Source: Dactylellina haptotyla
Lineage: Eukaryota > Ascomycota > Orbiliomycetes > Orbiliales > Orbiliaceae
DNA length: 64,000 bases
Reading direction: 5' to 3'
Assembly: GCA_031310005.1 (NCBI GenBank)
Contig: CM062388.1
Span: forward strand, 868,001-932,000
Made by a program: the position numbers and the translations under genes. Below, in pieces: positions 1 through 64,000 of this stretch. Below the pieces are notes generated by a model. That model was not told the origin of the DNA, ran no database searches, and worked only from the letters and a program-made list of their open reading frames with translations. Each line of letters starts with the position of its first letter. The stretch's first letter is position 1.

Positions 1-1528
1 ACCATGCATGTTAACCACACTTCCAAATTCCGCTCCTCAACACACCCCTCAAGCCCTTTCTAACACACCATTGAAAAATTAAGCTAAATCTCTAATCCCT
101 TGTTTGTCCGCGTGGACTCTTGACCGAGCATGGACAGGCAGGTTGAATTCCATTCCGTGCCTGTTAGTTCTCACCTCTACTAGCCACGTTATAATTATGA
201 TTCACTTGCCTTTCTTCCACCCCTAGAACTCGCTTGGCCTCGTCGTCATGTGTGTGTAGGTAATGATAATTGATCGGATTTATTGATTTGTTTGCTTGGA
301 TGATAGATAGGATGAATGCATCTCCGCTATCGTTTCATCTACCCTAGTAAATAATGGCAAGCTCAGTCCACCTCACGCCTTTTACCTCTCTTAAACCTGT
401 CATTCTAGAAGGATGTAGTATCCCGAATACTATATCCGATCGAACTTTAACCTGTTATCTGATTAAATTAGATGAATACGTACGCCACACAGATGTATAT
501 CAGCTGCGTATTAAGAATATACGAGACAAGAACTCGACAGTTCCAAAAAAAAAAAAGCCTAACTGTCTCAGAAATACATCAGACGAACAAAAGTGAAGAC
601 ACCACTTAATCGCCGTTGAATATTCCGTCCTTGAAAAGAAAATGTTCTCTTGGCAGGTTTCGAAAAAGCCCACCTGGTGCATAAAATCTGGAGAAGGAGG
701 AGCTGGGGTAAGCGAAGATAGGTAGGCTTCACGGACCGGACATTGAAGATATGGAAGTGGTCCCTGCATGGCCTGTTGTTCCTTTCAACTCTTAATCATC
801 AGCTGGGAGGCGAATACTTCTTCGATTATGTTGCGAGCGCATCAAGACCCTGTTGGACCTGTGTTACGGTAAATGACCTGAGAGGGAAATGTTTTGCGAT
901 CAGGTACTAGTCCGGTTTCTTTTCGCGGCACGGATTATGCCGCTGATATATGATTTGCTGGAAAAGCCGTTATGAAATTTCTCGTTTCTTAGGGATACAT
1001 CCAGAAATGAAACATGAAACATAACATAATGGAGCCTCTCTTCTGGAAGATGCTTCCGTTCCTTATGCATCTTGCATATCGAGATATTAACCAAGAATTG
1101 GTGATTTAGGCAGTAGTCGAAAACCCCGATAGACCCGAAGTTTCCGATTGCGCCATCAAAATGTCATGGTATTTTCGTAAAAGCCTTTCTCCAGTTTAAT
1201 CCGTCGCCACCACGGCAGTGTTTGATTATCTAATACCGCACGATATATTAAATTTCAATATATCCATAGTGGCTAGTATCTCGATATTTATGGAATTAAA
1301 TCCCGTGTAACCAAGCCAAGACCTGCGGCATCTTCCGCCCTTTCCACACCGCTATAATAATTTCTATCACAAATTTTTAATTTTTCACGCTCAAGATCGC
1401 GACGTGATCACATCATGTTTGAACAAGCGAGCCATCAGCCTCTCATATTGCCCTCTCACAAAAAATTTTAGAATCCCTCGCTCTCATCCATTGGGATCTT
1501 GCAGTTGTATCCCCGTGCCGTGCATGTC
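1..1528. other. Intergenic left edge, no supported gene
   Basis: This 1.5 kb stretch holds only short open frames (under about 90 codons) with no family resemblance, no intron-linked exons and no tRNA that I could recognise. It lies downstream of the 3' end of the methyltransferase gene on the minus strand. It may contain that gene's 3' UTR and the flank of a gene beyond the left edge. Confidence 0.6.
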
Positions 1529-3285
1529 TCACTTGACCCCAACAACGACTAGATTCCTCGGACTCACAGCGTAGTCAAACGCACTCTCCACCCGGACAGC
1601 TCTGCACTTCCCACTCTCGACGAGATAACACCATCTATCAGCTACTATCAGGCTTTCCACGCACCCGGCACTCACGGCCATTAGCGTCCATAATACGCTT
1701 AGCTGTTTTAGTCCGTTCCGGTAGCGGTCCTCGTATTCTTTTATGGCTTCTTTTGTGATTTTATCGAGACCTTTAGATAGTATTCTAACCTTCACACCCT
1801 CTGCGACGCCTGAACCGGCATTTGGATCCGTGGATGCATTTAGGATCTTTTTGACAGCTGCGGTAACATATTCATAGAAACATTCGTAGGCGGATTTACG
1901 TAGACTTCCTATTATCAACGGCTCAGTGGCGGAGAGAACTTCGTTATCAAAAAATATACGCTGTAAGAGAGCACGGTAGAAATGGCGTTTGAAGAAATCG
2001 GAGGAGGTTTGGGGCGTCCAGTTGCGTGGAGCCTGGCAGGCCATCATCCGTGCGGTTATGTTCAGGGTGGCGGATTCTGTTGCGAGACGGGCAGAGAGAG
2101 GGAAATGATGGTTGAGACAGGTTGATGGGATTGGAGCGTTCGGGGAGGGTGTGTATTTCTGATATGGCGGTTTATAGGTCGGACCGGAGCGGTCGGTCAT
2201 TAGATTGTAGCAGCAGCCTAGATAGATGCTTTAATGCATGCTTTTGTGTTTGTTGGGGAATAAGGAGGGCGGGGGGGGGATACTCACCCACAATAGCTAC
2301 AGCTTTAACTTCCTCGTTTGCAAGGAGGGAGTTGATGGCGTGGTGGATAAGGTTGCCGCAGGAGTGAAGGGATATTATCATCAATCCGGGATCTTTAGAT
2401 ATAGAATCCTCTTCATTGGACTGCTGAAGAGCGTCGAGGACCTCCTTCATACTTTCGTCATTTATCATATGTTGAACATAGGTTATGGAGCCTTTCTTTT
2501 GATCGGGATCAGAGGTACTGTCCAGACTTTCCTTAAGACTCTTGCCCTTAGATTTCCGTCCTAGACCCACTCTTGAATCGAGAGCTTTCCCAGCTTCGAT
2601 ATTGCTCGCTTTGGATTCTACGGCTACTAGGTCGAGGTTGTGCGGCGGAGACGCGAGTATTCTTGACAGATACGACTGCCCGGACCCGAAATCAACGAGA
2701 TGGGTGATTACGTCGCCAGTTCTCGAGGGGTCCGACGCTATCGATTTGAGAAGGGTAGAGAGATAGCAGGCAAAATGCTCTACCTACTGAATGCGCATAC
2801 GCTTGAATTAATTCCGCAATATTTAACAATTTTATTCTTGTTGTCTACGAAGTTGTTAGACGGACCTCATGCAACTTTTTGTCGTTCATTCCAGTGGCTA
2901 GCCTCCGCTGCCGGTTGAGTTTGTGTTTATCTTCAGCACCATCGCTTGAATTCGGATCTTTAATGAATTTCCTGCTCAATTCATGCCGTTGAATGTTTCT
3001 TGCGAATTCATAGAGCGAGTCGGGTACTCCCTCGGGATGAGTCGTCGAAAGGTCGACACGTAGTAGGAATCCTAATATTTCGTCTATACTTTTTGTCTCA
3101 AAGTACCCCCGCCAGTCGAGGGGTAGGAGGGATTCGTAGAGCGGTGGTTCAGAAGTGAAGAAATCGAGGATGTGGACCCCACCAACCAGGCGGCGGAAGA
3201 AGGGCGAGGCGGTGAAAGAGGCCAGGGAAGTGATGTAGTCGTCCGCAGATGAGAAATACGGCGAATGCGGCAGAGAGGACTTCAT
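1529..3285 (-). CDS. METTL25/RRNAD1-like methyltransferase domain protein
   Basis: Three exons on the minus strand: 3285-2866, 2783-2288 and 2217-1529, giving 534 residues in consistent phase. The S-adenosylmethionine-binding motif is clear just after the first junction (VDFGSGQSYLSR, then VAVESK a little further on). A later SLHSCGNL block is followed, across the second intron, by VGCCYNLMTD. That series is typical of the METTL25/RRNAD1 group (methyltransferase domain PF13679). The second intron interrupts the Gly codon of VGCC. I chose the ATG at 3285; the frame is open further 5' but has no earlier ATG. The substrate is not established for fungal members, so no function beyond a putative SAM-dependent methyltransferase is claimed. 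It is divergent from the CFIm25 gene, sharing a promoter interval of about 550 bp. Confidence 0.85.
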
Positions 3286-3834
3286 CTTGTCTAATAATCT
3301 TCCCAGTCCCGTATCTATATTCTCGTATATTCCTGCATTCGAATTTGATATTGAAACGGCGAACCGGTGAAAAATGTTGTTGTTGCAGTTTTCAAATGCG
3401 GCGGCTGTCGCACGAACAGACGACCGTCGCGTCTTCCCGCCCAACCCAACTCGGCCTCGCCTTCTTCTTCCTCTCCTTCAACCTCATCGCCATCGCCAGA
3501 CAAGACCTTCTTTCGCGGATTCAACAAAGGAGACCACGCCGTCTGCCACCTGCCGCCGCTTGTCCATTGGGCCGTCTGCACGTTCCCGCCTGCTGCCTTG
3601 TCCGACTCCCCTCGCTGCTGTCGCCATCCGAGCTTTGTGAGCTCCGATTGAACTTATCACACTGAGGGAATCCCTGCCGCGATAACCAAAGAGCCTCGTC
3701 GTGCACGCCCACCTCAGCGATGTCCACTATAACAAGCAACGCCCTCCAGTCGGGCTACCCGTAGGTTCTTCTTCCTTCTCGCAATCTACTTCAGTCCCTT
3801 TTACGGTCTTGTCGTTATCAATTTTCGTCGCATC
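3286..3834. promoter_or_regulatory. Shared divergent promoter region
   Basis: This is the interval between the start codons of the methyltransferase gene (-) and the CFIm25 gene (+). It is rich in C/T on the plus strand close to the CFIm25 start, as is common upstream of fungal housekeeping genes, and shows no clear TATA box. Open frames on both strands here are low-complexity and look non-coding. Confidence 0.45.
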
Positions 3835-4835
<1,001 letters not shown>

Positions 4836-5072
4836 AATGAATCGCCCGACGCGCGTTCCGGCAGACGCGGAAAGGGGAGGAAAACACACAGGGGAACCAG
4901 GAGCAGGAAGAAGAAGAGAAAGATCGACGACGGAGATGACAACGCCGACGATGACGCCGACGATACCTCGTTCTGGGAAGAAGTATCGCTGGATGAGCCG
5001 GGAGTTCGGGAGTTGATGGTCAAGATGGAGGAGGATAATGCGTTCGACAAGGAGATAGAATACTACTTATGA
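4836..5072 (+). other. In-frame open extension behind the CFIm25 stop
   Basis: Directly after the TAG at 4833-4835 the same frame runs without a stop for 78 codons to TGA at 5070-5072. The translation begins NESPDARSGRRGKGRK. It has a basic cluster (RSRKKKRK), an Asp-rich run, then TSFWEEVSLDEP and an end in EIEYYL. The composition looks protein-like (nuclear-localisation-like basic patch followed by an acidic tail). No good intron removes the stop: the nearest GT that pairs with the AG overlapping the stop would give an intron of only about 33 bases. It could be 3' UTR, stop readthrough, or an alternatively spliced C-terminus. Confidence 0.4.
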
Positions 5073-5639
5073 CTGAATATATAACTCCCTCTCTTCGATC
5101 TCTCCCTCCCTCCCTCCTGCTTTAAATACATATATTTCTCTTCTTTTCTTTCTTATAAAGTTTTATCCATGATTTATCATCCAAACAATATGAGGTCTTC
5201 CTTTACTGTTCCCTGTGTTTTTGATCGTCTCCTTCTTCGGACGCTATATCTCTGTCCCAGCTGTATTATTACTACTACTATCCAGCGTAATAAAAGTGCG
5301 AGTTTTCAAAGAAACGGTTATGAAAATATAGATCTTAACCTAGAGAATCATTATAAAAGAATACCTAACTCGTCAAGATAATATTGTATGTGCATTATAA
5401 AAAAAAGGTATATATATACCGCACAAGGCGATAGATGAAATCGAGAAGAAGAAAAAGGGTAAAAATATAAAACGCCTTCCGCCAAATAAGATATCCCCCA
5501 AAATGCTACTCATCTGCATCAAAGAAACGAAAAAGGACACATGCATGCATGCTAAATACACCCGCCAGACGACTAGACTCTACAAAACGATGCTCTCTAC
5601 GTTATAACAAAAGAAAATTGAAGAAAAAGAAAAACTCTA
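5073..5639. other. Convergent 3' intergenic region
   Basis: This 0.57 kb region lies between the 3' ends of CFIm25 (+) and VPS54 (-). It is AT-rich with CT-rich runs on the left, consistent with two back-to-back 3' UTRs and polyadenylation regions. No gene is seen. Confidence 0.5.
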
Positions 5640-8600
5640 TTACGCCTTCGGAGTCTCGTCCTTCTTCTCACCCGCCGCTTCCCCTTTTGCATCCTCCTCC
5701 CCTCCATTAGTTATAGATGACTGTCCGTTCGTCGTTGTTGCAGTTGTAGTTGCAGAAGGGGTAGCAGGTGTAGCAGCGCTGGTACTAGACCCATCAACTC
5801 CGGCGATACCCTTCCCGCGCACGATCTTAAGAATCTCATCACCCGCATCCCCGCTACCGTCCAACTTTGCCATCCGGTCTTTAAAATACTGCGCGTCCCG
5901 TTGCATCCTAAAGTACCCAAAATATTAGCCACCAGCTCACATAAACTACCTCAAATAAACGAGGAACAGAAGGGTCAGAGAAAAAAAGGTACGTACCGCC
6001 CTTTGCCCACCTCCGTCTTCACCACAACCCCAGCATAAGCCTCCCCCAACCGCTTCTTATAAATCGCAAACACGGGCGCCATAATACTCGCCAGCACATC
6101 CTCGCTCAAATGCTTACTCAAAACTTTATGCAACGTACTCGTCTCCTTCACCAGCGTCTCCATGTAACTGTTCGCTTTCGACTCCACGGCCCCCGGTCCA
6201 TCCCAGTCGATCGTCTGCCGGATGTTGCGGACGTGCGCCATCAGCCTGTCGGACATTATACTGATCAGTTTGCTGTGGATTTCCGACTGATGTTCCTGGT
6301 AGTTGCGCTTGATTCTGTCAAAGTCGGCGAGGATCGTGCCGCCTGTCGCGGCGGGACCCAGGTGCCGTCGGACGGCTTCGCGGACGTAGGGAATCACCGC
6401 GACAACGATGGAGAGGGCTTGCGATGCCAGTGCCAGATGTTTGGTCGTGATGTGTTTCAGACCGGCGGATTTGGTGGCCCCAGCGCCGAGGATGACCTGG
6501 CAGACGCGGGAGTTGAATAGCTGTTTATTGAAAAAAGATTAGCATATGTAATTACTATACATAAGTGGTATAATATGATTAAAGTGAGAGCGCACCTTCA
6601 AAAACTCGAGCATGTTCCCGGCCACGTCCGCCACGCTCACGGGGATCATGGCGAACAAACACTCGTACCGCTCCATGAGGCGTAACACGGCCAGCCCGCT
6701 CTCCGGTAAGATAAACCTCTGCTCATCAATCATCGCCGTGCGGATCTTACCCGACGGCGCTTGTTCTGCATCGGCTGACATATCTTCCGGTAGCGGCGGG
6801 TCCTCGTAGACACGCGCCCAGGCGAGCCATATTTCCGCATCTTTCGTCGCCGCTTCGAGGATCCGCTCGAGGCTGGCTTTGGCGGATGGCTTGAAGTCCT
6901 TGGCTTCCCATTGGTCTTTTTCGATGGTGGTGGCGAGCTGGGTGATGTTGTCTGAGTGAAAGTTCGAGATGAAGTCTTTGATGTGGGAACCGATGACAGT
7001 TTGGAGGTTGGTGGTGATTTTGCCGGAGAGGCCTTCGCATTCGGCGGAGAAGAGCTTGTTGAGCATGAAGTATCGGAGAAAGTCGCCAAGCGGGAGGCGC
7101 GTCGTTTGATCGTTGCGCACTTTGAGGACTTTGACCATTTGGATTTGCGCTGCATCGATGGCGGCGTTGATGAGCTCGGATATGTCCATCGAATAGACAA
7201 AGTAGAAGGAATCCATACTGGCACTGCGGGGCGGTGGGCTGCCCACGCCGTTCGGGGAGCCTACTATGTTCCGTGGGGAGAGAACGCTGTCGATACCACT
7301 GGTGACATCCAGAAGAAGCTTCTGCTGTGTGCCCAGGCGTCTGAGCGTCTCGCTTATGGCGGTGTATATTCTCACCAGAAGGTCTTCTGCTTCCCGAGGG
7401 CCTAACGCTCGCAAAGCTTTCGCTAGACTGGACGACTTCTCCGCAGCTGTTCGTCCCATGCCAGTAGCACGGCTGATACCACTCAAATTACTCGCGGCAT
7501 CGTCGTCGCTGGGCATGTTCCTACGAATGATCGCTTTGGTTTCCTTAAGCACTGCTTCGCGATACGCCTGTACCGCCTTCTCGACGTGGTTCGCTCGTCG
7601 TAGGCCACCTAGATGCTCCAGTAATAGCGCACGTAAAGAGTCGGGAAGGTGCGAGTAATCCATTGAGACAGGCCGAGGGGATGGCAGTGAGTCCACTCTA
7701 AGAACTGACCGGCTCTGCTGCCTCTGGTATGCCTGGAAGAAGCGTAGGAGTGTATCTGACGGAGGTACGGTTTCCGCGTGCTTTCGAAGGTCGGAAAGAA
7801 GGGTGTCGACGAATCGAGTTTCGAGGGCTTTCCCACATCGAACTCGTAGATTGGAGAGGTCTACTTGGATGGAAGAAACAGCTTTGACAGGACGAAGGTC
7901 GATGATTGGGGTGGTGAGGCCGCAGGATGCCTGCCCTTCCAGAAGCGATTCAGTGGCATCGATGACATCCATCGCAGCTACAATGTCGTTCCGGTCCAGG
8001 CATTCCTCTGCTTCGTTCAGTTTTTTGATGGCGTGGGCGATCTGTTCGACGGAGTGTACCAGCTTTTGTATATTGGCTTTCCGCCTACGTAATCTGACGA
8101 CCTCGAGGCCAGCTAGCGCTTGATCCCTGTCCAATCGATCCAATTCGGCCCGTAGAGACTGTATCTTGCGTACTGAGGCGTCAGCTTCAGCGTGTAACTC
8201 TCTCAGATCACCCAGTGCGGCGAAGAATCCCGATGAGGCGGTCGAAATCTCCTTGATGAGATGTACTTCCACGATGTCCATGTACCAGCTCAACTTCTCC
8301 TGCAGGATAGCGTTCGTGGCCAGGGCCTTTCGGCCGATGCCGGGGTATCCGTCGGGCCCGTTCTCCTGTATCGGGGATTGGATGACATGACTCCTCTCGG
8401 AGACGACGTCGAAGGTCCTGGGGTTTTCCAGCTGGAACTTTTCGTCAAAGTAGACCTGAGGGACCGTGCTCAGGGGGGGTATGGCCATGCTCTGTTTCCT
8501 CAAAGAGGCCTTTCTGCTGCCGATGGTGTCATCGCTGGAATGGGGTCGTCCACTTGTAGGGGTGGAGGCTATCAGGGAGGCCTTTCTGCTTTCGGGACTG

Positions 8601-9119
8601 CGGGCGAAGGCGGCTCTGAAGGGGTCGATCTCGCTGGCCGGGGTGTCCGGCGAGCGGGGCCGGCGGACGGCTTCCTCCCATTCGTGCTGCTTGGCTCGTC
8701 TGTACTTCTCATACTCGGGGGCGATGGATAGGTATTGGGTAAACTCGGTGTATGCGACCTTGGTGATGTTTGTGAGGACGACGGGAGGGATGTCGCGTGT
8801 CGTGGGCTTGGGGATGTTGGAGCGAGAGTTGGTGTTGTCGAGGAGGGAGGCGATAGCTGTGGAAATAAGAGTCAATTAGCATGTGTCTTATATTACTATA
8901 ATAGAGAGAAGGGGTACCGTTATTCCGAATGTCTTTGGCGGAGCGGTAGTCGGAGATGGAGGTGGTGGAGAATATGGAGGAAGCGGTGGACCCTCTCCGG
9001 CCGCGCGGGTAGGATGACGAGGAGTGGTCGTTGAAGGAGAAGCTGGAGAAGGTGGGCGACTTGGGATTGAAGGAGTCGAGAGAGGGGCGAGGGGTCGCCT
9101 CCTCGTTGAGGGAGGCCAT
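5640..9119 (-). CDS. VPS54: VPS54, GARP tethering complex subunit
   Basis: Four exons on the minus strand: 9119-8918, 8856-6596, 6520-5997 and 5907-5640, giving 1084 residues with all phases matching. A Ser-rich N-terminus precedes the Vps54 N-terminal coiled-coil region (conserved YMDIVEVHLIKEIS and the following heptad stretch). The VPS54 C-terminal domain follows, with typical runs MDISELINAAIDAAQIQ and LSGKITTNLQTVIGSHIKDF. Exons 3 and 4 add HITTKHLALASQAL and MQRDAQYFKDRMAKLDGSGD. The end is Ala/Thr/Lys-rich. Known role: with Vps51/52/53 it forms the GARP complex that tethers endosome-derived vesicles at the trans-Golgi network. The start is the first ATG of an open exon and fits the family. 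It is divergent from MCM5. Confidence 0.92.
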
Positions 9120-9948
9120 GTCCGGTCAACGGAGGGGCTATGTGTCTAACAGGTCGAGGTTGGTCTGGAGGAAGCTATCGCGGCGGCGCGACAGAGCAGG
9201 ACAGGGAGAAGGTAGAGGAGGGACGCTGGCGCAGTCGTGGAATCATAATAGTACGCTCATGCTCTCGGTGCCCATTGCCGGCCGGGGATAGAATCTCAGT
9301 CTCTCTCCGCTGTCAATGTAGAGAGAGCTCCCGTTCGATGTCGTCGTCGGGGGGAATGTGTCGATAATCAAAAGGTGAAGCTGTGTCGGATCGCGGCAGA
9401 ACAATGGCGGAACGAGGGCGGAATGAGGCCAGCTTCGAGGAGCAGCTGGCCACGTGACGGCCAACCTCACCCGCAACACAATCTGTTTCTATGGAGTTGC
9501 CCTGGCAGACGGGGTATCTACACCCGTCTCCGCCCTTCTCGTGCTTAAATGGCATCATAATTCTGTATCCATCTGTCTACATCCTCTGAATAGCTGAATA
9601 AACACCCTTCTCGCCCTTCTGTTTGATGCTAGATAAGAGAGCTGCGTGTTGTGCGACGTTGGATTCTGCTGCGGTGCCCGGCGCAGGCTGTGATTGGCCA
9701 CCGCGTCTCTCCGCTAGCTAGTGCCAATTCTTCCTCCCTCCCACGCGTAGATTGGTTGACAGTAGCTCGATAACAGCTTGACATCCCCCATTCGTCCCTC
9801 CCCTCTGCGACCTGACCTCGACGGACCCTACAAGAAGCTATTCGATAAATCTAATTCTTGCGTCTGCGACTACCACCAGTATATCTATCCATTCATCTAT
9901 CTATCCACTGGTTCCAGCTGTGCGACCCACCAGCACCCCGCCGTCAAG
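9120..9948. promoter_or_regulatory. Divergent VPS54/MCM5 promoter interval
   Basis: This 0.83 kb interval separates the two start codons. It has no recognisable gene. The last 150 bases before MCM5 are C-rich with CTAT repeats (around 9880-9910), likely 5' leader. No clear TATA box is present, and no MluI-type cell-cycle box was confidently identified. Confidence 0.4.
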
Positions 9949-12296
9949 ATGGCCATGGACAGAGCGTCCGTCTACTCCTTCCCCGTCCTGCGGTCCGAGT
10001 ACGACGACTCCCAGGAATCAAACACCCAGATCGAGAGACAGTTCTCCCAGTTCATCCTCACCTTCAAGCTTGGCAATAATTTTGTCTACCGGTGCGGTTT
10101 CCATTCCACCTGCAGGGATTGTCCAGGTTGCTGATCTTCTGCACAGCGACCAACTACAAGAGAACGTTCTGATCAAACGATACTGCCTGGATGTCGATGT
10201 CGCTCACATTATTAGTTTTAATGAAGAATTGGCCGACGCATTAGCTATAGAACCCGCGGAAAAGCTTCCACTGGTATGCCTTTTAACCAGCCTACCAAAC
10301 AAAATGTATATATGAAATGATATGTTGACACCCCGCAGTTCGAAGCAGCAGCAAAAGACTGCGCCCGCCGCATGCTCATCCCCTCCCTCCCCTCCGTCAA
10401 GGACGCCCCGGACGTCCCCGAAATCCAGGTCACCCTCCGCTCTAGCATGAACGAAACCAGCATCCGCGACCTCACCGCCCACAACGTCTCCAAACTCGTC
10501 CGCGTCCCCGGCATCATCATCGGCGCATCCACCCTCTCCTCGAAAGCGACCCACCTTCGCATCCAATGCCGCGGCTGCAATACCACCACATCGCTTCCCG
10601 TCTCCAGCGGCTTCTCTGGTGTCACCCTTCCGCGAGTCTGTAACGCCCAGAAGGAGGAAGGCGCCGAAAAGTGTCCCCTGGACCCGTACTTTATCCTCCA
10701 CGAGCAATGTAAATTTATCGATCAGCAAGTGTTGAAGCTGCAAGAAGCACCGGATCAGGTTCCCGTCGGAGAATTGCCCAGACATGTCTTATTGTCCGCC
10801 GATAGATACCTGACCAACAAAGTCGTTCCCGGTTCGAGGTGTAACATCATGGGCATTTTCTCGATATACCAGAACAAAGGAGCCAAAGGCCCATCTTCTG
10901 CTGTCGCCATCAGAACGCCATATCTGAGAGTGGTGGGAATCGAAACCGACGTCGACCATACATCAAAGGGATCAGCTATTTTCACAGAAGAAGAGGAACA
11001 GGAGTTCTTGGAGCTATCGAGAAACCCGAGACTCTACGAGATATTCTCTAGCTCCATCGCTCCATCGATTTACGGCAATCCGGATATCAAAAAAGCTATC
11101 GTCTGTCTGTTGATGGGCGGTTCAAAGAAGATATTACCAGACGGTATGAGGCTGAGAGGTGACATAAACGTGCTGCTTCTCGGTGACCCTGGTACCGCCA
11201 AGTCGCAGCTTTTGAAATTCGTGGAAAAAGTCTCGCCCATCTCGATTTACACTTCCGGAAAGGGTTCCTCAGCGGCCGGTCTCACAGCCTCCGTTCAGCG
11301 AGACCCTCAATCCCGAGAGTTCTATCTCGAAGGCGGCGCCATGGTTCTCGGCGACGGCGGTGTCGTCTGTATCGACGAGTTTGACAAGATGCGTGACGAA
11401 GACAGAGTCGCAATCCACGAGGCTATGGAGCAGCAGACTATCTCCATCGCGAAGGCCGGTATCACTACGATTCTAAACGCTAGAACGTCTGTTTTAGCTG
11501 CCGCCAATCCCATCTTTGGCCGATACGATGATATGAAGAGTCCCGGTGACAATATCGATTTCCAGACAACAATCTTGTCTAGATTCGATATGATCTTCAT
11601 CGTCAAAGACGAACACAGTCAAGAGCGGGACAGGACGATCGCGAGACACGTTATCGGAATCCATATGAACAGGGACCGGGATACGACCACGGTTGCTGGT
11701 GAGATTCCGATTGAGAAGATGAAGCGATACATCACTTATTGCAAAACGTAAATTCCATCCTCCTTGAACAACATCTATTAAATATCCTTGCTAACAAGAT
11801 ACATAGTCGCTGCGCTCCTGTTCTATCGCCAGAAGCCGCGGAGAGGTTATCGTCACACTTCGTCTCGATCCGCAAGCAAGTCCACAAGACGGAAATGGAC
11901 TCCAACGAACGTTCTTCAATCCCCATCACCGTCCGTCAGCTCGAAGCCATCATCCGTATCACCGAGTCCCTCGCAAAACTCACCCTCTCATCCGTCGCGA
12001 CAGAAGCCCACGTCGACGAAGCCATCCGTCTGTTCATGGCATCCACCATGGACGCCGTCAGCCAGGGCAGCACGTTGAGCGACGAGGTGCTACAGCAAGC
12101 GAGTAAGATTGAGGATGAGCTGAAGAAACGGTTACCTATCGGGTGGACGACGAGTCTCGCGACTCTAAGGCGGGAGATGGTGAATAAACGGGAGTACAGC
12201 GTGAGTGCATTAGAGAGAGCATTGCAGGTTATGGCGCGGAGGGAGTCGATTCAGTTCAAGAATCAGGGTGCGCAGATTGTGAGGATCGGAATATAG
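9949..12296 (+). CDS. MCM5: MCM5, replicative helicase subunit
   Basis: Four exons, 9949-10091, 10147-10273, 10339-11747 and 11807-12296, encode 722 residues, the usual length. The N-terminal zinc finger has cysteines near residues 167, 170, 191 and 202. The AAA+ MCM core shows Walker A GDPGTAKS (about residue 371), Walker [10 protein letters not shown] (about 433) and the arginine finger SRFD (about 504). The last exon continues with [18 protein letters not shown] and the winged-helix region. Subfamily assignment to MCM5 rests on the N-terminal [14 protein letters not shown] and on [16 protein letters not shown]. Known role: part of the Mcm2-7 hexamer loaded at origins and active in the CMG helicase. 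A second ATG two codons in is an alternative start. Confidence 0.96.
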
Positions 12297-13042
12297 AGAG
12301 CCTGCATGCAGCCCTACGCGTGGACCGGCGCGGGGGTTAGAAGTGGTTTCCTGTCGCACGTAAGAGCCGCCAGGACCGTCTGTATTTACGTTATAGTGCA
12401 CGATATACATTTTCTTTTTTGTTTTTTAAAAATTGGTTCGGAGCATTTGCAGGAACGGATGTCCGAGATAGAAGAGCTCTTAATACTAGCATAGCGGTCT
12501 CACAAGTACATCCACACTCTCTTAAAAAAATTATATATCAGACAGACTGTTGTGAGTGTTTAAAGCAGCTCGCTTGCAGTGGTGCAGGTACGACAGCGCT
12601 TGCGTATGTCACCCACGTATCGATACGTATCGCGGTCTCGGTGCCCGACAAAGGGGGGCGAACGTAAGCTGCCCGAACGTAGAGGCGTCCAGCGAGGCTC
12701 CCCGATACGATCTCCGACCGAATAAAGCAGAGAAGCATAAGAAGGTACGCAAACGGGGTCACAAGAGCGGTGCAGAGTGACCTTTTCCCGTTGGCTCGGA
12801 TCTGGCCGCCAAGAAGAGTGGATGGACAGCTAGCAACACCTCACCACCACGTAGACCGGCCAACCTCAACTCAACCCAACTCAACTCAGACCGGAGCAGC
12901 TACTACTTCTTCTCGCTGTCTGCGCCCCTTACCTGCACCGGGCCCTCTGCATCTCCTCTCCCATCGCCAGCCCATCCTACCCGCTTCATCTCCCATCGTA
13001 GACGCCCATCTCCACTGCGTCCAATAAGAAAGACCACCCGCC
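12297..13042. other. Intergenic between MCM5 and VPS1
   Basis: This 0.75 kb stretch contains the 3' end region of MCM5 and the promoter and leader of VPS1. The last 200 bases are very C-rich with CAACTCAACC-type repeats (12860-12900), fitting a fungal 5' leader. No coding exon is supported. Confidence 0.45.
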
Positions 13043-15699
13043 ATGTCTGCCCAAGGCTACTCGTTTGTGCTCCCTCTCCCCGTAGTGTGCTGCTTACAAC
13101 GGCTAGATAAAGATATTTAAAGCTAACGCCCAGCTCTCTGCGTCCGCCTACAGGCAAAGCGTGAACGACCCGCAGCTTATCACCACCGTCAACAAGCTTC
13201 AAGATGTCTTCGCGACAGTTGGAGTACGTCTTCCACCCCTGTTTTGGCCATCCGAAGCTGCCTGTCCCCGGAGCTTCAGCTGTCAAAGAGAGCTGAACAG
13301 CTGATAAGAGCCCGCGTCCACCCCCATTAGGTACAAAACCCGATAGACTTGCCACAGATTGTTGTCGTCGGATCTCAGTCGTCAGGAAAGAGTTCCGTGT
13401 TGGAGAACATTGTTGGAAGAGATTTGTACGTTGCCACCTGTACTCCTTCAGACCGTGCAAGCTGAAATTCTAACCCGTTCTGCTCTTCCAGCCTTCCACG
13501 AGGTACCGGTATCGTCACCAGAAGACCCTTGGTATGCCTCCCCTTCTATCCCGCATCCTTCATTCTCATCCGTATAACTTACGCGATCCCGTCTTCCAGG
13601 TCCTTCAACTCATCAACAGACCCGCGGGCACCAACGCCGCCTCCACAAACGGCGATAGCTCAACGGCCGATAATGCCATCAAGGGTACCACGGACTCCGC
13701 CGCCAATATCGACGAATGGGGCGAGTTCCTCCACATCCCCGGACAGAAATACTATGACTTCAACAAGATCCGTGACGAGATCGTTAAAGAAACCGATGCT
13801 AAGACCGGCCGAAATGCCGGTATCTCGCCTGCCCCCATCGGTTTGAGGATATTCTCCCCGAACGTCCTGACGTTGACTTTGGTCGATCTGCCCGGTCTTA
13901 CCAAGGTGCCTGTTGGCGATCAGCCAAAGGATATCGAGAAGCAGATTAAGGATATGGTGTTGAAGCAGATCTCGAAGCCGAACGCCATCATCCTGGCCGT
14001 CACGGCCGCGAACACCGATTTGGCGAACTCTGACGGTTTGAAGCTCGCAAGAGAAGTCGATCCTGAAGGTCAACGGACAATCGGTGTGCTCACCAAGATC
14101 GATCTCATGGACGACGGAACCGACGTCGTCGATATTCTCGCCGGCCGCATCATCCCCCTCCGTCTCGGCTACGTCCCAGTCGTCAACCGTGGCCAACGTG
14201 ATATCGAAAACAAGAAACCCATCCAGGCTGCTCTTGAATACGAGAAGAACTTCTTCGAGAACCACAAGTCCTACCGAAACAAGGCGCTTTACTGCGGTAC
14301 CCCTTACCTGGCGCGCAAGCTCAACTTGATCCTCATGATGCACATCAAGCAGACCCTCCCGGAAATCAAGAACAGGATCTCCGCTTCGTTGCAGAAATAC
14401 GCCACCGAACTCCAGGGGCTCGGCGATAGCATCCTGGGGAACAGCTCGAACATCCTGCTCAACATCATAACCGAGTTTTGCAACGAGTACAGAACGGTGT
14501 TGGACGGTAACAACCAGGAGCTCACATCGATCGAGTTGTCCGGTGGTGCTCGTATCAGTTTTGTGTTCCACGAGGTGTACTCGAACGGTGTCAAGGCGGT
14601 GGATCCGTTCGACCAAGTTAAGGATGTGGATATCCGAACCATTCTGTACAACTCTTCCGGTTCCAGTCCCGCGTTGTTCGTGGGGACCACCGCGTTCGAA
14701 TTGATCGTTAAGCAGCAGATTAAGCGACTTGAAGATCCGAGTGTTAAGTGTATCAACCTTGTCTACGATGAGCTCATCAGGATTTTGAACCAGTTGCTCC
14801 AGAAGCCGGTATGATAATCCCTCCCAGATACTGACTCTAACCTCGAATCTTCAGCTAATGAAACTTACCTTTGATGTAGCTCTTCCGTCGTTATCCGATG
14901 CTCAAGGAGAAATTCAACATGGTCGTCGTCACCTTCTTCAAGAAGGCCATGTCCCCAACCAACAAGCTCGTCATCGATCTCGTCTCCATGGAATCATGCT
15001 ACATCAACACCGGCCACCCAGACTTCCTTAATGGCCACCGCGCCATGGCCATCGTGAACGACAAGCACAGCGCTGCAAAGCCTGTCCAGGTTGATCCTAA
15101 GACCGGAAAGCCGCTTCCAAGAACCGACTCTCCGGCCCCTGCTAGCAGCAGTGTGGAAGTGGAGAACAGCGGTTTCTTTGGAAGTTTCTTCGCTAGCAAG
15201 AATAAGAAGAAGATGGCGGCCATGGAGCCCCCACCGCCTACCCTTAAGGCTTCTGGAACCTTGAGCGAGAGAGAAGGGATTGAAGTTGAGGTTATCAGTA
15301 TGTTATTTTCTTAAACAGCTGCTTCTCGTTAGATATACCACTAACAACGCATTTTTAGAACTGTTGATCCAATCGTACTACAACATTGTCAAGCGAACAG
15401 TTATCGATATGGTCCCAAAGGCTATCATGTTGAACCTTGTGCAGTAAGTTTGCTTTATGTCTTTCTGCTCCATGGAAGATTTTGAAAATCTAGGAAGGAA
15501 AAAAAATTCTAATACAGATATTTATGATAGATTCACCAAAGACGAAATGCAACGCGAACTCCTCGAGAACTTGTACAAGCTCGACAGCGTGGACGATTTA
15601 CTCCGCGAGTCGGACTACACCGTCCGAAGAAGGAAGGAGTGCCAGCAGATGGTCGAGTCGCTGACCAAGGCGCAGGAGATCGTTAATACTGTTGGTTAA
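13043..15699 (+). CDS. VPS1: VPS1-type dynamin GTPase
   Basis: Eight exons: 13043-13062, 13154-13223, 13331-13425, 13492-13531, 13600-14808, 14880-15297, 15359-15443 and 15531-15699. They give 701 residues in consistent phase. GTPase motifs are GSQSSGKSS (about residue 44), the [12 protein letters not shown] switch region, DLPG (about 170) and LTKIDLMD (about 240). The dynamin middle region follows. A variable Pro/Ser/Lys linker (about residues 545-600, including [10 protein letters not shown]) replaces the PH domain, as in Vps1. The GTPase effector domain ends with [13 protein letters not shown]. Known role: membrane scission in endosomal/vacuolar sorting and peroxisome division. The 5' end is broken into five short exons, a pattern shared by many fungal homologues. 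The first 20-base exon is the least certain part. Confidence 0.94.
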
Positions 15700-16119
15700 A
15701 ATCCGATGTTTTTGGAGTCCCTTAGGCTGTAAACGGGTGGGGTCCGAAGGGGAGGGGGGGTTGGTGATTTTGTAATGATTCGGCGATTTTTTATTTTTTC
15801 CTCCCTGAAGCTTCGAAGGGTAGTTTTTCCTCAGGTCTTTTAGCTGTTTTTCTCTTTAAAAACTCTCTTCACTGTGTGCTTCTCTTTTTTTCTTTTCCTT
15901 TTCTCTTGGATGTTATATACGGCCTGGAGGACGGTTTTTTGTACTACTTCTTTGCTTTTCCTCCTTTTTTTATTTATTTATATTTTTATCTGCTGTGTCA
16001 AAAGGCTAGAACGAATTATTGGATGTTCATTTCGTCTATTTTAAATTTTGAAGTTTGTGGGTTTTAAATTTATTTATATAACGATTTTCCTTGTCTCGCA
16101 AGCCAGCTGCCGTCCTAGT

Positions 16120-16150
16120 CCCGCGAAACGCGGGGACCTGCGAAGCAGGT
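16120..16150. repeat. Two adjacent perfect short hairpins
   Basis: CCCGCG-AAA-CGCGGG (16120-16134) is followed one base later by ACCTGC-GAA-GCAGGT (16136-16150). Both are 6-bp stems with 3-base loops, in otherwise AT-rich sequence. The bases just upstream (CAAGCCAGCTGCCGTCC, about 16099-16115) resemble a second site at about 20839-20855 (CAAGCCAAATGCCGTCC). That suggests a degraded copy of a repeated element. The family is not recognised. Confidence 0.5.
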
Positions 16151-17335
16151 TTGCCGGAAACACGATTCTTCTTGATGTAGTATTCTTCTGCATTGATGTC
16201 CGACTTCTAATTTTAGCTAAGATGGTGAATATAGTTGATATACGATCATATGAGATATAAGATTCTTGCGTTGTAGTATAGTATCATGGTCTATCATGGT
16301 CAAAAGGTGAGAAATTCAACTATAATATTTCAAATATATGTCAAGCGCACTGGCAGAAATTAGCATAACTATACAGATTTGGTATGTTTATCATCGTAAT
16401 AGCAATAATAGTAACAGAATGCGTGATTGTGATGTTTGTCCTACTTCCCGAGTTGTCTTACTTTCCTGTATCTGTCTCGTACTTGTCTCGTAAATATCCG
16501 CGGCGCACGAAGGTCACGGACCTCGCACGCTTTTCAAGACCGATCGATCTCTTGCATCTAAGGCTAATATATTATTAATCACACTCTACCCTACCTTATC
16601 TGGTACATAGAGCGCCAATGGCGGAACCTTATCAATACAAACAAGTACTTTGCAACTACACAACTTATACAAGTGAGTATTTTATCAAATTATTAGTAGG
16701 TTCAATCTAGTTTGTTTTCTTTTTCCACATTATCTTCGTGCGCCGCGGCTGGTTTACAAGACAACTTTTACGCTGAATCTAGGTCTATCTCCTACCGAAC
16801 CACCCACGAGGCTATAATACGCAGATTTATTAACTTATTTCGTACTTAGCGTGCGAAGGAAAACAAGAATTCAGTTTTGCGCTAACAATCCTTGTCTACA
16901 CGGCCGCTTCGAATTACTAGTAGAATAACATCAGACACCGGAACCCACTCATATAAATTATCATATAGAAGATAAGGACCGACTTTGACGAATCAGAAGA
17001 ATTTCGGCTCAGAAGATATATATCCGGGCACATGATACTATATTTTGTTAAGATCGACTATGACTAAAACAGTAGTTGGATACCGGCCGGCGTTCAACAC
17101 AATAATGTCAAAGCATCATGCATGGCGAAAAGCGGGTGGAAAACAATAATGACTAGACAATTGTGATATTTGCGAAGGGATTATAGCGATATCGTGGAAA
17201 GACTAGACTGAAGAGTTCCGCCACTAGACTAGAGAACTGAAAAAATTAGGAAATCATCTCGTAGACTGTGTCAGAAGACGAAAAAGTCGAAATATATCAA
17301 TGATAGCTCATGGACGTTACTCTCATCAAGCGTAT

Positions 17336-17342
17336 TATAAAT
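17336..17342 (+). promoter_or_regulatory. Probable TATA box of the P450 gene
   Basis: TATAAAT lies about 165 bases upstream of the P450 ATG, the only such motif in the proximal promoter. The spacing allows a leader of roughly 130 bases. Confidence 0.4.
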
Positions 17343-17505
17343 AGCTCAGTCTGAAGCAGTAACCTTGGAGTAGATCCTATCTTTCAATCTTACCAAGAAA
17401 GATACTACTATACCTAAATTTACGCCGATCACTTCTGCTTTGGAATAGATAATCGATCTAATCAATACATTGTGTCTGATATACATTTAAACTTTTGAAC
17501 TTATC

Positions 17506-19239
17506 ATGACTATTATATCTCCCTCAGTTTTGCCCCAGGCCAAGCCGGCTCTCTATGGCTTGACTGCCTCTTTTCTGATATATACTCTTGTATATCTTCC
17601 AACCCGGTTCATTTATCGGGTTTATTTTGACTCCCTTTCAGGAATTCCTGGACCTAAACTGCCTCTTATATCGGAAAATCTGAACAGATTATATTGGCTC
17701 TTGCTTCCATGGAACAGCGGGCGGGAGGTATTTTATTTGAAGGAGTGCCATGATAAGTACGGTAAGTTTTAATATGACAAAGATTGAAGGTCAAGCGCTA
17801 ACGATAAGTTCCATTTACCTAGGCCCGATTGTTCGTACTGGGCCTAGAAAGGTCAGTTTTAATGACATCGAGGTCTATAGCCAGTAAGTTTAAGTAATCT
17901 TCAAATATTTTTCTAGATGCGGACTTGCTAACCGACATCAGAATCTACAAAGGAAATAGCAAATTCCCTAAATCCAAGGACCTATACAACTTCCCGTCCG
18001 CTGCCCAAGCAATCTTCGGAACAATCAACATCCAGGAAGCGCACGCTCGTCGTGTAGCCTTTGCACCATATTTCTCCAAGCAGGCAGTTCGCAAACTGGA
18101 AGGCCTGGTACAATCGAAAGCCACCCAGTTCCTCGATCGCCTCAAGGATGTCGGAGCCGATATAAATATAACAAGCGCTTTCCGGTGTTTTAGTGCAGAT
18201 GTCGTAACCGCTTATTCTTACGATACCTGCTTCGATGCTCTCTCACACCCCAATTTTGCGCCAGATTGGATGTTAGCATTCGAAGCTGTGGTTGAGTCGA
18301 CTGGCATGCAAAACCTCTTCCCTACTGTATACGCTATCGTCGAGAAGACTTTTTCGAGTTTCCTGCCACGAAAGCTCGTTCGAGTACTTTCGGCGCCCAT
18401 GGCGGATATCCTTGACTTTCAGGATCATTGCACTAGCGCAGTGCTCAAACAGAAGACGAGGTATCAAGCTGGAGAAAGGGATATGGTCACTATATTTGCA
18501 CAACTATTCGAAGACGATGAGAAGAGAGGTCGGAAGGCCTTGAATGACAAGCAGTTAGCTCAAGATGCTTTTTTCACGCTATTCGCCGGGATGGATACAG
18601 TATCCCATACTTTAACGTTTGCCATCTACTACATAATGAAGCACCCGGATGTGGAGGCCCAGTTGTTAGAGGAGTTGAAAAACGTCATTAAAACTCCGAC
18701 ATCCCCAGCACCAGAAGAAGTACTTTCCGCATTGCCATTACTAGTAGGTAATCCCTTATCGTTCTTATTTTCACTGACCTTCTGACCGCTTTACCTTTTC
18801 TTAGCAAGCATGCATCAAAGAGACCCTTCGCTTCAGCCATGGAATACCGGTCTCCCTCTCGAGAGATGTCCCCGCAGGTGGTGTTAACTTTCTAGGTCAT
18901 TACATTCCCCAGAATACAATGCTTATAAACTCGGCGTATACTTACCACACGAATCCCAATATTTTCACGGACCCACTTGAATGGAAACCAAGTCGTTGGC
19001 TTGGCGAAAATGCGAGAGAATTGGAGAAATATCTTCTTCCGTTCAGCAAAGGCTCCAGAAGCTGCATCGGAATTAATTTGGCGGAGGCTGAATTGTCGAT
19101 CGCACTCGGTAGACTCGTAAGAAGGTTCAAAGTTGGCTTGATGAATGATTATGATGAAAGAGATATGGACTGGAGAGCTGTGTTTGTGCCATTTACTGAA
19201 GGACCACTTAGGGTTTGGGTGAAGGAAAGAGAAGATTGA
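17506..19239 (+). CDS. Cytochrome P450 monooxygenase
   Basis: Four exons, 17506-17761, 17823-17883, 17942-18743 and 18805-19239, encode 517 residues. An N-terminal membrane anchor (about residues 13-35) is followed by the proline hinge GIPGPKLP. The I-helix motif is FAGMDT (about residue 320). The ExxR helix (KETLR, 378-382) falls just after the last intron. The haem-binding loop is FSKGSRSCIG, with the ligand Cys near 460. All hallmarks are intact, so it should be active in the endoplasmic reticulum membrane. The overall pattern (HARRVAFAPYFSKQAV, LGHYIPQNTM) resembles fungal secondary-metabolism P450s of the trichodiene-oxygenase-like kind; the exact CYP family cannot be set here. It sits at the left end of an AT-rich island with four other metabolic genes. 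Confidence 0.92.
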
Positions 19240-22200
19240 TCATAAGCCCACGATACGGTGAAGGCGTGGCTCGCTCGAAAATGTTACCCTTTTTTACAAA
19301 ACGGAGCGCAATATAGTACAATTAGCTTGGTTCTTGAATGACTTCAATCAACGAATTGTTTTTAACACCAAAAACGCAAACCTAGTGCCTGGTTCCAATA
19401 AGGCATATTTCCTAGAAACAAATATTAGCACTCTTAAAATTGGTACCAGTTCATTGTATTCAGTGCCATTACTAGATATCTAGGCGAGTCAGTATGAAGC
19501 CTGAGTAAGATTGTAATCGTCTTACGCATACTATTTGTTCCATTGTATATTGTATAACCAAAAGGCGTAAAGATGCTCTCCGGCGTCTAGTTTATCTCGC
19601 CAGTTCTGCTTTCTCCTTCTGTAGCACCTTCTTAGTCTCGTAACCAATTTTTGGTGCTGGGCAACACAAGTCTGGTTACAACAATGGCACCTTCCGTCCC
19701 TTTTTCTGCCTCCGAAGAGCCGTGTTCCTTTTCAGCTGTAAACTAATCAAAACCATAGGCTATGTCAAAATTGATGTTATCTCGTGGGGGAACCAAAATC
19801 GACTATATTTGTTTTCGCAACAAGGCATCAAAGTCAACATGCCTTGGAAACCACTGATGAATCGCGAATCCTTCGAAGCCAAAAGTCCTAAGTTGAACTT
19901 CTGCGTCCAGATCCAGCAATTCTTCTTTGATATTATCTATACCTATTTTGATTTAATGTATTTAGGAAATCATACGGTAATTTAAGTATCAATTCATTCA
20001 CCTGCACTGAATTACTTCACTCTATGACATCTTGATTGTTACCTCGTTGCCTTCAGTCACTGGTGCAATTTTTACAAAAAGTAAGATTCTTAAATGCCGA
20101 CCCGAGTTGAATTCGATTCGATCTCAATGAACGAGAACGATATGCCAGGGTCAATCAAACCGAATGAATCGGCAGTGATAAGTTCTGGATAGTAATTTCT
20201 CAGTCTAGGCTTTCCAGTTGCCTCTTAGACACCACTGCACTATTCCGATAAGGGATCGTTTAAAGCATCGACATACGACACCAGAAAAATCATGAACAGA
20301 TGCATCTAGATGTATTCTGCTTTTGTGTTGGGCTTGGAACGAGACCATGTGGCCTAATTTCGCACCGGCACGTCGATAGAGTTTCATGCACGTTTTCCTT
20401 GGCATCCTTGTAATGCGAGCTACAACACGAAAGACCGTTGTTGGATTCGAAGGCCTGATAAACACAATTTGACGAATAGCAAGGCTCTGGTTGATAGGTG
20501 GGTCTCCGAGACACAGAATTGAGGTATAAAGACGGAATTTGGGATATTGCATGTGGTTTGAAGCCCATATCGTTGATATCGATGAAGGAATTCGATCGAG
20601 GTCGAAGAGGGGTCGTTGGCAACTAGAATGAAATAGGAATTTAGAACCTTGAAAAAAACAACACTAAAAGATTACAGCCAGGTGCACTGATGCAGGGATA
20701 TAATGTACATGTAGCTAGGTACATGCACAGATATCTGTCAAGATGGAAAATTGTAAGTCTAAAAAAAGAAAGGAAGATATCTCGCTAGCTACTGCTGCAG
20801 GGATCAGTCAATATTTTTCTTCGGGTGCGGATTGTCCTGCAAGCCAAATGCCGTCCTGGGGGGTGTGAACCGATGGCTTGGGGGTAACAGTATATGCCGC
20901 TGTTGATCACGGGTGTGGCCGCCTGCTTCAAAAGAGGACCCGCTAGTGGAGCGGATCGAGATTGTGAATTGTCTTATCAGAAATCCGATCATCCTAGCAC
21001 TCGAGTTTGTGGGATAATAAACTCCATTCTTCTAAAAGGTCTCCTCCAAATGGCTGTAGCGAGATTACCACGATCCTCACTTATCATCAAAATTATTTTT
21101 ATTATCAACCAATCAGGGTTAAGAAGATATGAATCTTCTGTGTGAAATCAAGTAAAGTAGATTATCATGGCTGTGCAGGGCCCCGCCTGCTTTTTTCGCA
21201 ATTAGATAATTACAACTGTCTTGACTTCAACAGCACAGATGCGAGATTAATTATACAGGGAGTATGATAGCTAGCATTCATGAATTCATTAGTAGCGCAG
21301 CTAGAAGGTCTAAGTCTACCCTCAAATATAATTGCACATGCCGAAGCTCCCTGCCGAGTATTGGACATAGGATGATACCACTGACTGATTGAACTCGTAT
21401 CAGAACGTTTTAGTTCTGGAGTCCTATTCTGGCTGAATCTGATACCAAGGATCCAAGCGTGGTAGGGCACTCCAGGATAACCACGTTGTATATCGGAGTC
21501 TCAAGGTTCTGCACTTCACATAACCAATGAATTCACCTTGTGGACCGAAATGCCATTCCGACTCAAGAGAATTCTACTAACCCCATTATCGTTATCACCA
21601 CATGATGCCTTCACTAGACTGTCCCTCAAACTCGCTGATGACCGAATTCGAGTCATTTTTGAGAGCAAAATTGGAGAGCCGGTCTAACTTGCCCTTAACC
21701 CGGATACCACATCCTTGTCCAATATTTAGTATTGGGTTGAAATGGACGAGAGAGAAAATAGGACATTTGCAAGTTTCTTCGCTCCTCTGCGCAAATTTCG
21801 ACCGCTACTAGGCATTGGCGCGCATGGGAATCCGAGCTATCCCTATTTTGACTAGCGCGCCGCGATATCCCGTCTCGGGTTTCCAGTAGCCTAACTCGGA
21901 AATGTATTGAAAATTGAAGCACTGCAAATTGTCTGCAAGGGTACAGCATGCTTTGTTATCATAAATCTTACTATTCTGTATAGAATGCAAGAAGCTCGCC
22001 GTAGGCAGCCACGGGCATCCGATTGAGCAGCTGATGATGTTCGCTATGCTAGTATTACTCTGTCGGCACAGCGGCACCCTAGCTGGTTCACTGTTCGTAT
22101 GTCAAATTGGATCCGTAAAAGGATTTTGAAAGCTACGAAAGCGCTAAGAAAGTAAAAAGGAATTATTACGCATCAATCCCGATAGCGAGCATCAAACATA

Positions 22201-23118
22201 TGCATACCTAGCTACGAGTATCTACCTGAACCAACTCCATTTTATTCTAGTAGAGAGTAGTATCTTGTATACTTATGCAAGCTGATGTTTACTGGTCTGG
22301 TTAGGCTTCTATTGTAGGCCCGGTGTTTGCAATCTACAATTTATGCCGCTATTGACCGAAATCCGTGTCTAGAGGGGATGATTCAATTGGTGGAATTGGA
22401 TTAAACCCTCTGTTACCTAATAGGAACGGGAAGTTTCAAGGTTGTGGCGTGCTCTCATCATTCCGAATTCCATGTACATCTAAATAAGGCGTTTAACGCC
22501 AACTATATATCATCTGTAGGCTATGTCGAAATATACCAGCTGTAACTGTAGGCGATAAACTAACGAGTTTCCAACCGGGTTGTCTACATTATTAGATACA
22601 CCGTATGCGCGAACAGATAGTCATTTCCAGCTCGAGTCATGGAAGAATTGCTATCTATTTAAAGTTTCTTTTACATACTAGGAATCACGATAGACTTGTG
22701 TTCAGGAAGAGAGATACCATGCTATCGCATAAGTTGGGCTATGTTTTTAGTAGACTAATGGTCTGAAAATCTTTGCTTTGCCTCATTACTTGTCAAATTT
22801 CTACTCTCGAGTAGAAACTTAATTACAATAAGTAAGATATCTGGGTTACTAACGGTTTCGCCGGCAAATTTTACTGCCATGATTGGAATCAAGGAGTTGA
22901 TGTAACATTCAACGTCTTAGTACTTAGTATTCGAGGGAACAAGAAAAGGCTACTGCTCAAGATTCTACGAACTAACTGAATTGTAAAAACTAGTTGATAA
23001 CACACCCATGCATCTTCAATTGAGACTTAAAAAGTTGACTAAATGATTGTCTAGGACAGGCACTTATAGAAAAGTACAGAAGGCTCGAGGAAACGTCTCA
23101 AGTTGCTGTGAAGTTAAG
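19240..23118. other. AT-rich gene desert
   Basis: This 3.9 kb stretch has no gene I can support. Short frames on the minus strand (20205-20622, 21210-21470, 21695-22077) are somewhat longer than their surroundings, and one is Cys-rich, but none shows a domain and they shift frame against each other. They may be eroded gene remnants. A motif at about 20839-20855 resembles the sequence next to the 16.1 kb hairpins. The AT-richness would fit repeat-induced point mutation, which I cannot quantify by eye. Confidence 0.45.
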
Positions 23119-24467
23119 CTAAGCTGCACGTGCCTGGACTCCCTTCTGGGCTAGGTGAAAACCGAAGGGTATTAGACCGTTGCGGAACATGTAGATCCCA
23201 GACCCCTCATTTCCCTCAGTTTCTTGAACGAAACGGCAAGTACGCCGATTTTTCCAAAATGCAGCCCAAAAGTTAGTCTTAACATCCGCTTTATAGTGCT
23301 CACCCATTACTTTTCTGATATGTATTGACGCTTCGGCAGCATGATAGAAAGGGATGGTCGAGACAAGGTGATGACAAACGTGAGTGCCAATGATGCTATG
23401 GAAGAGATGTCTATCAATGAATCCAAGATCGCGATCTATGGTTGCAGTTGCCCCACGGGCAAATGTCCATGAATTATTGTCGTAATGAGGCAATGATCCA
23501 TCCGTGTGCTGCAGAAAGGTAAGGGCAACTATAATCGCTTAGTATCATCCAACAATATCAGAGAATTGCAGAGAAAAGCAGGTAGTCACTTACCAATCCA
23601 ACTATTCGCCCATAACCAAGGGATTCCCCAAAGCAAAATGATTTTCCAGCTTCCGAAAAGTTGACCGGCAACGACAAGACACGCAATCATGCAGGCAACT
23701 CCAATGTCAGAAATTAAAATTAAGCCTAGTTCATTCTCTTTATACAAAATACTGTCCTTGCCGAAATAAAAATGCGACGCAGTAAGTCCGTTTTCGGGTT
23801 TGAATTCCTGTCCTGACGCATTAAAAAGGAGGTAGGCAGGCCAACCAAGCAATTGATGCCATATATCTTGACACAATGCCATGATGGGAGAATCCTCGGC
23901 AAGTTCAGAGAATTCGATCCCACTCAATATAGCTTGCTCTCCGAATTTGGCTTTGAGCCACGACTCTTTAGTATGAGGCACATGGGCAGTATCTTTTTCG
24001 ATATTGCCGGTTGATTTATGATGTTGCGAATGGGTAAGGCGCCACGAGTGGAAGGGCACAAGAAGAAAGGAATGGAGTATAACTCCTATACTCCAGTTCA
24101 GTTTCTTTGACTTTGAGAAGGCTCCATGGCCACACTCGTGTGCTAGGATCCAGATACCCGTGAAGACGAAGCCTTGGACGGTGGTGTATGCAGCCCAGGC
24201 AATAAACCGGAGATGGATATGAGGAATTTGAGGAATGTATGTAACAGCGAGGTACATCAAGATAGTGAGATAGGCTGCATCGCGGGCTACGTATGAGATT
24301 GAGCGAATGATGGAAGGCTTGAAACAGTGAGGAGGAATAGCGTCGTAGATTTCCTTCATTGTGAAGGTGGGCAATTCGAAGACATTGCCTAACAAATCAA
24401 GATGATGTGGCTCAGCAGCCCTGAAAACTAGCTTTTCAGCCTGAGTGGTAGCTGTAACTGAGGCCAT
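23119..24467 (-). CDS. Delta-12-type fatty acid desaturase
   Basis: Two exons, 24467-23594 and 23528-23119, give 427 residues. The three di-iron histidine boxes are intact: HECGH (110-114), HSQHH (146-150) and HVCHH (341-345), with hydrophobic membrane segments between. The lead-in TFTMKEIYDAIPPHCFKPS and the C-terminal DRHLFHSIIGTH match fungal oleate (delta-12/omega-6) desaturases. Known reaction: insertion of a second double bond in oleoyl chains using cytochrome b5 electrons. The family also includes bifunctional desaturases and acetylenases of secondary metabolism, so regiochemistry is not certain. Start: the ATG of MASVTATT; an in-frame ATG 17 codons earlier is possible. Placement in an AT-rich island between P450 and HMGR-like genes suggests an accessory rather than housekeeping copy. 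Confidence 0.9.
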
Positions 24468-27241
24468 TTTGCGTGTTAATCCAAGGGTGAAGTTTGGCTG
24501 AATTATCAATATCTTCAATATTGAGAAGGTGGGTTGAGTGAGTTTTAGGGAGAATTTATCTTTGAATTTTATTTGTTGGCTAAAGAGCCCATTTGATTAA
24601 TACGAATATACAGGACGCAGAGAGAGGAAAGCGACCAACCCTACCATTCTTCGAATACTCTACAGGTGATAAAATCACCTGAAAAGCCATAGACGTCACC
24701 TTGGATATCGTGCTTGATGGTTTAACTCGCCTCCGAAATGCATATGCACCCGTAGGATTTCTTGGCTATATCGGAACTCTGAGACATTATCCATTTCTTA
24801 CTGCTAGTGGTACTGACTTCCTAAAAGCGTAAAAGCGAAATTAAATCCTGAAACTAGTGTTCATGATCTTGAGGGGATAATTGATGCTTTGTCATCGAAT
24901 TTATCATATATCTCACTTTTTCCGAGACTCTGTAGGTACTTAGTCACTAGCTCGAAATTAAATAGTGCATTATAATGTCTTGGGTCATATATCAGGTTGT
25001 GCCCAAAGTTTGAGCCAATATGAAATAGGTTCCCCGAAAGGTTGAATATCTGATCTTTTCTTATTTCGTAGGCGTTATTATTGCATGGATATCCCTGCAG
25101 AGCCCGGGAGATGTTCTTCTGCAGAATAAAGTTTACTTTTAGTGGCTACTTGCCGTGTTTATCCCAGTAATTTGTTTCTCGTTATTACTTTTCTTCTTTA
25201 GGTTGGAATTTATGTATGTAATTATCCAGACCTATGCGATTTGTAATGTTTCCGAGGATAGAAGAGATCGAAGATCATTCCTATCACGGCGCGGCAGTTA
25301 AATCAAAGTTCTATTGTGGATTAAATCCTATTAAAACGGGACGATTTTCACGTGTCTAATTGGCCTCGCAAGTTGTTACCGGGTTTGTAACTATGAGACC
25401 TCAGAGAAACATATCATTGACTATATTTCAAAGATTGCTAACAAAGTAATAATTAAAAATAAAACTTCATCGAGTTACAATCTTATCTAGTCATCATATT
25501 CAACATACCTAAGATAATAACACATGTTATCTTATACAATTCAATCCTTGAGTAAACTTGAACTTCTTTTTTTTTTTTTTAATTGCTATCATAAAGCTAT
25601 CTTGAAGATTGTTATATGCGCGATTTTTGAAATTATAGCAAGAGAGTGTGTGTTCGTTTGGGTTCTGGTTTAGTTAGGTGGTGTTGTTCGTGGTGTATTA
25701 ATATTCGTGGGGGCGCTCATGTATGTAGGAGATCTTCCGCTGGAGAGATCGGTGGCGCGCCATGGCGCCAAGGCACTGGTTCGGATTTTGAATCGGATTA
25801 GGCATCGCTAGGGAAAGTTTCCAGTTTTCCGTGCGCCCACTCTTAGCCTATCGATTAGCTGATTTGGGCTCGTTTGAAGCCGCTTCAATGTGGCTCCACC
25901 TGTCAATATGCATGCATGTAGGTGGATTTTTGACAGTAAAGAATTCTTCATTCGTCGACGCAAGCCACGCAAATGGGATTAAAGTTTATTCGGCAACGAA
26001 ACACCACCTTTCTCAATAGCTCCGTGATTCTGAGCTCAATCACCTGCAAAAATTAGAAACGAATCCCTGAGGCTTATGCGTCCGATCGACCGATCCGATT
26101 ATCCAAACTATCGATATTTGATGACGAAAAAATTGACATTCTGGTACTTCGGGTACGCCTAAGCCTTATCTAAGCGCTGGTCCCGATCAATATTCTAGGA
26201 ACATGTACCAGGATAATGCTCTAGGTCAAGGACGAATAAAAAATTCCTGTTACAAAGTTCTCAAGCTCGCTAGCTAGCAAAGTCGAAAGTGGATACCATC
26301 CCATGATTATATTTCTGAGATGCGCAATATACTTGTTTAGATGCGATAGATGAGTGATTGAATACCGCGAGATGAATTATACCTTGGAATCAGAACTGAT
26401 TAGCTTCAAAGGTTGATCTCCCGTTGTTGCAGATCCAGGATCAGGCGCTATATTAGAGTTCAATGTTTTGTCCCATGGGCATGCTTTAGTGCGAAAGCGT
26501 GCGATTACTTGTTTTTGCGGCACACGGAAAACCATACGCTTATAAGCTTATTCATTGTTCTGAATAATCTTAATGCGAATATTCAGCAGATGAAACAATA
26601 ATATGGGGACCTACTCGACCATGGCATTCTGGGCCGTACTTTTTATTGCATTTTTACGCAGTCTATATCTATCTTTGTCATAAGAGGGTTTATTATGATA
26701 ATAGCTAGCCGTTGAAAGTAATCAGTAATCTGTCCTGTGCATCGCCGCCTTGCTTATTAAGGTTTACTTTTTTGTCACCCGCCTATGGAATCTAGAATTA
26801 TAGAGCAAAGAGGCATGACTAGCGGATATTCACCGATCATTACCCGAAGCTGCCTTGGACGTCAAGCTTCAGATGAAAGAAACGTTTGACCTTGGAGAAG
26901 GAGTATGGGTGGTTGCCTTCTAACTAATCCTGGTCATATCCCTGTCTCTGTAAGATGAGTCGGTTCAACATAATAAATCTCTTGAATATGTTTTACGCTA
27001 TATATCTCTTTTAATTAATCTTAGTATTCTGTGTAATTTGTAATCATAGATGTAATTGAATATAGGAGTTACTAATTAGACGTAAATAAAAACACAAAGT
27101 TTAACTGCAGTTCAGATAAATTCCCTGGTACTAGAGTATTGAGAATTGATTAGGAAAGGCGGACATCAAACATGATGAACAGCCAACCTAATCCTTGAAT
27201 CGCAGCTACTTGTGAATAGTTTCAAATCATTTGTCATGCTA
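24468..27241. other. AT-rich gene desert
   Basis: This 2.8 kb stretch has no supported gene. The longest open frames are about 60 codons. A short GC-rich patch (GGCGCGCCATGGCGCC, about 25753-25768) and a long T run (about 25568-25580) stand out. It includes the desaturase promoter and the 3' flank of the HMGR-like gene. Confidence 0.5.
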
Positions 27242-28479
27242 TCAAAGCCGGGAGCTTCTGTCGCCCCGCGCGAGACGTTTGTGGCTGTCACTGAACGTAT
27301 TAGTCGTACCCGCACTCGTCGTGCTAAGATCCAGAGCTAGACAGAATGCGGCAATGGTTTCGGCCAAAGCCAGCTTTTTGCCAGGTCCATAGCAATCGAT
27401 CATTTCAAGTGCCTCTCTCTGGGTTGGGTAATCTGTCCCACCACCCACTGTTCCAACTACCATTGACGGAAAGAACATGCTGACCGTCAAGTCTTGCGTC
27501 GTGGGGTCAAGCTTATGCGTGAGTTGGGCCCATCCAGCCTCGAGAACGCTAGCGTTATCTTGCCCGCAAGCGAGAAACATTGCTGATATAATATTTGCGG
27601 TGTTAACACTAGTTCCCATTCCGCCATTTCGAATCATACCCTCGCGCATAGAGGCCACTAGAATTATAAGCGTTAGACTTTTCCTTCTCAAAGCAGAACT
27701 ATCATTGCAATAGGTATTTGAATATCCAAGGCTTAAAACTTACGATCCCTGCTCAAATCCGCAGTATTGCATCTTAGGATTTTTTGGCAGGCAGCATTTG
27801 TAATGGTAGCCCAAGCTACAACTTGGACCCCTCTCGGCTCCTGCACATTGCCCCATGACATCTTCTTATCGGATGACATTTGGCCGCAGATGTAAAATCC
27901 CGTAATCTTCGGCTCTATGTCTTTCCGACTCTGTAAAAGATCCATGCATGCTTTCTGGGTTGCAATTGTTGTGCCGTTCTGTCCGGCTGCGTCTCCCGAA
28001 GTGTAGATGAACTTTACATGGACATCCGTACCAACGATATGGGGAGTGATACTAACCAGCCTCACAAAGCGACTAGTACCCTCTACGCTCTTTTGCAACT
28101 GTTCAAGATGCCCAGGAACCTGTCCGTAGAATTCCACTGCATCGCTGATTGTAGAAAAGCGGAAGATGGGGGCCCGAGACATGCCTTCTCTTAATGCAGC
28201 TGCTTTGACACCTCCACATGCCTGTAGCAGTTTACAGCCTCGTGAACAACTTGCTACTAGAGTCGCTTCGAGAGTTGCTAGTGGAGCTATTACCGATCTC
28301 CGCTTCTGGTACAGACCTTGAATATCAAGCGGACCAGCAATGCCAATGGGAACTTCCGCAAATCCAATCGCGTTTTCAATCTTGATGCCCTCAAGCTTCC
28401 TTGCCGCGGTTCCATTTTGAGTAATGTGCTCTAAAGATTGAGCTGATGCTTTCATAAAGTCTTGAAAGGCTGCTGACAT
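27242..28479 (-). CDS. Short HMG-CoA reductase-like enzyme
   Basis: Two exons, 28479-27744 and 27657-27242, give 383 residues; an in-frame ATG at 28608 would add 43. Catalytic landmarks of class I HMG-CoA reductase are visible: ENAIGFAEVPIGIAGPL (35-51), the catalytic Glu in PLATLEATLVAS (Glu71), the Lys in SDKK (Lys205), the Asp in ACGQD (Asp279) and the C-terminal His in SHKR (His371). The cofactor loop reads GDAAGQN rather than the usual DAMGMN, and the sequence is overall divergent. There is no sterol-sensing or other membrane domain, so it should be soluble. Known reaction of the family: NADPH-dependent reduction of HMG-CoA to mevalonate. It is clearly not the main sterol-pathway reductase. 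A pathway-dedicated mevalonate supply or self-resistance role is inference. Confidence 0.85.
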
Positions 28480-29474
28480 TTCGAAAAAATGATGAAAGTA
28501 ACTATTCAAAAAGAAGATTTGGGGAATATAGTAAGAAGCTATTCTGGACGGCCAATAATCTATGCGGTCTGAATGCTCGCAAAAGAGGTCGAGTGACTCG
28601 GTTTTCATATTGTTGGAAGATCTTATATACTTACCCGTAGCTTTACTAGGGTCAAGATGAGCGCTCTTAATACTGGCTGAAATGCGAACTTAGCCTGGAG
28701 GCTCACAAGGAGCTAATAATCAGCAATCTAGCTACTCTTCCGCGCAAGATTAAAGTTTCCTATCAGATGATCTCACCGCCAAGAATATAACGTACCAACT
28801 TCTACTGTAAAGCACCATATTTTACAAGTACATTCTAACGATACTTAGTACCTTCTTGTACCTTATGAAAATTCTGTACAATGCAGAAAAGTCGGCTATC
28901 TCATTGCCGCTAGCTCGCTGCTAAAATACCACAAAAAAGGTACGCATAGTTATAGACTTTTCTTTACTTTTACTGTGAGACTACAGCACCCAACCGAGGT
29001 CTTCCAAGTCCATACACAGATCATTGCTACAGTTCCGCGCGAAAATGCATACTTTTCTAGCTGCAGCTAACTATAGGATCCCGTTCGCATGATACAATTA
29101 TGTAACATCTAATAGATATCGGCGCATCAAACCTCCGTGCGCCTTGAACTATCTATTTTTTGAATTTGTTGATTGCCGCAGGAAAGTCAATTGATATGAT
29201 CACAGGAGCAGAAAATAAAAAGTTAGCCCTGCTCGGCTAGTTTTTAGGCACTAGTGGTGAGAGGCCGTAAGACCAAATCCCGTCTGAGAATTCTCGAGTC
29301 TCTTCGATCACTCTACTTTTTCGCATTGCTATTACATTTCTTCACAGATATACACCAAAGTCCTCGACTTACATATGCAAGTAGTCGAAGCACTATAAAA
29401 GTAAGCCACGCCTTTCAAATTTACAGCAAACTCAATGCAAAATTGTTTCCCTTTATAAATATTTTACCATAATC
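28480..29474. promoter_or_regulatory. Divergent HMGR-like / FAD oxidase promoter region
   Basis: This 1.0 kb interval separates two divergently transcribed genes, a common arrangement for co-regulated cluster genes. It is AT-rich with no open frame of note. A TATA box for the oxidase lies at 29394-29400. Confidence 0.5.
29394..29400 (+). promoter_or_regulatory. Probable TATA box of the FAD oxidase gene
   Basis: TATAAAA about 80 bases upstream of the oxidase ATG, in good position for a short leader. Confidence 0.45.
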
Positions 29475-31106
29475 ATGGCCATTGCTACTATCAAGAATGT
29501 CGTTGGAGAGCAGTACACCAAAGAGACTGCAGAATATGAAAGTCACTATCGTCAATTCGCAACTTCTAGTGTTGAACCTGATGATCGAATGCACCCAGCA
29601 CTCATCGTTGTTCCCAAGCATAAGGAGGACATCGCGACGGTTCTAAAGTATGCAAAAGCAAACCGAATCGCTGTTGCTATCAGAACTGGTGGAAACCAAT
29701 ACAGTGGAGCATCTTCCACCCAAGCTCCTAATATCCAGCTGGATCTGAAAACTACATTTCAAGATTCCAGTGATAGGGTCATTTTCAAAGAAAAGGACCA
29801 AGTTTTAGTTCGCACCAGCGTCAGCTGGTGCCTTGGAGAGTTCCAAGCATATCTTGCACTCTATGGCCTTTTTGTCCCACATGGCCAGTGCATTGATGTT
29901 CGCCTAGGTGGGCATGTTCAAACCGGGGGATGGGGCCAGTTACAGCGCAGCTTTGGTCTCTTCGGTGATCACGTTACTTCTATCGAAATCGTCGACTATA
30001 ATGGGAACTTCGTTACTGTTACCGCTACTAGCGACAAGGACCTATTCAGCGCTATTCTCGGGGGCAGTCCTGGAAATTTCGGCGTAATTACCCATTTCAC
30101 TGTGAAAGTCTACCGAAACGAAGACAATCAAGGTTCACGAGGCCTAAAATCTCTGTTTTGGTACAACACAAGTACGCTTAAAAGACTTCTTGACATCACT
30201 GCTAAGATGTCGGATGACAAAAACCTGGGAAGAAATTACGATTATTGTCTTACAATTATGAGTGAAGGCAACAAAGTTTTCGACTGTCTCCCACCGGAGC
30301 TTGACGCACTGATGCGCAGTACATATCCTCAATATTATAATAAAGACGGTACTCCCAACCCACCAAGAATCATTGTTGCATTTGCGCAGTGGGTACCATT
30401 CAGCAAGAATGACAAATGTAACGAAGAGTGGTTCGAACAAATACGCGAGGGCTCGGTTTTCAATCTCCCAGTCCAAGAGCTGCCCATGTCGTCCCTTACC
30501 CAGCAGTGGATCTTCCCACTTAGCCGTGAGTTCGACCTACCATATCGTAAATGGATCCAAGTCACCAATTCAACCAGTCTCGTTGCGGATGGTTGGTCGC
30601 GTTGGGTCACGGACCGCGTGGACGCCATTGTCAAACCTGACAATGGATGTTTCCTCTCCGCTCAATTCCAGGTACTAGGAGGCAAGAATTCAATGTTCAG
30701 GGCGAATAGCGGTAACTGTACTTCATACAGCTGGCGTGATTCGAGTCTCCTAACTACTATGGACCTGTACCACGAGCCAGCCCAAAAGCAAGTAGCTGAT
30801 AAGTGGCAAGCTGTCAATCATCAGGAAGGTATTGGTCCCAATGGAAAATTCTGCAAGTCAGACCGTCGAGTACTTTGGGGCTCGCATGGCAGCTTCGATC
30901 TTGACGCCAATTGGAGGTTGTACTTTGAGCATGAAGCTAAGTACAACAAATTGAGGTCGGTGAGGAGCAGAGCCGACCCCGATGGAATCTTCACGCCCAA
31001 CACATTTTGCGTAGCAAGACAGAGTGTCAGAGGCGGCGGCTCGCGAAGTTCCGGGGCGCAAACCGCTATGCGCCGTTATCATTTTCCTTTTTCTTCGCGA
31101 TTGTAA
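29475..31106 (+). CDS. FAD-linked oxidase, berberine-bridge-enzyme-like
   Basis: Single exon of 543 residues. The FAD-binding PCMH (VAO-type) domain covers about residues 35-215, with IRTGGNQYSGAS and later GGHVQTGGWGQLQRSFGLFGDH and ILGGSPGNFGVITHF. A C-terminal berberine/BBE-type segment ends in RADPDGIFTPNTFC. In related oxidases the first motif normally reads GGH, the His carrying the 8-alpha FAD link; here it is Asn74. The second attachment Cys is present in GQC (Cys139). A single covalent link or non-covalent FAD is therefore likely. No clear signal peptide is present, so it is probably intracellular, as in biosynthetic clusters. The last about 25 residues are low-complexity. Substrate unknown; the family oxidises alcohols, aldehydes or amines, or performs oxidative cyclisations. 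Divergent from the HMGR-like gene. Confidence 0.9.
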   Translation: MAIATIKNVVGEQYTKETAEYESHYRQFATSSVEPDDRMHPALIVVPKHKEDIATVLKYAKANRIAVAIRTGGNQYSGASSTQAPNIQLDLKTTFQDSSDRVIFKEKDQVLVRTSVSWCLGEFQAYLALYGLFVPHGQCIDVRLGGHVQTGGWGQLQRSFGLFGDHVTSIEIVDYNGNFVTVTATSDKDLFSAILGGSPGNFGVITHFTVKVYRNEDNQGSRGLKSLFWYNTSTLKRLLDITAKMSDDKNLGRNYDYCLTIMSEGNKVFDCLPPELDALMRSTYPQYYNKDGTPNPPRIIVAFAQWVPFSKNDKCNEEWFEQIREGSVFNLPVQELPMSSLTQQWIFPLSREFDLPYRKWIQVTNSTSLVADGWSRWVTDRVDAIVKPDNGCFLSAQFQVLGGKNSMFRANSGNCTSYSWRDSSLLTTMDLYHEPAQKQVADKWQAVNHQEGIGPNGKFCKSDRRVLWGSHGSFDLDANWRLYFEHEAKYNKLRSVRSRADPDGIFTPNTFCVARQSVRGGGSRSSGAQTAMRRYHFPFSSRL

Positions 31107-32294
31107 TTATCAGTCTTCCCCCTGGCCTGAGCCAATACGTATGCATACTGTAAAATTGGAATGCGTGTATAACTTTCATTTCATGCTGAGATTTTTTGAA
31201 TTCTTTAGCTTCTTCAACTCGTGTAACTGCAGCTGTCAAAGGCTTACCCACATTTAGTGGTACCTAGGTCAATACTATTCCCGATTCTTGTCTTAATAGC
31301 TGCGGCATATTCAGCAAAAGTGATAGTGATTCGATCCGGTAATATTGACTATGAAGAACCAGTATCATGGATTATTATCAAAAAAAAGGTCCTGACCAAC
31401 GTAGAAAACTTGATTCGGCCCGTCTAACGCTCATTCCGTGAGTGCGCTGCTAAAATCCTCAATGAATCCCATGGCTCCTGCCTGTCAGCCATATTCTAAT
31501 TAACTTTCCAAAGATGCTATCAAATAAAAGGTTTATCTCTACTAGCGATGCGGGAGACACGGCACATGTAGTAGGCATGACTTGATGCTTGGTAGGGTTT
31601 ACACATAGATATGAGCAAGCCGGGCTGTATCAAACTTCCCGTTCACTCCCTGCAAGCTCAATCCACGAACTATATAACTAGAATAGGTAATAAAATTTTG
31701 ACAGGGGGTACAGGGAGAAAAAGCAAGTAAGAAGTCACCTAGTCGCAATGGGTGTTACAACATGCTACCTTGTTGTAACCAGTTGGGTACTCCGGCGAGG
31801 TGAAGTATCGAGTACAAGACTACTAGCTTGGCAAATGCTCACAAGGCAGGATCGTGAAATTTGAAATGAAATTCGCTTTAATTATCTTGTAAGTCTTGTA
31901 GGCGGCTGTTGCGCATGATAAGTCAAATAGCTTTGCACGAGCCGCCCGTGTCTCCCAAAAAAAGAAATATTGATTATTCCGTCAAAACTTTTCAGAAATA
32001 TTGATGTCGTAATGACAAGCATGACGGCAGAGAATATGACCAATTATATGATTTTGTGAGGCCAGTGTTCCATTTCTCCACCCAGTAACTGATCTTGATA
32101 ATTAAGTTTATATATCTGCAGCCGGTGCTATTGTGATACTATGTATTCGAATTCCGCGATAAATTACCCTACCTACTTCCCCAAAATTGTTTTTGTTATT
32201 CATATTTGCAGCTGACCTCAGAACATAAAGCAAGGTGCCAGTACGATTTGCCTTCCCTTCGCCAAAATCGTCTTAAACATCGGAATTGTTTCCA
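31107..32294. other. Intergenic, AT-rich
   Basis: This 1.2 kb stretch has no supported gene. It contains the oxidase 3' flank and the hydrolase promoter (a TATATA-like run near 32110). An 11-bp inverted repeat at 31552-31562 and 31946-31956 was considered and rejected as a transposon end. Confidence 0.5.
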
Positions 32295-33782
32295 ATGCTA
32301 TTCAACGCCGCCACTCAAACCTTCTATCACCACCCTTCACCGGTACTACTCAGTTCTACTGATGAAGGGAAAAGTGGCGTTCCCGAATCTCTAGATTCCG
32401 TTGCTAAGTCATCTGTTCCACCTTTTAATCCGCATCCCTTGCTGCGCAGCGGCCACCTTCAAACATGCGCATCTTTATTCACATTAGATGATACTCAGTT
32501 CACCTACAAACGTCAGATAATAGTTGCAGAATCACCTGATGGCAGTGACAGAGGCTCATTTAGTATTGATGTCGCCGTTCCTTTTACCCATGGGGATGAT
32601 GACATGCAAAACATTAAGCCAAGAAATATTCCGCCTCGAACATCATTTTTTACGCCTAAAGAGTTTGCGGCGTGGTCAGATGAAGAAACAGCTCCAGTTG
32701 TTGTAGTTCTTCATGGTTTAGGTGGGGGATCTCATGAGAATTACGTACACCTATCGCTCGAGCCATTGGTTAGTGCAAAGACTGCTGGCGGGTTGGGGTT
32801 CGCCGCAGTGGTTGTCAATGCGAGAGGCTGCGCCTGGACAAAGCTTACAAGTAAGCCGTTCATTCAGATAATGCAAGAGTTGGGTGCTAATATACCTCAG
32901 GCAACAAGATGTTCAACGCGATGTTTACACAGGATTTTCGCCAGGTGGTCACATTGGTACGTGAACGGTTTCCGAGAAGACCAATCATGGGGCTTGGATT
33001 CTCTCTCGGTGCCAATATTCTCGCACGTTTGTATACCCTTTCCTACCCCTTAACGTCAGGTTCTGGCTATTTCACCTGCATTCTAAACAATGAACTAATT
33101 CAAAATTGCGTTCACAGACTACCTCGGAGAAGAGGGCCCCTACTGTCCTCTAAAAGCTGCGGTTTTAGTCTCATCCCCGCACAATATGGAAGCCTGTGCA
33201 AACCTCATGTACATGTCGTTTACTGGCCGCCAGTACTCCAAGTTTCTCGCTGCAAGCTTAAAAAGACTCTTCGAGCGAAATTATGACATGCTCCGTACAA
33301 ATCCAGCTATTGATGTAGAGGGAGTTAGAAAGGCAGTATACCCTTTTGAATACGATACTGCCTGCACAGCTCCCGTAGCCGGTTCTCGAACAGGCGGCGA
33401 GTACTACCGGGCTTCCAGTTCGGTAGACAAGTTATTGGATATACAAGTCCCTACTTTAATTATAAATGCCATTGATGATCCGATAGCACTACATGAAGCA
33501 TTCCCGCTACAAGAAGTGCAGGCAAACCCGTACCTCGTATATACGACGACCAGCGTTGGGGGCCACCTCGGTTGGTTCGAATGGGATATGGGCCAATGGT
33601 TTCCGAAACCGATCGTTGGGTTTTTCAGCCGAATGGCGGAGTTGAAACTTATTGACGAGCCATCCGCTGTCAATCCTATCGATAATGTCGAGGAACCTGA
33701 AGAAAAGCTTTCTTCTAGTTGGCACGATAGTATCTTAGAGCTGTTTTTGCTCGCACTGGATATTCCTGATTTTGGTGTTTAG
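32295..33782 (+). CDS. YheT/EMB8/ABHD-type alpha/beta hydrolase
   Basis: Three exons, 32295-32850, 32901-33026 and 33118-33782, encode 448 residues. The alpha/beta hydrolase core shows the oxyanion region VVVVLHGLGGGSHENY, then VVVNARGC. The nucleophile elbow is GFSLGAN. The acid lies in NAIDDPIA and the catalytic His in GGHLGW. The lead-in NPHPLLRSGHLQT and the YLGEEG motif after intron 2 are characteristic of the YheT/EMB8/ABHD1-3 family. Yeast Eht1 and Eeb1, medium-chain acyl ethyl-ester synthases/esterases, belong to it. The full triad is present, so it should be an active esterase, lipase or acyltransferase; substrate unknown. Its place at the right end of the AT-rich island could be incidental, because most fungi have such genes elsewhere as housekeeping copies. 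Confidence 0.88.
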
Positions 33783-35150
33783 CCTAAAGAAGAGTCGGAG
33801 ACTACACCAACCTTTTCCACTACATCGTTTTCTTTTATCGTATCCCGCCTTCTTTTTATACCGTTTTACCGCAATGTTATCTTTCATGCTAAAAAAGGTC
33901 ACCTTATCCTTCTTTCCTTGTTTTTTCGAAGTCGAAAAATATGGCATAAAACCTCCTGCTGTAGGCAGAACTAGGTGTCATTGCACTATGCTGTCCCGAT
34001 TTGAGGGTGGAATATATCGAACAGCGGTGCAAATAACAGGTAGGAACTAATGATTTTGTTTTTGGGACTCTCCTTTTTGTATTTTCTTCTTGCCGTTAAT
34101 ATAGCCGATCGAGTACTCATTGTATTTATTTTAAAGGGGTGGTGGTAAAAGCAGGAGCTACTAGCACGATCAACAGATCGTAAACAAATTCGGCAAAGCA
34201 TGATTGCGAAATTGAAAGTACTACAAACTTCGGTAGAACAAATTTATTACCATGGGTATTTTCACTGATTCCAAGACCTACGTAAAATTTAGTTGAGTGG
34301 CCAGTCGATTTTATTTTCGAATATCTAAGATTTCGATACAATGAGTGTCATTATTTGTTGTTATTGTTGTTTTTGAAGGTAAGCTATTCCCCTCCGAACG
34401 GAAAAATGGTATGTATTGTAGGCTGGAAAAAGAAATATGCATATTACATTACACAGACACTATAAGTAAACTAAAATTTATAGTTATACTACTCTCTATG
34501 CTTTGATATAATCAATTACGCCAGTTTACCTAATTAATTATTCAAAACAGAGAAAGTAGCATATTTGTGTTGGGTTGCCACTACCATTCTGAGCGAGCAC
34601 CAGCCTCGAACCCAAACCAACACACAACAGCTTTTTTGGCTGGTGACAAAATTGCAATTGGGCCAGCATCATGCATCGTGTGCACCAGCACAGACATTGA
34701 TACATCATGATTGTGACCGTAAGCGAGGTTTGATCAAATCTTTCGGGACGTCTGGGTGTAAATTTAGAGGGGTCGTTGCGTTCATGCAGGTTTTGATGCA
34801 CACCAGATGTAAGCGCTGCAAGGATTCCACCCACCAACCATCCGCAGGTCCTCGAATTAACAACAAGGCTGGGGCCATTCGATTTCGATATATTTAGACG
34901 CTGCAACCCCAACAAGAGAATCCGATAGGTACAACTCTCTATCTTTAATTTCTCTTTTTATAAATCCTTTATATCACGGAACGACAAGCACATGCATACC
35001 TCTCACGTCACTATAAAATCCCCGCTTTAGCATATACGAAACCGGGAATATATATAATAAATCGCTACTCGGAATTGATCTCGTACCTAGCCACCGACAA
35101 CCGCGCTCGCTTTGATTCTCGCGATACAAACATAAGTTATAATAAAACCT
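33783..35150. other. Intergenic before the NLR-like gene
   Basis: This 1.4 kb stretch has no supported gene. Overlapping open frames of about 110-125 codons on both strands at 34538-34915 lack any recognisable motif and sit opposite each other, so at most one could be real. The TATA box of the NLR-like gene lies at 35012-35018. Confidence 0.45.
35012..35018 (+). promoter_or_regulatory. Probable TATA box of the NLR-like gene
   Basis: TATAAAA about 139 bases upstream of the ATG, in an AT-rich promoter. Confidence 0.4.
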
Positions 35151-38100
35151 ATGGCAACCAAAACACACTGCGCCTACACGATAGGATGGATCTGTTCGCT
35201 CTCTAAGGAACTCGCCGCGGCGACGGGCATGCTTGATGAACAGCACGGCGAACTACCCAACCCGCCGAACGATAGTAACAACTACACGTTGGGTAAAATT
35301 TGGAAGCATAATGTCGTCCTCGCGTGTCTGCCCAAAGGGAATGCCGGCGGCGTTACAGCTGCGGCAGTGGCCGTGCAGATGGTTAATACTTTCCCTAACG
35401 TTAAGTTCGGTTTATTCGTTGGTATTGCAGGTGGGGTGCCGGGGAAATGGAGGGTAAGGCTTGGCGATGTGGTGGTTAGTACGCCTTTTGGGGAGTTTCC
35501 GGGGGTGGTGCAGTGGGACATGGGGCAGGTGGAAGCTGGAGGGGTGGTGAAGAGGATCGGAGCGTTGAATAATCCCCCAAAAGCGCTGCTGGCGGCGTTG
35601 GCGAAAGTGGAGACTCAACATGAGCTGAATGGGACGAAAGTGCCGGAGTATATTAAGGAGTTGGGGGGGAAATATCCAAGATTGAAGCGTGCTTTGGATA
35701 TTACGGGATTGGAAGACGTTTTATTTAGGACGGGATATGGACACGTTGAAACTCGACCAGCAGACTGCGATGGGGAGGAGGACGAGGAGGACGAGGAAGA
35801 TGACGATGAGCCAAATTGCAGGTACTGTGAGAAGAGTAAAATATTGAAGCGGAAAAAACCAAGGCAGATGAAAATTCACAATGGGTTAATTGCTTCTGGA
35901 AACAAGGATATTAAGGATTCATCACTCAGGGACGAGATTAACATGACCTTTGGTGGAAGTGTTCTCTGCATCGACACTGAGGCTGCAGGGTTATCAGAAG
36001 AATTTCCTTGTCTTTTTATCAAGGGAATATGCGACTACGCGGACTCGCACAAAGATTCGAACAGAGGCTGGCATAATTACGCTGCGGCTGTGGCGGCAGC
36101 ATTTGCAAAGGAACTACTTGAGCAGGTCGCCGTGAGAGATGTTGGAGAGGAACGGCCAGTGAAAGATGTTATACGAAAGAGTGAGCTCATAGATCCACCC
36201 TTTGATTAGATGTAATCGACATGCTAACTATCAGTTGGCGATGCGGTTGTAAGAATTGAAGAAACGGTGGCAAGAACCGGAGATATAGTCAGCAAAGACG
36301 AAGATTTGAAAATTCTCAACTGGCTGGCTCCGACCGACCACGGTGCTCAGCAAGCCGACAGTATTAAACAGCGACAAACCGGCACTGGGAAATGGTTGTT
36401 AGACTCTGAAGAGTTTCAGAGCTGGATGAATGGGACCAGGCAGACACTCTTTTGCCCTGGTATTCCCGGCGCCGGGAAGACGATCCTTACCTCAGTCGTT
36501 ATTGATCACTTGCAGGAGATATTTGGAGATCAGCCGAATGTCGCTGTTACGTATTTCTACTTCAACTTTGGATACAAGAACGCGCAAAAACCCGAAAGAG
36601 TATTGGCTAGCCTTCTACGGCAGTCAATTCAGCATGGATCCGTTATCCCGTCTAAGCTGAAGGAGGTATTCAAACGGTGCCAAAAAACTAATGCGGGATT
36701 GAAATTAGAGGAGATGGTCCAGATTTTGGAAGACGTCTTGGAGTCATACGAAAAGGTGTTCATAGTCATAGACGCACTGGACGAAGCCGAAGAACAGGGT
36801 GGACCTAACGGTTCGCTAGCGAAGATATTCAAACTTCAAGAAAAATACAAGATAAGCATATTTGCAACCTCAAGGGACATCCCAGAGATCAAGAAGATGT
36901 TTGAAACTGCAAAGTCACTGAGAATCCGCGCGACTAATGAAGACCTGGATATGTATATTGCGGGTAGAATTTTTCAGCTTCCAAAATCCATCTCACGGAG
37001 TGAAGAGCTTCAGAAACTAGCAAAGATCAGAATACGAGATGCTGCGCAAGGCATGTAAGTATCATTTACTAGGTAACAAATTTTCAAAGACGTCACGTAT
37101 GCAGGAGTCTAACATAAACAATGATGATGATAACAATTAGGTTCTTATTAGCTCGTCTACATTTGGATTCTCTTGGAGGTGTCTTATCAACCAAAGCCGT
37201 AAAGGCTGCATTAATGAATCTCTCTACGGGATATGATTCAGCATACGAAAATGCTATGGAGAGAATCAATAACCAAATGAAAAATTCTCGGGATGTCGCT
37301 CTCCAAACTCTCTCCTGGATTACCCATGCCGAAAGAAATCTTACTCCATCTGAGCTTCGGCTCCTACTTGCCATCGAGGTTGACACTTCCGATTTTGATG
37401 AAGAAAACCTCCTAGATACTGACGACATTGTCTCATTATGTGCTGGCCTGGTTGCCATCGACGATCAAAGTAGAACAGTCCGATTGGTACATTATACCAC
37501 GCAGGAATACTTCGAACGTACATGGGAAAAATGGTTGCCGGATTCCCAGGATTTTATTACCAAAAAGTGTATTACCTATCTCTCGTACGATAGGTTCCAA
37601 ATTTGGCCAGAAAAACAAGGCGTCTATAAACTGAATACGAAAGACGAAAACGACGATCTCCCGTTCTTGAAAATATTGGAATATTGCGTCGAGTACTGGG
37701 GCAATCATGCACAGAAATCGAAATCGGACGGACAGGAGATAATATATAAGTTTGTTGAGAGCGAGCGTGGGACTCGTGCTGCCCGGTATGCAGTTCAAAA
37801 GGTGCAGTATGAACTTTTTGTCGAAATGGGAATTCTATATTTCCTCGACGACAGGGCCTTGGGTTACAACGAACCCGTCATATGCATAGATGACATGGCT
37901 CTTGTGCAACTTAAATTAACTCTTGAAGAAATACCGTCGGTACAAATCGCTGCATACTTCGGGCTATCTAAGTTGATAGAAGCCGTGCTGTCGAACAGAT
38001 TAGGCTTACACAAAAGCACTTGGTTGGGGATACCACCTTTGATAATAGCTACTCACAAGGGACACAGAGCAACAGCCGTGTTTCTTATTGATCGGGGTGC

Positions 38101-39472
38101 GAATCTCGAAGCTGAATATTGCGACGAGACAGCACTGTCGATAGCGGTGAAAAAGGGAAATATTGATATAACTAGATTACTCCTCAATAGGGGCGCCAAG
38201 TTGAAATTGAGCGAGTGGCTTGTTCAGGAGTATTTAAATCTAGCTGCGAGTCGAGGACAAGATGCAATGATCGAAACCCTCTTACAACACATCCCACAAA
38301 ACCAAAACCATCCAAGCTTTACACAGCCGTTGCTCATAGCTGCCGAAGGTGGGCACGAATCAGTCGTCAAAATTCTTGTGGGAAAGGGTGTCAACTTAGA
38401 TGCTAGGACAAAAGCAATGCACCTGGCTGTTAGTAACAAACATGGAGTAATTGCACGATTCTTGATGGATACCGGAGCAGACTTTTCCAATCTTCCCGAT
38501 ACCCACCGCGATCAACTCCCACTGCCTACATCGACCAATCGAGACCTAGTTAATTTTTTTAAGGGGTCTGAGGGGGCCCTTAATCCGGAGGTTAGAGCCA
38601 ACCCTACTTGGACGCAATTACAACTAGCCGTATTCCTTGGACACATTTTGGCAGTGGATGTGTTATTGAGACAAAGCGTATACTTAATCGAAGCGAAAGA
38701 TGAAGATGGCAATACACCAATCTTCCTTGGTATCATGAGCGGGAATGTCGATATGACTTTGTCACTCATAGAATCAGGCGCTGACACCAAGACCGAAAAT
38801 AAAGATGGAAATACACCACTCTTCCTTTGTATCATGGTAGGGAGTACGGAATTAACTAAGTTACTCATAGCTGCAGGCTCTATCGTCACGGCTAACAATA
38901 AAGAGGGCAAAACTCCGTTAATGATAGCGGCTGAGTATGGGAACGAAGCAGCCGTAGAGATTTTAGTGAGTTGTGGCGTGGACTTACGGCTAAAGCATAG
39001 TCGAGCTCGCGAAGCATTAGGGATGGCCATCGCCAACGGGCATAAACGCTTAGTTCTACAGCTGATAAATATATTTTGCGATATGAACTGGTCTCCTCGA
39101 GCCAGACGACACCGATTGATAGATCTAGACTGGCCTTTTTTACAACCCCAGCCGCCCACACCATTTGGGGTAGGGTTTGAGAGATACCTCGATCCGAACC
39201 ACCTTATCAATGATCTCGTCGAGAACGATATCTTGCCATGCAAGGACGTCTTAATAAGCGAAGAATTTAATGAGATAGATTTCGAAGATGAGCTAGTCGC
39301 CAATCCATTTAGAGGCCTCACAGCGTTTTATTATCGAGTTGCGATAAACAATTATGGGACTCGTTTTTGTGAACCAAATTCGGAGTCCGAATCAAGAAGG
39401 GAAATATATGATTGGATGAAGGGTAACTCCCCTCCTCCAAGTTGGCGGGTGAAAGATGTAGATTACGGTTGA
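35151..39472 (+). CDS. PNP-NACHT-ankyrin NLR-like receptor
   Basis: Three exons, 35151-36180, 36235-37054 and 37141-39472, encode 1393 residues. Domain order: an N-terminal nucleoside-phosphorylase-like (PNP_UDP) domain, about residues 8-330 (YTIGWICSLSKELAAATGML, GIAGGVP, RLGDVVVS, LIASGN, EAAGL, GICDYADSHK). Next is a NACHT NTPase, about 410-560, with Walker A GIPGAGKT and Walker B FIVIDALDEAEE, then a winged-helix-like region with LVHYTTQEYF. Last are ankyrin repeats, about 890-1250, several degenerate (for example NTPLFLCIMVGSTELTKLLIAAG). This is the architecture of fungal NLR-like proteins, many of which act in non-self recognition and regulated cell death. An acidic, Cys-containing insert (DEEDEEDDD, CRYC) splits the PNP domain. 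The nucleoside-site run reads CIDTEAAGL; related proteins usually have a Met where the Thr is. Confidence 0.93.
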
Positions 39473-40378
39473 GGACAAATAATATAGCTATCTCGTATAC
39501 AATCATATATATGTTGGAAATTGAGTGTGCACATGGCATGAGTCAGCGTTTAGTTTACCTCAGACACCGTTCCTAGTAGAAGTTAGAATTTTGAATTCAA
39601 TTGTTTTTACTTTGTTTATTTTCTCATCTGTTGTAGCACGATTATAAAGTTATAACCGCTAGCCTTTGACTAGGTACAGAAACCCTGTGATCTTAAAGCA
39701 GGAAGCACATACAGGGATAATATAATCAGCAGAAACTTTAGGGTAAAAAGTCGGGCTAACCAAGCGGCTGATAAAAGAGCTAGGAGGGGCATGGTAATTT
39801 AACGCCAGAATAATGCATAAAAATAAATACAGGTCGAAAACGAATGGCTTCTCATAGTAGTATAGCTGCTGTAGTATGGAGTTGGGTAGAACATGAGGAG
39901 GCCAGTACATGATAAAAACGGCGCTTCAATAATAACATAGTATTGATGGTAAGTCCATCGGCAGACATTAACAAAGTCTCTGCCCTTCAAGAAACAGTAG
40001 TAGGTTGGTAGAAGACGATAGAGACGCCATAATCGGGCTCGTAATTAGCGAGAGAGTGAATAATGCAACCAGATAATGAAATTTAACTGGTAATTTAGAA
40101 AGGGGCATCCTTTCCGGAGGGGGGATAAGAGGAGAAAGAGATTTCGATCAGAAACAGTCATTCGAGAAGGGATTTTCGTTGTAATAAGCAAAGCAAAGCT
40201 GATCAATATTCAGCGAATCCTGGCCATAGAGATAGGATCCCAAGGTTCGGCCCAACAGGTACCCACCAGCGCCAAAGCAACAACCAAGGACGCCATTATT
40301 TTCTCGTCGTTGGTGATAAAGAAATGAAGAAAAGTATCTGTGCAGCCGGAAAAAGTCGAAAGGTAGGTAGGATGATCT
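39473..40378. other. Convergent intergenic region
   Basis: This 0.9 kb AT-rich region lies between the NLR-like gene (+) and an unrecognised gene (-). The part from about 40154 to 40332 may encode an alternative C-terminal exon of the minus-strand gene (see findings). Nothing else is seen. Confidence 0.45.
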
Positions 40379-42351
40379 TTACCATCCGGTGAAGGCACTC
40401 TTGATGAATCCGGTTGCGACTCCTTCGTTATTCTCCCTCTTGACGGTAGGAGACTCGCCATCAATAGCATTTGTAACCGGCTTCTGTTTCGCATCAGAAG
40501 GGTTTTGACGAGCCCGAACAGTGATTTCAATAGCTTCACTGCTTTCTGGCGAAGAAGCTTGAGGAGAAACAGAATGATCTGTACCATTTGGAAGCCCGGC
40601 CGTGGTTTTGGACGTTTCCCCGTTGATGAGTGAGCTTCCTTCGCCCTTCGTAGGGGCGGTAACAACATTGGTGGCTCCAGATCGGATGAGCTCAATGCTA
40701 GGTTTTCGGCTAAGAGGTTGGTATGGTGGGGGTGTCGCAACTCTTGGGCCAAAAGTAGGGAGAGGGCTACGAGTGATGGTCTTGTATTCTGCAATTCGTT
40801 CATTGCGGGTGATGAGCTTCGGGTTAGGGACTGGGGGGAGGTGTGAGACATGGCCGTGGACTGCAGCTGAGAATTGGTTTGGAATGGTTTTGGCACGGCG
40901 GAGGATAAGTTTCTTGAAGCTGTTGGTAGACTTCTTGACACTTTGTGAGATGGAGCGGAACAGCTGTTTGAGACCCATACTCTTGATGTTGGAGCCGTGG
41001 TGCAGGGCGGTAGATCCTATAGTGAAGCGTCTCAGGTTAGCAACACGGCCAAAAGCTCGAGAGACGTTCATCCTTTGGGCGTCTGAGGTAGGCAGAGGTT
41101 ATGATCATCCGGAAATCGAGTTGTGGGACTTGCTCCTCTTTCTATCATCACCTCCATCACAACCTCTGTCCAACTGAAGTCACTCATTTAGAGAAAGGGT
41201 GTTTGGTCAGTTATCTTACCTTCGAAAGGGTGCTCGTGGCGACCCTCCAGTCTTCGATTTTCAAAGTCCACCAACAAGTCACGACGGAAGGTTGCGTCGT
41301 TCCTGCTATCCTTGCCGTCTTCCATAGGTGGGTCACGACCAGGTTGATAACCAGCTGGGGAAGTCAAGACACTGATTGGCAAAGATGACTCGGCGGTACT
41401 ACCAGAGCCTCCAGATCCGGAGCGAGTCTTTCTACCATCAACAGATAGATGTTTTCCCGGATGCTCGGCGGAATTCGTGCGCTTCTTCTTCAGAAACGAG
41501 AAACGAATGCTCGCTTTCCTCGAGCCTTCACCGTTGTTTGAATGGCCTTCTCCAGCGTTTGAACCAACAACGGCGGCAACGGACGAAAAGTCATTCAGAG
41601 CATCAAACTCAGTGGGCAAACTTTCAGCTGGTTGAAGGAATTTGGGAGCAGATGTGATTCCGTTGGCATCAATGAGGCGCGATTCTTGGCTCTTGTGGAT
41701 GCTTCCAAGAGATGACTGGGAAGAGCGCTTTTGGGCTTCCTCGAGCGCCTGGACAGCAGCAGGGACGCGGCCTGGCGATCTTTGGCGGGGCGGTAGTAAT
41801 TCCTGACTCGGATTAACATCGAGATGTGCAACAGGAGACTCACTACGAGCTGGTGGGAGAGAGTTTAAGAAAAACGCCATGTGCTCTGATTTGGGTTTAT
41901 TCAAGCTGTTGACGCGAGCATTTCCTATTGGGCGTTTATTTCCAACTGTGGGGGACTGTGGTTGAGAAGTAGGAGGGGTGATAGGAGGAACTGGGGAACT
42001 AGAGGAAGGGAAGGGGTTGATATTCTCATCCAGTTTGGTACCATTACCTACACCTGATGGCGGTAGGGACGTGGCGGCCGTACTGGAGCCGTCCATGTCA
42101 GTTGCCGAGCTTGGGTCGCTGTCGATGGTTAGATTTCGATGTCTTTTCGGGAAAGGAAGATCGTTGCTGGTCACCGAGGCAGGTGATGTAGCAAAAATCG
42201 CAGTATCTTTATCTTGAAGGCAAGTTGTGATGATTGGGGCAACAAGAAGCTTTTTTATCGGGAGATGGTTCCCTACTAAAGAAGATGGAGATGGTAAGGA
42301 GGAAGAGGATGGGCGTGGAGGGTGTCCAGCGGAATTTGTGGTTGTTTCCAT
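40379..42351 (-). CDS. Unrecognised, largely disordered protein
   Basis: Two exons, 42351-41220 and 41082-40379, give 611 residues. The intron (GTAAGA at its 5' end, CAG at its 3' end) joins them in phase (FEG, then DAQRMNVSRAFG). I recognise no domain. The protein is rich in Ser, Pro and Thr with many likely phosphorylation sites. It has a basic motif SFLKKKRTNS before the intron and a Lys/Arg-rich segment KKSTNSFKKLILRRAK after it. Such composition fits a regulatory or scaffold protein, but no function is claimed. The start is the first ATG; the frame is open upstream without one. The 3' end is uncertain: a good GT-AG pair (donor GTAAAG just inside the last codon, 40382-40377, acceptor about 40333) would replace the final Trp by about 60 residues ending near 40154. 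Confidence 0.65.
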
Positions 42352-44061
42352 CGTTCCAGCTCTGAAGGAGATCACCGAGTGCGTTGGACTTTAACTCAAC
42401 CGTGGTCTGCAAATGAAAGTAGGTACCCCCTAAATTTTTATTCTCAATGGAACCGTATTAAAATAATACCAATATAAAGACCCAGGATACTACGGGCATC
42501 GATTGGCTGGCATCACGGCTCTATATACGGTACAAACGTAGAAGCTCTCTACAGCCCAGGGGCAGCCAGGTCGCTCCTCTCTGGCAGCGCGGCTAATGAC
42601 GAAATGGCGACGAGCGAGATGGCTTAGTTAAGAGGCAATATTGTCCTCACGAGACCACTTGCGATCTAAATCCGGCTTTACGAGGTTCTATTTCACCTCC
42701 GACGTTGCTAAACAGTAGAAACAACAAATTTGCAACTTCATTAGTTTCAGAATAAGCACAACTATACCCTAGAACCAATAAATATTGCTTTTATAACTTA
42801 TATAAGCTTCTTATGTAGTCTGAGTATGCAATAAATGAGGTTAACGTTTTGACAGTGAACAAGTTAAGAGTAAATGTGGGCACTTGGATATCGATTGAAC
42901 GACGTCAGTGAGCTAGTTTGGACGTCAAGCGGCGTCATATCAAACTCAAAGCCCTTTTAAGGCGCGAATGAGCCAATTGATAAGGATCAGCGGAGCCACA
43001 ATACACTCTTCCCGCGCACAACGACCTGCGTTGACCCCGTTGCATTCATCTCGTGGCATTTGTCGAAAGCCCCTGTTTTTAGTTCCTATAGTCTCCCAGA
43101 CAGGGGACAATTGGACGTTGTGGATCGTCCTGCCGCTGGGCGACTGGTACGACAACTTTTTTTTTCTGATAAATAAAGGTTATATTTACAAGTTGATTTT
43201 TTAGTGGTAAGAGCAATTTGATAATTTTGCTACATGTCGGGCAAGGGATTTCTAGAAGAAAAAGACAGAAAAAAGAAAGCCTTATAGATTTGAAGAGAAA
43301 AACAGGAATCGGCTTTCAACGTGAAGATACACCTCTATTCTAATGATATATGACCTCTGAAAGAAAGAAATCGAAATCTTACTATCGTCTGAGACCTAGT
43401 ATATGGATTCATCGAAATCGTTTGTTTAGGTTAGCCATATTTTGCTAGTAATCTCAGACCAATGACCACCAAAGAAGAGTTATTACAAAAAAAAAAAGTT
43501 TAGCCCGTTTTGGGTCATGGCTGGTTCGGGTTAAGTCGTGTTGGATTGCTGCTAAATAGAAGGTAGTGTGTTGCTCTGAAGTTTTCATGTTTGGCAACTG
43601 TTGTTCTCCTTGCAGCTTTGATCTTATTGCTACCACGTTCCCTTAAAACAATTGGATGCAAATGAGAATGATGCGCCGTTGTAGCAGAATATTCACATGC
43701 ATGCCAAGCAACTTATACGCTTAGTCGAGTTCCAGAATTGCGGGGCCCGGGGTATGCTGGTCTCGTGAACCAGACCCAACCGTGTTGCGTTGCAACACCT
43801 CTGCAAAAGGGTATGCTGAATTACTCATCCTCAAAATTTGCAAAAGCTTGTCTAAATATTTTAATATATATTACCACATTACACTCTGACTATGTGCAGC
43901 ACAGCTAAAAGCTATAACTCGAGCATTCGTTCGTTGTTTCACCTGTTTCGATTTGCTTTGAAATTTTGATTTCTCTCTCTGAATCTCTCCAGATAGATAT
44001 ACCACCTTGTTGACAACTCGCCAGATCGATACATCACCATAAAGTATTGGCAGAGGCCGAA
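42352..44061. other. Intergenic between two divergent unrecognised genes
   Basis: This 1.7 kb stretch has no supported coding exon. The two hairpins at 43757-43798 are its only clear structure. The rest is AT-rich promoter-type sequence. Confidence 0.5.
43757..43798. repeat. Pair of short hairpins
   Basis: CTGGT-CTCGTGA-ACCAG (43757-43773) and GTGTTGC-GTT-GCAACAC (43782-43798) lie next to each other in a GC-rich patch. The patch is bounded by two copies of GGGTATGCTG (near 43750 and 43808). No RNA family is recognised. Confidence 0.4.
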
Positions 44062-45231
44062 ATGTCAAATCCAGAGGACGTAGTATGGTATAGTTTTCAC
44101 GATGAAGAACTACTGCCCTGGCAGTATTTCGCCGAAGCAAGTTACCTGAGATTGTATCCTAGCTTCTGTACTAGACTATCACTAATTTTACCTAACTAAC
44201 CTCTCAATCCAAACATAGGAAAGATGGGCTGCAATCGAAGCCCCTATGCAGATTAAAAAGGTGCAGATAGCGCAGGAATGGAAGGAACTTAGCGATAGGT
44301 CAAAAGCGGTGGGTACGCTCAACCAACTTACAAGGTCCTGACTGATCAAGTCTCTGTAATTAGGAGTATATTTCCAAAGCCAAGGATCCCGAAAATTGGG
44401 AACCGTTCGTAGATCAGCTAGTTTTTGATTCCGATGACTATTTTAAATGGTATACTGTTCACCGGACATATTTTGGAGAGCCGAACGATCCTGAGTCCCA
44501 AAACCTAGCAGACCTAGCATGGAAAAATTTGTTCTACCTTCTTCATTTTAACCCGGAAGAGGACGCGTGCTTTGACAAGGTGCGAGATTTGAATATCCCG
44601 TCGTATGCGGATAAATCGGTCATCGGTGATATCACAAATACGCAGCAAATAGCCCAGAGACGGATAATCGATAAGCTCGACTATTCAAGCATGGGTTTCA
44701 CACTAAAGGGCGAGGTGCGAGTCTACGGGACTTATATCATCGTTGCCGATAAAGATATCTTGATTGGAGGATCCGGCATTCTCAAGTACGTCGGATTAGC
44801 AGGGGAAGACGGGCGTGAAGTAGAGCGGACAAAAGGTCCGTTATTGTTTACAAGCCACTGGTGGAAACCTCTATACTCGTTTGGTGAATCCATTAAGAAC
44901 CTCCAGGATTCCTTTGGATTTGACCCGGATAATATAGGAGCAAACGCCAGGTAAGTCGAACGCAAGAAAAATTTGCGTCCCACAGATCTATGGCTCTCTG
45001 GATCCTTTTTGACGCCTCGCGAATTTACCCACTGACAAGGTTGCCCTTTCTTGTTCTAGATTCAGAATTAACCTAACAAACCCATCAGAAGAAGTCCTCG
45101 TTGATTTTCTGAGAAGAGCTGAATTGAGGGGCAACAAAGCGGCAGCAGGCAGTTTCCCCGAGTATACGATAGATCAAGCGAGGGAAATCGCAAAGAGAGC
45201 TATAATCACGATCGACAACCTTTACTACTGA
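44062..45231 (+). CDS. Unrecognised 311-residue protein
   Basis: Four exons, 44062-44153, 44224-44308, 44364-44950 and 45060-45231, give 311 residues. The reading frame is continuous only if the first intron ends at AAG (44221-44223) rather than at the stronger TAG five bases upstream. That choice gives SYLRLWAAIEAPMQIKKV across the junction. The donors are GTATCC, GTGGGT and GTAAGT. No domain is recognised. The protein has no signal peptide or membrane segment. Its middle is rich in aromatic residues (DSDDYFKWYTVHRTYFGEP, TSHWWKPLYSFGES), followed by a C-terminal helical-looking stretch (VLVDFLRRAELRGNK). It lies in the stretch between the NLR-like gene and the LysM enzymes. Function unknown. 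Confidence 0.65.
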
Positions 45232-47530
45232 TTTCTAGAATATCCTTCAAATTTTACACGCTAGAAATAAGAAATTATTTCTAGCATTATCGTATAAACG
45301 TTTATTTTTCGTACTCAACCGCAAAAACCATGTATTGATATAACTGCGCCTTCGTTTAGACAAGCATTTTATGCATTGGATACAGCAATATCTAAATGCA
45401 ATGCAGCATTGATTCGATAGATAGAGACGAATATCCCTCCAAACCTTTGGCCGCAGGAGAATCCTAGTTTCGAGTCCTGACCAGCTGAATTCAGCTGGAT
45501 GCGGTCGCAACGCACGGTATCGTCTCCACCAGACCATGCATGTTGACGGCCCGAGTGGAATCGATCGTCGAGAGAGAACGCTCATCTACGCGCGAATTAC
45601 AACACACTCGATTATGATCCGGTACAGTCACATAGATGTACATAGTCTCGCATGTAGGAGGCCGAGTCCTACATATACGAAGGTATGAGCCTCGTAGATG
45701 CATATCATACATCTAACGATTGTTCTATTAAACATTATCTTGGCTTTTTCGTGCAACACCAAGGTCTGGTGACAGGCCTTTTTGCTATTTAGGCGAAAAG
45801 CGCAAACCTAGAAGCAGCAATGCCAATCGAAGCTTGGGTGATCTTAATAGGCGTGTTATTGCAGTTATATCAGCAAGTCGTGTCAGTATGTGGCTCTGCG
45901 GCACGGGTTTGACACGCTTTGAAGGTGGTGGACGGATTTTCCCTGGTAATGTAATGTATGATGCGCGAGTTTCACATCGCGTTTGGTATTATACGGCTAA
46001 TACTCAGCTGCGCATCTATCAAAGGAATCGGAGCGACTCAGCTCCGCTTCATAGTGCCGGACTGCTGTGGTGTGTAATCTTGCTGTAGCTCTCTCTCCCG
46101 CAGAGTCGCTCCAACGAGATACGGTGGGGACACGTACGGCATGTGAAACGGACGAGAAAAACCCCAGGAGTGCAGAACGAAGAAGGATCGTGGCGTCTTA
46201 CCACGGAGCTAGGTCCCGTCTTGGGAGCTTCTTTGAAAGACCCTTACGTGGTACCTCTGTAGACGAGAGAAATACGAGAAGCTATTGCTCACAATATCGA
46301 CCTAAACCCGTTCCCTCTCCAAACTTTGCCGCAATCGTGCAGGCGCCCTCGCGAAGGGATGGAAGCAATGGAAGGTGGGATCGATACGGGTTGGTAAGAT
46401 TTCGGCTGGCATGATTGTGTTTGGGTTTGACGACCTGAACCCAGCCCACAGCAATTTTAAATGTCAGCATCCTTGCAGGCAGCCTCTTGACCTTTTTCTC
46501 CTCCCCGACCTGACTAATCCCCGCGATTCGCTCGCCGGAATAGATCTGGGATCACAGGTTTGATTGTTTATCTTTCCAGCTGCCGGATTGGTGGCCGAGT
46601 TCTCTTGTACCTGTTCTTGTACTACACGACACCGACCATCGGATTCAGCCCACTGACATTCCTCCCAGGATCGCATAAAATTCCATTACCTAACGGCGGA
46701 CCCGCTGGCTTGCGACTGGTGATGTGGAGAATACAACGAAATTCTAACCAGACGAAGAGAAGATCAACACAGGCGGCCTGATCGCGGTTCGCATTTACAG
46801 TAGTGGGGCCTCTACCAGGGACATGTCTCTCGCTCATTTCAGGAATGCACACGAATAATGTCAGAGTCAGGTACCAGCGCCACATGAACTAAAAATGACG
46901 ATCTAGTGCTGGCAAAAGGCCCCCCTGGCGGCCAAAAGGGTAAAGGCCCGGTCTCAAGAACCCCAGTCCCTTACGGATGCCGGCACTACCACTCGTGGTA
47001 GCTTGACTTTCCCGCTAAAGTCGCAGAAAAGGGGTGTGCTGTTCTGATCCGGCGCCTGCATCTGGACTCACGATACTGCCCATACTGAGTCGGGGCCCAA
47101 TGTACCACGCCCGCCTGGCAGGCGAGTAAGACGCTAGTTCTCGCCCGTTGGAAATTATTGTCCGATAGGGCTACCTTGTGGGATTTCCAAAGGATGCATG
47201 AGGTCAGCCGCAATGGCAAAGGGGAAATAAAGAAGTCCATCCACCCCTCTCCTCCTCTCTCTTCCCTTTCTTCTCATCATCCCCCCCACGTCGATGCATC
47301 AACCCGTCGACTTGTGAGTGACTCTTTTTCATAAGGTCATTCGTCCATTCTTTTATACATCTGTACCACACTCATTTATAGTACTAATTCACGAGGGGAG
47401 ATTTTCCGAAGAGAAGAGGGGGAAGTATAGCATCTACGGCTATCTTTTTTAATATAAAATACCACGTTGCATTCTCACGTCCTGATTCCATTCACTCGTT
47501 TTAAAATCAGTCTACAGGCAAATACTAAAG
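45232..47530. other. Intergenic upstream of the LysM-GH55 gene
   Basis: This 2.3 kb stretch has near-coding base composition, but only short, mutually overlapping frames without recognisable domains. A 16-base palindrome CTACCAC-TC-GTGGTAG lies at 46986-47001. The proximal 250 bases (C/T-rich run 47246-47290, TATA box 47453-47458) are promoter. The large size suggests complex regulation of the secreted enzyme or a lost gene. Confidence 0.5.
47453..47458 (+). promoter_or_regulatory. Probable TATA box of the LysM-GH55 gene
   Basis: TATAAA about 78 bases before the ATG, preceded by a T run, in good position. Confidence 0.5.
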
Positions 47531-50500
47531 ATGCAACGACTTAATATCATTATATCGGCGCTTTTCGCCTTTTTTTTGGCAATTGCGCGGGTCGAAGCCC
47601 GACATATGGAGTATGGTCACCATCATGTCCACTATGCGCGTCAGGCCCAGGCAACTCCCTCGCCGGTCCAGTCTGGGGTAGCGACAAACTGTGTCAGTTG
47701 GGCGTATGTTCGATCCACAGACAAGTGCACAGATATCGTTTCCAGATACTCTGCCTCATCAGGTATCACACAGGCCAATCTTATCAAGTATAACCCTGCA
47801 TTGAAGACCGACTGCTCCGGGATCCTGGGCGGTACCTACCTCTGTATCAAGATTGATCCTACGAAGACCACAACTACCACAAGGACAACTACCACAAGAA
47901 CAACTACCACCGCGTCCCCGGTTGCTACTCCTTCGCCAATTCAGACCGGCACAACGGCCGGTTGCATCAATTGGGCATATGTCCGTTCAACTGACAAGTG
48001 CGCCGATATCATATCAAGATACGGCTCATCCGGAATTACGCAGGCCAACCTTATCAAGTGGAATCCGGCACTAAAGAGTGACTGCTCTGGTATTGCTGGT
48101 GGATACTTTGTTTGTATCGCGGTCGATCCCACCAAGACCTCAACCACCACCACAAGGACCACCACCACCACTATCTCTGCTCAGGCCACGCCGTCTCCAA
48201 TTCAGAGTGGCGTGACTGGCCAGTGCATTGCTTGGGCATACGTTCGATCTACCGACACTTGTGCCGCTATTGTTTCGCGATATGCATCAACTGGCATCAC
48301 GCAAACCAATTTGATCAAGTATAATCCTGCTTTGAACAGTGATTGCTCTGGCATCCAGCAGGGGTATTTCTTGTGTGTTCAGATCGATCCTTCGAAGCCT
48401 ACAACGACCACTACCACAACCACTACTCCTGTCGCTACACCATCGCCAGTTCAAAGTGGTGTGACAGCCCAGTGCACAAATTGGGCATATGTTCGTTCCA
48501 CGGATAAATGCGCCGATATTGTGAGTCGATATGGCGCGTCGTCTGGTGTCACCCAATCCAATTTGATATTGTGGAATCCGGCATTGGGCAGTGATTGCTC
48601 CGGAATTCAGGGCGGGTACTTCGTCTGCATTGGAATTGACCCCACGAAGCCAACGTCCACGACCTCGTCTACCAGCACTTCTTCCACGACCACCACGACC
48701 TCATCCACGACTACGACTACTACTACTACTACTACGACCACTACAACCACTACAACCACCACGACTACTACGACCTCGTCTACGACCACGACTACAAGCG
48801 GAATTGCCACCCCAAGCCCAATTCAGTCAGGACAATCCTCGAGATGTAATAGCTGGGCTTACGTCCGATCCGGTGATACTTGTTCCGCTATTGTCTCTCG
48901 ATATGCGGCTTCTTCAGGAATCACCCTACCAAACCTGCTTACATGGAATCCTGCCCTCAAGAGCGATTGCTCTGGAATTGCCGGGGGATATTTTGTGTGT
49001 ATCGCGATTGTTCCCTACTGGGTTGATGCTATTTCACATCAAGGCAAGGCTCCGTATGGTGGAAGTGGATATCAGGTTTACAGAAACGTCAAGGATTTCG
49101 GAGCAAAGGGAGATGGTGTTACGGATGATACCGCCGCAATCAATAACGCCTTCTCATTTGGAAGTCGATGTGGTTTGGGCTGCGATTCTTCGACCACCAA
49201 ACCCGCTTTGGTTTACTTCCCTCCCGGAACGTACTTGATCACTACTCCGCTCATCCCGTACTATAACACTCACGTTGTCGGTGACCCTATTGATCTTCCA
49301 CGTATCAAAGGCCGAGGTGATTTCCAAGGTATCGCTCTTATTGATAGCAACCCATACAATGGTCCAAACAATTGGCACGGCCCCACCAACAACTTTTATA
49401 AGGTGATCCGCAATCTCATCTTGGACACACTCGAGATCCCCGCAGGCAACTATGGTACCGGTATCCACTGGCAGGTAGCCCAAGCCACTAGCTTGCAAAA
49501 CCTTGTCTTCTACTCCAATAATTCCCCAGGAACCCACCACCAGGGTATCTTCATGGAGAACGGATCTGGTGGTTACATGTCGGATCTTGTCTTCAATGGT
49601 GGTGCCTTCTGTGCATGGATGGGTAACCAGCAGTTCACCTTGCGAAACATTACCCTCAACGACTGCGACACTGGTATCTACCTCAACTGGGGATGGAACT
49701 GGAACTTCAAATCAGTCACTGCCAAGAATGTCCGCGTGGGTCTTGATATTTCTCAGATCAACGGCGATGCCCCTCCAAGTCTCAATGTTGGTTCTGTGGT
49801 TCTTGCCGACTCCAAGTTTACCAATGTTCCAATCGTTGTTAGATCAACCAGAAGCTCTTCGACAACGCCAACCACTGCCAACTCCTTGGTGCTCGACAAC
49901 ATTAACATTAGCAACTGCCCAATCATTGTTGGTGACACCGGGAATGTCAAACTCGCAGGCACCACCGGCTCTACGACAGTTAGCATGTGGGCTCAGGGAC
50001 GACAATATTCTCAGTCAAACCAAGCCGGTTCCACAATGCAAAGTGCTTTCACTGGATTTTCTCGCCCAGCTAGCCTCCTGGACGCCAGTGGCAAGATCCT
50101 TGAACGCAGCAAGCCAAACTACGCCGATTATACCGTTGACCAGGTCCTCAGCGCACGTACATTGGGTTGCAAGGGTGACTCTTCCACCGACGACAGCACT
50201 GCCCTCCAAGCCGCTATTAACAAGGCTGCTGCGGAAAGCAAGATTCTTTACATTGACTACGGTATCTACGTCGTCACCAAGACTATCTATGTACCACCAA
50301 ACTCCCGCATCATGGGTGAAGTCTGGCCAGTCATTCTCGGCACAGGCTCCGCTTTCACTAGCACCTCCAGCCCAATCCCTATCGTGCAATTCGGAAGACC
50401 AGGTGATACTGGATTCATCGAGGGTACCAACTTCATTGTCAGCACTCGCGGCGCAACAAAGGGAGCTATCCTTATGGAATGGAATCTTGCGACCCCCAGC

Positions 50501-51417
50501 GGTACACCTTCCGGTCTCTTCGATGTTCACGCACGTGTTGGTGGCTTCACCGGTTCCAACCTCGATGCCTCAACCTGCATCAAGACCCCAGACTCCACAA
50601 CTGTCAACCAGAACTGCGCAGCAGCATTCATGCTCTTCAGAGTCGGACCTCTTGCATCCCGCGCATTGTTCGACAACTGCTGGTTTTGGACTGCCGATCA
50701 CGATCTAGATCTTAGCGCACACAGTCAGATCACCATCTTCACAGGTCGTGGTGTCCTCGTCCAATCTACTAACCCAATGTGGTTCTACGGTACCGCATCT
50801 GAACACAACGTTCTCTACCAGTACCAATTCAACGGTGCTTCGAATGTCTACATGGGTCTCATCCAGACTGAAACTCCGTACTACCAAGCGAACCCTGCCG
50901 CGCCGTTGCCATTCACTATCGACGGCTCATGGGCCGATCCAGACTACAACAGTATCTGTTCCGGCGTTGGTGGTGCTGCGACCTGCAAAAAGAGCTTCGG
51001 AGTGAGAATCAATGTCTCGAGTAACATTCTTATCTACGGTGCTGGCTTGTACAGTTTCTTTGATAACTACTCTTTAAGTAAGTAAACCTTCCACTCTACC
51101 AACCTTGGTCTCAGTCCGTTGGTATCACAAACCATCTTGTGTACCTTTCGCCTGAATGACCTTGTTGGAATATTCGCAACTTTTGTGTTGAATTCCTGCT
51201 AACGCTATTTTTCAATAATACAGCCTGCAGCAATGGTCTTTCAAACACCTGCCAGACATACATGGTAGTCATCGACGAGAGGTCAACCAATATCAGACTC
51301 TACAATACCAACGCCAAGGGTTCTGTCAATATCTTGACAACTGGCGCAGGCTGGAGCGCCAAGACAGATGACAATGTCAACACCTTCGGTGGCACTGTCG
51401 CTCTGTACCAAGTTTAA
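47531..51417 (+). CDS. Secreted five-LysM / GH55 beta-1,3-glucanase-like protein
   Basis: Two exons, 47531-51077 and 51224-51417, encode 1246 residues. A signal peptide (about residues 1-23) is followed by five fungal LysM (CBM50) modules at about 54-108, 145-200, 231-286, 315-371 and 438-494. Each has the pattern CxxWAYVRSxDxC, NPAL, DCSGI and a closing C(I/V). They are separated by Thr-rich linkers, the longest at about 375-425. The C-terminal half (about 514-1246) has two pectate-lyase-3-type beta-helix segments starting NVKDFGAKGDGVTDDTAA (about 519) and TLGCKGDSSTDDSTAL (about 876), the hallmark of GH55. Known GH55 activity: exo- or endo-beta-1,3-glucan hydrolysis. LysM modules bind chitin or GlcNAc oligomers. 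Likely secreted and wall-bound. The modules are very alike, indicating recent internal duplication. I did not confirm the catalytic Glu. Confidence 0.92.
48646..48802 (+). repeat. Thr-codon microsatellite encoding the longest linker
   Basis: ACC/ACT/ACG triplet repeats, with TCC/TCG interspersed, encode an almost pure Thr/Ser linker between LysM modules 4 and 5. Such tracts are usually length-variable between strains and would be heavily O-mannosylated, giving a rigid stalk. Confidence 0.75.
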
Positions 51418-51841
51418 ATAGCAGCAAATCGGAGAGGGGACGAGAGTGCGGGAGCAAGAGAGGTCGTTGATGTTTGGGAGTTTCAGCATAGCATATGACG
51501 AGAACCTGCAGGTCATTTCTTTCTTTTTTAAAATTTTATAGCTTTATCTTTTAAAATATTTTTTCCTTTGTAGGTTACATACACATCCAAAACTAAAATC
51601 TTAAGTATCGATATCGTCATAGTGTTGGATATTCTCATGTTTCTCATAATTTTATAAATAGTGTGTAGTATGAACGTTTTATGAATTTTGATTCGTACAA
51701 TGAAAAGTTGCTCCAGATTTAACTAGAGCCATCAAATTGCTGCCAATAATTCCCCGCCCATATCAAGAATCGGTACAGTGTCCGTAAAAATTCATTAACA
51801 AATAGATGTTCCTTCGAAATCAAGTGTGATAGATGAAAATA
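51418..51841. other. Convergent 3' intergenic region
   Basis: A 0.4 kb AT-rich gap between the stop codons of two convergent LysM-enzyme genes. It should hold both 3' UTRs. No gene is seen. Confidence 0.5.
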
Positions 51842-54679
51842 TTAGACAAAGTAGTATCCTAGCAAGCTTTCGGGTTCTGGATTCGGTGCTGGCACAGGAT
51901 CTGGTGTAGCCGATGGCCGCACCCAGATCGTTGTCGTTACGACTTCCTGGGTCGAATTGCTGGCAACAGTAATATTGGCAAGAGCTCCTGGAACCGTTGT
52001 CTCCTGGCCATCGAGAAGCTTGGGTTTCGACAATTCCGTTGGCACCTTGACACCACAGTTCTTCTTCCTGGTGACCTTGGGTCTCAACTTGAGCTTGCCA
52101 AATCTCGGTTTCTTGGTCATATCGTTCGGAATAACGACTTGGGTGTTTGTGACACCGATTTTGAGAGTGGGGAGGCTGGTCACGGGGACGTCCTGGCCGT
52201 TCTGTATTTTCTCGTTAGAACAACAGAAATAACTAGAATAAGTGAGGTAGTAAACTTACATTGTAGACCTTCCAAACCAAGTTCGTAGCAAGTAAGGTAT
52301 CAATCTCGGTATCATTACCGGTCATTCCCTTCTGCTGAAGGAACGGCGTGAGAGGAACAGAGCCAGTCGCGATACTTGAAGGCATCTTACGACCGTCCAT
52401 ACCAAAGATAGCCATTTGACCAATCCGTTGCTCGGAGCAACCCCATTGGGCGGGATCACTGGGCGGCTCTCCCCAGAAGATATAGATAGCATAACTGCCC
52501 GAAAGTTCAGACACATCAATAACAATATTGGCGTTCCATTTGGTAATCGTAACGTCGGTAGAAGTACGCTTGACACGGCTCTTGGGTGGCAAATTCAATG
52601 ATCGGTATTTAGTGTTAATCTGTGAGGTCGTAAAGGCGTCAAGTTGAGTGTCAGTGTTTGATTGACGGCTGCAGGGAACCTCAGGATACCCGTAGCCGTA
52701 GTTCCACATGGTGCGCACGCTGGCAACGTCGTTAGAGGTCCAGTATGCTCCGTTCGAGTGCTTGAATGGATAGAGAGGAGTTGTTGCGGTATCCGTCATA
52801 CCGGCATTTCTCATGAAAGTGTCGTATTGCATCACCTGATTGACCATCCTGACATTAGGGTTCGCGGCTTGCCACATGGCAAAAACACGGTCGACGTTGG
52901 TATGATGTAGCCTTGGACATTGTTAGAAACGACCGGATATGTTAGGTTAGGGTTGGGGTTACCAAAAAAGAGGATCGAAGGCCGAATAGTCAATAATTAA
53001 CATCATTCCTCCGACGTCGCTATGTATGGTATTGTGAACGTTCTCGATCAAGCGATTCGCATTGTTGTATCCGCTGACAGATACTAGTGCGTCATACAAA
53101 CCATCACCGATCCTATAATCAGCAATAAGATTAGTTGTAAGTTTCTATTTGATATTCTGGTCAGACCCATTGCTTTACTTACGACGCAAAGTCTTGTTTG
53201 ATAGCGGCCTCGGCATTAGAGCCTCTCACTACCGTAGTTGCTCCTTTAACGCTCTAATTGTCGTTAGCCAAATTAATGATGTAAGAACTCGAGGATTCTG
53301 ACATACATTTGAAGATGCAAAAATCGAATTCTCTCCTGTTTTGAACTTGTAGGTGTAGAATGGGTTGCTGATGGTCTTGGTGCCAGTAGGTGTCACTACG
53401 GAGATCGTAGGTTGTTTAACAATAGCAGGGAAGGTGCCCCTGGCTGTGGCATCCGCCCAGTCCCAATAACTACATTACCATGTAAATCAGCATCAAGATC
53501 GTTGTTTTAATTAGCTTGTGCTCAAATTACTAACGGGAATCGAAGGTTCTTGGCAGCAGCAACATATCTCGCTCTATTAGATGCAGGAAACTGGTTTGCG
53601 ATGCCTTTAGCGAGGTCATACAGAGTTCTCTATTGGAAGTATTAGCAAAGCATCCATCGAAATCCTTGACTGTCAATTTCATATTATGCTTACTTCGAAC
53701 AATAGCATATACGGCCGATGCCAACTGGAAAACTAACGTCCTCAAAAAATGGTTAGTATAAATGGAACGAGAATATAATTTAAATAATAAGACGTATATT
53801 CCACATACCAGCCCGCTGGTGTGGGTACAGTACCCAACATATCTGTTACCTCCTGTTGCTTTCGAATTCGGCCAGGGGACATATCTATACCATATCAAGT
53901 TTAATTGTTAGCTCAGCAAGATGATTTGGCGTGCTTGAACGTACGGAGCACCATGGATTCCTATTTTTACATTTTGGTTTAGCTATGTGGTCCGAAACTC
54001 GTTTAGATTTAACATCGGGATTTTGATAATTACCTCCAAGTTGATAAAAGCTTAACGGATTGCTAGTGTTGGAACTTTGCATTTGAGCAAGCGCAAGGAT
54101 AAGCATGTTGAAAACATCTGGCTGCGAAGCTTGCATCGTGTTGATATTTTGTCTGTCGACACAAGTGCCATCCTGAATACCATCAACGGTAGTAGTTGTA
54201 GCGATTGGCGCAGGCGCAGCTGTCGTAGCAGGTTGAGCGGTCGTTTTCGCTGTGGTCGTTGGCGATACAACGCTCTTGCAGATAATATAATTCTGATAGC
54301 GAGGCAAATTGGCGCAATTATTTGCCAAAAGTCGATTGTTGCTATAAAAAAATTTGGTTTCTTCAGCATCCGCTATCACTCATTCCAAATATATTATCTA
54401 TTTGTGAGAAAGATTTTCATACAGTAAAAGGGCCTGAGTGGTTATCTTATTTCGAGCAGCGGCGGTGGCGCAAGTATCGCCGGCTCGAACACGATCACCA
54501 AAAGTCCTACAAGTACCAACATATAACACCGCCTGAGCTCGTATATGCAACCTCTGTTCCGCTCCGTGCAAGAATCTCTCGATATCTTTTTGGAACGGGT
54601 AAGCAGCCACTGGCTCAATGACCGCAGTCATCGAGAGGGCGCATACAATGCCCTTTAAAACGAAATTGTTGAATATCAT
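51842..54679 (-). CDS. Secreted LysM-tyrosinase
   Basis: Eleven exons: 54679-54423, 54341-54034, 53960-53945, 53884-53809, 53732-53694, 53629-53535, 53469-53307, 53253-53183, 53112-52963, 52911-52260 and 52201-51842. They give 728 residues with every phase matching. A signal peptide (about 1-26) is followed by a LysM-like module (about 57-110; RVRAGDTC, NNRLLANNC, closing IICK). The tyrosinase domain keeps CuA ligand motifs GIHG, YCTHTSGLFSSWHRPY and CuB motifs HNTIH and SAFDPLFWLHHTNVDR. The last two exons form the tyrosinase C-terminal region. Known reaction: o-hydroxylation of monophenols and oxidation of diphenols to quinones, feeding melanin or cross-linking. The copper sites look complete, so it should be active. 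The 16-base third exon carrying GIHG is small but needed for phase. A TATATA element lies at 54751-54756. Convergent with the LysM-GH55 gene. Confidence 0.9.
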
Positions 54680-57043
54680 ATTGAAGGAATAATGAAGCCA
54701 CGCGCTTCAGTTAGTGATTATCTTTAATCAGTAATTTCCGTAAATGAGAGTATATAGAGAAATGCGGGACAGTGGGGAGAAAGTAATGAGTGTGATAATA
54801 ATTGAATGAAGAAATGAATGACTGGATGAAGGACCACCCGAAGAGACGAAAATCACTCTGACACTCTCAGCAAAGAGTCCAAGAGATGACCTGCTGACCA
54901 CTTATCTTAAAGGTATCATTGTAGCTTTATATATCTAATGCTGCATAAACACATAAAAAATTCCAAAACATATCGCTGTCGATTCTCGCGCGAGCCCCTC
55001 GCGGACCCTGATCTCGTGTTGCGCCATCTAAGCCTATTCGGAGCTATGGTATCCGAGTTGTGCCAGAGCAAGCGGTGGGCTTGGACGGGAGCCTTCGGTG
55101 GGTAGAGTCGAAATTTTATATTTCATCATACATCCCCGTGCGTTTTTAGATCAAGCTTTCTGATGTGGGAAGCCGCTTGCTGTTGTTATTTTTGTGCTAG
55201 TTCACAATGTAACGCTCGCAGCGGCCAAGCTTTATTCCAGCTGGATGTCGAAAGTTACGGAGATGGCTCTTCTTGGCAACGTCGCTAAAGTCAAAGGGAG
55301 GATATAGGGTTGCGAACCGAGCTTGGGATAACCCATGCGACTTGCATATTAAACCTCCATGCACTTCTGAACTCTATGGTGATCTTTCTCACGTTCACAG
55401 TGGTTAGTGTGGGTACGAGGTCCCAAAAGTTTTGACTCGCGCACGTACTTCTAAGCCCATAATGCGGTGGCGTTGCGATATTCTGAGAGGTGATATACGT
55501 ACCTCAACCTCAGTTCAAGATATTGCACACGAAAGCGTTCGCAGGACCGAAAACGCGGAAGAGTTGAAAAGACCGGGCGCTGTTCCAGGTCGTAAGACGT
55601 GTCTCGGTTAGAGGTGCCATGTGCATGCGAATAACCTACAGACTTTAGTGCATTATAGCGGGTTCTTTGTTATCGCAATCGATTTCAGCACTTCTTCTAG
55701 CCCTTCGCCAGCCACCGAACAACACAGAGCTCGCAAAGACCGTCAACCAAGGTTACCAGCTCGGATTTCTGTAAAAATTATGTCGGAATCTCGAGCTCGA
55801 AGAACTTTTCTGAAGACGGTATAGATCTCACGGTTCACTATTTCTTCTCTATCGTGGTCCAGCAATTCATCTATCAAAATCCGCACTGAAAACCGCCCGG
55901 ATTCTCGATTGAAACCTAACTGACAGCTTAGGTTTCATTTCTTGTGCTTGGCCTCCCGCTTGGCCCTTCTCGATTCCAGTCCAATGGATCCACAATGCAT
56001 TGCATTGTAAATGTCACATTTTCCCGTGCTTGTATCAAGGAATCAGTCTTGCCAAAAACCTGGCATGCATGGCTTTAATCATTCCAGTCTCGGCAGATAT
56101 TTTCATAATGCTCCGTCTATTATCAAGCCACCGGGCACCGGGCTTTTTGACAGCAACCGAGATCTCTATATCTCAACTGTTATACCTATTGTCCTTAGCA
56201 AGGTCCTCTAAAACAAGAATTATGTAAATTATTGCTTATATTTACAAAATAGTACATGTATTCACTCTCTTAAAATACTGTTCCTGAGCCCTTTTACCCT
56301 CATGATCACTTTTGGCCGTTGGGAGTCACCTCCAATGCCCGTTAAAACTTCACAATCAAACTGCAGATATACTAGTGATAACTAGTTAGATCTGGAACGA
56401 CAATAATGGAGCTCGGTTCATTCGGATTACGAGTCGAGGGCATTAGGGCAGGCTCTTTGGCTTAAAATCCGGGCGCGCTCATACTGAACTTTCGGAATAC
56501 AACCGCCACTAACCCAACCTAATTTGGTATATGCAGCCCCCAGACCCACCAGACAGCCTCCTTACCCGTCTTTCGTGCGAAGCTCGAAGCTTTGACCATT
56601 CGAAAAGGACGAATATGCGAATATGCGTCATGCGAGATCTAAAAGGATTGGTAACTCTTATACCGCCGAATTTCAAGAGGGCGCCAGTTAACATTGTCAT
56701 TGAATTAATTTTCTCAGCTAACTACAATAATAAAAACGAAGGAATGCTTTTGTCGGTCCGAGAAAGCTTGAACTGGATCAGGTCATCCAAAATCGCCCCT
56801 CATAAGCGAGTCAGGATATTAGAAAGAGAATAAATACAATTAAAAAAAAACAAAGAACAGTTGATTTCCCAGCCATAGACTCCGAAAGGGACCTGATATC
56901 TGTATTAAGACAAAAGCATTAACAATAGAAAAAACAAAAGCTATAAACAAAAACAGCTAGAAGCCTCCGCGTAAAGCCCCCACGTAATCTATCCTATTCT
57001 ATTTTAAATTTACTTTCTATTTAATTTTTTTTCCGCTTCCACT
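54680..57043. other. Intergenic between tyrosinase and TRA1
   Basis: This 2.4 kb stretch has no supported gene. It holds the tyrosinase promoter (TATATA at 54751-54756 on the minus strand) and the TRA1 3' flank. Open frames of 60-100 codons (for example 56531-56833 on the plus strand) show no motif or intron continuation. Confidence 0.5.
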
Positions 57044-60000
57044 TTATAGATACGGCATCCACAAATGATCTGTCTGCGCCAGGTTGGCGGGATTCACCGC
57101 CTTGCTAATCAAATCGATAACAGTCTGGTTCGCAGGTATCATTGCCGTATTATTCGCGCACAGGGCCGCGGTACGTCTCACTATGATCGTGCTATTGACG
57201 TCCACCTTTTCTCTTATCTTGGCGTCGGCCGCCATGCTGCTGCGATGTTGCTGTGTGAACCAGAAGATCATCTCGTCACGTACAAACAGCGAGAGGTATT
57301 GCTCAAGCTCGAACTAAAGATAATCCATGTTAGCCAGTGTTACTAGTAAGTTAGAATAGAGCATTTTATATACCTCTGGCTCAGTCAAGCATCTTGCGAT
57401 TGCCATAATGGCGCATGAATAGATACCCTCCACAGCGATTGGCCCCATCAATGTGTGTAAGTTAGGCGTCAGGCGGAATGGCACAGGTTCATTATTATGG
57501 AAATAAGCGTTGCTCGCTGCCATCGCAGGGATCAACTCGGTGCCCCTAGGCGTCAGGCGGAATGGCACAGGTTCATTATTATGGAAATAAGCGTTGCTCG
57601 CTGCCATCGCAGGGATCAACTCGGTGCCCCAAATGTTTCCAGTAGCCTTGGCGATGAACATCTTGTGCGGGAATCGATTGTTCATATTCATAACGTATGT
57701 CATAAACGTGAGAGCGGCGAACTGGTAGGCGAATTGGCGACGGAAGATCCAGAAGTCGTCGAATGAGTTATACGAAGCTTGCATGTACTAAAGATAGAGT
57801 TAGTAACCCGGCGGGCTAACAGTACGAGTATACAAAAATAATAACTTACGTCTTGAACCACAGTGCTCGGTACCGTCTTCTCTTGAATAGCGCTGAGCAC
57901 TTCCATCTTGAGATTCTGAACTTCAGGACCGCTCATTTTCTTGTTCACATTGTTCCTGAGGCTCTTCATCGCGTAGATGAGCGGATCATCCTTGCTGATG
58001 CCTGTCTTTCTGCAGTAATCTTCATATATTCCCTGGAGCGAAACATATGACGCATCGTCTTGAACAATTCTAATATGCGGGGCGAGCGGAATCATCAACG
58101 GAAGGTGGAATCCCAGGTTTCGGCGTCTGGCTTCCTTGCGCTTAGAGAGAATTCCGTTGAAGATACGGAACAATTGCGCGACTCTCTCCTCACGTCTGCA
58201 GTGGCGTTGGGCAGGATGCTGAACAGCAAAAGCGTGAACACTACCATCATGGCCTCTCATCTTCAATCTTCGGTGGCAGATACCATAACCACGAACAACG
58301 TCTACCCGCGGCAAGAACCTCTCAATGCGTACAAAGTCCTTGTTGTGGTCTCTATGCAGGAGATATTGTCCGGGAACCTCGACCTCCTCGAACTTCTGGA
58401 ATCTAAAGTCGCTGAGATGCGGCGAGAATGATTCCAAACTAGCGTGAGCTGGTCGTCTGTCAAGCTTTTCTTCGAATCGGTCTCTCCATCTGCGCAGTTT
58501 CTGGATGTAGCTCTGGAGATTAGGCTTCTCATGTACAAATTCAGCTTCGAACGCCACACGGATATGAGCCGGGAGAATGGTCTCAGCGAAACGTGTTATG
58601 TTTGCCTCCGTGGCAGGAGGAAGCTTCGTGTCTTCAGGAGATGCTAGGGGAATACGTCCGACAAACTAGATAATATATGATTAGTGAAGCTCCCCCAAAT
58701 ATGTTTAAAAAGGTTGTACATACCTGCAATCCGTCATTTAACAGTGCCACGATCAACCTATACGCATCTTCATCCGGGGGACATTTGAAGTACTTGTGAA
58801 TCTGATCTCCCATGGTCTCCATCGACAAGGCCAACAGCGGGAAGGCGGACTTGAGCACCGACATGATCTCATCAGCATGCTCCCAGGGGTTCTTCTTAGC
58901 TGGCGCCGGACTCTGAGGCGCGGAGGAGGATGCGTTTGCACCATTAGCGGTAGCCGCCCCGTTAGGTTGATTTGGAGTCTCCGGTCTCGTTCCAGCAGAA
59001 GAATCGGGTCTTGGGGGACTGGCAGCGCTGCCAGCTGCTGCGGAGGGCGCGGGAGGAGAAGCCTGGGTACCATTCGGCTTCGCCTTTGCCTGTTGTGCCG
59101 TCTGCTGTTTCTTGATAACGCTATAGTCTTCTCGAGAGGTTCTGAGTAAGAAGTAGAGTGCCTGTGGGAAGTTCTTGGCAATCTTGAGCAAAATTCCCTT
59201 TGCAATCTTCGCTTCCTTGTGAGAAAGCGAGGAGAGGAGCTGTGGGATATATGTAATCCAATACCACACTGGCATTTCGCCTTTGTATGCCTCAAAGGCA
59301 GCTGAGATAGTGCCGTTTGCATCATCGAGACTGAGGAGCCACAGAACTCTGCTAAGGAGCTTTCTAGCTTTACCGCTCTTGTATAAACCAGCAGCTTCAA
59401 GGTAGCAACTAACTGCATTACCGGCAGGCTGCAAGTCACCCGGATTGTCTTTGAACACAGTATCGTTGAAGAAGCCCCACTCAGCCCAAGCCTTTGGCAA
59501 CTTGAGATCGTAGAACAGAGCGGTTCCGAAAGCCTCGTTAGCTTCATCCTTCTTTGCCAGCTTGGCCTGGAACATGCCCTTGAGCGTGTAGAACTCAGCC
59601 TTCTGTTGCCCAACGAAGTAATTGAGGTTGGTATTGTTGATGACCTCAAGTCCGTTATTGAGTTCGGCGGGATTCTGGTAGTGGCATTTCGCTTGCTCCC
59701 TCAACTTTAGGAAAGCCTCTTGGATCTCGATATTCGGGAGAGTGTAAATCTTGCTCAATTGTGCAATGCACACATCTGATAGCTGGTGTTTCCTGGCGAC
59801 ATGCGCGAACCTATTTATGATCCACGCGGTTTCATGATAACCACGGTAGGCATATGAATTGGAGTTGTTGTTGCCACCGCTGGCAGGCACCAAAGGCAAG
59901 TACGTCTTATTGATAGATGTGAATACGTGCTGCCTCCAGGTGACGAGATCGTGCCACGCGTTGATATCGTCCCAGACATTAGGTAGACGATCTCTCCATG

Positions 60001-63000
60001 TGCCAAGATTTTGCTTGAGTTCTTGCGATCTGACATCCAGGTTCTGAGCAGTGGTGTTCGAAAGGCTGCTGTACATCACACTAGCATCGTGGAGTTCAAC
60101 AATCTGCTGGAAGGTTTGCAAAAGCGGAATATGGGCGGCTGTAATCTTCTTTGGCAGATTATGCCATTTCCTCAAACTGAGCTGGATAGCCTCGTCGCAT
60201 ATTCTCAGGAAGTCGCTGTTGCTCTCATTCTTGCTATGGACTTTCTGAAGTGCCATAAACGCAAGGAAGAAGTATCGTCGTGGAGTAGGCGAATCCATCA
60301 AACTCTTGATAGTAGTGTCCACCGCCTCGCTGCTCTGGCCACCCCAGTCGTCCAAAAGTCTCCATGCACACTCAAGAAGCAAATCATTGTAATTTTCGTG
60401 CTTGGCAAAGTCGCTGAGAATCTCCCATTGCTGGAGTTTCTGGGCGCAAAGAATCCAATGATCCTCCCAAAGCATGTACTCCGCCTGCGAGAACGGCAGG
60501 ACACCAGTACGGGCTTTGATCTGGGCTTGCTCATAAGCGTGCTGGGCTTTGTCCCACATGCCGTTTTGCTCGAACGACAAAGCGACGTTGGTCTCCAAGT
60601 ACTGGCATCGTCGTCTCCACAAACCGTAAAACATGTCCTCTTCCTGGATTCCAGCATATATTTCCGCCAACGCATCAAGATTGCTCTCCTTGATGGTAGG
60701 GTTCTCATAGGGAGGTGTATTTGCCGAGTCCTCCAAGATGTGCAACGCCGAGTACCAGGCATTGAACGATTTGCTGATATATTTGATAAGATGAGGTGGA
60801 AGAATAATGCGAGGATTGGCTCTCTCAATACCGGCCAACAAGCTCTGGATAACATTCGGTCGCTTATCCATTTGCCTATGATGGCATTCTTTAGAGAGTA
60901 GGGTGATCATGCTTCTCGACAGGTCATTTCGATCTTCCTGTCCGATAGCCGCCCAACAAAGTGGGAACAGAGTAATCCAGATATCATGCGCAACATCCGA
61001 GGAAAGATGTTGGAGTTGGGCAAGCGAGTCGAAGACGTCAGAGGCCTTGACATCACCAAGACTAGCCACAAAGCGTCGATGGCGAACCATGAAGTCTTCA
61101 TACTGATCCTCGAGCATGATACTAGAAGTATCCCTCTTCTTCTCAGAGACAAAGATGGAAGAAGCGGAAGGTAGCTTGAAGTCTTCGGAATGCAATTCAA
61201 GCCTCCTATCCTTATCCACACATCCCAATAGCAAATGCGTAACTTGACTCAACCAGTATGAATCCTGCAAAGTCTCCCAGTTCTGCGTGCCCAAAAGATA
61301 CGATATTCTCGGGTTGATGGTCCGCGACAAGCTCTCGGTAAAGATATTCAAGAACCGATTGCGCATCTTGACTTCTTGAGCCCTACATCCTATGAGGAAA
61401 GCATGTTCAAGACGCACGGTCAGCTCTGTTCTGGTGATCTCCGGATGTTCGTAAATGCTGATCACCAATTCCAGGAATTTGTTGCACAAAGTAGAATCTT
61501 GTCGGCCTTCGAACGACATCATTTTGCTAAGAACAGCCGTCTTTTCTTTCAGCGTCGGGAAACTCTCTGTCGACCGGAATACCCAGTTCTCAACGACTCC
61601 AAGTATCTTGAGACACAGTTCATTGTTTGTTGACTTTTCAACCAACTGTGCCAAAACACTCAGGAACGGTCGTCGCTGGTCCTGGAGTGAAGAAATCCTT
61701 GCGGAAGCGATATCGATAACATTCGAGATCAGCTTAAGCGCTGTATCCGGATCCAAAGGTGGTGGAGGCGGTTGCGCATCTGCAGCAGGCGGCTGTGGGG
61801 CCGCGGGAGCACCTCCAGCGATATGGTCCCTAGCCAGTCTCTGGAAAGCCCTCATGAGTGCCGGAATATGCGCATCAACAGCATCAGGCCGCTTCTTGGC
61901 CAGAATCCACAGAATGTTGATGCTAGGAATGACACTGACGGCAATAGTCTCCTGCACAATCTGCGTCAATAACTTGACAAACTGCGATCCAGTCGACTCC
62001 GTCATCTCCTCGTCCTCATCGTCCTCCTGCTCCTGCGGAATGACCTCCAAAATCCTCAACACCACATCCTGCAACGCCTCCTGGATATCCACATTATCAC
62101 ACCTCAAACTCTTCTCTAAGATTTTCTGGAGTGTCGTGATCCTCTCTCTGCCCGCTCGATCTACTCCGAGCAGCCAGTCGTTCGACTTGGCCTGCACGAT
62201 AACCTTCAGCACCTGGAGCATATTGATAAACACATGCGCGTTATCATTCTTCAACTCGGCTTGCATCAATTGCGCCTCAGCCTGCTTCTGGTAGAGATCC
62301 ACGTCGACATCACCCCAGTACTTCGGCTGCAGCAGGTTCTCCAAAAGCTTGAGCGACCGCTCGCAGAGCTCATTCGAACTCCACTTCTCCGGACACGTTG
62401 AAATGAACGAAATCAAATGCTTCAACACTGACTGTCGGTACTGCGTCTGCAAGACCACATTAACTTTCTCCCCACCGCTCGAACTCGGCGGCGCCGAAGG
62501 TGATGACCGGCCTGTCTCATCTGGCAGCTTGCGCTTCCGCATCTGCGGCGAGTCCATCATGGTGATATCAACAGGGTTATCGATCGCCTGCTGCTCCCAT
62601 TTCCAAATCAACTCGACAAGATCAATCGACAAAGTTTTGTGTTCCGCCGAGGGATTCTGTACGTGAAAGACAAGCTTCTGTAGCGCCGACACCATCCCCA
62701 TGAAGAAATGCTCCCTTGATTCGTAGAACAGGTTCGCATGGCGGACGATAAACTGGAAGATGTTGATGAGTTGTGGCTGGTTGTGCGATTCTTCGATCAA
62801 TATCCTTCTTGGCCACTTAGCCCAAATTGGAAATCCCTTGGAATCGGCACCAGGTGGGATACGCTTCGGAAGCACAGGCGCGATGAGATCTAAAGCTTGT
62901 CGGACCAGTGTTCGACCCTCAGGTTGATGGGCTTTGAGTAACGCCACATAAATCTGGGTAACAATCTTCGCCGGGGTTTCGAAATGCGCGATGAAGAAAG

Positions 63001-64000
63001 CGATGAGAACATAAGCGGCCTGCTTGTTGATGATGTCTTCGAGCTTGATAAAGTTCCACCCAAATTTGATAACATCTTTTCTCGCATCTGCAATAATGGA
63101 ATGATGATGCTTGATGAGCAGCGCAGACATTTGCAGAACCTCCATTCTCGAGCGGTCGAGGCCGTTCTGTCCATCGTCCAGATCCCCCAAGTTTGTCTTC
63201 CAGATCTTATGATGTACCGCGCTGACTAGCTGGGAATCAACGAGTCTCGGTCCGTCACCGTCAAGCCCTCGTCGTTGAATATCCATTAATAGGATTGGAT
63301 TGACCAAATTCTTGAAGGCGTACGTCTTTAGCATCTGGTTCTGCGTAGTATCCTGGTATAAATCCAAGCACTTGAAGATAACGCTCTTCCAGTACTCGAT
63401 AGACTTGCTGCAGATAATATTTTCGTAGATAAAATGATCGAGAAGATAATTTGACTTGAGGCTTCCCGAGCTAGTCGCTTTGATGACCTGGAACAGAAAG
63501 TTGAGATCATTCGGCTTCTGGATGAGGTACTTTGTAAAGATCGAGATGAGCGTGGTAGAAGACTGGTCGACGCTAAGGCACAGCGACGGCGGCTTTAACT
63601 CCCCATTAACGGCCTTAGTATAAACATCGGACCCAACAGTGAGCAATTTATTCAACAAATCCTTATGGTCAACCAACCAATCGGACTTGTGCTCGCAAAC
63701 CGCGCCGACAGCTTTAATCGCATTGAAAATCGCCGTCGTCTTCGCCTCACCGGTAGTCTCACTATCAAACGACGCCTTGATAAGATCGTTGATATTGGCG
63801 ATAAGATGATCTCTCAACGGCCCGCTCGACTCGTCCGCCAACAACTGCGCGAACAACCGGCCGTACTTCATCACCGTCAACCGGGTGAGCATGTACTTCC
63901 ACGTATCCTCCGCATACCGGTTCACAAACTTCAACAGCGGAAGACGGAACGGCGAAATCTGTGTCCGTCGCAGACTCTCCTCGAGCCCCAACACAGTCTG
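57044..64000 (-). CDS. TRA1: TRA1, SAGA/NuA4 scaffold pseudokinase (3' part)
   Basis: Partial gene running off the right edge. Exons are 64000-58724 (open at the edge), 58665-57850, 57787-57374 and 57313-57044. The visible part is 2258 residues of a protein usually near 3800. HEAT-type helical repeats are followed by a FAT domain (about 59.6-61.0 kb), a Pro/Ala-rich linker (about 58.9-59.1 kb) and a PI3K-like domain ([56 protein letters not shown]) ending with a C-terminal FATC-like tail. As in all Tra1/TRRAP proteins the DFG and catalytic Asp are absent. Known role: activator-binding scaffold of the SAGA and NuA4 acetyltransferase complexes. A second proline-rich insert lies at about 61.75-61.82 kb. 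The pseudokinase domain contains an exact in-frame 28-residue tandem duplication (57463-57630), reported separately. Confidence 0.96.
57463..57630 (-). repeat. Perfect 2 x 84-bp tandem duplication inside TRA1
   Basis: Unit 1 is 57463-57546 and unit 2 is 57547-57630. The units are identical base for base and are a whole number of codons (28). In translation the run [20 protein letters not shown] and the following VPFRLTP occurs twice, joined by Arg; only the second copy continues into NLHTLMGP. Other Tra1 proteins are expected to have one copy. Identity at every base, including third positions, indicates a very recent event or an assembly error. Confidence 0.95.

What the first reader, a model, noticed from the sequence alone, without database searches (positions are those of the whole stretch)
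47531..54679. Convergent pair of secreted LysM fusion enzymes (5xLysM-GH55 and LysM-tyrosinase)
Two neighbouring genes both place N-terminal LysM (chitin-binding) modules on different catalytic domains: a beta-1,3-glucanase-like GH55 and a tyrosinase. They end only about 425 bp apart. The sequence shows the domains and the pairing. Known family activities suggest a two-enzyme wall module: LysM anchors to chitin, GH55 trims beta-glucan, tyrosinase makes quinones for melanin deposition or cross-linking. Co-function is inference.
Basis: partly seen in the sequence, partly recalled or inferred. Interest (0 to 1): 0.75.

Follow-up and report, generated by a model that had tools for sequence, protein, structure and literature searches.

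The report
LysM-tagged glucanase beside LysM-tagged tyrosinase
A close relative of the nematode-trapping fungus Dactylellina haptotyla carries, side by side, a gene for a glucan-cutting-enzyme family member with five LysM modules and a gene for a tyrosinase-family protein with one worn-down LysM; the LysM parts likely hold each product on cell-wall chitin, but the two likely work separately, because no tyrosinase found in three related fungi appears to lie beside their LysM glucanase.

Summary
In detail: a 1246-aa 5xLysM-GH55 gene (47531-51417, +) and a 728-aa LysM-tyrosinase gene (54679-51842, -) converge with 424 bp between stops. The fungus is a close relative of Dactylellina haptotyla. Both catalytic families are certain. 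All five GH55 LysM units are modelled as beta-alpha-alpha-beta, though only one passes Pfam alone; the tyrosinase LysM is single, divergent and below cut-off, but homologous to a Pfam-positive LysM of a paralogue. The two-enzyme-module reading is not supported: LysM-GH55 is conserved in Orbiliomycetes, yet in three testable relatives the tyrosinases found sit on other contigs, and chance adjacency is unremarkable (P about 0.08). The test is partial. LysM-GH55 fusion is already in print for other fungi. The better lead is wider: in this genome related LysM units also sit with GH16, a GLEYA adhesin domain, GH18 and other tyrosinases, and the GH55 units resemble units of other genes here more than those of GH55 orthologues. 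That suggests an old, mix-and-match wall-retention tag. Secretion, chitin binding, localisation and activity are inferred.

The parts
47531..51417 (+). 5xLysM-GH55 gene, exons 47531-51077 and 51224-51417, 1246 aa
   Evidence: C-terminus after the splice aligns to the end of 5m5z
47690..47848 (+). LysM unit 1 (residues 54-106)
   Evidence: (13.2 bits)
47963..48118 (+). LysM unit 2 (residues 145-196)
   Evidence: (13.2 bits)
48224..48379 (+). LysM unit 3 (residues 232-283)
   Evidence: (19.1 bits)
48473..48631 (+). LysM unit 4 (residues 315-367)
   Evidence: no Pfam match alone
48845..49003 (+). LysM unit 5 (residues 439-491)
   Evidence: (25.5 bits, over cut-off)
49013..51417 (+). GH55 catalytic region (residues 495-1246, intron 51078-51223), GTASEH motif at residues 1087-1092
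51418..51841 (.). 424-bp stretch between the two stop codons
51842..54679 (-). LysM-tyrosinase gene, 11 exons, 728 aa
   Evidence: 96% to H072_5928
54275..54511 (-). single divergent LysM of the tyrosinase (residues 57-108; split by the intron 54422-54342)
52866..54055 (-). tyrosinase central domain (residues 182-407) with candidate copper histidines
52151..52538 (-). Tyrosinase_C domain (residues 517-626), the latency-type C-terminal domain

Best explanation
In a fungus close to the nematode-trapping Dactylellina haptotyla, two convergent neighbouring genes encode a GH55-family protein with five LysM modules and a tyrosinase-family protein with one divergent LysM; each product is predicted to be secreted and held on fungal-wall chitin by its LysM, where the GH55 would trim beta-1,3-glucan and the tyrosinase would likely oxidise phenols or tyrosyl groups, most likely independently of each other. 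Steps: (1) both leave the cell through N-terminal signal peptides (inferred by eye; no signal-peptide program was run). (2) The GH55 carries five LysM beads on Thr-rich linkers, so that several weak chitin contacts add up (fold modelled, binding inferred). (3) Its GH55 region, 719 bits to a solved beta-1,3-glucanase (shown), would act on glucan in a chitin-glucan wall, the fungus's own during remodelling or a prey fungus's (inferred). (4) The tyrosinase has the build of latent mushroom tyrosinase with a C-terminal domain (shown on a 96% identical protein); it would be clipped outside the cell and make quinones that darken or cross-link surface layers (inferred). (5) Adjacency is more likely local accident, or mild clustering of wall genes, than a dedicated unit (inferred).
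Against: No binding, localisation, secretion or activity was tested. 4 of 5 GH55 units and the tyrosinase LysM miss Pfam's cut-off singly; the tyrosinase LysM lacks the N-P run of the GH55 units, so it may not bind chitin. LysM loci cluster somewhat: 2 LysM-LysM pairs within 7 kb against 0.089 expected, P 0.005, the window's own pair being one of the two, which leans a little towards a functional neighbourhood. D. haptotyla's own GH55 neighbour could not be seen.
Confidence: 0.6

Rival explanations
1. One reading: a dedicated two-enzyme wall module, in which LysM parts bring both enzymes to the same chitin, the GH55 opens glucan and the tyrosinase cross-links or melanises the site.
For: Adjacent, convergent, both LysM-bearing. 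LysM loci and GH55-LysM loci are near each other more often than a uniform model gives (noticed afterwards).
Against: Tyrosinases found in three relatives are on other contigs than the LysM-GH55. Chance of at least one GH55-tyrosinase pair within 7 kb is 0.077. In neither LysM tree does the tyrosinase unit stand beside the five units of its neighbour. No shared promoter region.
Confidence: 0.12
2. The GH55 protein is mainly a chitin-masking, LysM-effector-like shield and its GH55 part matters little.
For: LysM effectors are described as binding wall chitin and shielding hyphae from chitinases (PMC8003418, passages). Multi-LysM genes without any Pfam enzyme domain in the stretches scanned carry the nearest units (C1:5785854, C1:4735690).
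Against: The catalytic region is 61-74% identical across six relatives and keeps the GTASEH motif in all 14 aligned sequences, as expected of a working enzyme.
Confidence: 0.1
3. A prey-directed enzyme: the LysM array brings the GH55 to walls of other fungi (mycoparasitism) or the tyrosinase acts on nematode material, and neither is for the fungus's own wall.
For: GH55 substrate beta-1,3-glucan is a fungal-wall polymer (established knowledge); tyrosinases are raised during nematode infection in D. haptotyla (Monacrosporium haptotylum): 5 tyrosinase genes in the upregulated-over-10-fold set (PMC3828140 Table 2, passages).
Against: LysM-GH55 also occurs in relatives of different trap types and in Dactylella; own wall offers the same polymers, and nothing here separates the two.
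Confidence: 0.18

Closest known systems
LysM (CBM50)-GH55 proteins of other ascomycetes: Raffaelea (PMC7441637) and probably Penicillium expansum PEX2_003000 (PMC5662087); passages seen
   Same: LysM together with a GH55 / PF12708 or pectin-lyase-fold region in one protein; the P. expansum protein is 1258 aa with 2 LysM
GH55 beta-1,3-glucanases with solved structures (5m5z, 3eqn)
   Same: Whole 750-residue catalytic region, GTASEH motif
   Different: The query carries a 5xLysM array in front; the solved chains match only its catalytic region
Latent fungal tyrosinases (Agaricus AbPPO4, Aspergillus oryzae melB)
   Different: An N-terminal LysM is added; the matched chains align from model residue 118-119 on, behind it
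LysM-GH18 chitinases
   Same: LysM on a wall-acting enzyme; in this genome C8:3335030 has GH18 E 1.7e-41 and LysM in one open frame
   Different: Catalysis on chitin itself; that LysM was found by Pfam only, not by the GH55-type unit
Fungal LysM effectors
   Same: Cysteine-bearing fungal LysM
   Different: Effectors are described as LysM-only proteins; both proteins here carry enzyme domains

Membership tests
Glycoside hydrolase family 55 | Full-length double beta-helix catalytic region alignable to solved GH55 enzymes | tested here: met
   residues 496-1245 to 5m5z, 719 bits; 495-1242 to 3eqn, 609 bits
Glycoside hydrolase family 55 | Catalytic acid motif (GTASEH; role recalled) | tested here: met
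   E1091 and H1092 invariant in 14 aligned sequences; E kept in both solved relatives
Glycoside hydrolase family 55 | Activity on beta-1,3-glucan | not testable with these tools
   needs an assay
LysM (GH55 units) | Profile match over Pfam cut-off | tested here: met
   whole protein 52 bits; singly 1 of 5 units passes
LysM (GH55 units) | beta-alpha-alpha-beta fold | tested here: met
   five modules in the model, block pLDDT mostly about 80-90
LysM (GH55 units) | Chitin binding | not testable with these tools
   needs pull-down
LysM (tyrosinase unit) | Profile match over Pfam cut-off | tested here: not met
   14.7 bits in the protein, 18.9 alone, cut-off 20.9
LysM (tyrosinase unit) | Homology to an accepted LysM and LysM fold | tested here: met
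   E 2e-13 to the N-terminus of H072_2935, whose LysM scores 28.3 bits; fold in the H072_5928 model
Tyrosinase (type 3 copper), latent fungal type | Central domain with two copper sites | tested here: met
   PF00264 E 2.4e-43; histidines in IHG, CTH, WHRP, VHNTIH, LHH found, ligand roles recalled
Tyrosinase (type 3 copper), latent fungal type | C-terminal latency domain | tested here: met
   PF18132 E 5.2e-25; fit to latent AbPPO4. Latency itself not testable
Conserved two-gene module | Adjacency kept in relatives | tested here: inconclusive

The most novel reading that the evidence does not exclude
Nematode-trapping fungi use one lineage-specific LysM cassette as a shared wall-retention tag: related cassettes are bolted onto unrelated surface proteins (GH55 and GH16 glucanases, a GLEYA adhesin-type protein, several tyrosinases, uncharacterised multi-LysM proteins), and within a genome cassettes have been exchanged between genes while catalytic domains were inherited vertically. 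It would be a fungal counterpart of bacterial LysM wall anchoring, beside the GPI route, and would put glue, cross-linker and wall-cutter on the same trap surface.
Probability: 0.3. Interest if true: 0.68.

Novelty: new variant of a known kind. Interest (0 to 1): 0.42.

Why it matters
How nematode-trapping fungi keep adhesives, enzymes and cross-linkers on the trap surface is open. If LysM is a general wall-retention tag in this class, one binding assay on one cassette would bear on adhesion, wall remodelling and cross-linking together, and LysM could be used to list surface proteins of any such genome. As a plain gene pair the finding is ordinary.

Tried and rejected
Two-enzyme module: not supported. 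Tyrosinase LysM donated by the neighbouring GH55: not supported; the quick tree sets it with H072_2935, the careful one beside O. oligospora and A. musiformis GH55 units with weak support and a very long branch, in neither beside its neighbour's units; its place is unresolved. Other tyrosinase LysM units are not cleanly apart from GH55 units either: H072_2935 and C2:4089590 fall among units of this genome, on long branches. Recent gene conversion between LysM units: rejected, 8-15 of 13-19 comparable four-fold sites differ in each of the 19 pairs printed (pairs at 70% or more protein identity). LysM-GH55 as an invention of this class: rejected. H072_5928 in papers: 0.

Rows dropped before counts: 10 of 37 tyrosinase matches and 5 of 23 PF12708 matches were left out as further exons of listed loci; of the 9 PF12708 loci two (C8:3078721, C8:3242196) are single weak fragments and may not be GH55; of the 24 LysM loci some found by Pfam only (C5:2379607, C6:1915932) look like ordinary non-secreted LysM proteins. 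The first LysM profile held one row with two units by mistake and was rebuilt. Two units were left out of the 51 for the trees; further cut 49 to 34 by leaving out tyrosinase and other long rows. AU groups were chosen after a first tree was seen, so p values are optimistic. In the 49-unit set the 16 own units as one clade were neither shown nor rejected (p 0.159). In one search the E-values of P0001, P0003, P0005, P0010, P0038-P0041 and P0044 are flattered, as units of theirs built the profile. No match covers the LysM as a fold of its own; that is no evidence either way.
Full report
What is there. The window lies in a 39.8-Mb, 11-contig genome (C10:868001-932000). Its tyrosinase is 96% identical to H072_5928 of Dactylellina haptotyla, and another tyrosinase locus is 70-95% identical, exon by exon, to H072_2935, so this is a close relative, probably not that strain. 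The GH55 gene runs 47531-51077 and 51224-51417; the tyrosinase gene has 11 exons from 54679 down to 51842. The genes converge, 424 bp between stops.

GH55 protein. Pfam gives PF12708 at E 2.4e-88 and LysM at 52 bits. Against solved structures the region from residue 495 on scores 719 bits to 5m5z (Beta-1,3-glucanase) and 609 to 3eqn (Glucan 1,3-beta-glucosidase), GTASEH motif kept. A model of exon 1 (mean pLDDT 73.6) has five beta-alpha-alpha-beta modules at 54-108, 145-198, 232-285, 315-369 and 439-493, separated by low-confidence Thr-rich linkers. Singly only unit 5 passes Pfam, so the count of five rests on homology to it and on the model.

Is the pair conserved? The GH55 searches list six LysM-bearing relatives, 61-74% identical in the catalytic region, then a drop to 50% or less among the best 120 listed of 3312 hits (one search listed 120 of 2089). 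All six are Orbiliomycetes. Of 150 GH55-family hits held, 6 have this LysM; of 37 tyrosinase hits, 7 do, all Orbiliomycetes. In A. musiformis (same strain by tag), A. entomopaga and D. cylindrospora the tyrosinases found have other contig lengths than the LysM-GH55. O. oligospora records are from different strains and O. brochopaga gave no tyrosinase hit, so neither could be judged; D. haptotyla's LysM-GH55 was not among the hits. Uniform placement gives 0.08 expected GH55-tyrosinase pairs within 7 kb, P(at least one) 0.077. Leaning the other way: 2 LysM-LysM pairs within 7 kb against 0.089 expected, P 0.005, one being the window's own; and two further GH55 loci with a LysM locus 4.4 and 5.9 kb away, Poisson P about 0.003. 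Both were noticed afterwards.

The wider pattern. LysM unit 1 finds 39 matches in the genome, Pfam LysM 7; with the window tyrosinase they form 24 loci. Among them: a GH16 domain with LysM units next on the same strand (L035, C7), one open frame with LysM and GLEYA (L020, C4), one with LysM and GH18 (L023, C8), and LysM units on the same strand upstream of three other tyrosinase loci (C7:329377, C2:4089590, C2:4314089), making 4 of 27 tyrosinase loci with the window's. Of 20 tyrosinase loci fetched, 2 showed LysM; six more were judged from search tables only. The GH16 and the C2 tyrosinase fusions rest on order and strand, introns not modelled; C7 follows H072_2935 from residue 1 on. Six of nine open frames scanned had no Pfam match at E 0.001, so even LysM there rests.

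Cassette exchange. The five GH55 units are at best 54-63% identical to units of orthologous GH55 proteins but 71-77% to units of other genes in this genome, while the catalytic region reaches 74%. In a 34-unit tree the 15 units of this genome group together (91/73, not decisive); the clade of all GH55 units is rejected (AU p 0.011), so is that of the five own units (p 0.004); in the 49-unit set p is 0.023 for all GH55 units and 0.159 for 16 own units. Only 53-54 columns, groups named after a first tree. Four-fold sites are widely changed, so any exchange is old, or selection holds the units alike.

How it likely works. See Best explanation. Shown: genes, families, modelled folds, conserved motifs, class-wide LysM-GH55. 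Inferred: secretion, chitin binding, wall retention, glucan trimming, latency and activation, quinone formation. Context: tyrosinase, WSC and GLEYA families are reported as expanded and expressed in nematode-trapping fungi, and tyrosinase cross-linking of the trap's extracellular layer has been suggested (PMC3828140, passages); tyrosinase is among proteins raised in the knob (PMC4237727, passages).

In print or not. LysM with GH55 is reported for Raffaelea (PMC7441637, passages); P. expansum has a LysM protein with pectin-lyase fold (PMC5662087, passages). A LysM-tyrosinase fusion was not met in the listings (20 of 35 papers listed) and 34 or in passages read; LysM with GLEYA in one protein not in the listing. 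Listings and passages only, no whole texts, open-licence papers only.

Verdict. Observation confirmed; the pair as a functional unit not supported, though the test is partial; the shared LysM tag across unrelated wall and surface proteins is the lead worth keeping.

Noticed in passing
L035 (C7:2004190-2007384) and L020 (C4:2858070-2861213): LysM units with a GH16 domain (same strand, neighbouring open frames) and LysM with a GLEYA adhesin domain in one open frame.
   Followed up: partly
G000 C10:2202299 / 2207959 and C8:1483785 / 1491483: Two further GH55 loci have a LysM locus 4.4 and 5.9 kb away; both GH55 loci align to the window's catalytic region.
   Followed up: partly
G000 C8:3329921-3330595 and L023 (C8:3335030): A three-LysM gene lies about 5 kb from a LysM-GH18 chitinase gene.
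   Followed up: no
whole genome G000: At least 27 tyrosinase loci by Pfam, a large family for one fungus.
   Followed up: no
window 37118-39469 (+): Large ankyrin-repeat protein with a GPIID winged-helix region, NACHT/ankyrin-like by look.
   Followed up: no
window 57703-64000 (-): Tra1-type gene (Tra1 ring, FAT, PI3/PI4 kinase), a housekeeping neighbour beyond the tyrosinase.
   Followed up: no
window 17898-18782 (+), 23589-24596 (-), 29385-31103 (+): Cytochrome P450, fatty acid desaturase and FAD-binding oxidase open frames in the first half of the window.
   Followed up: no
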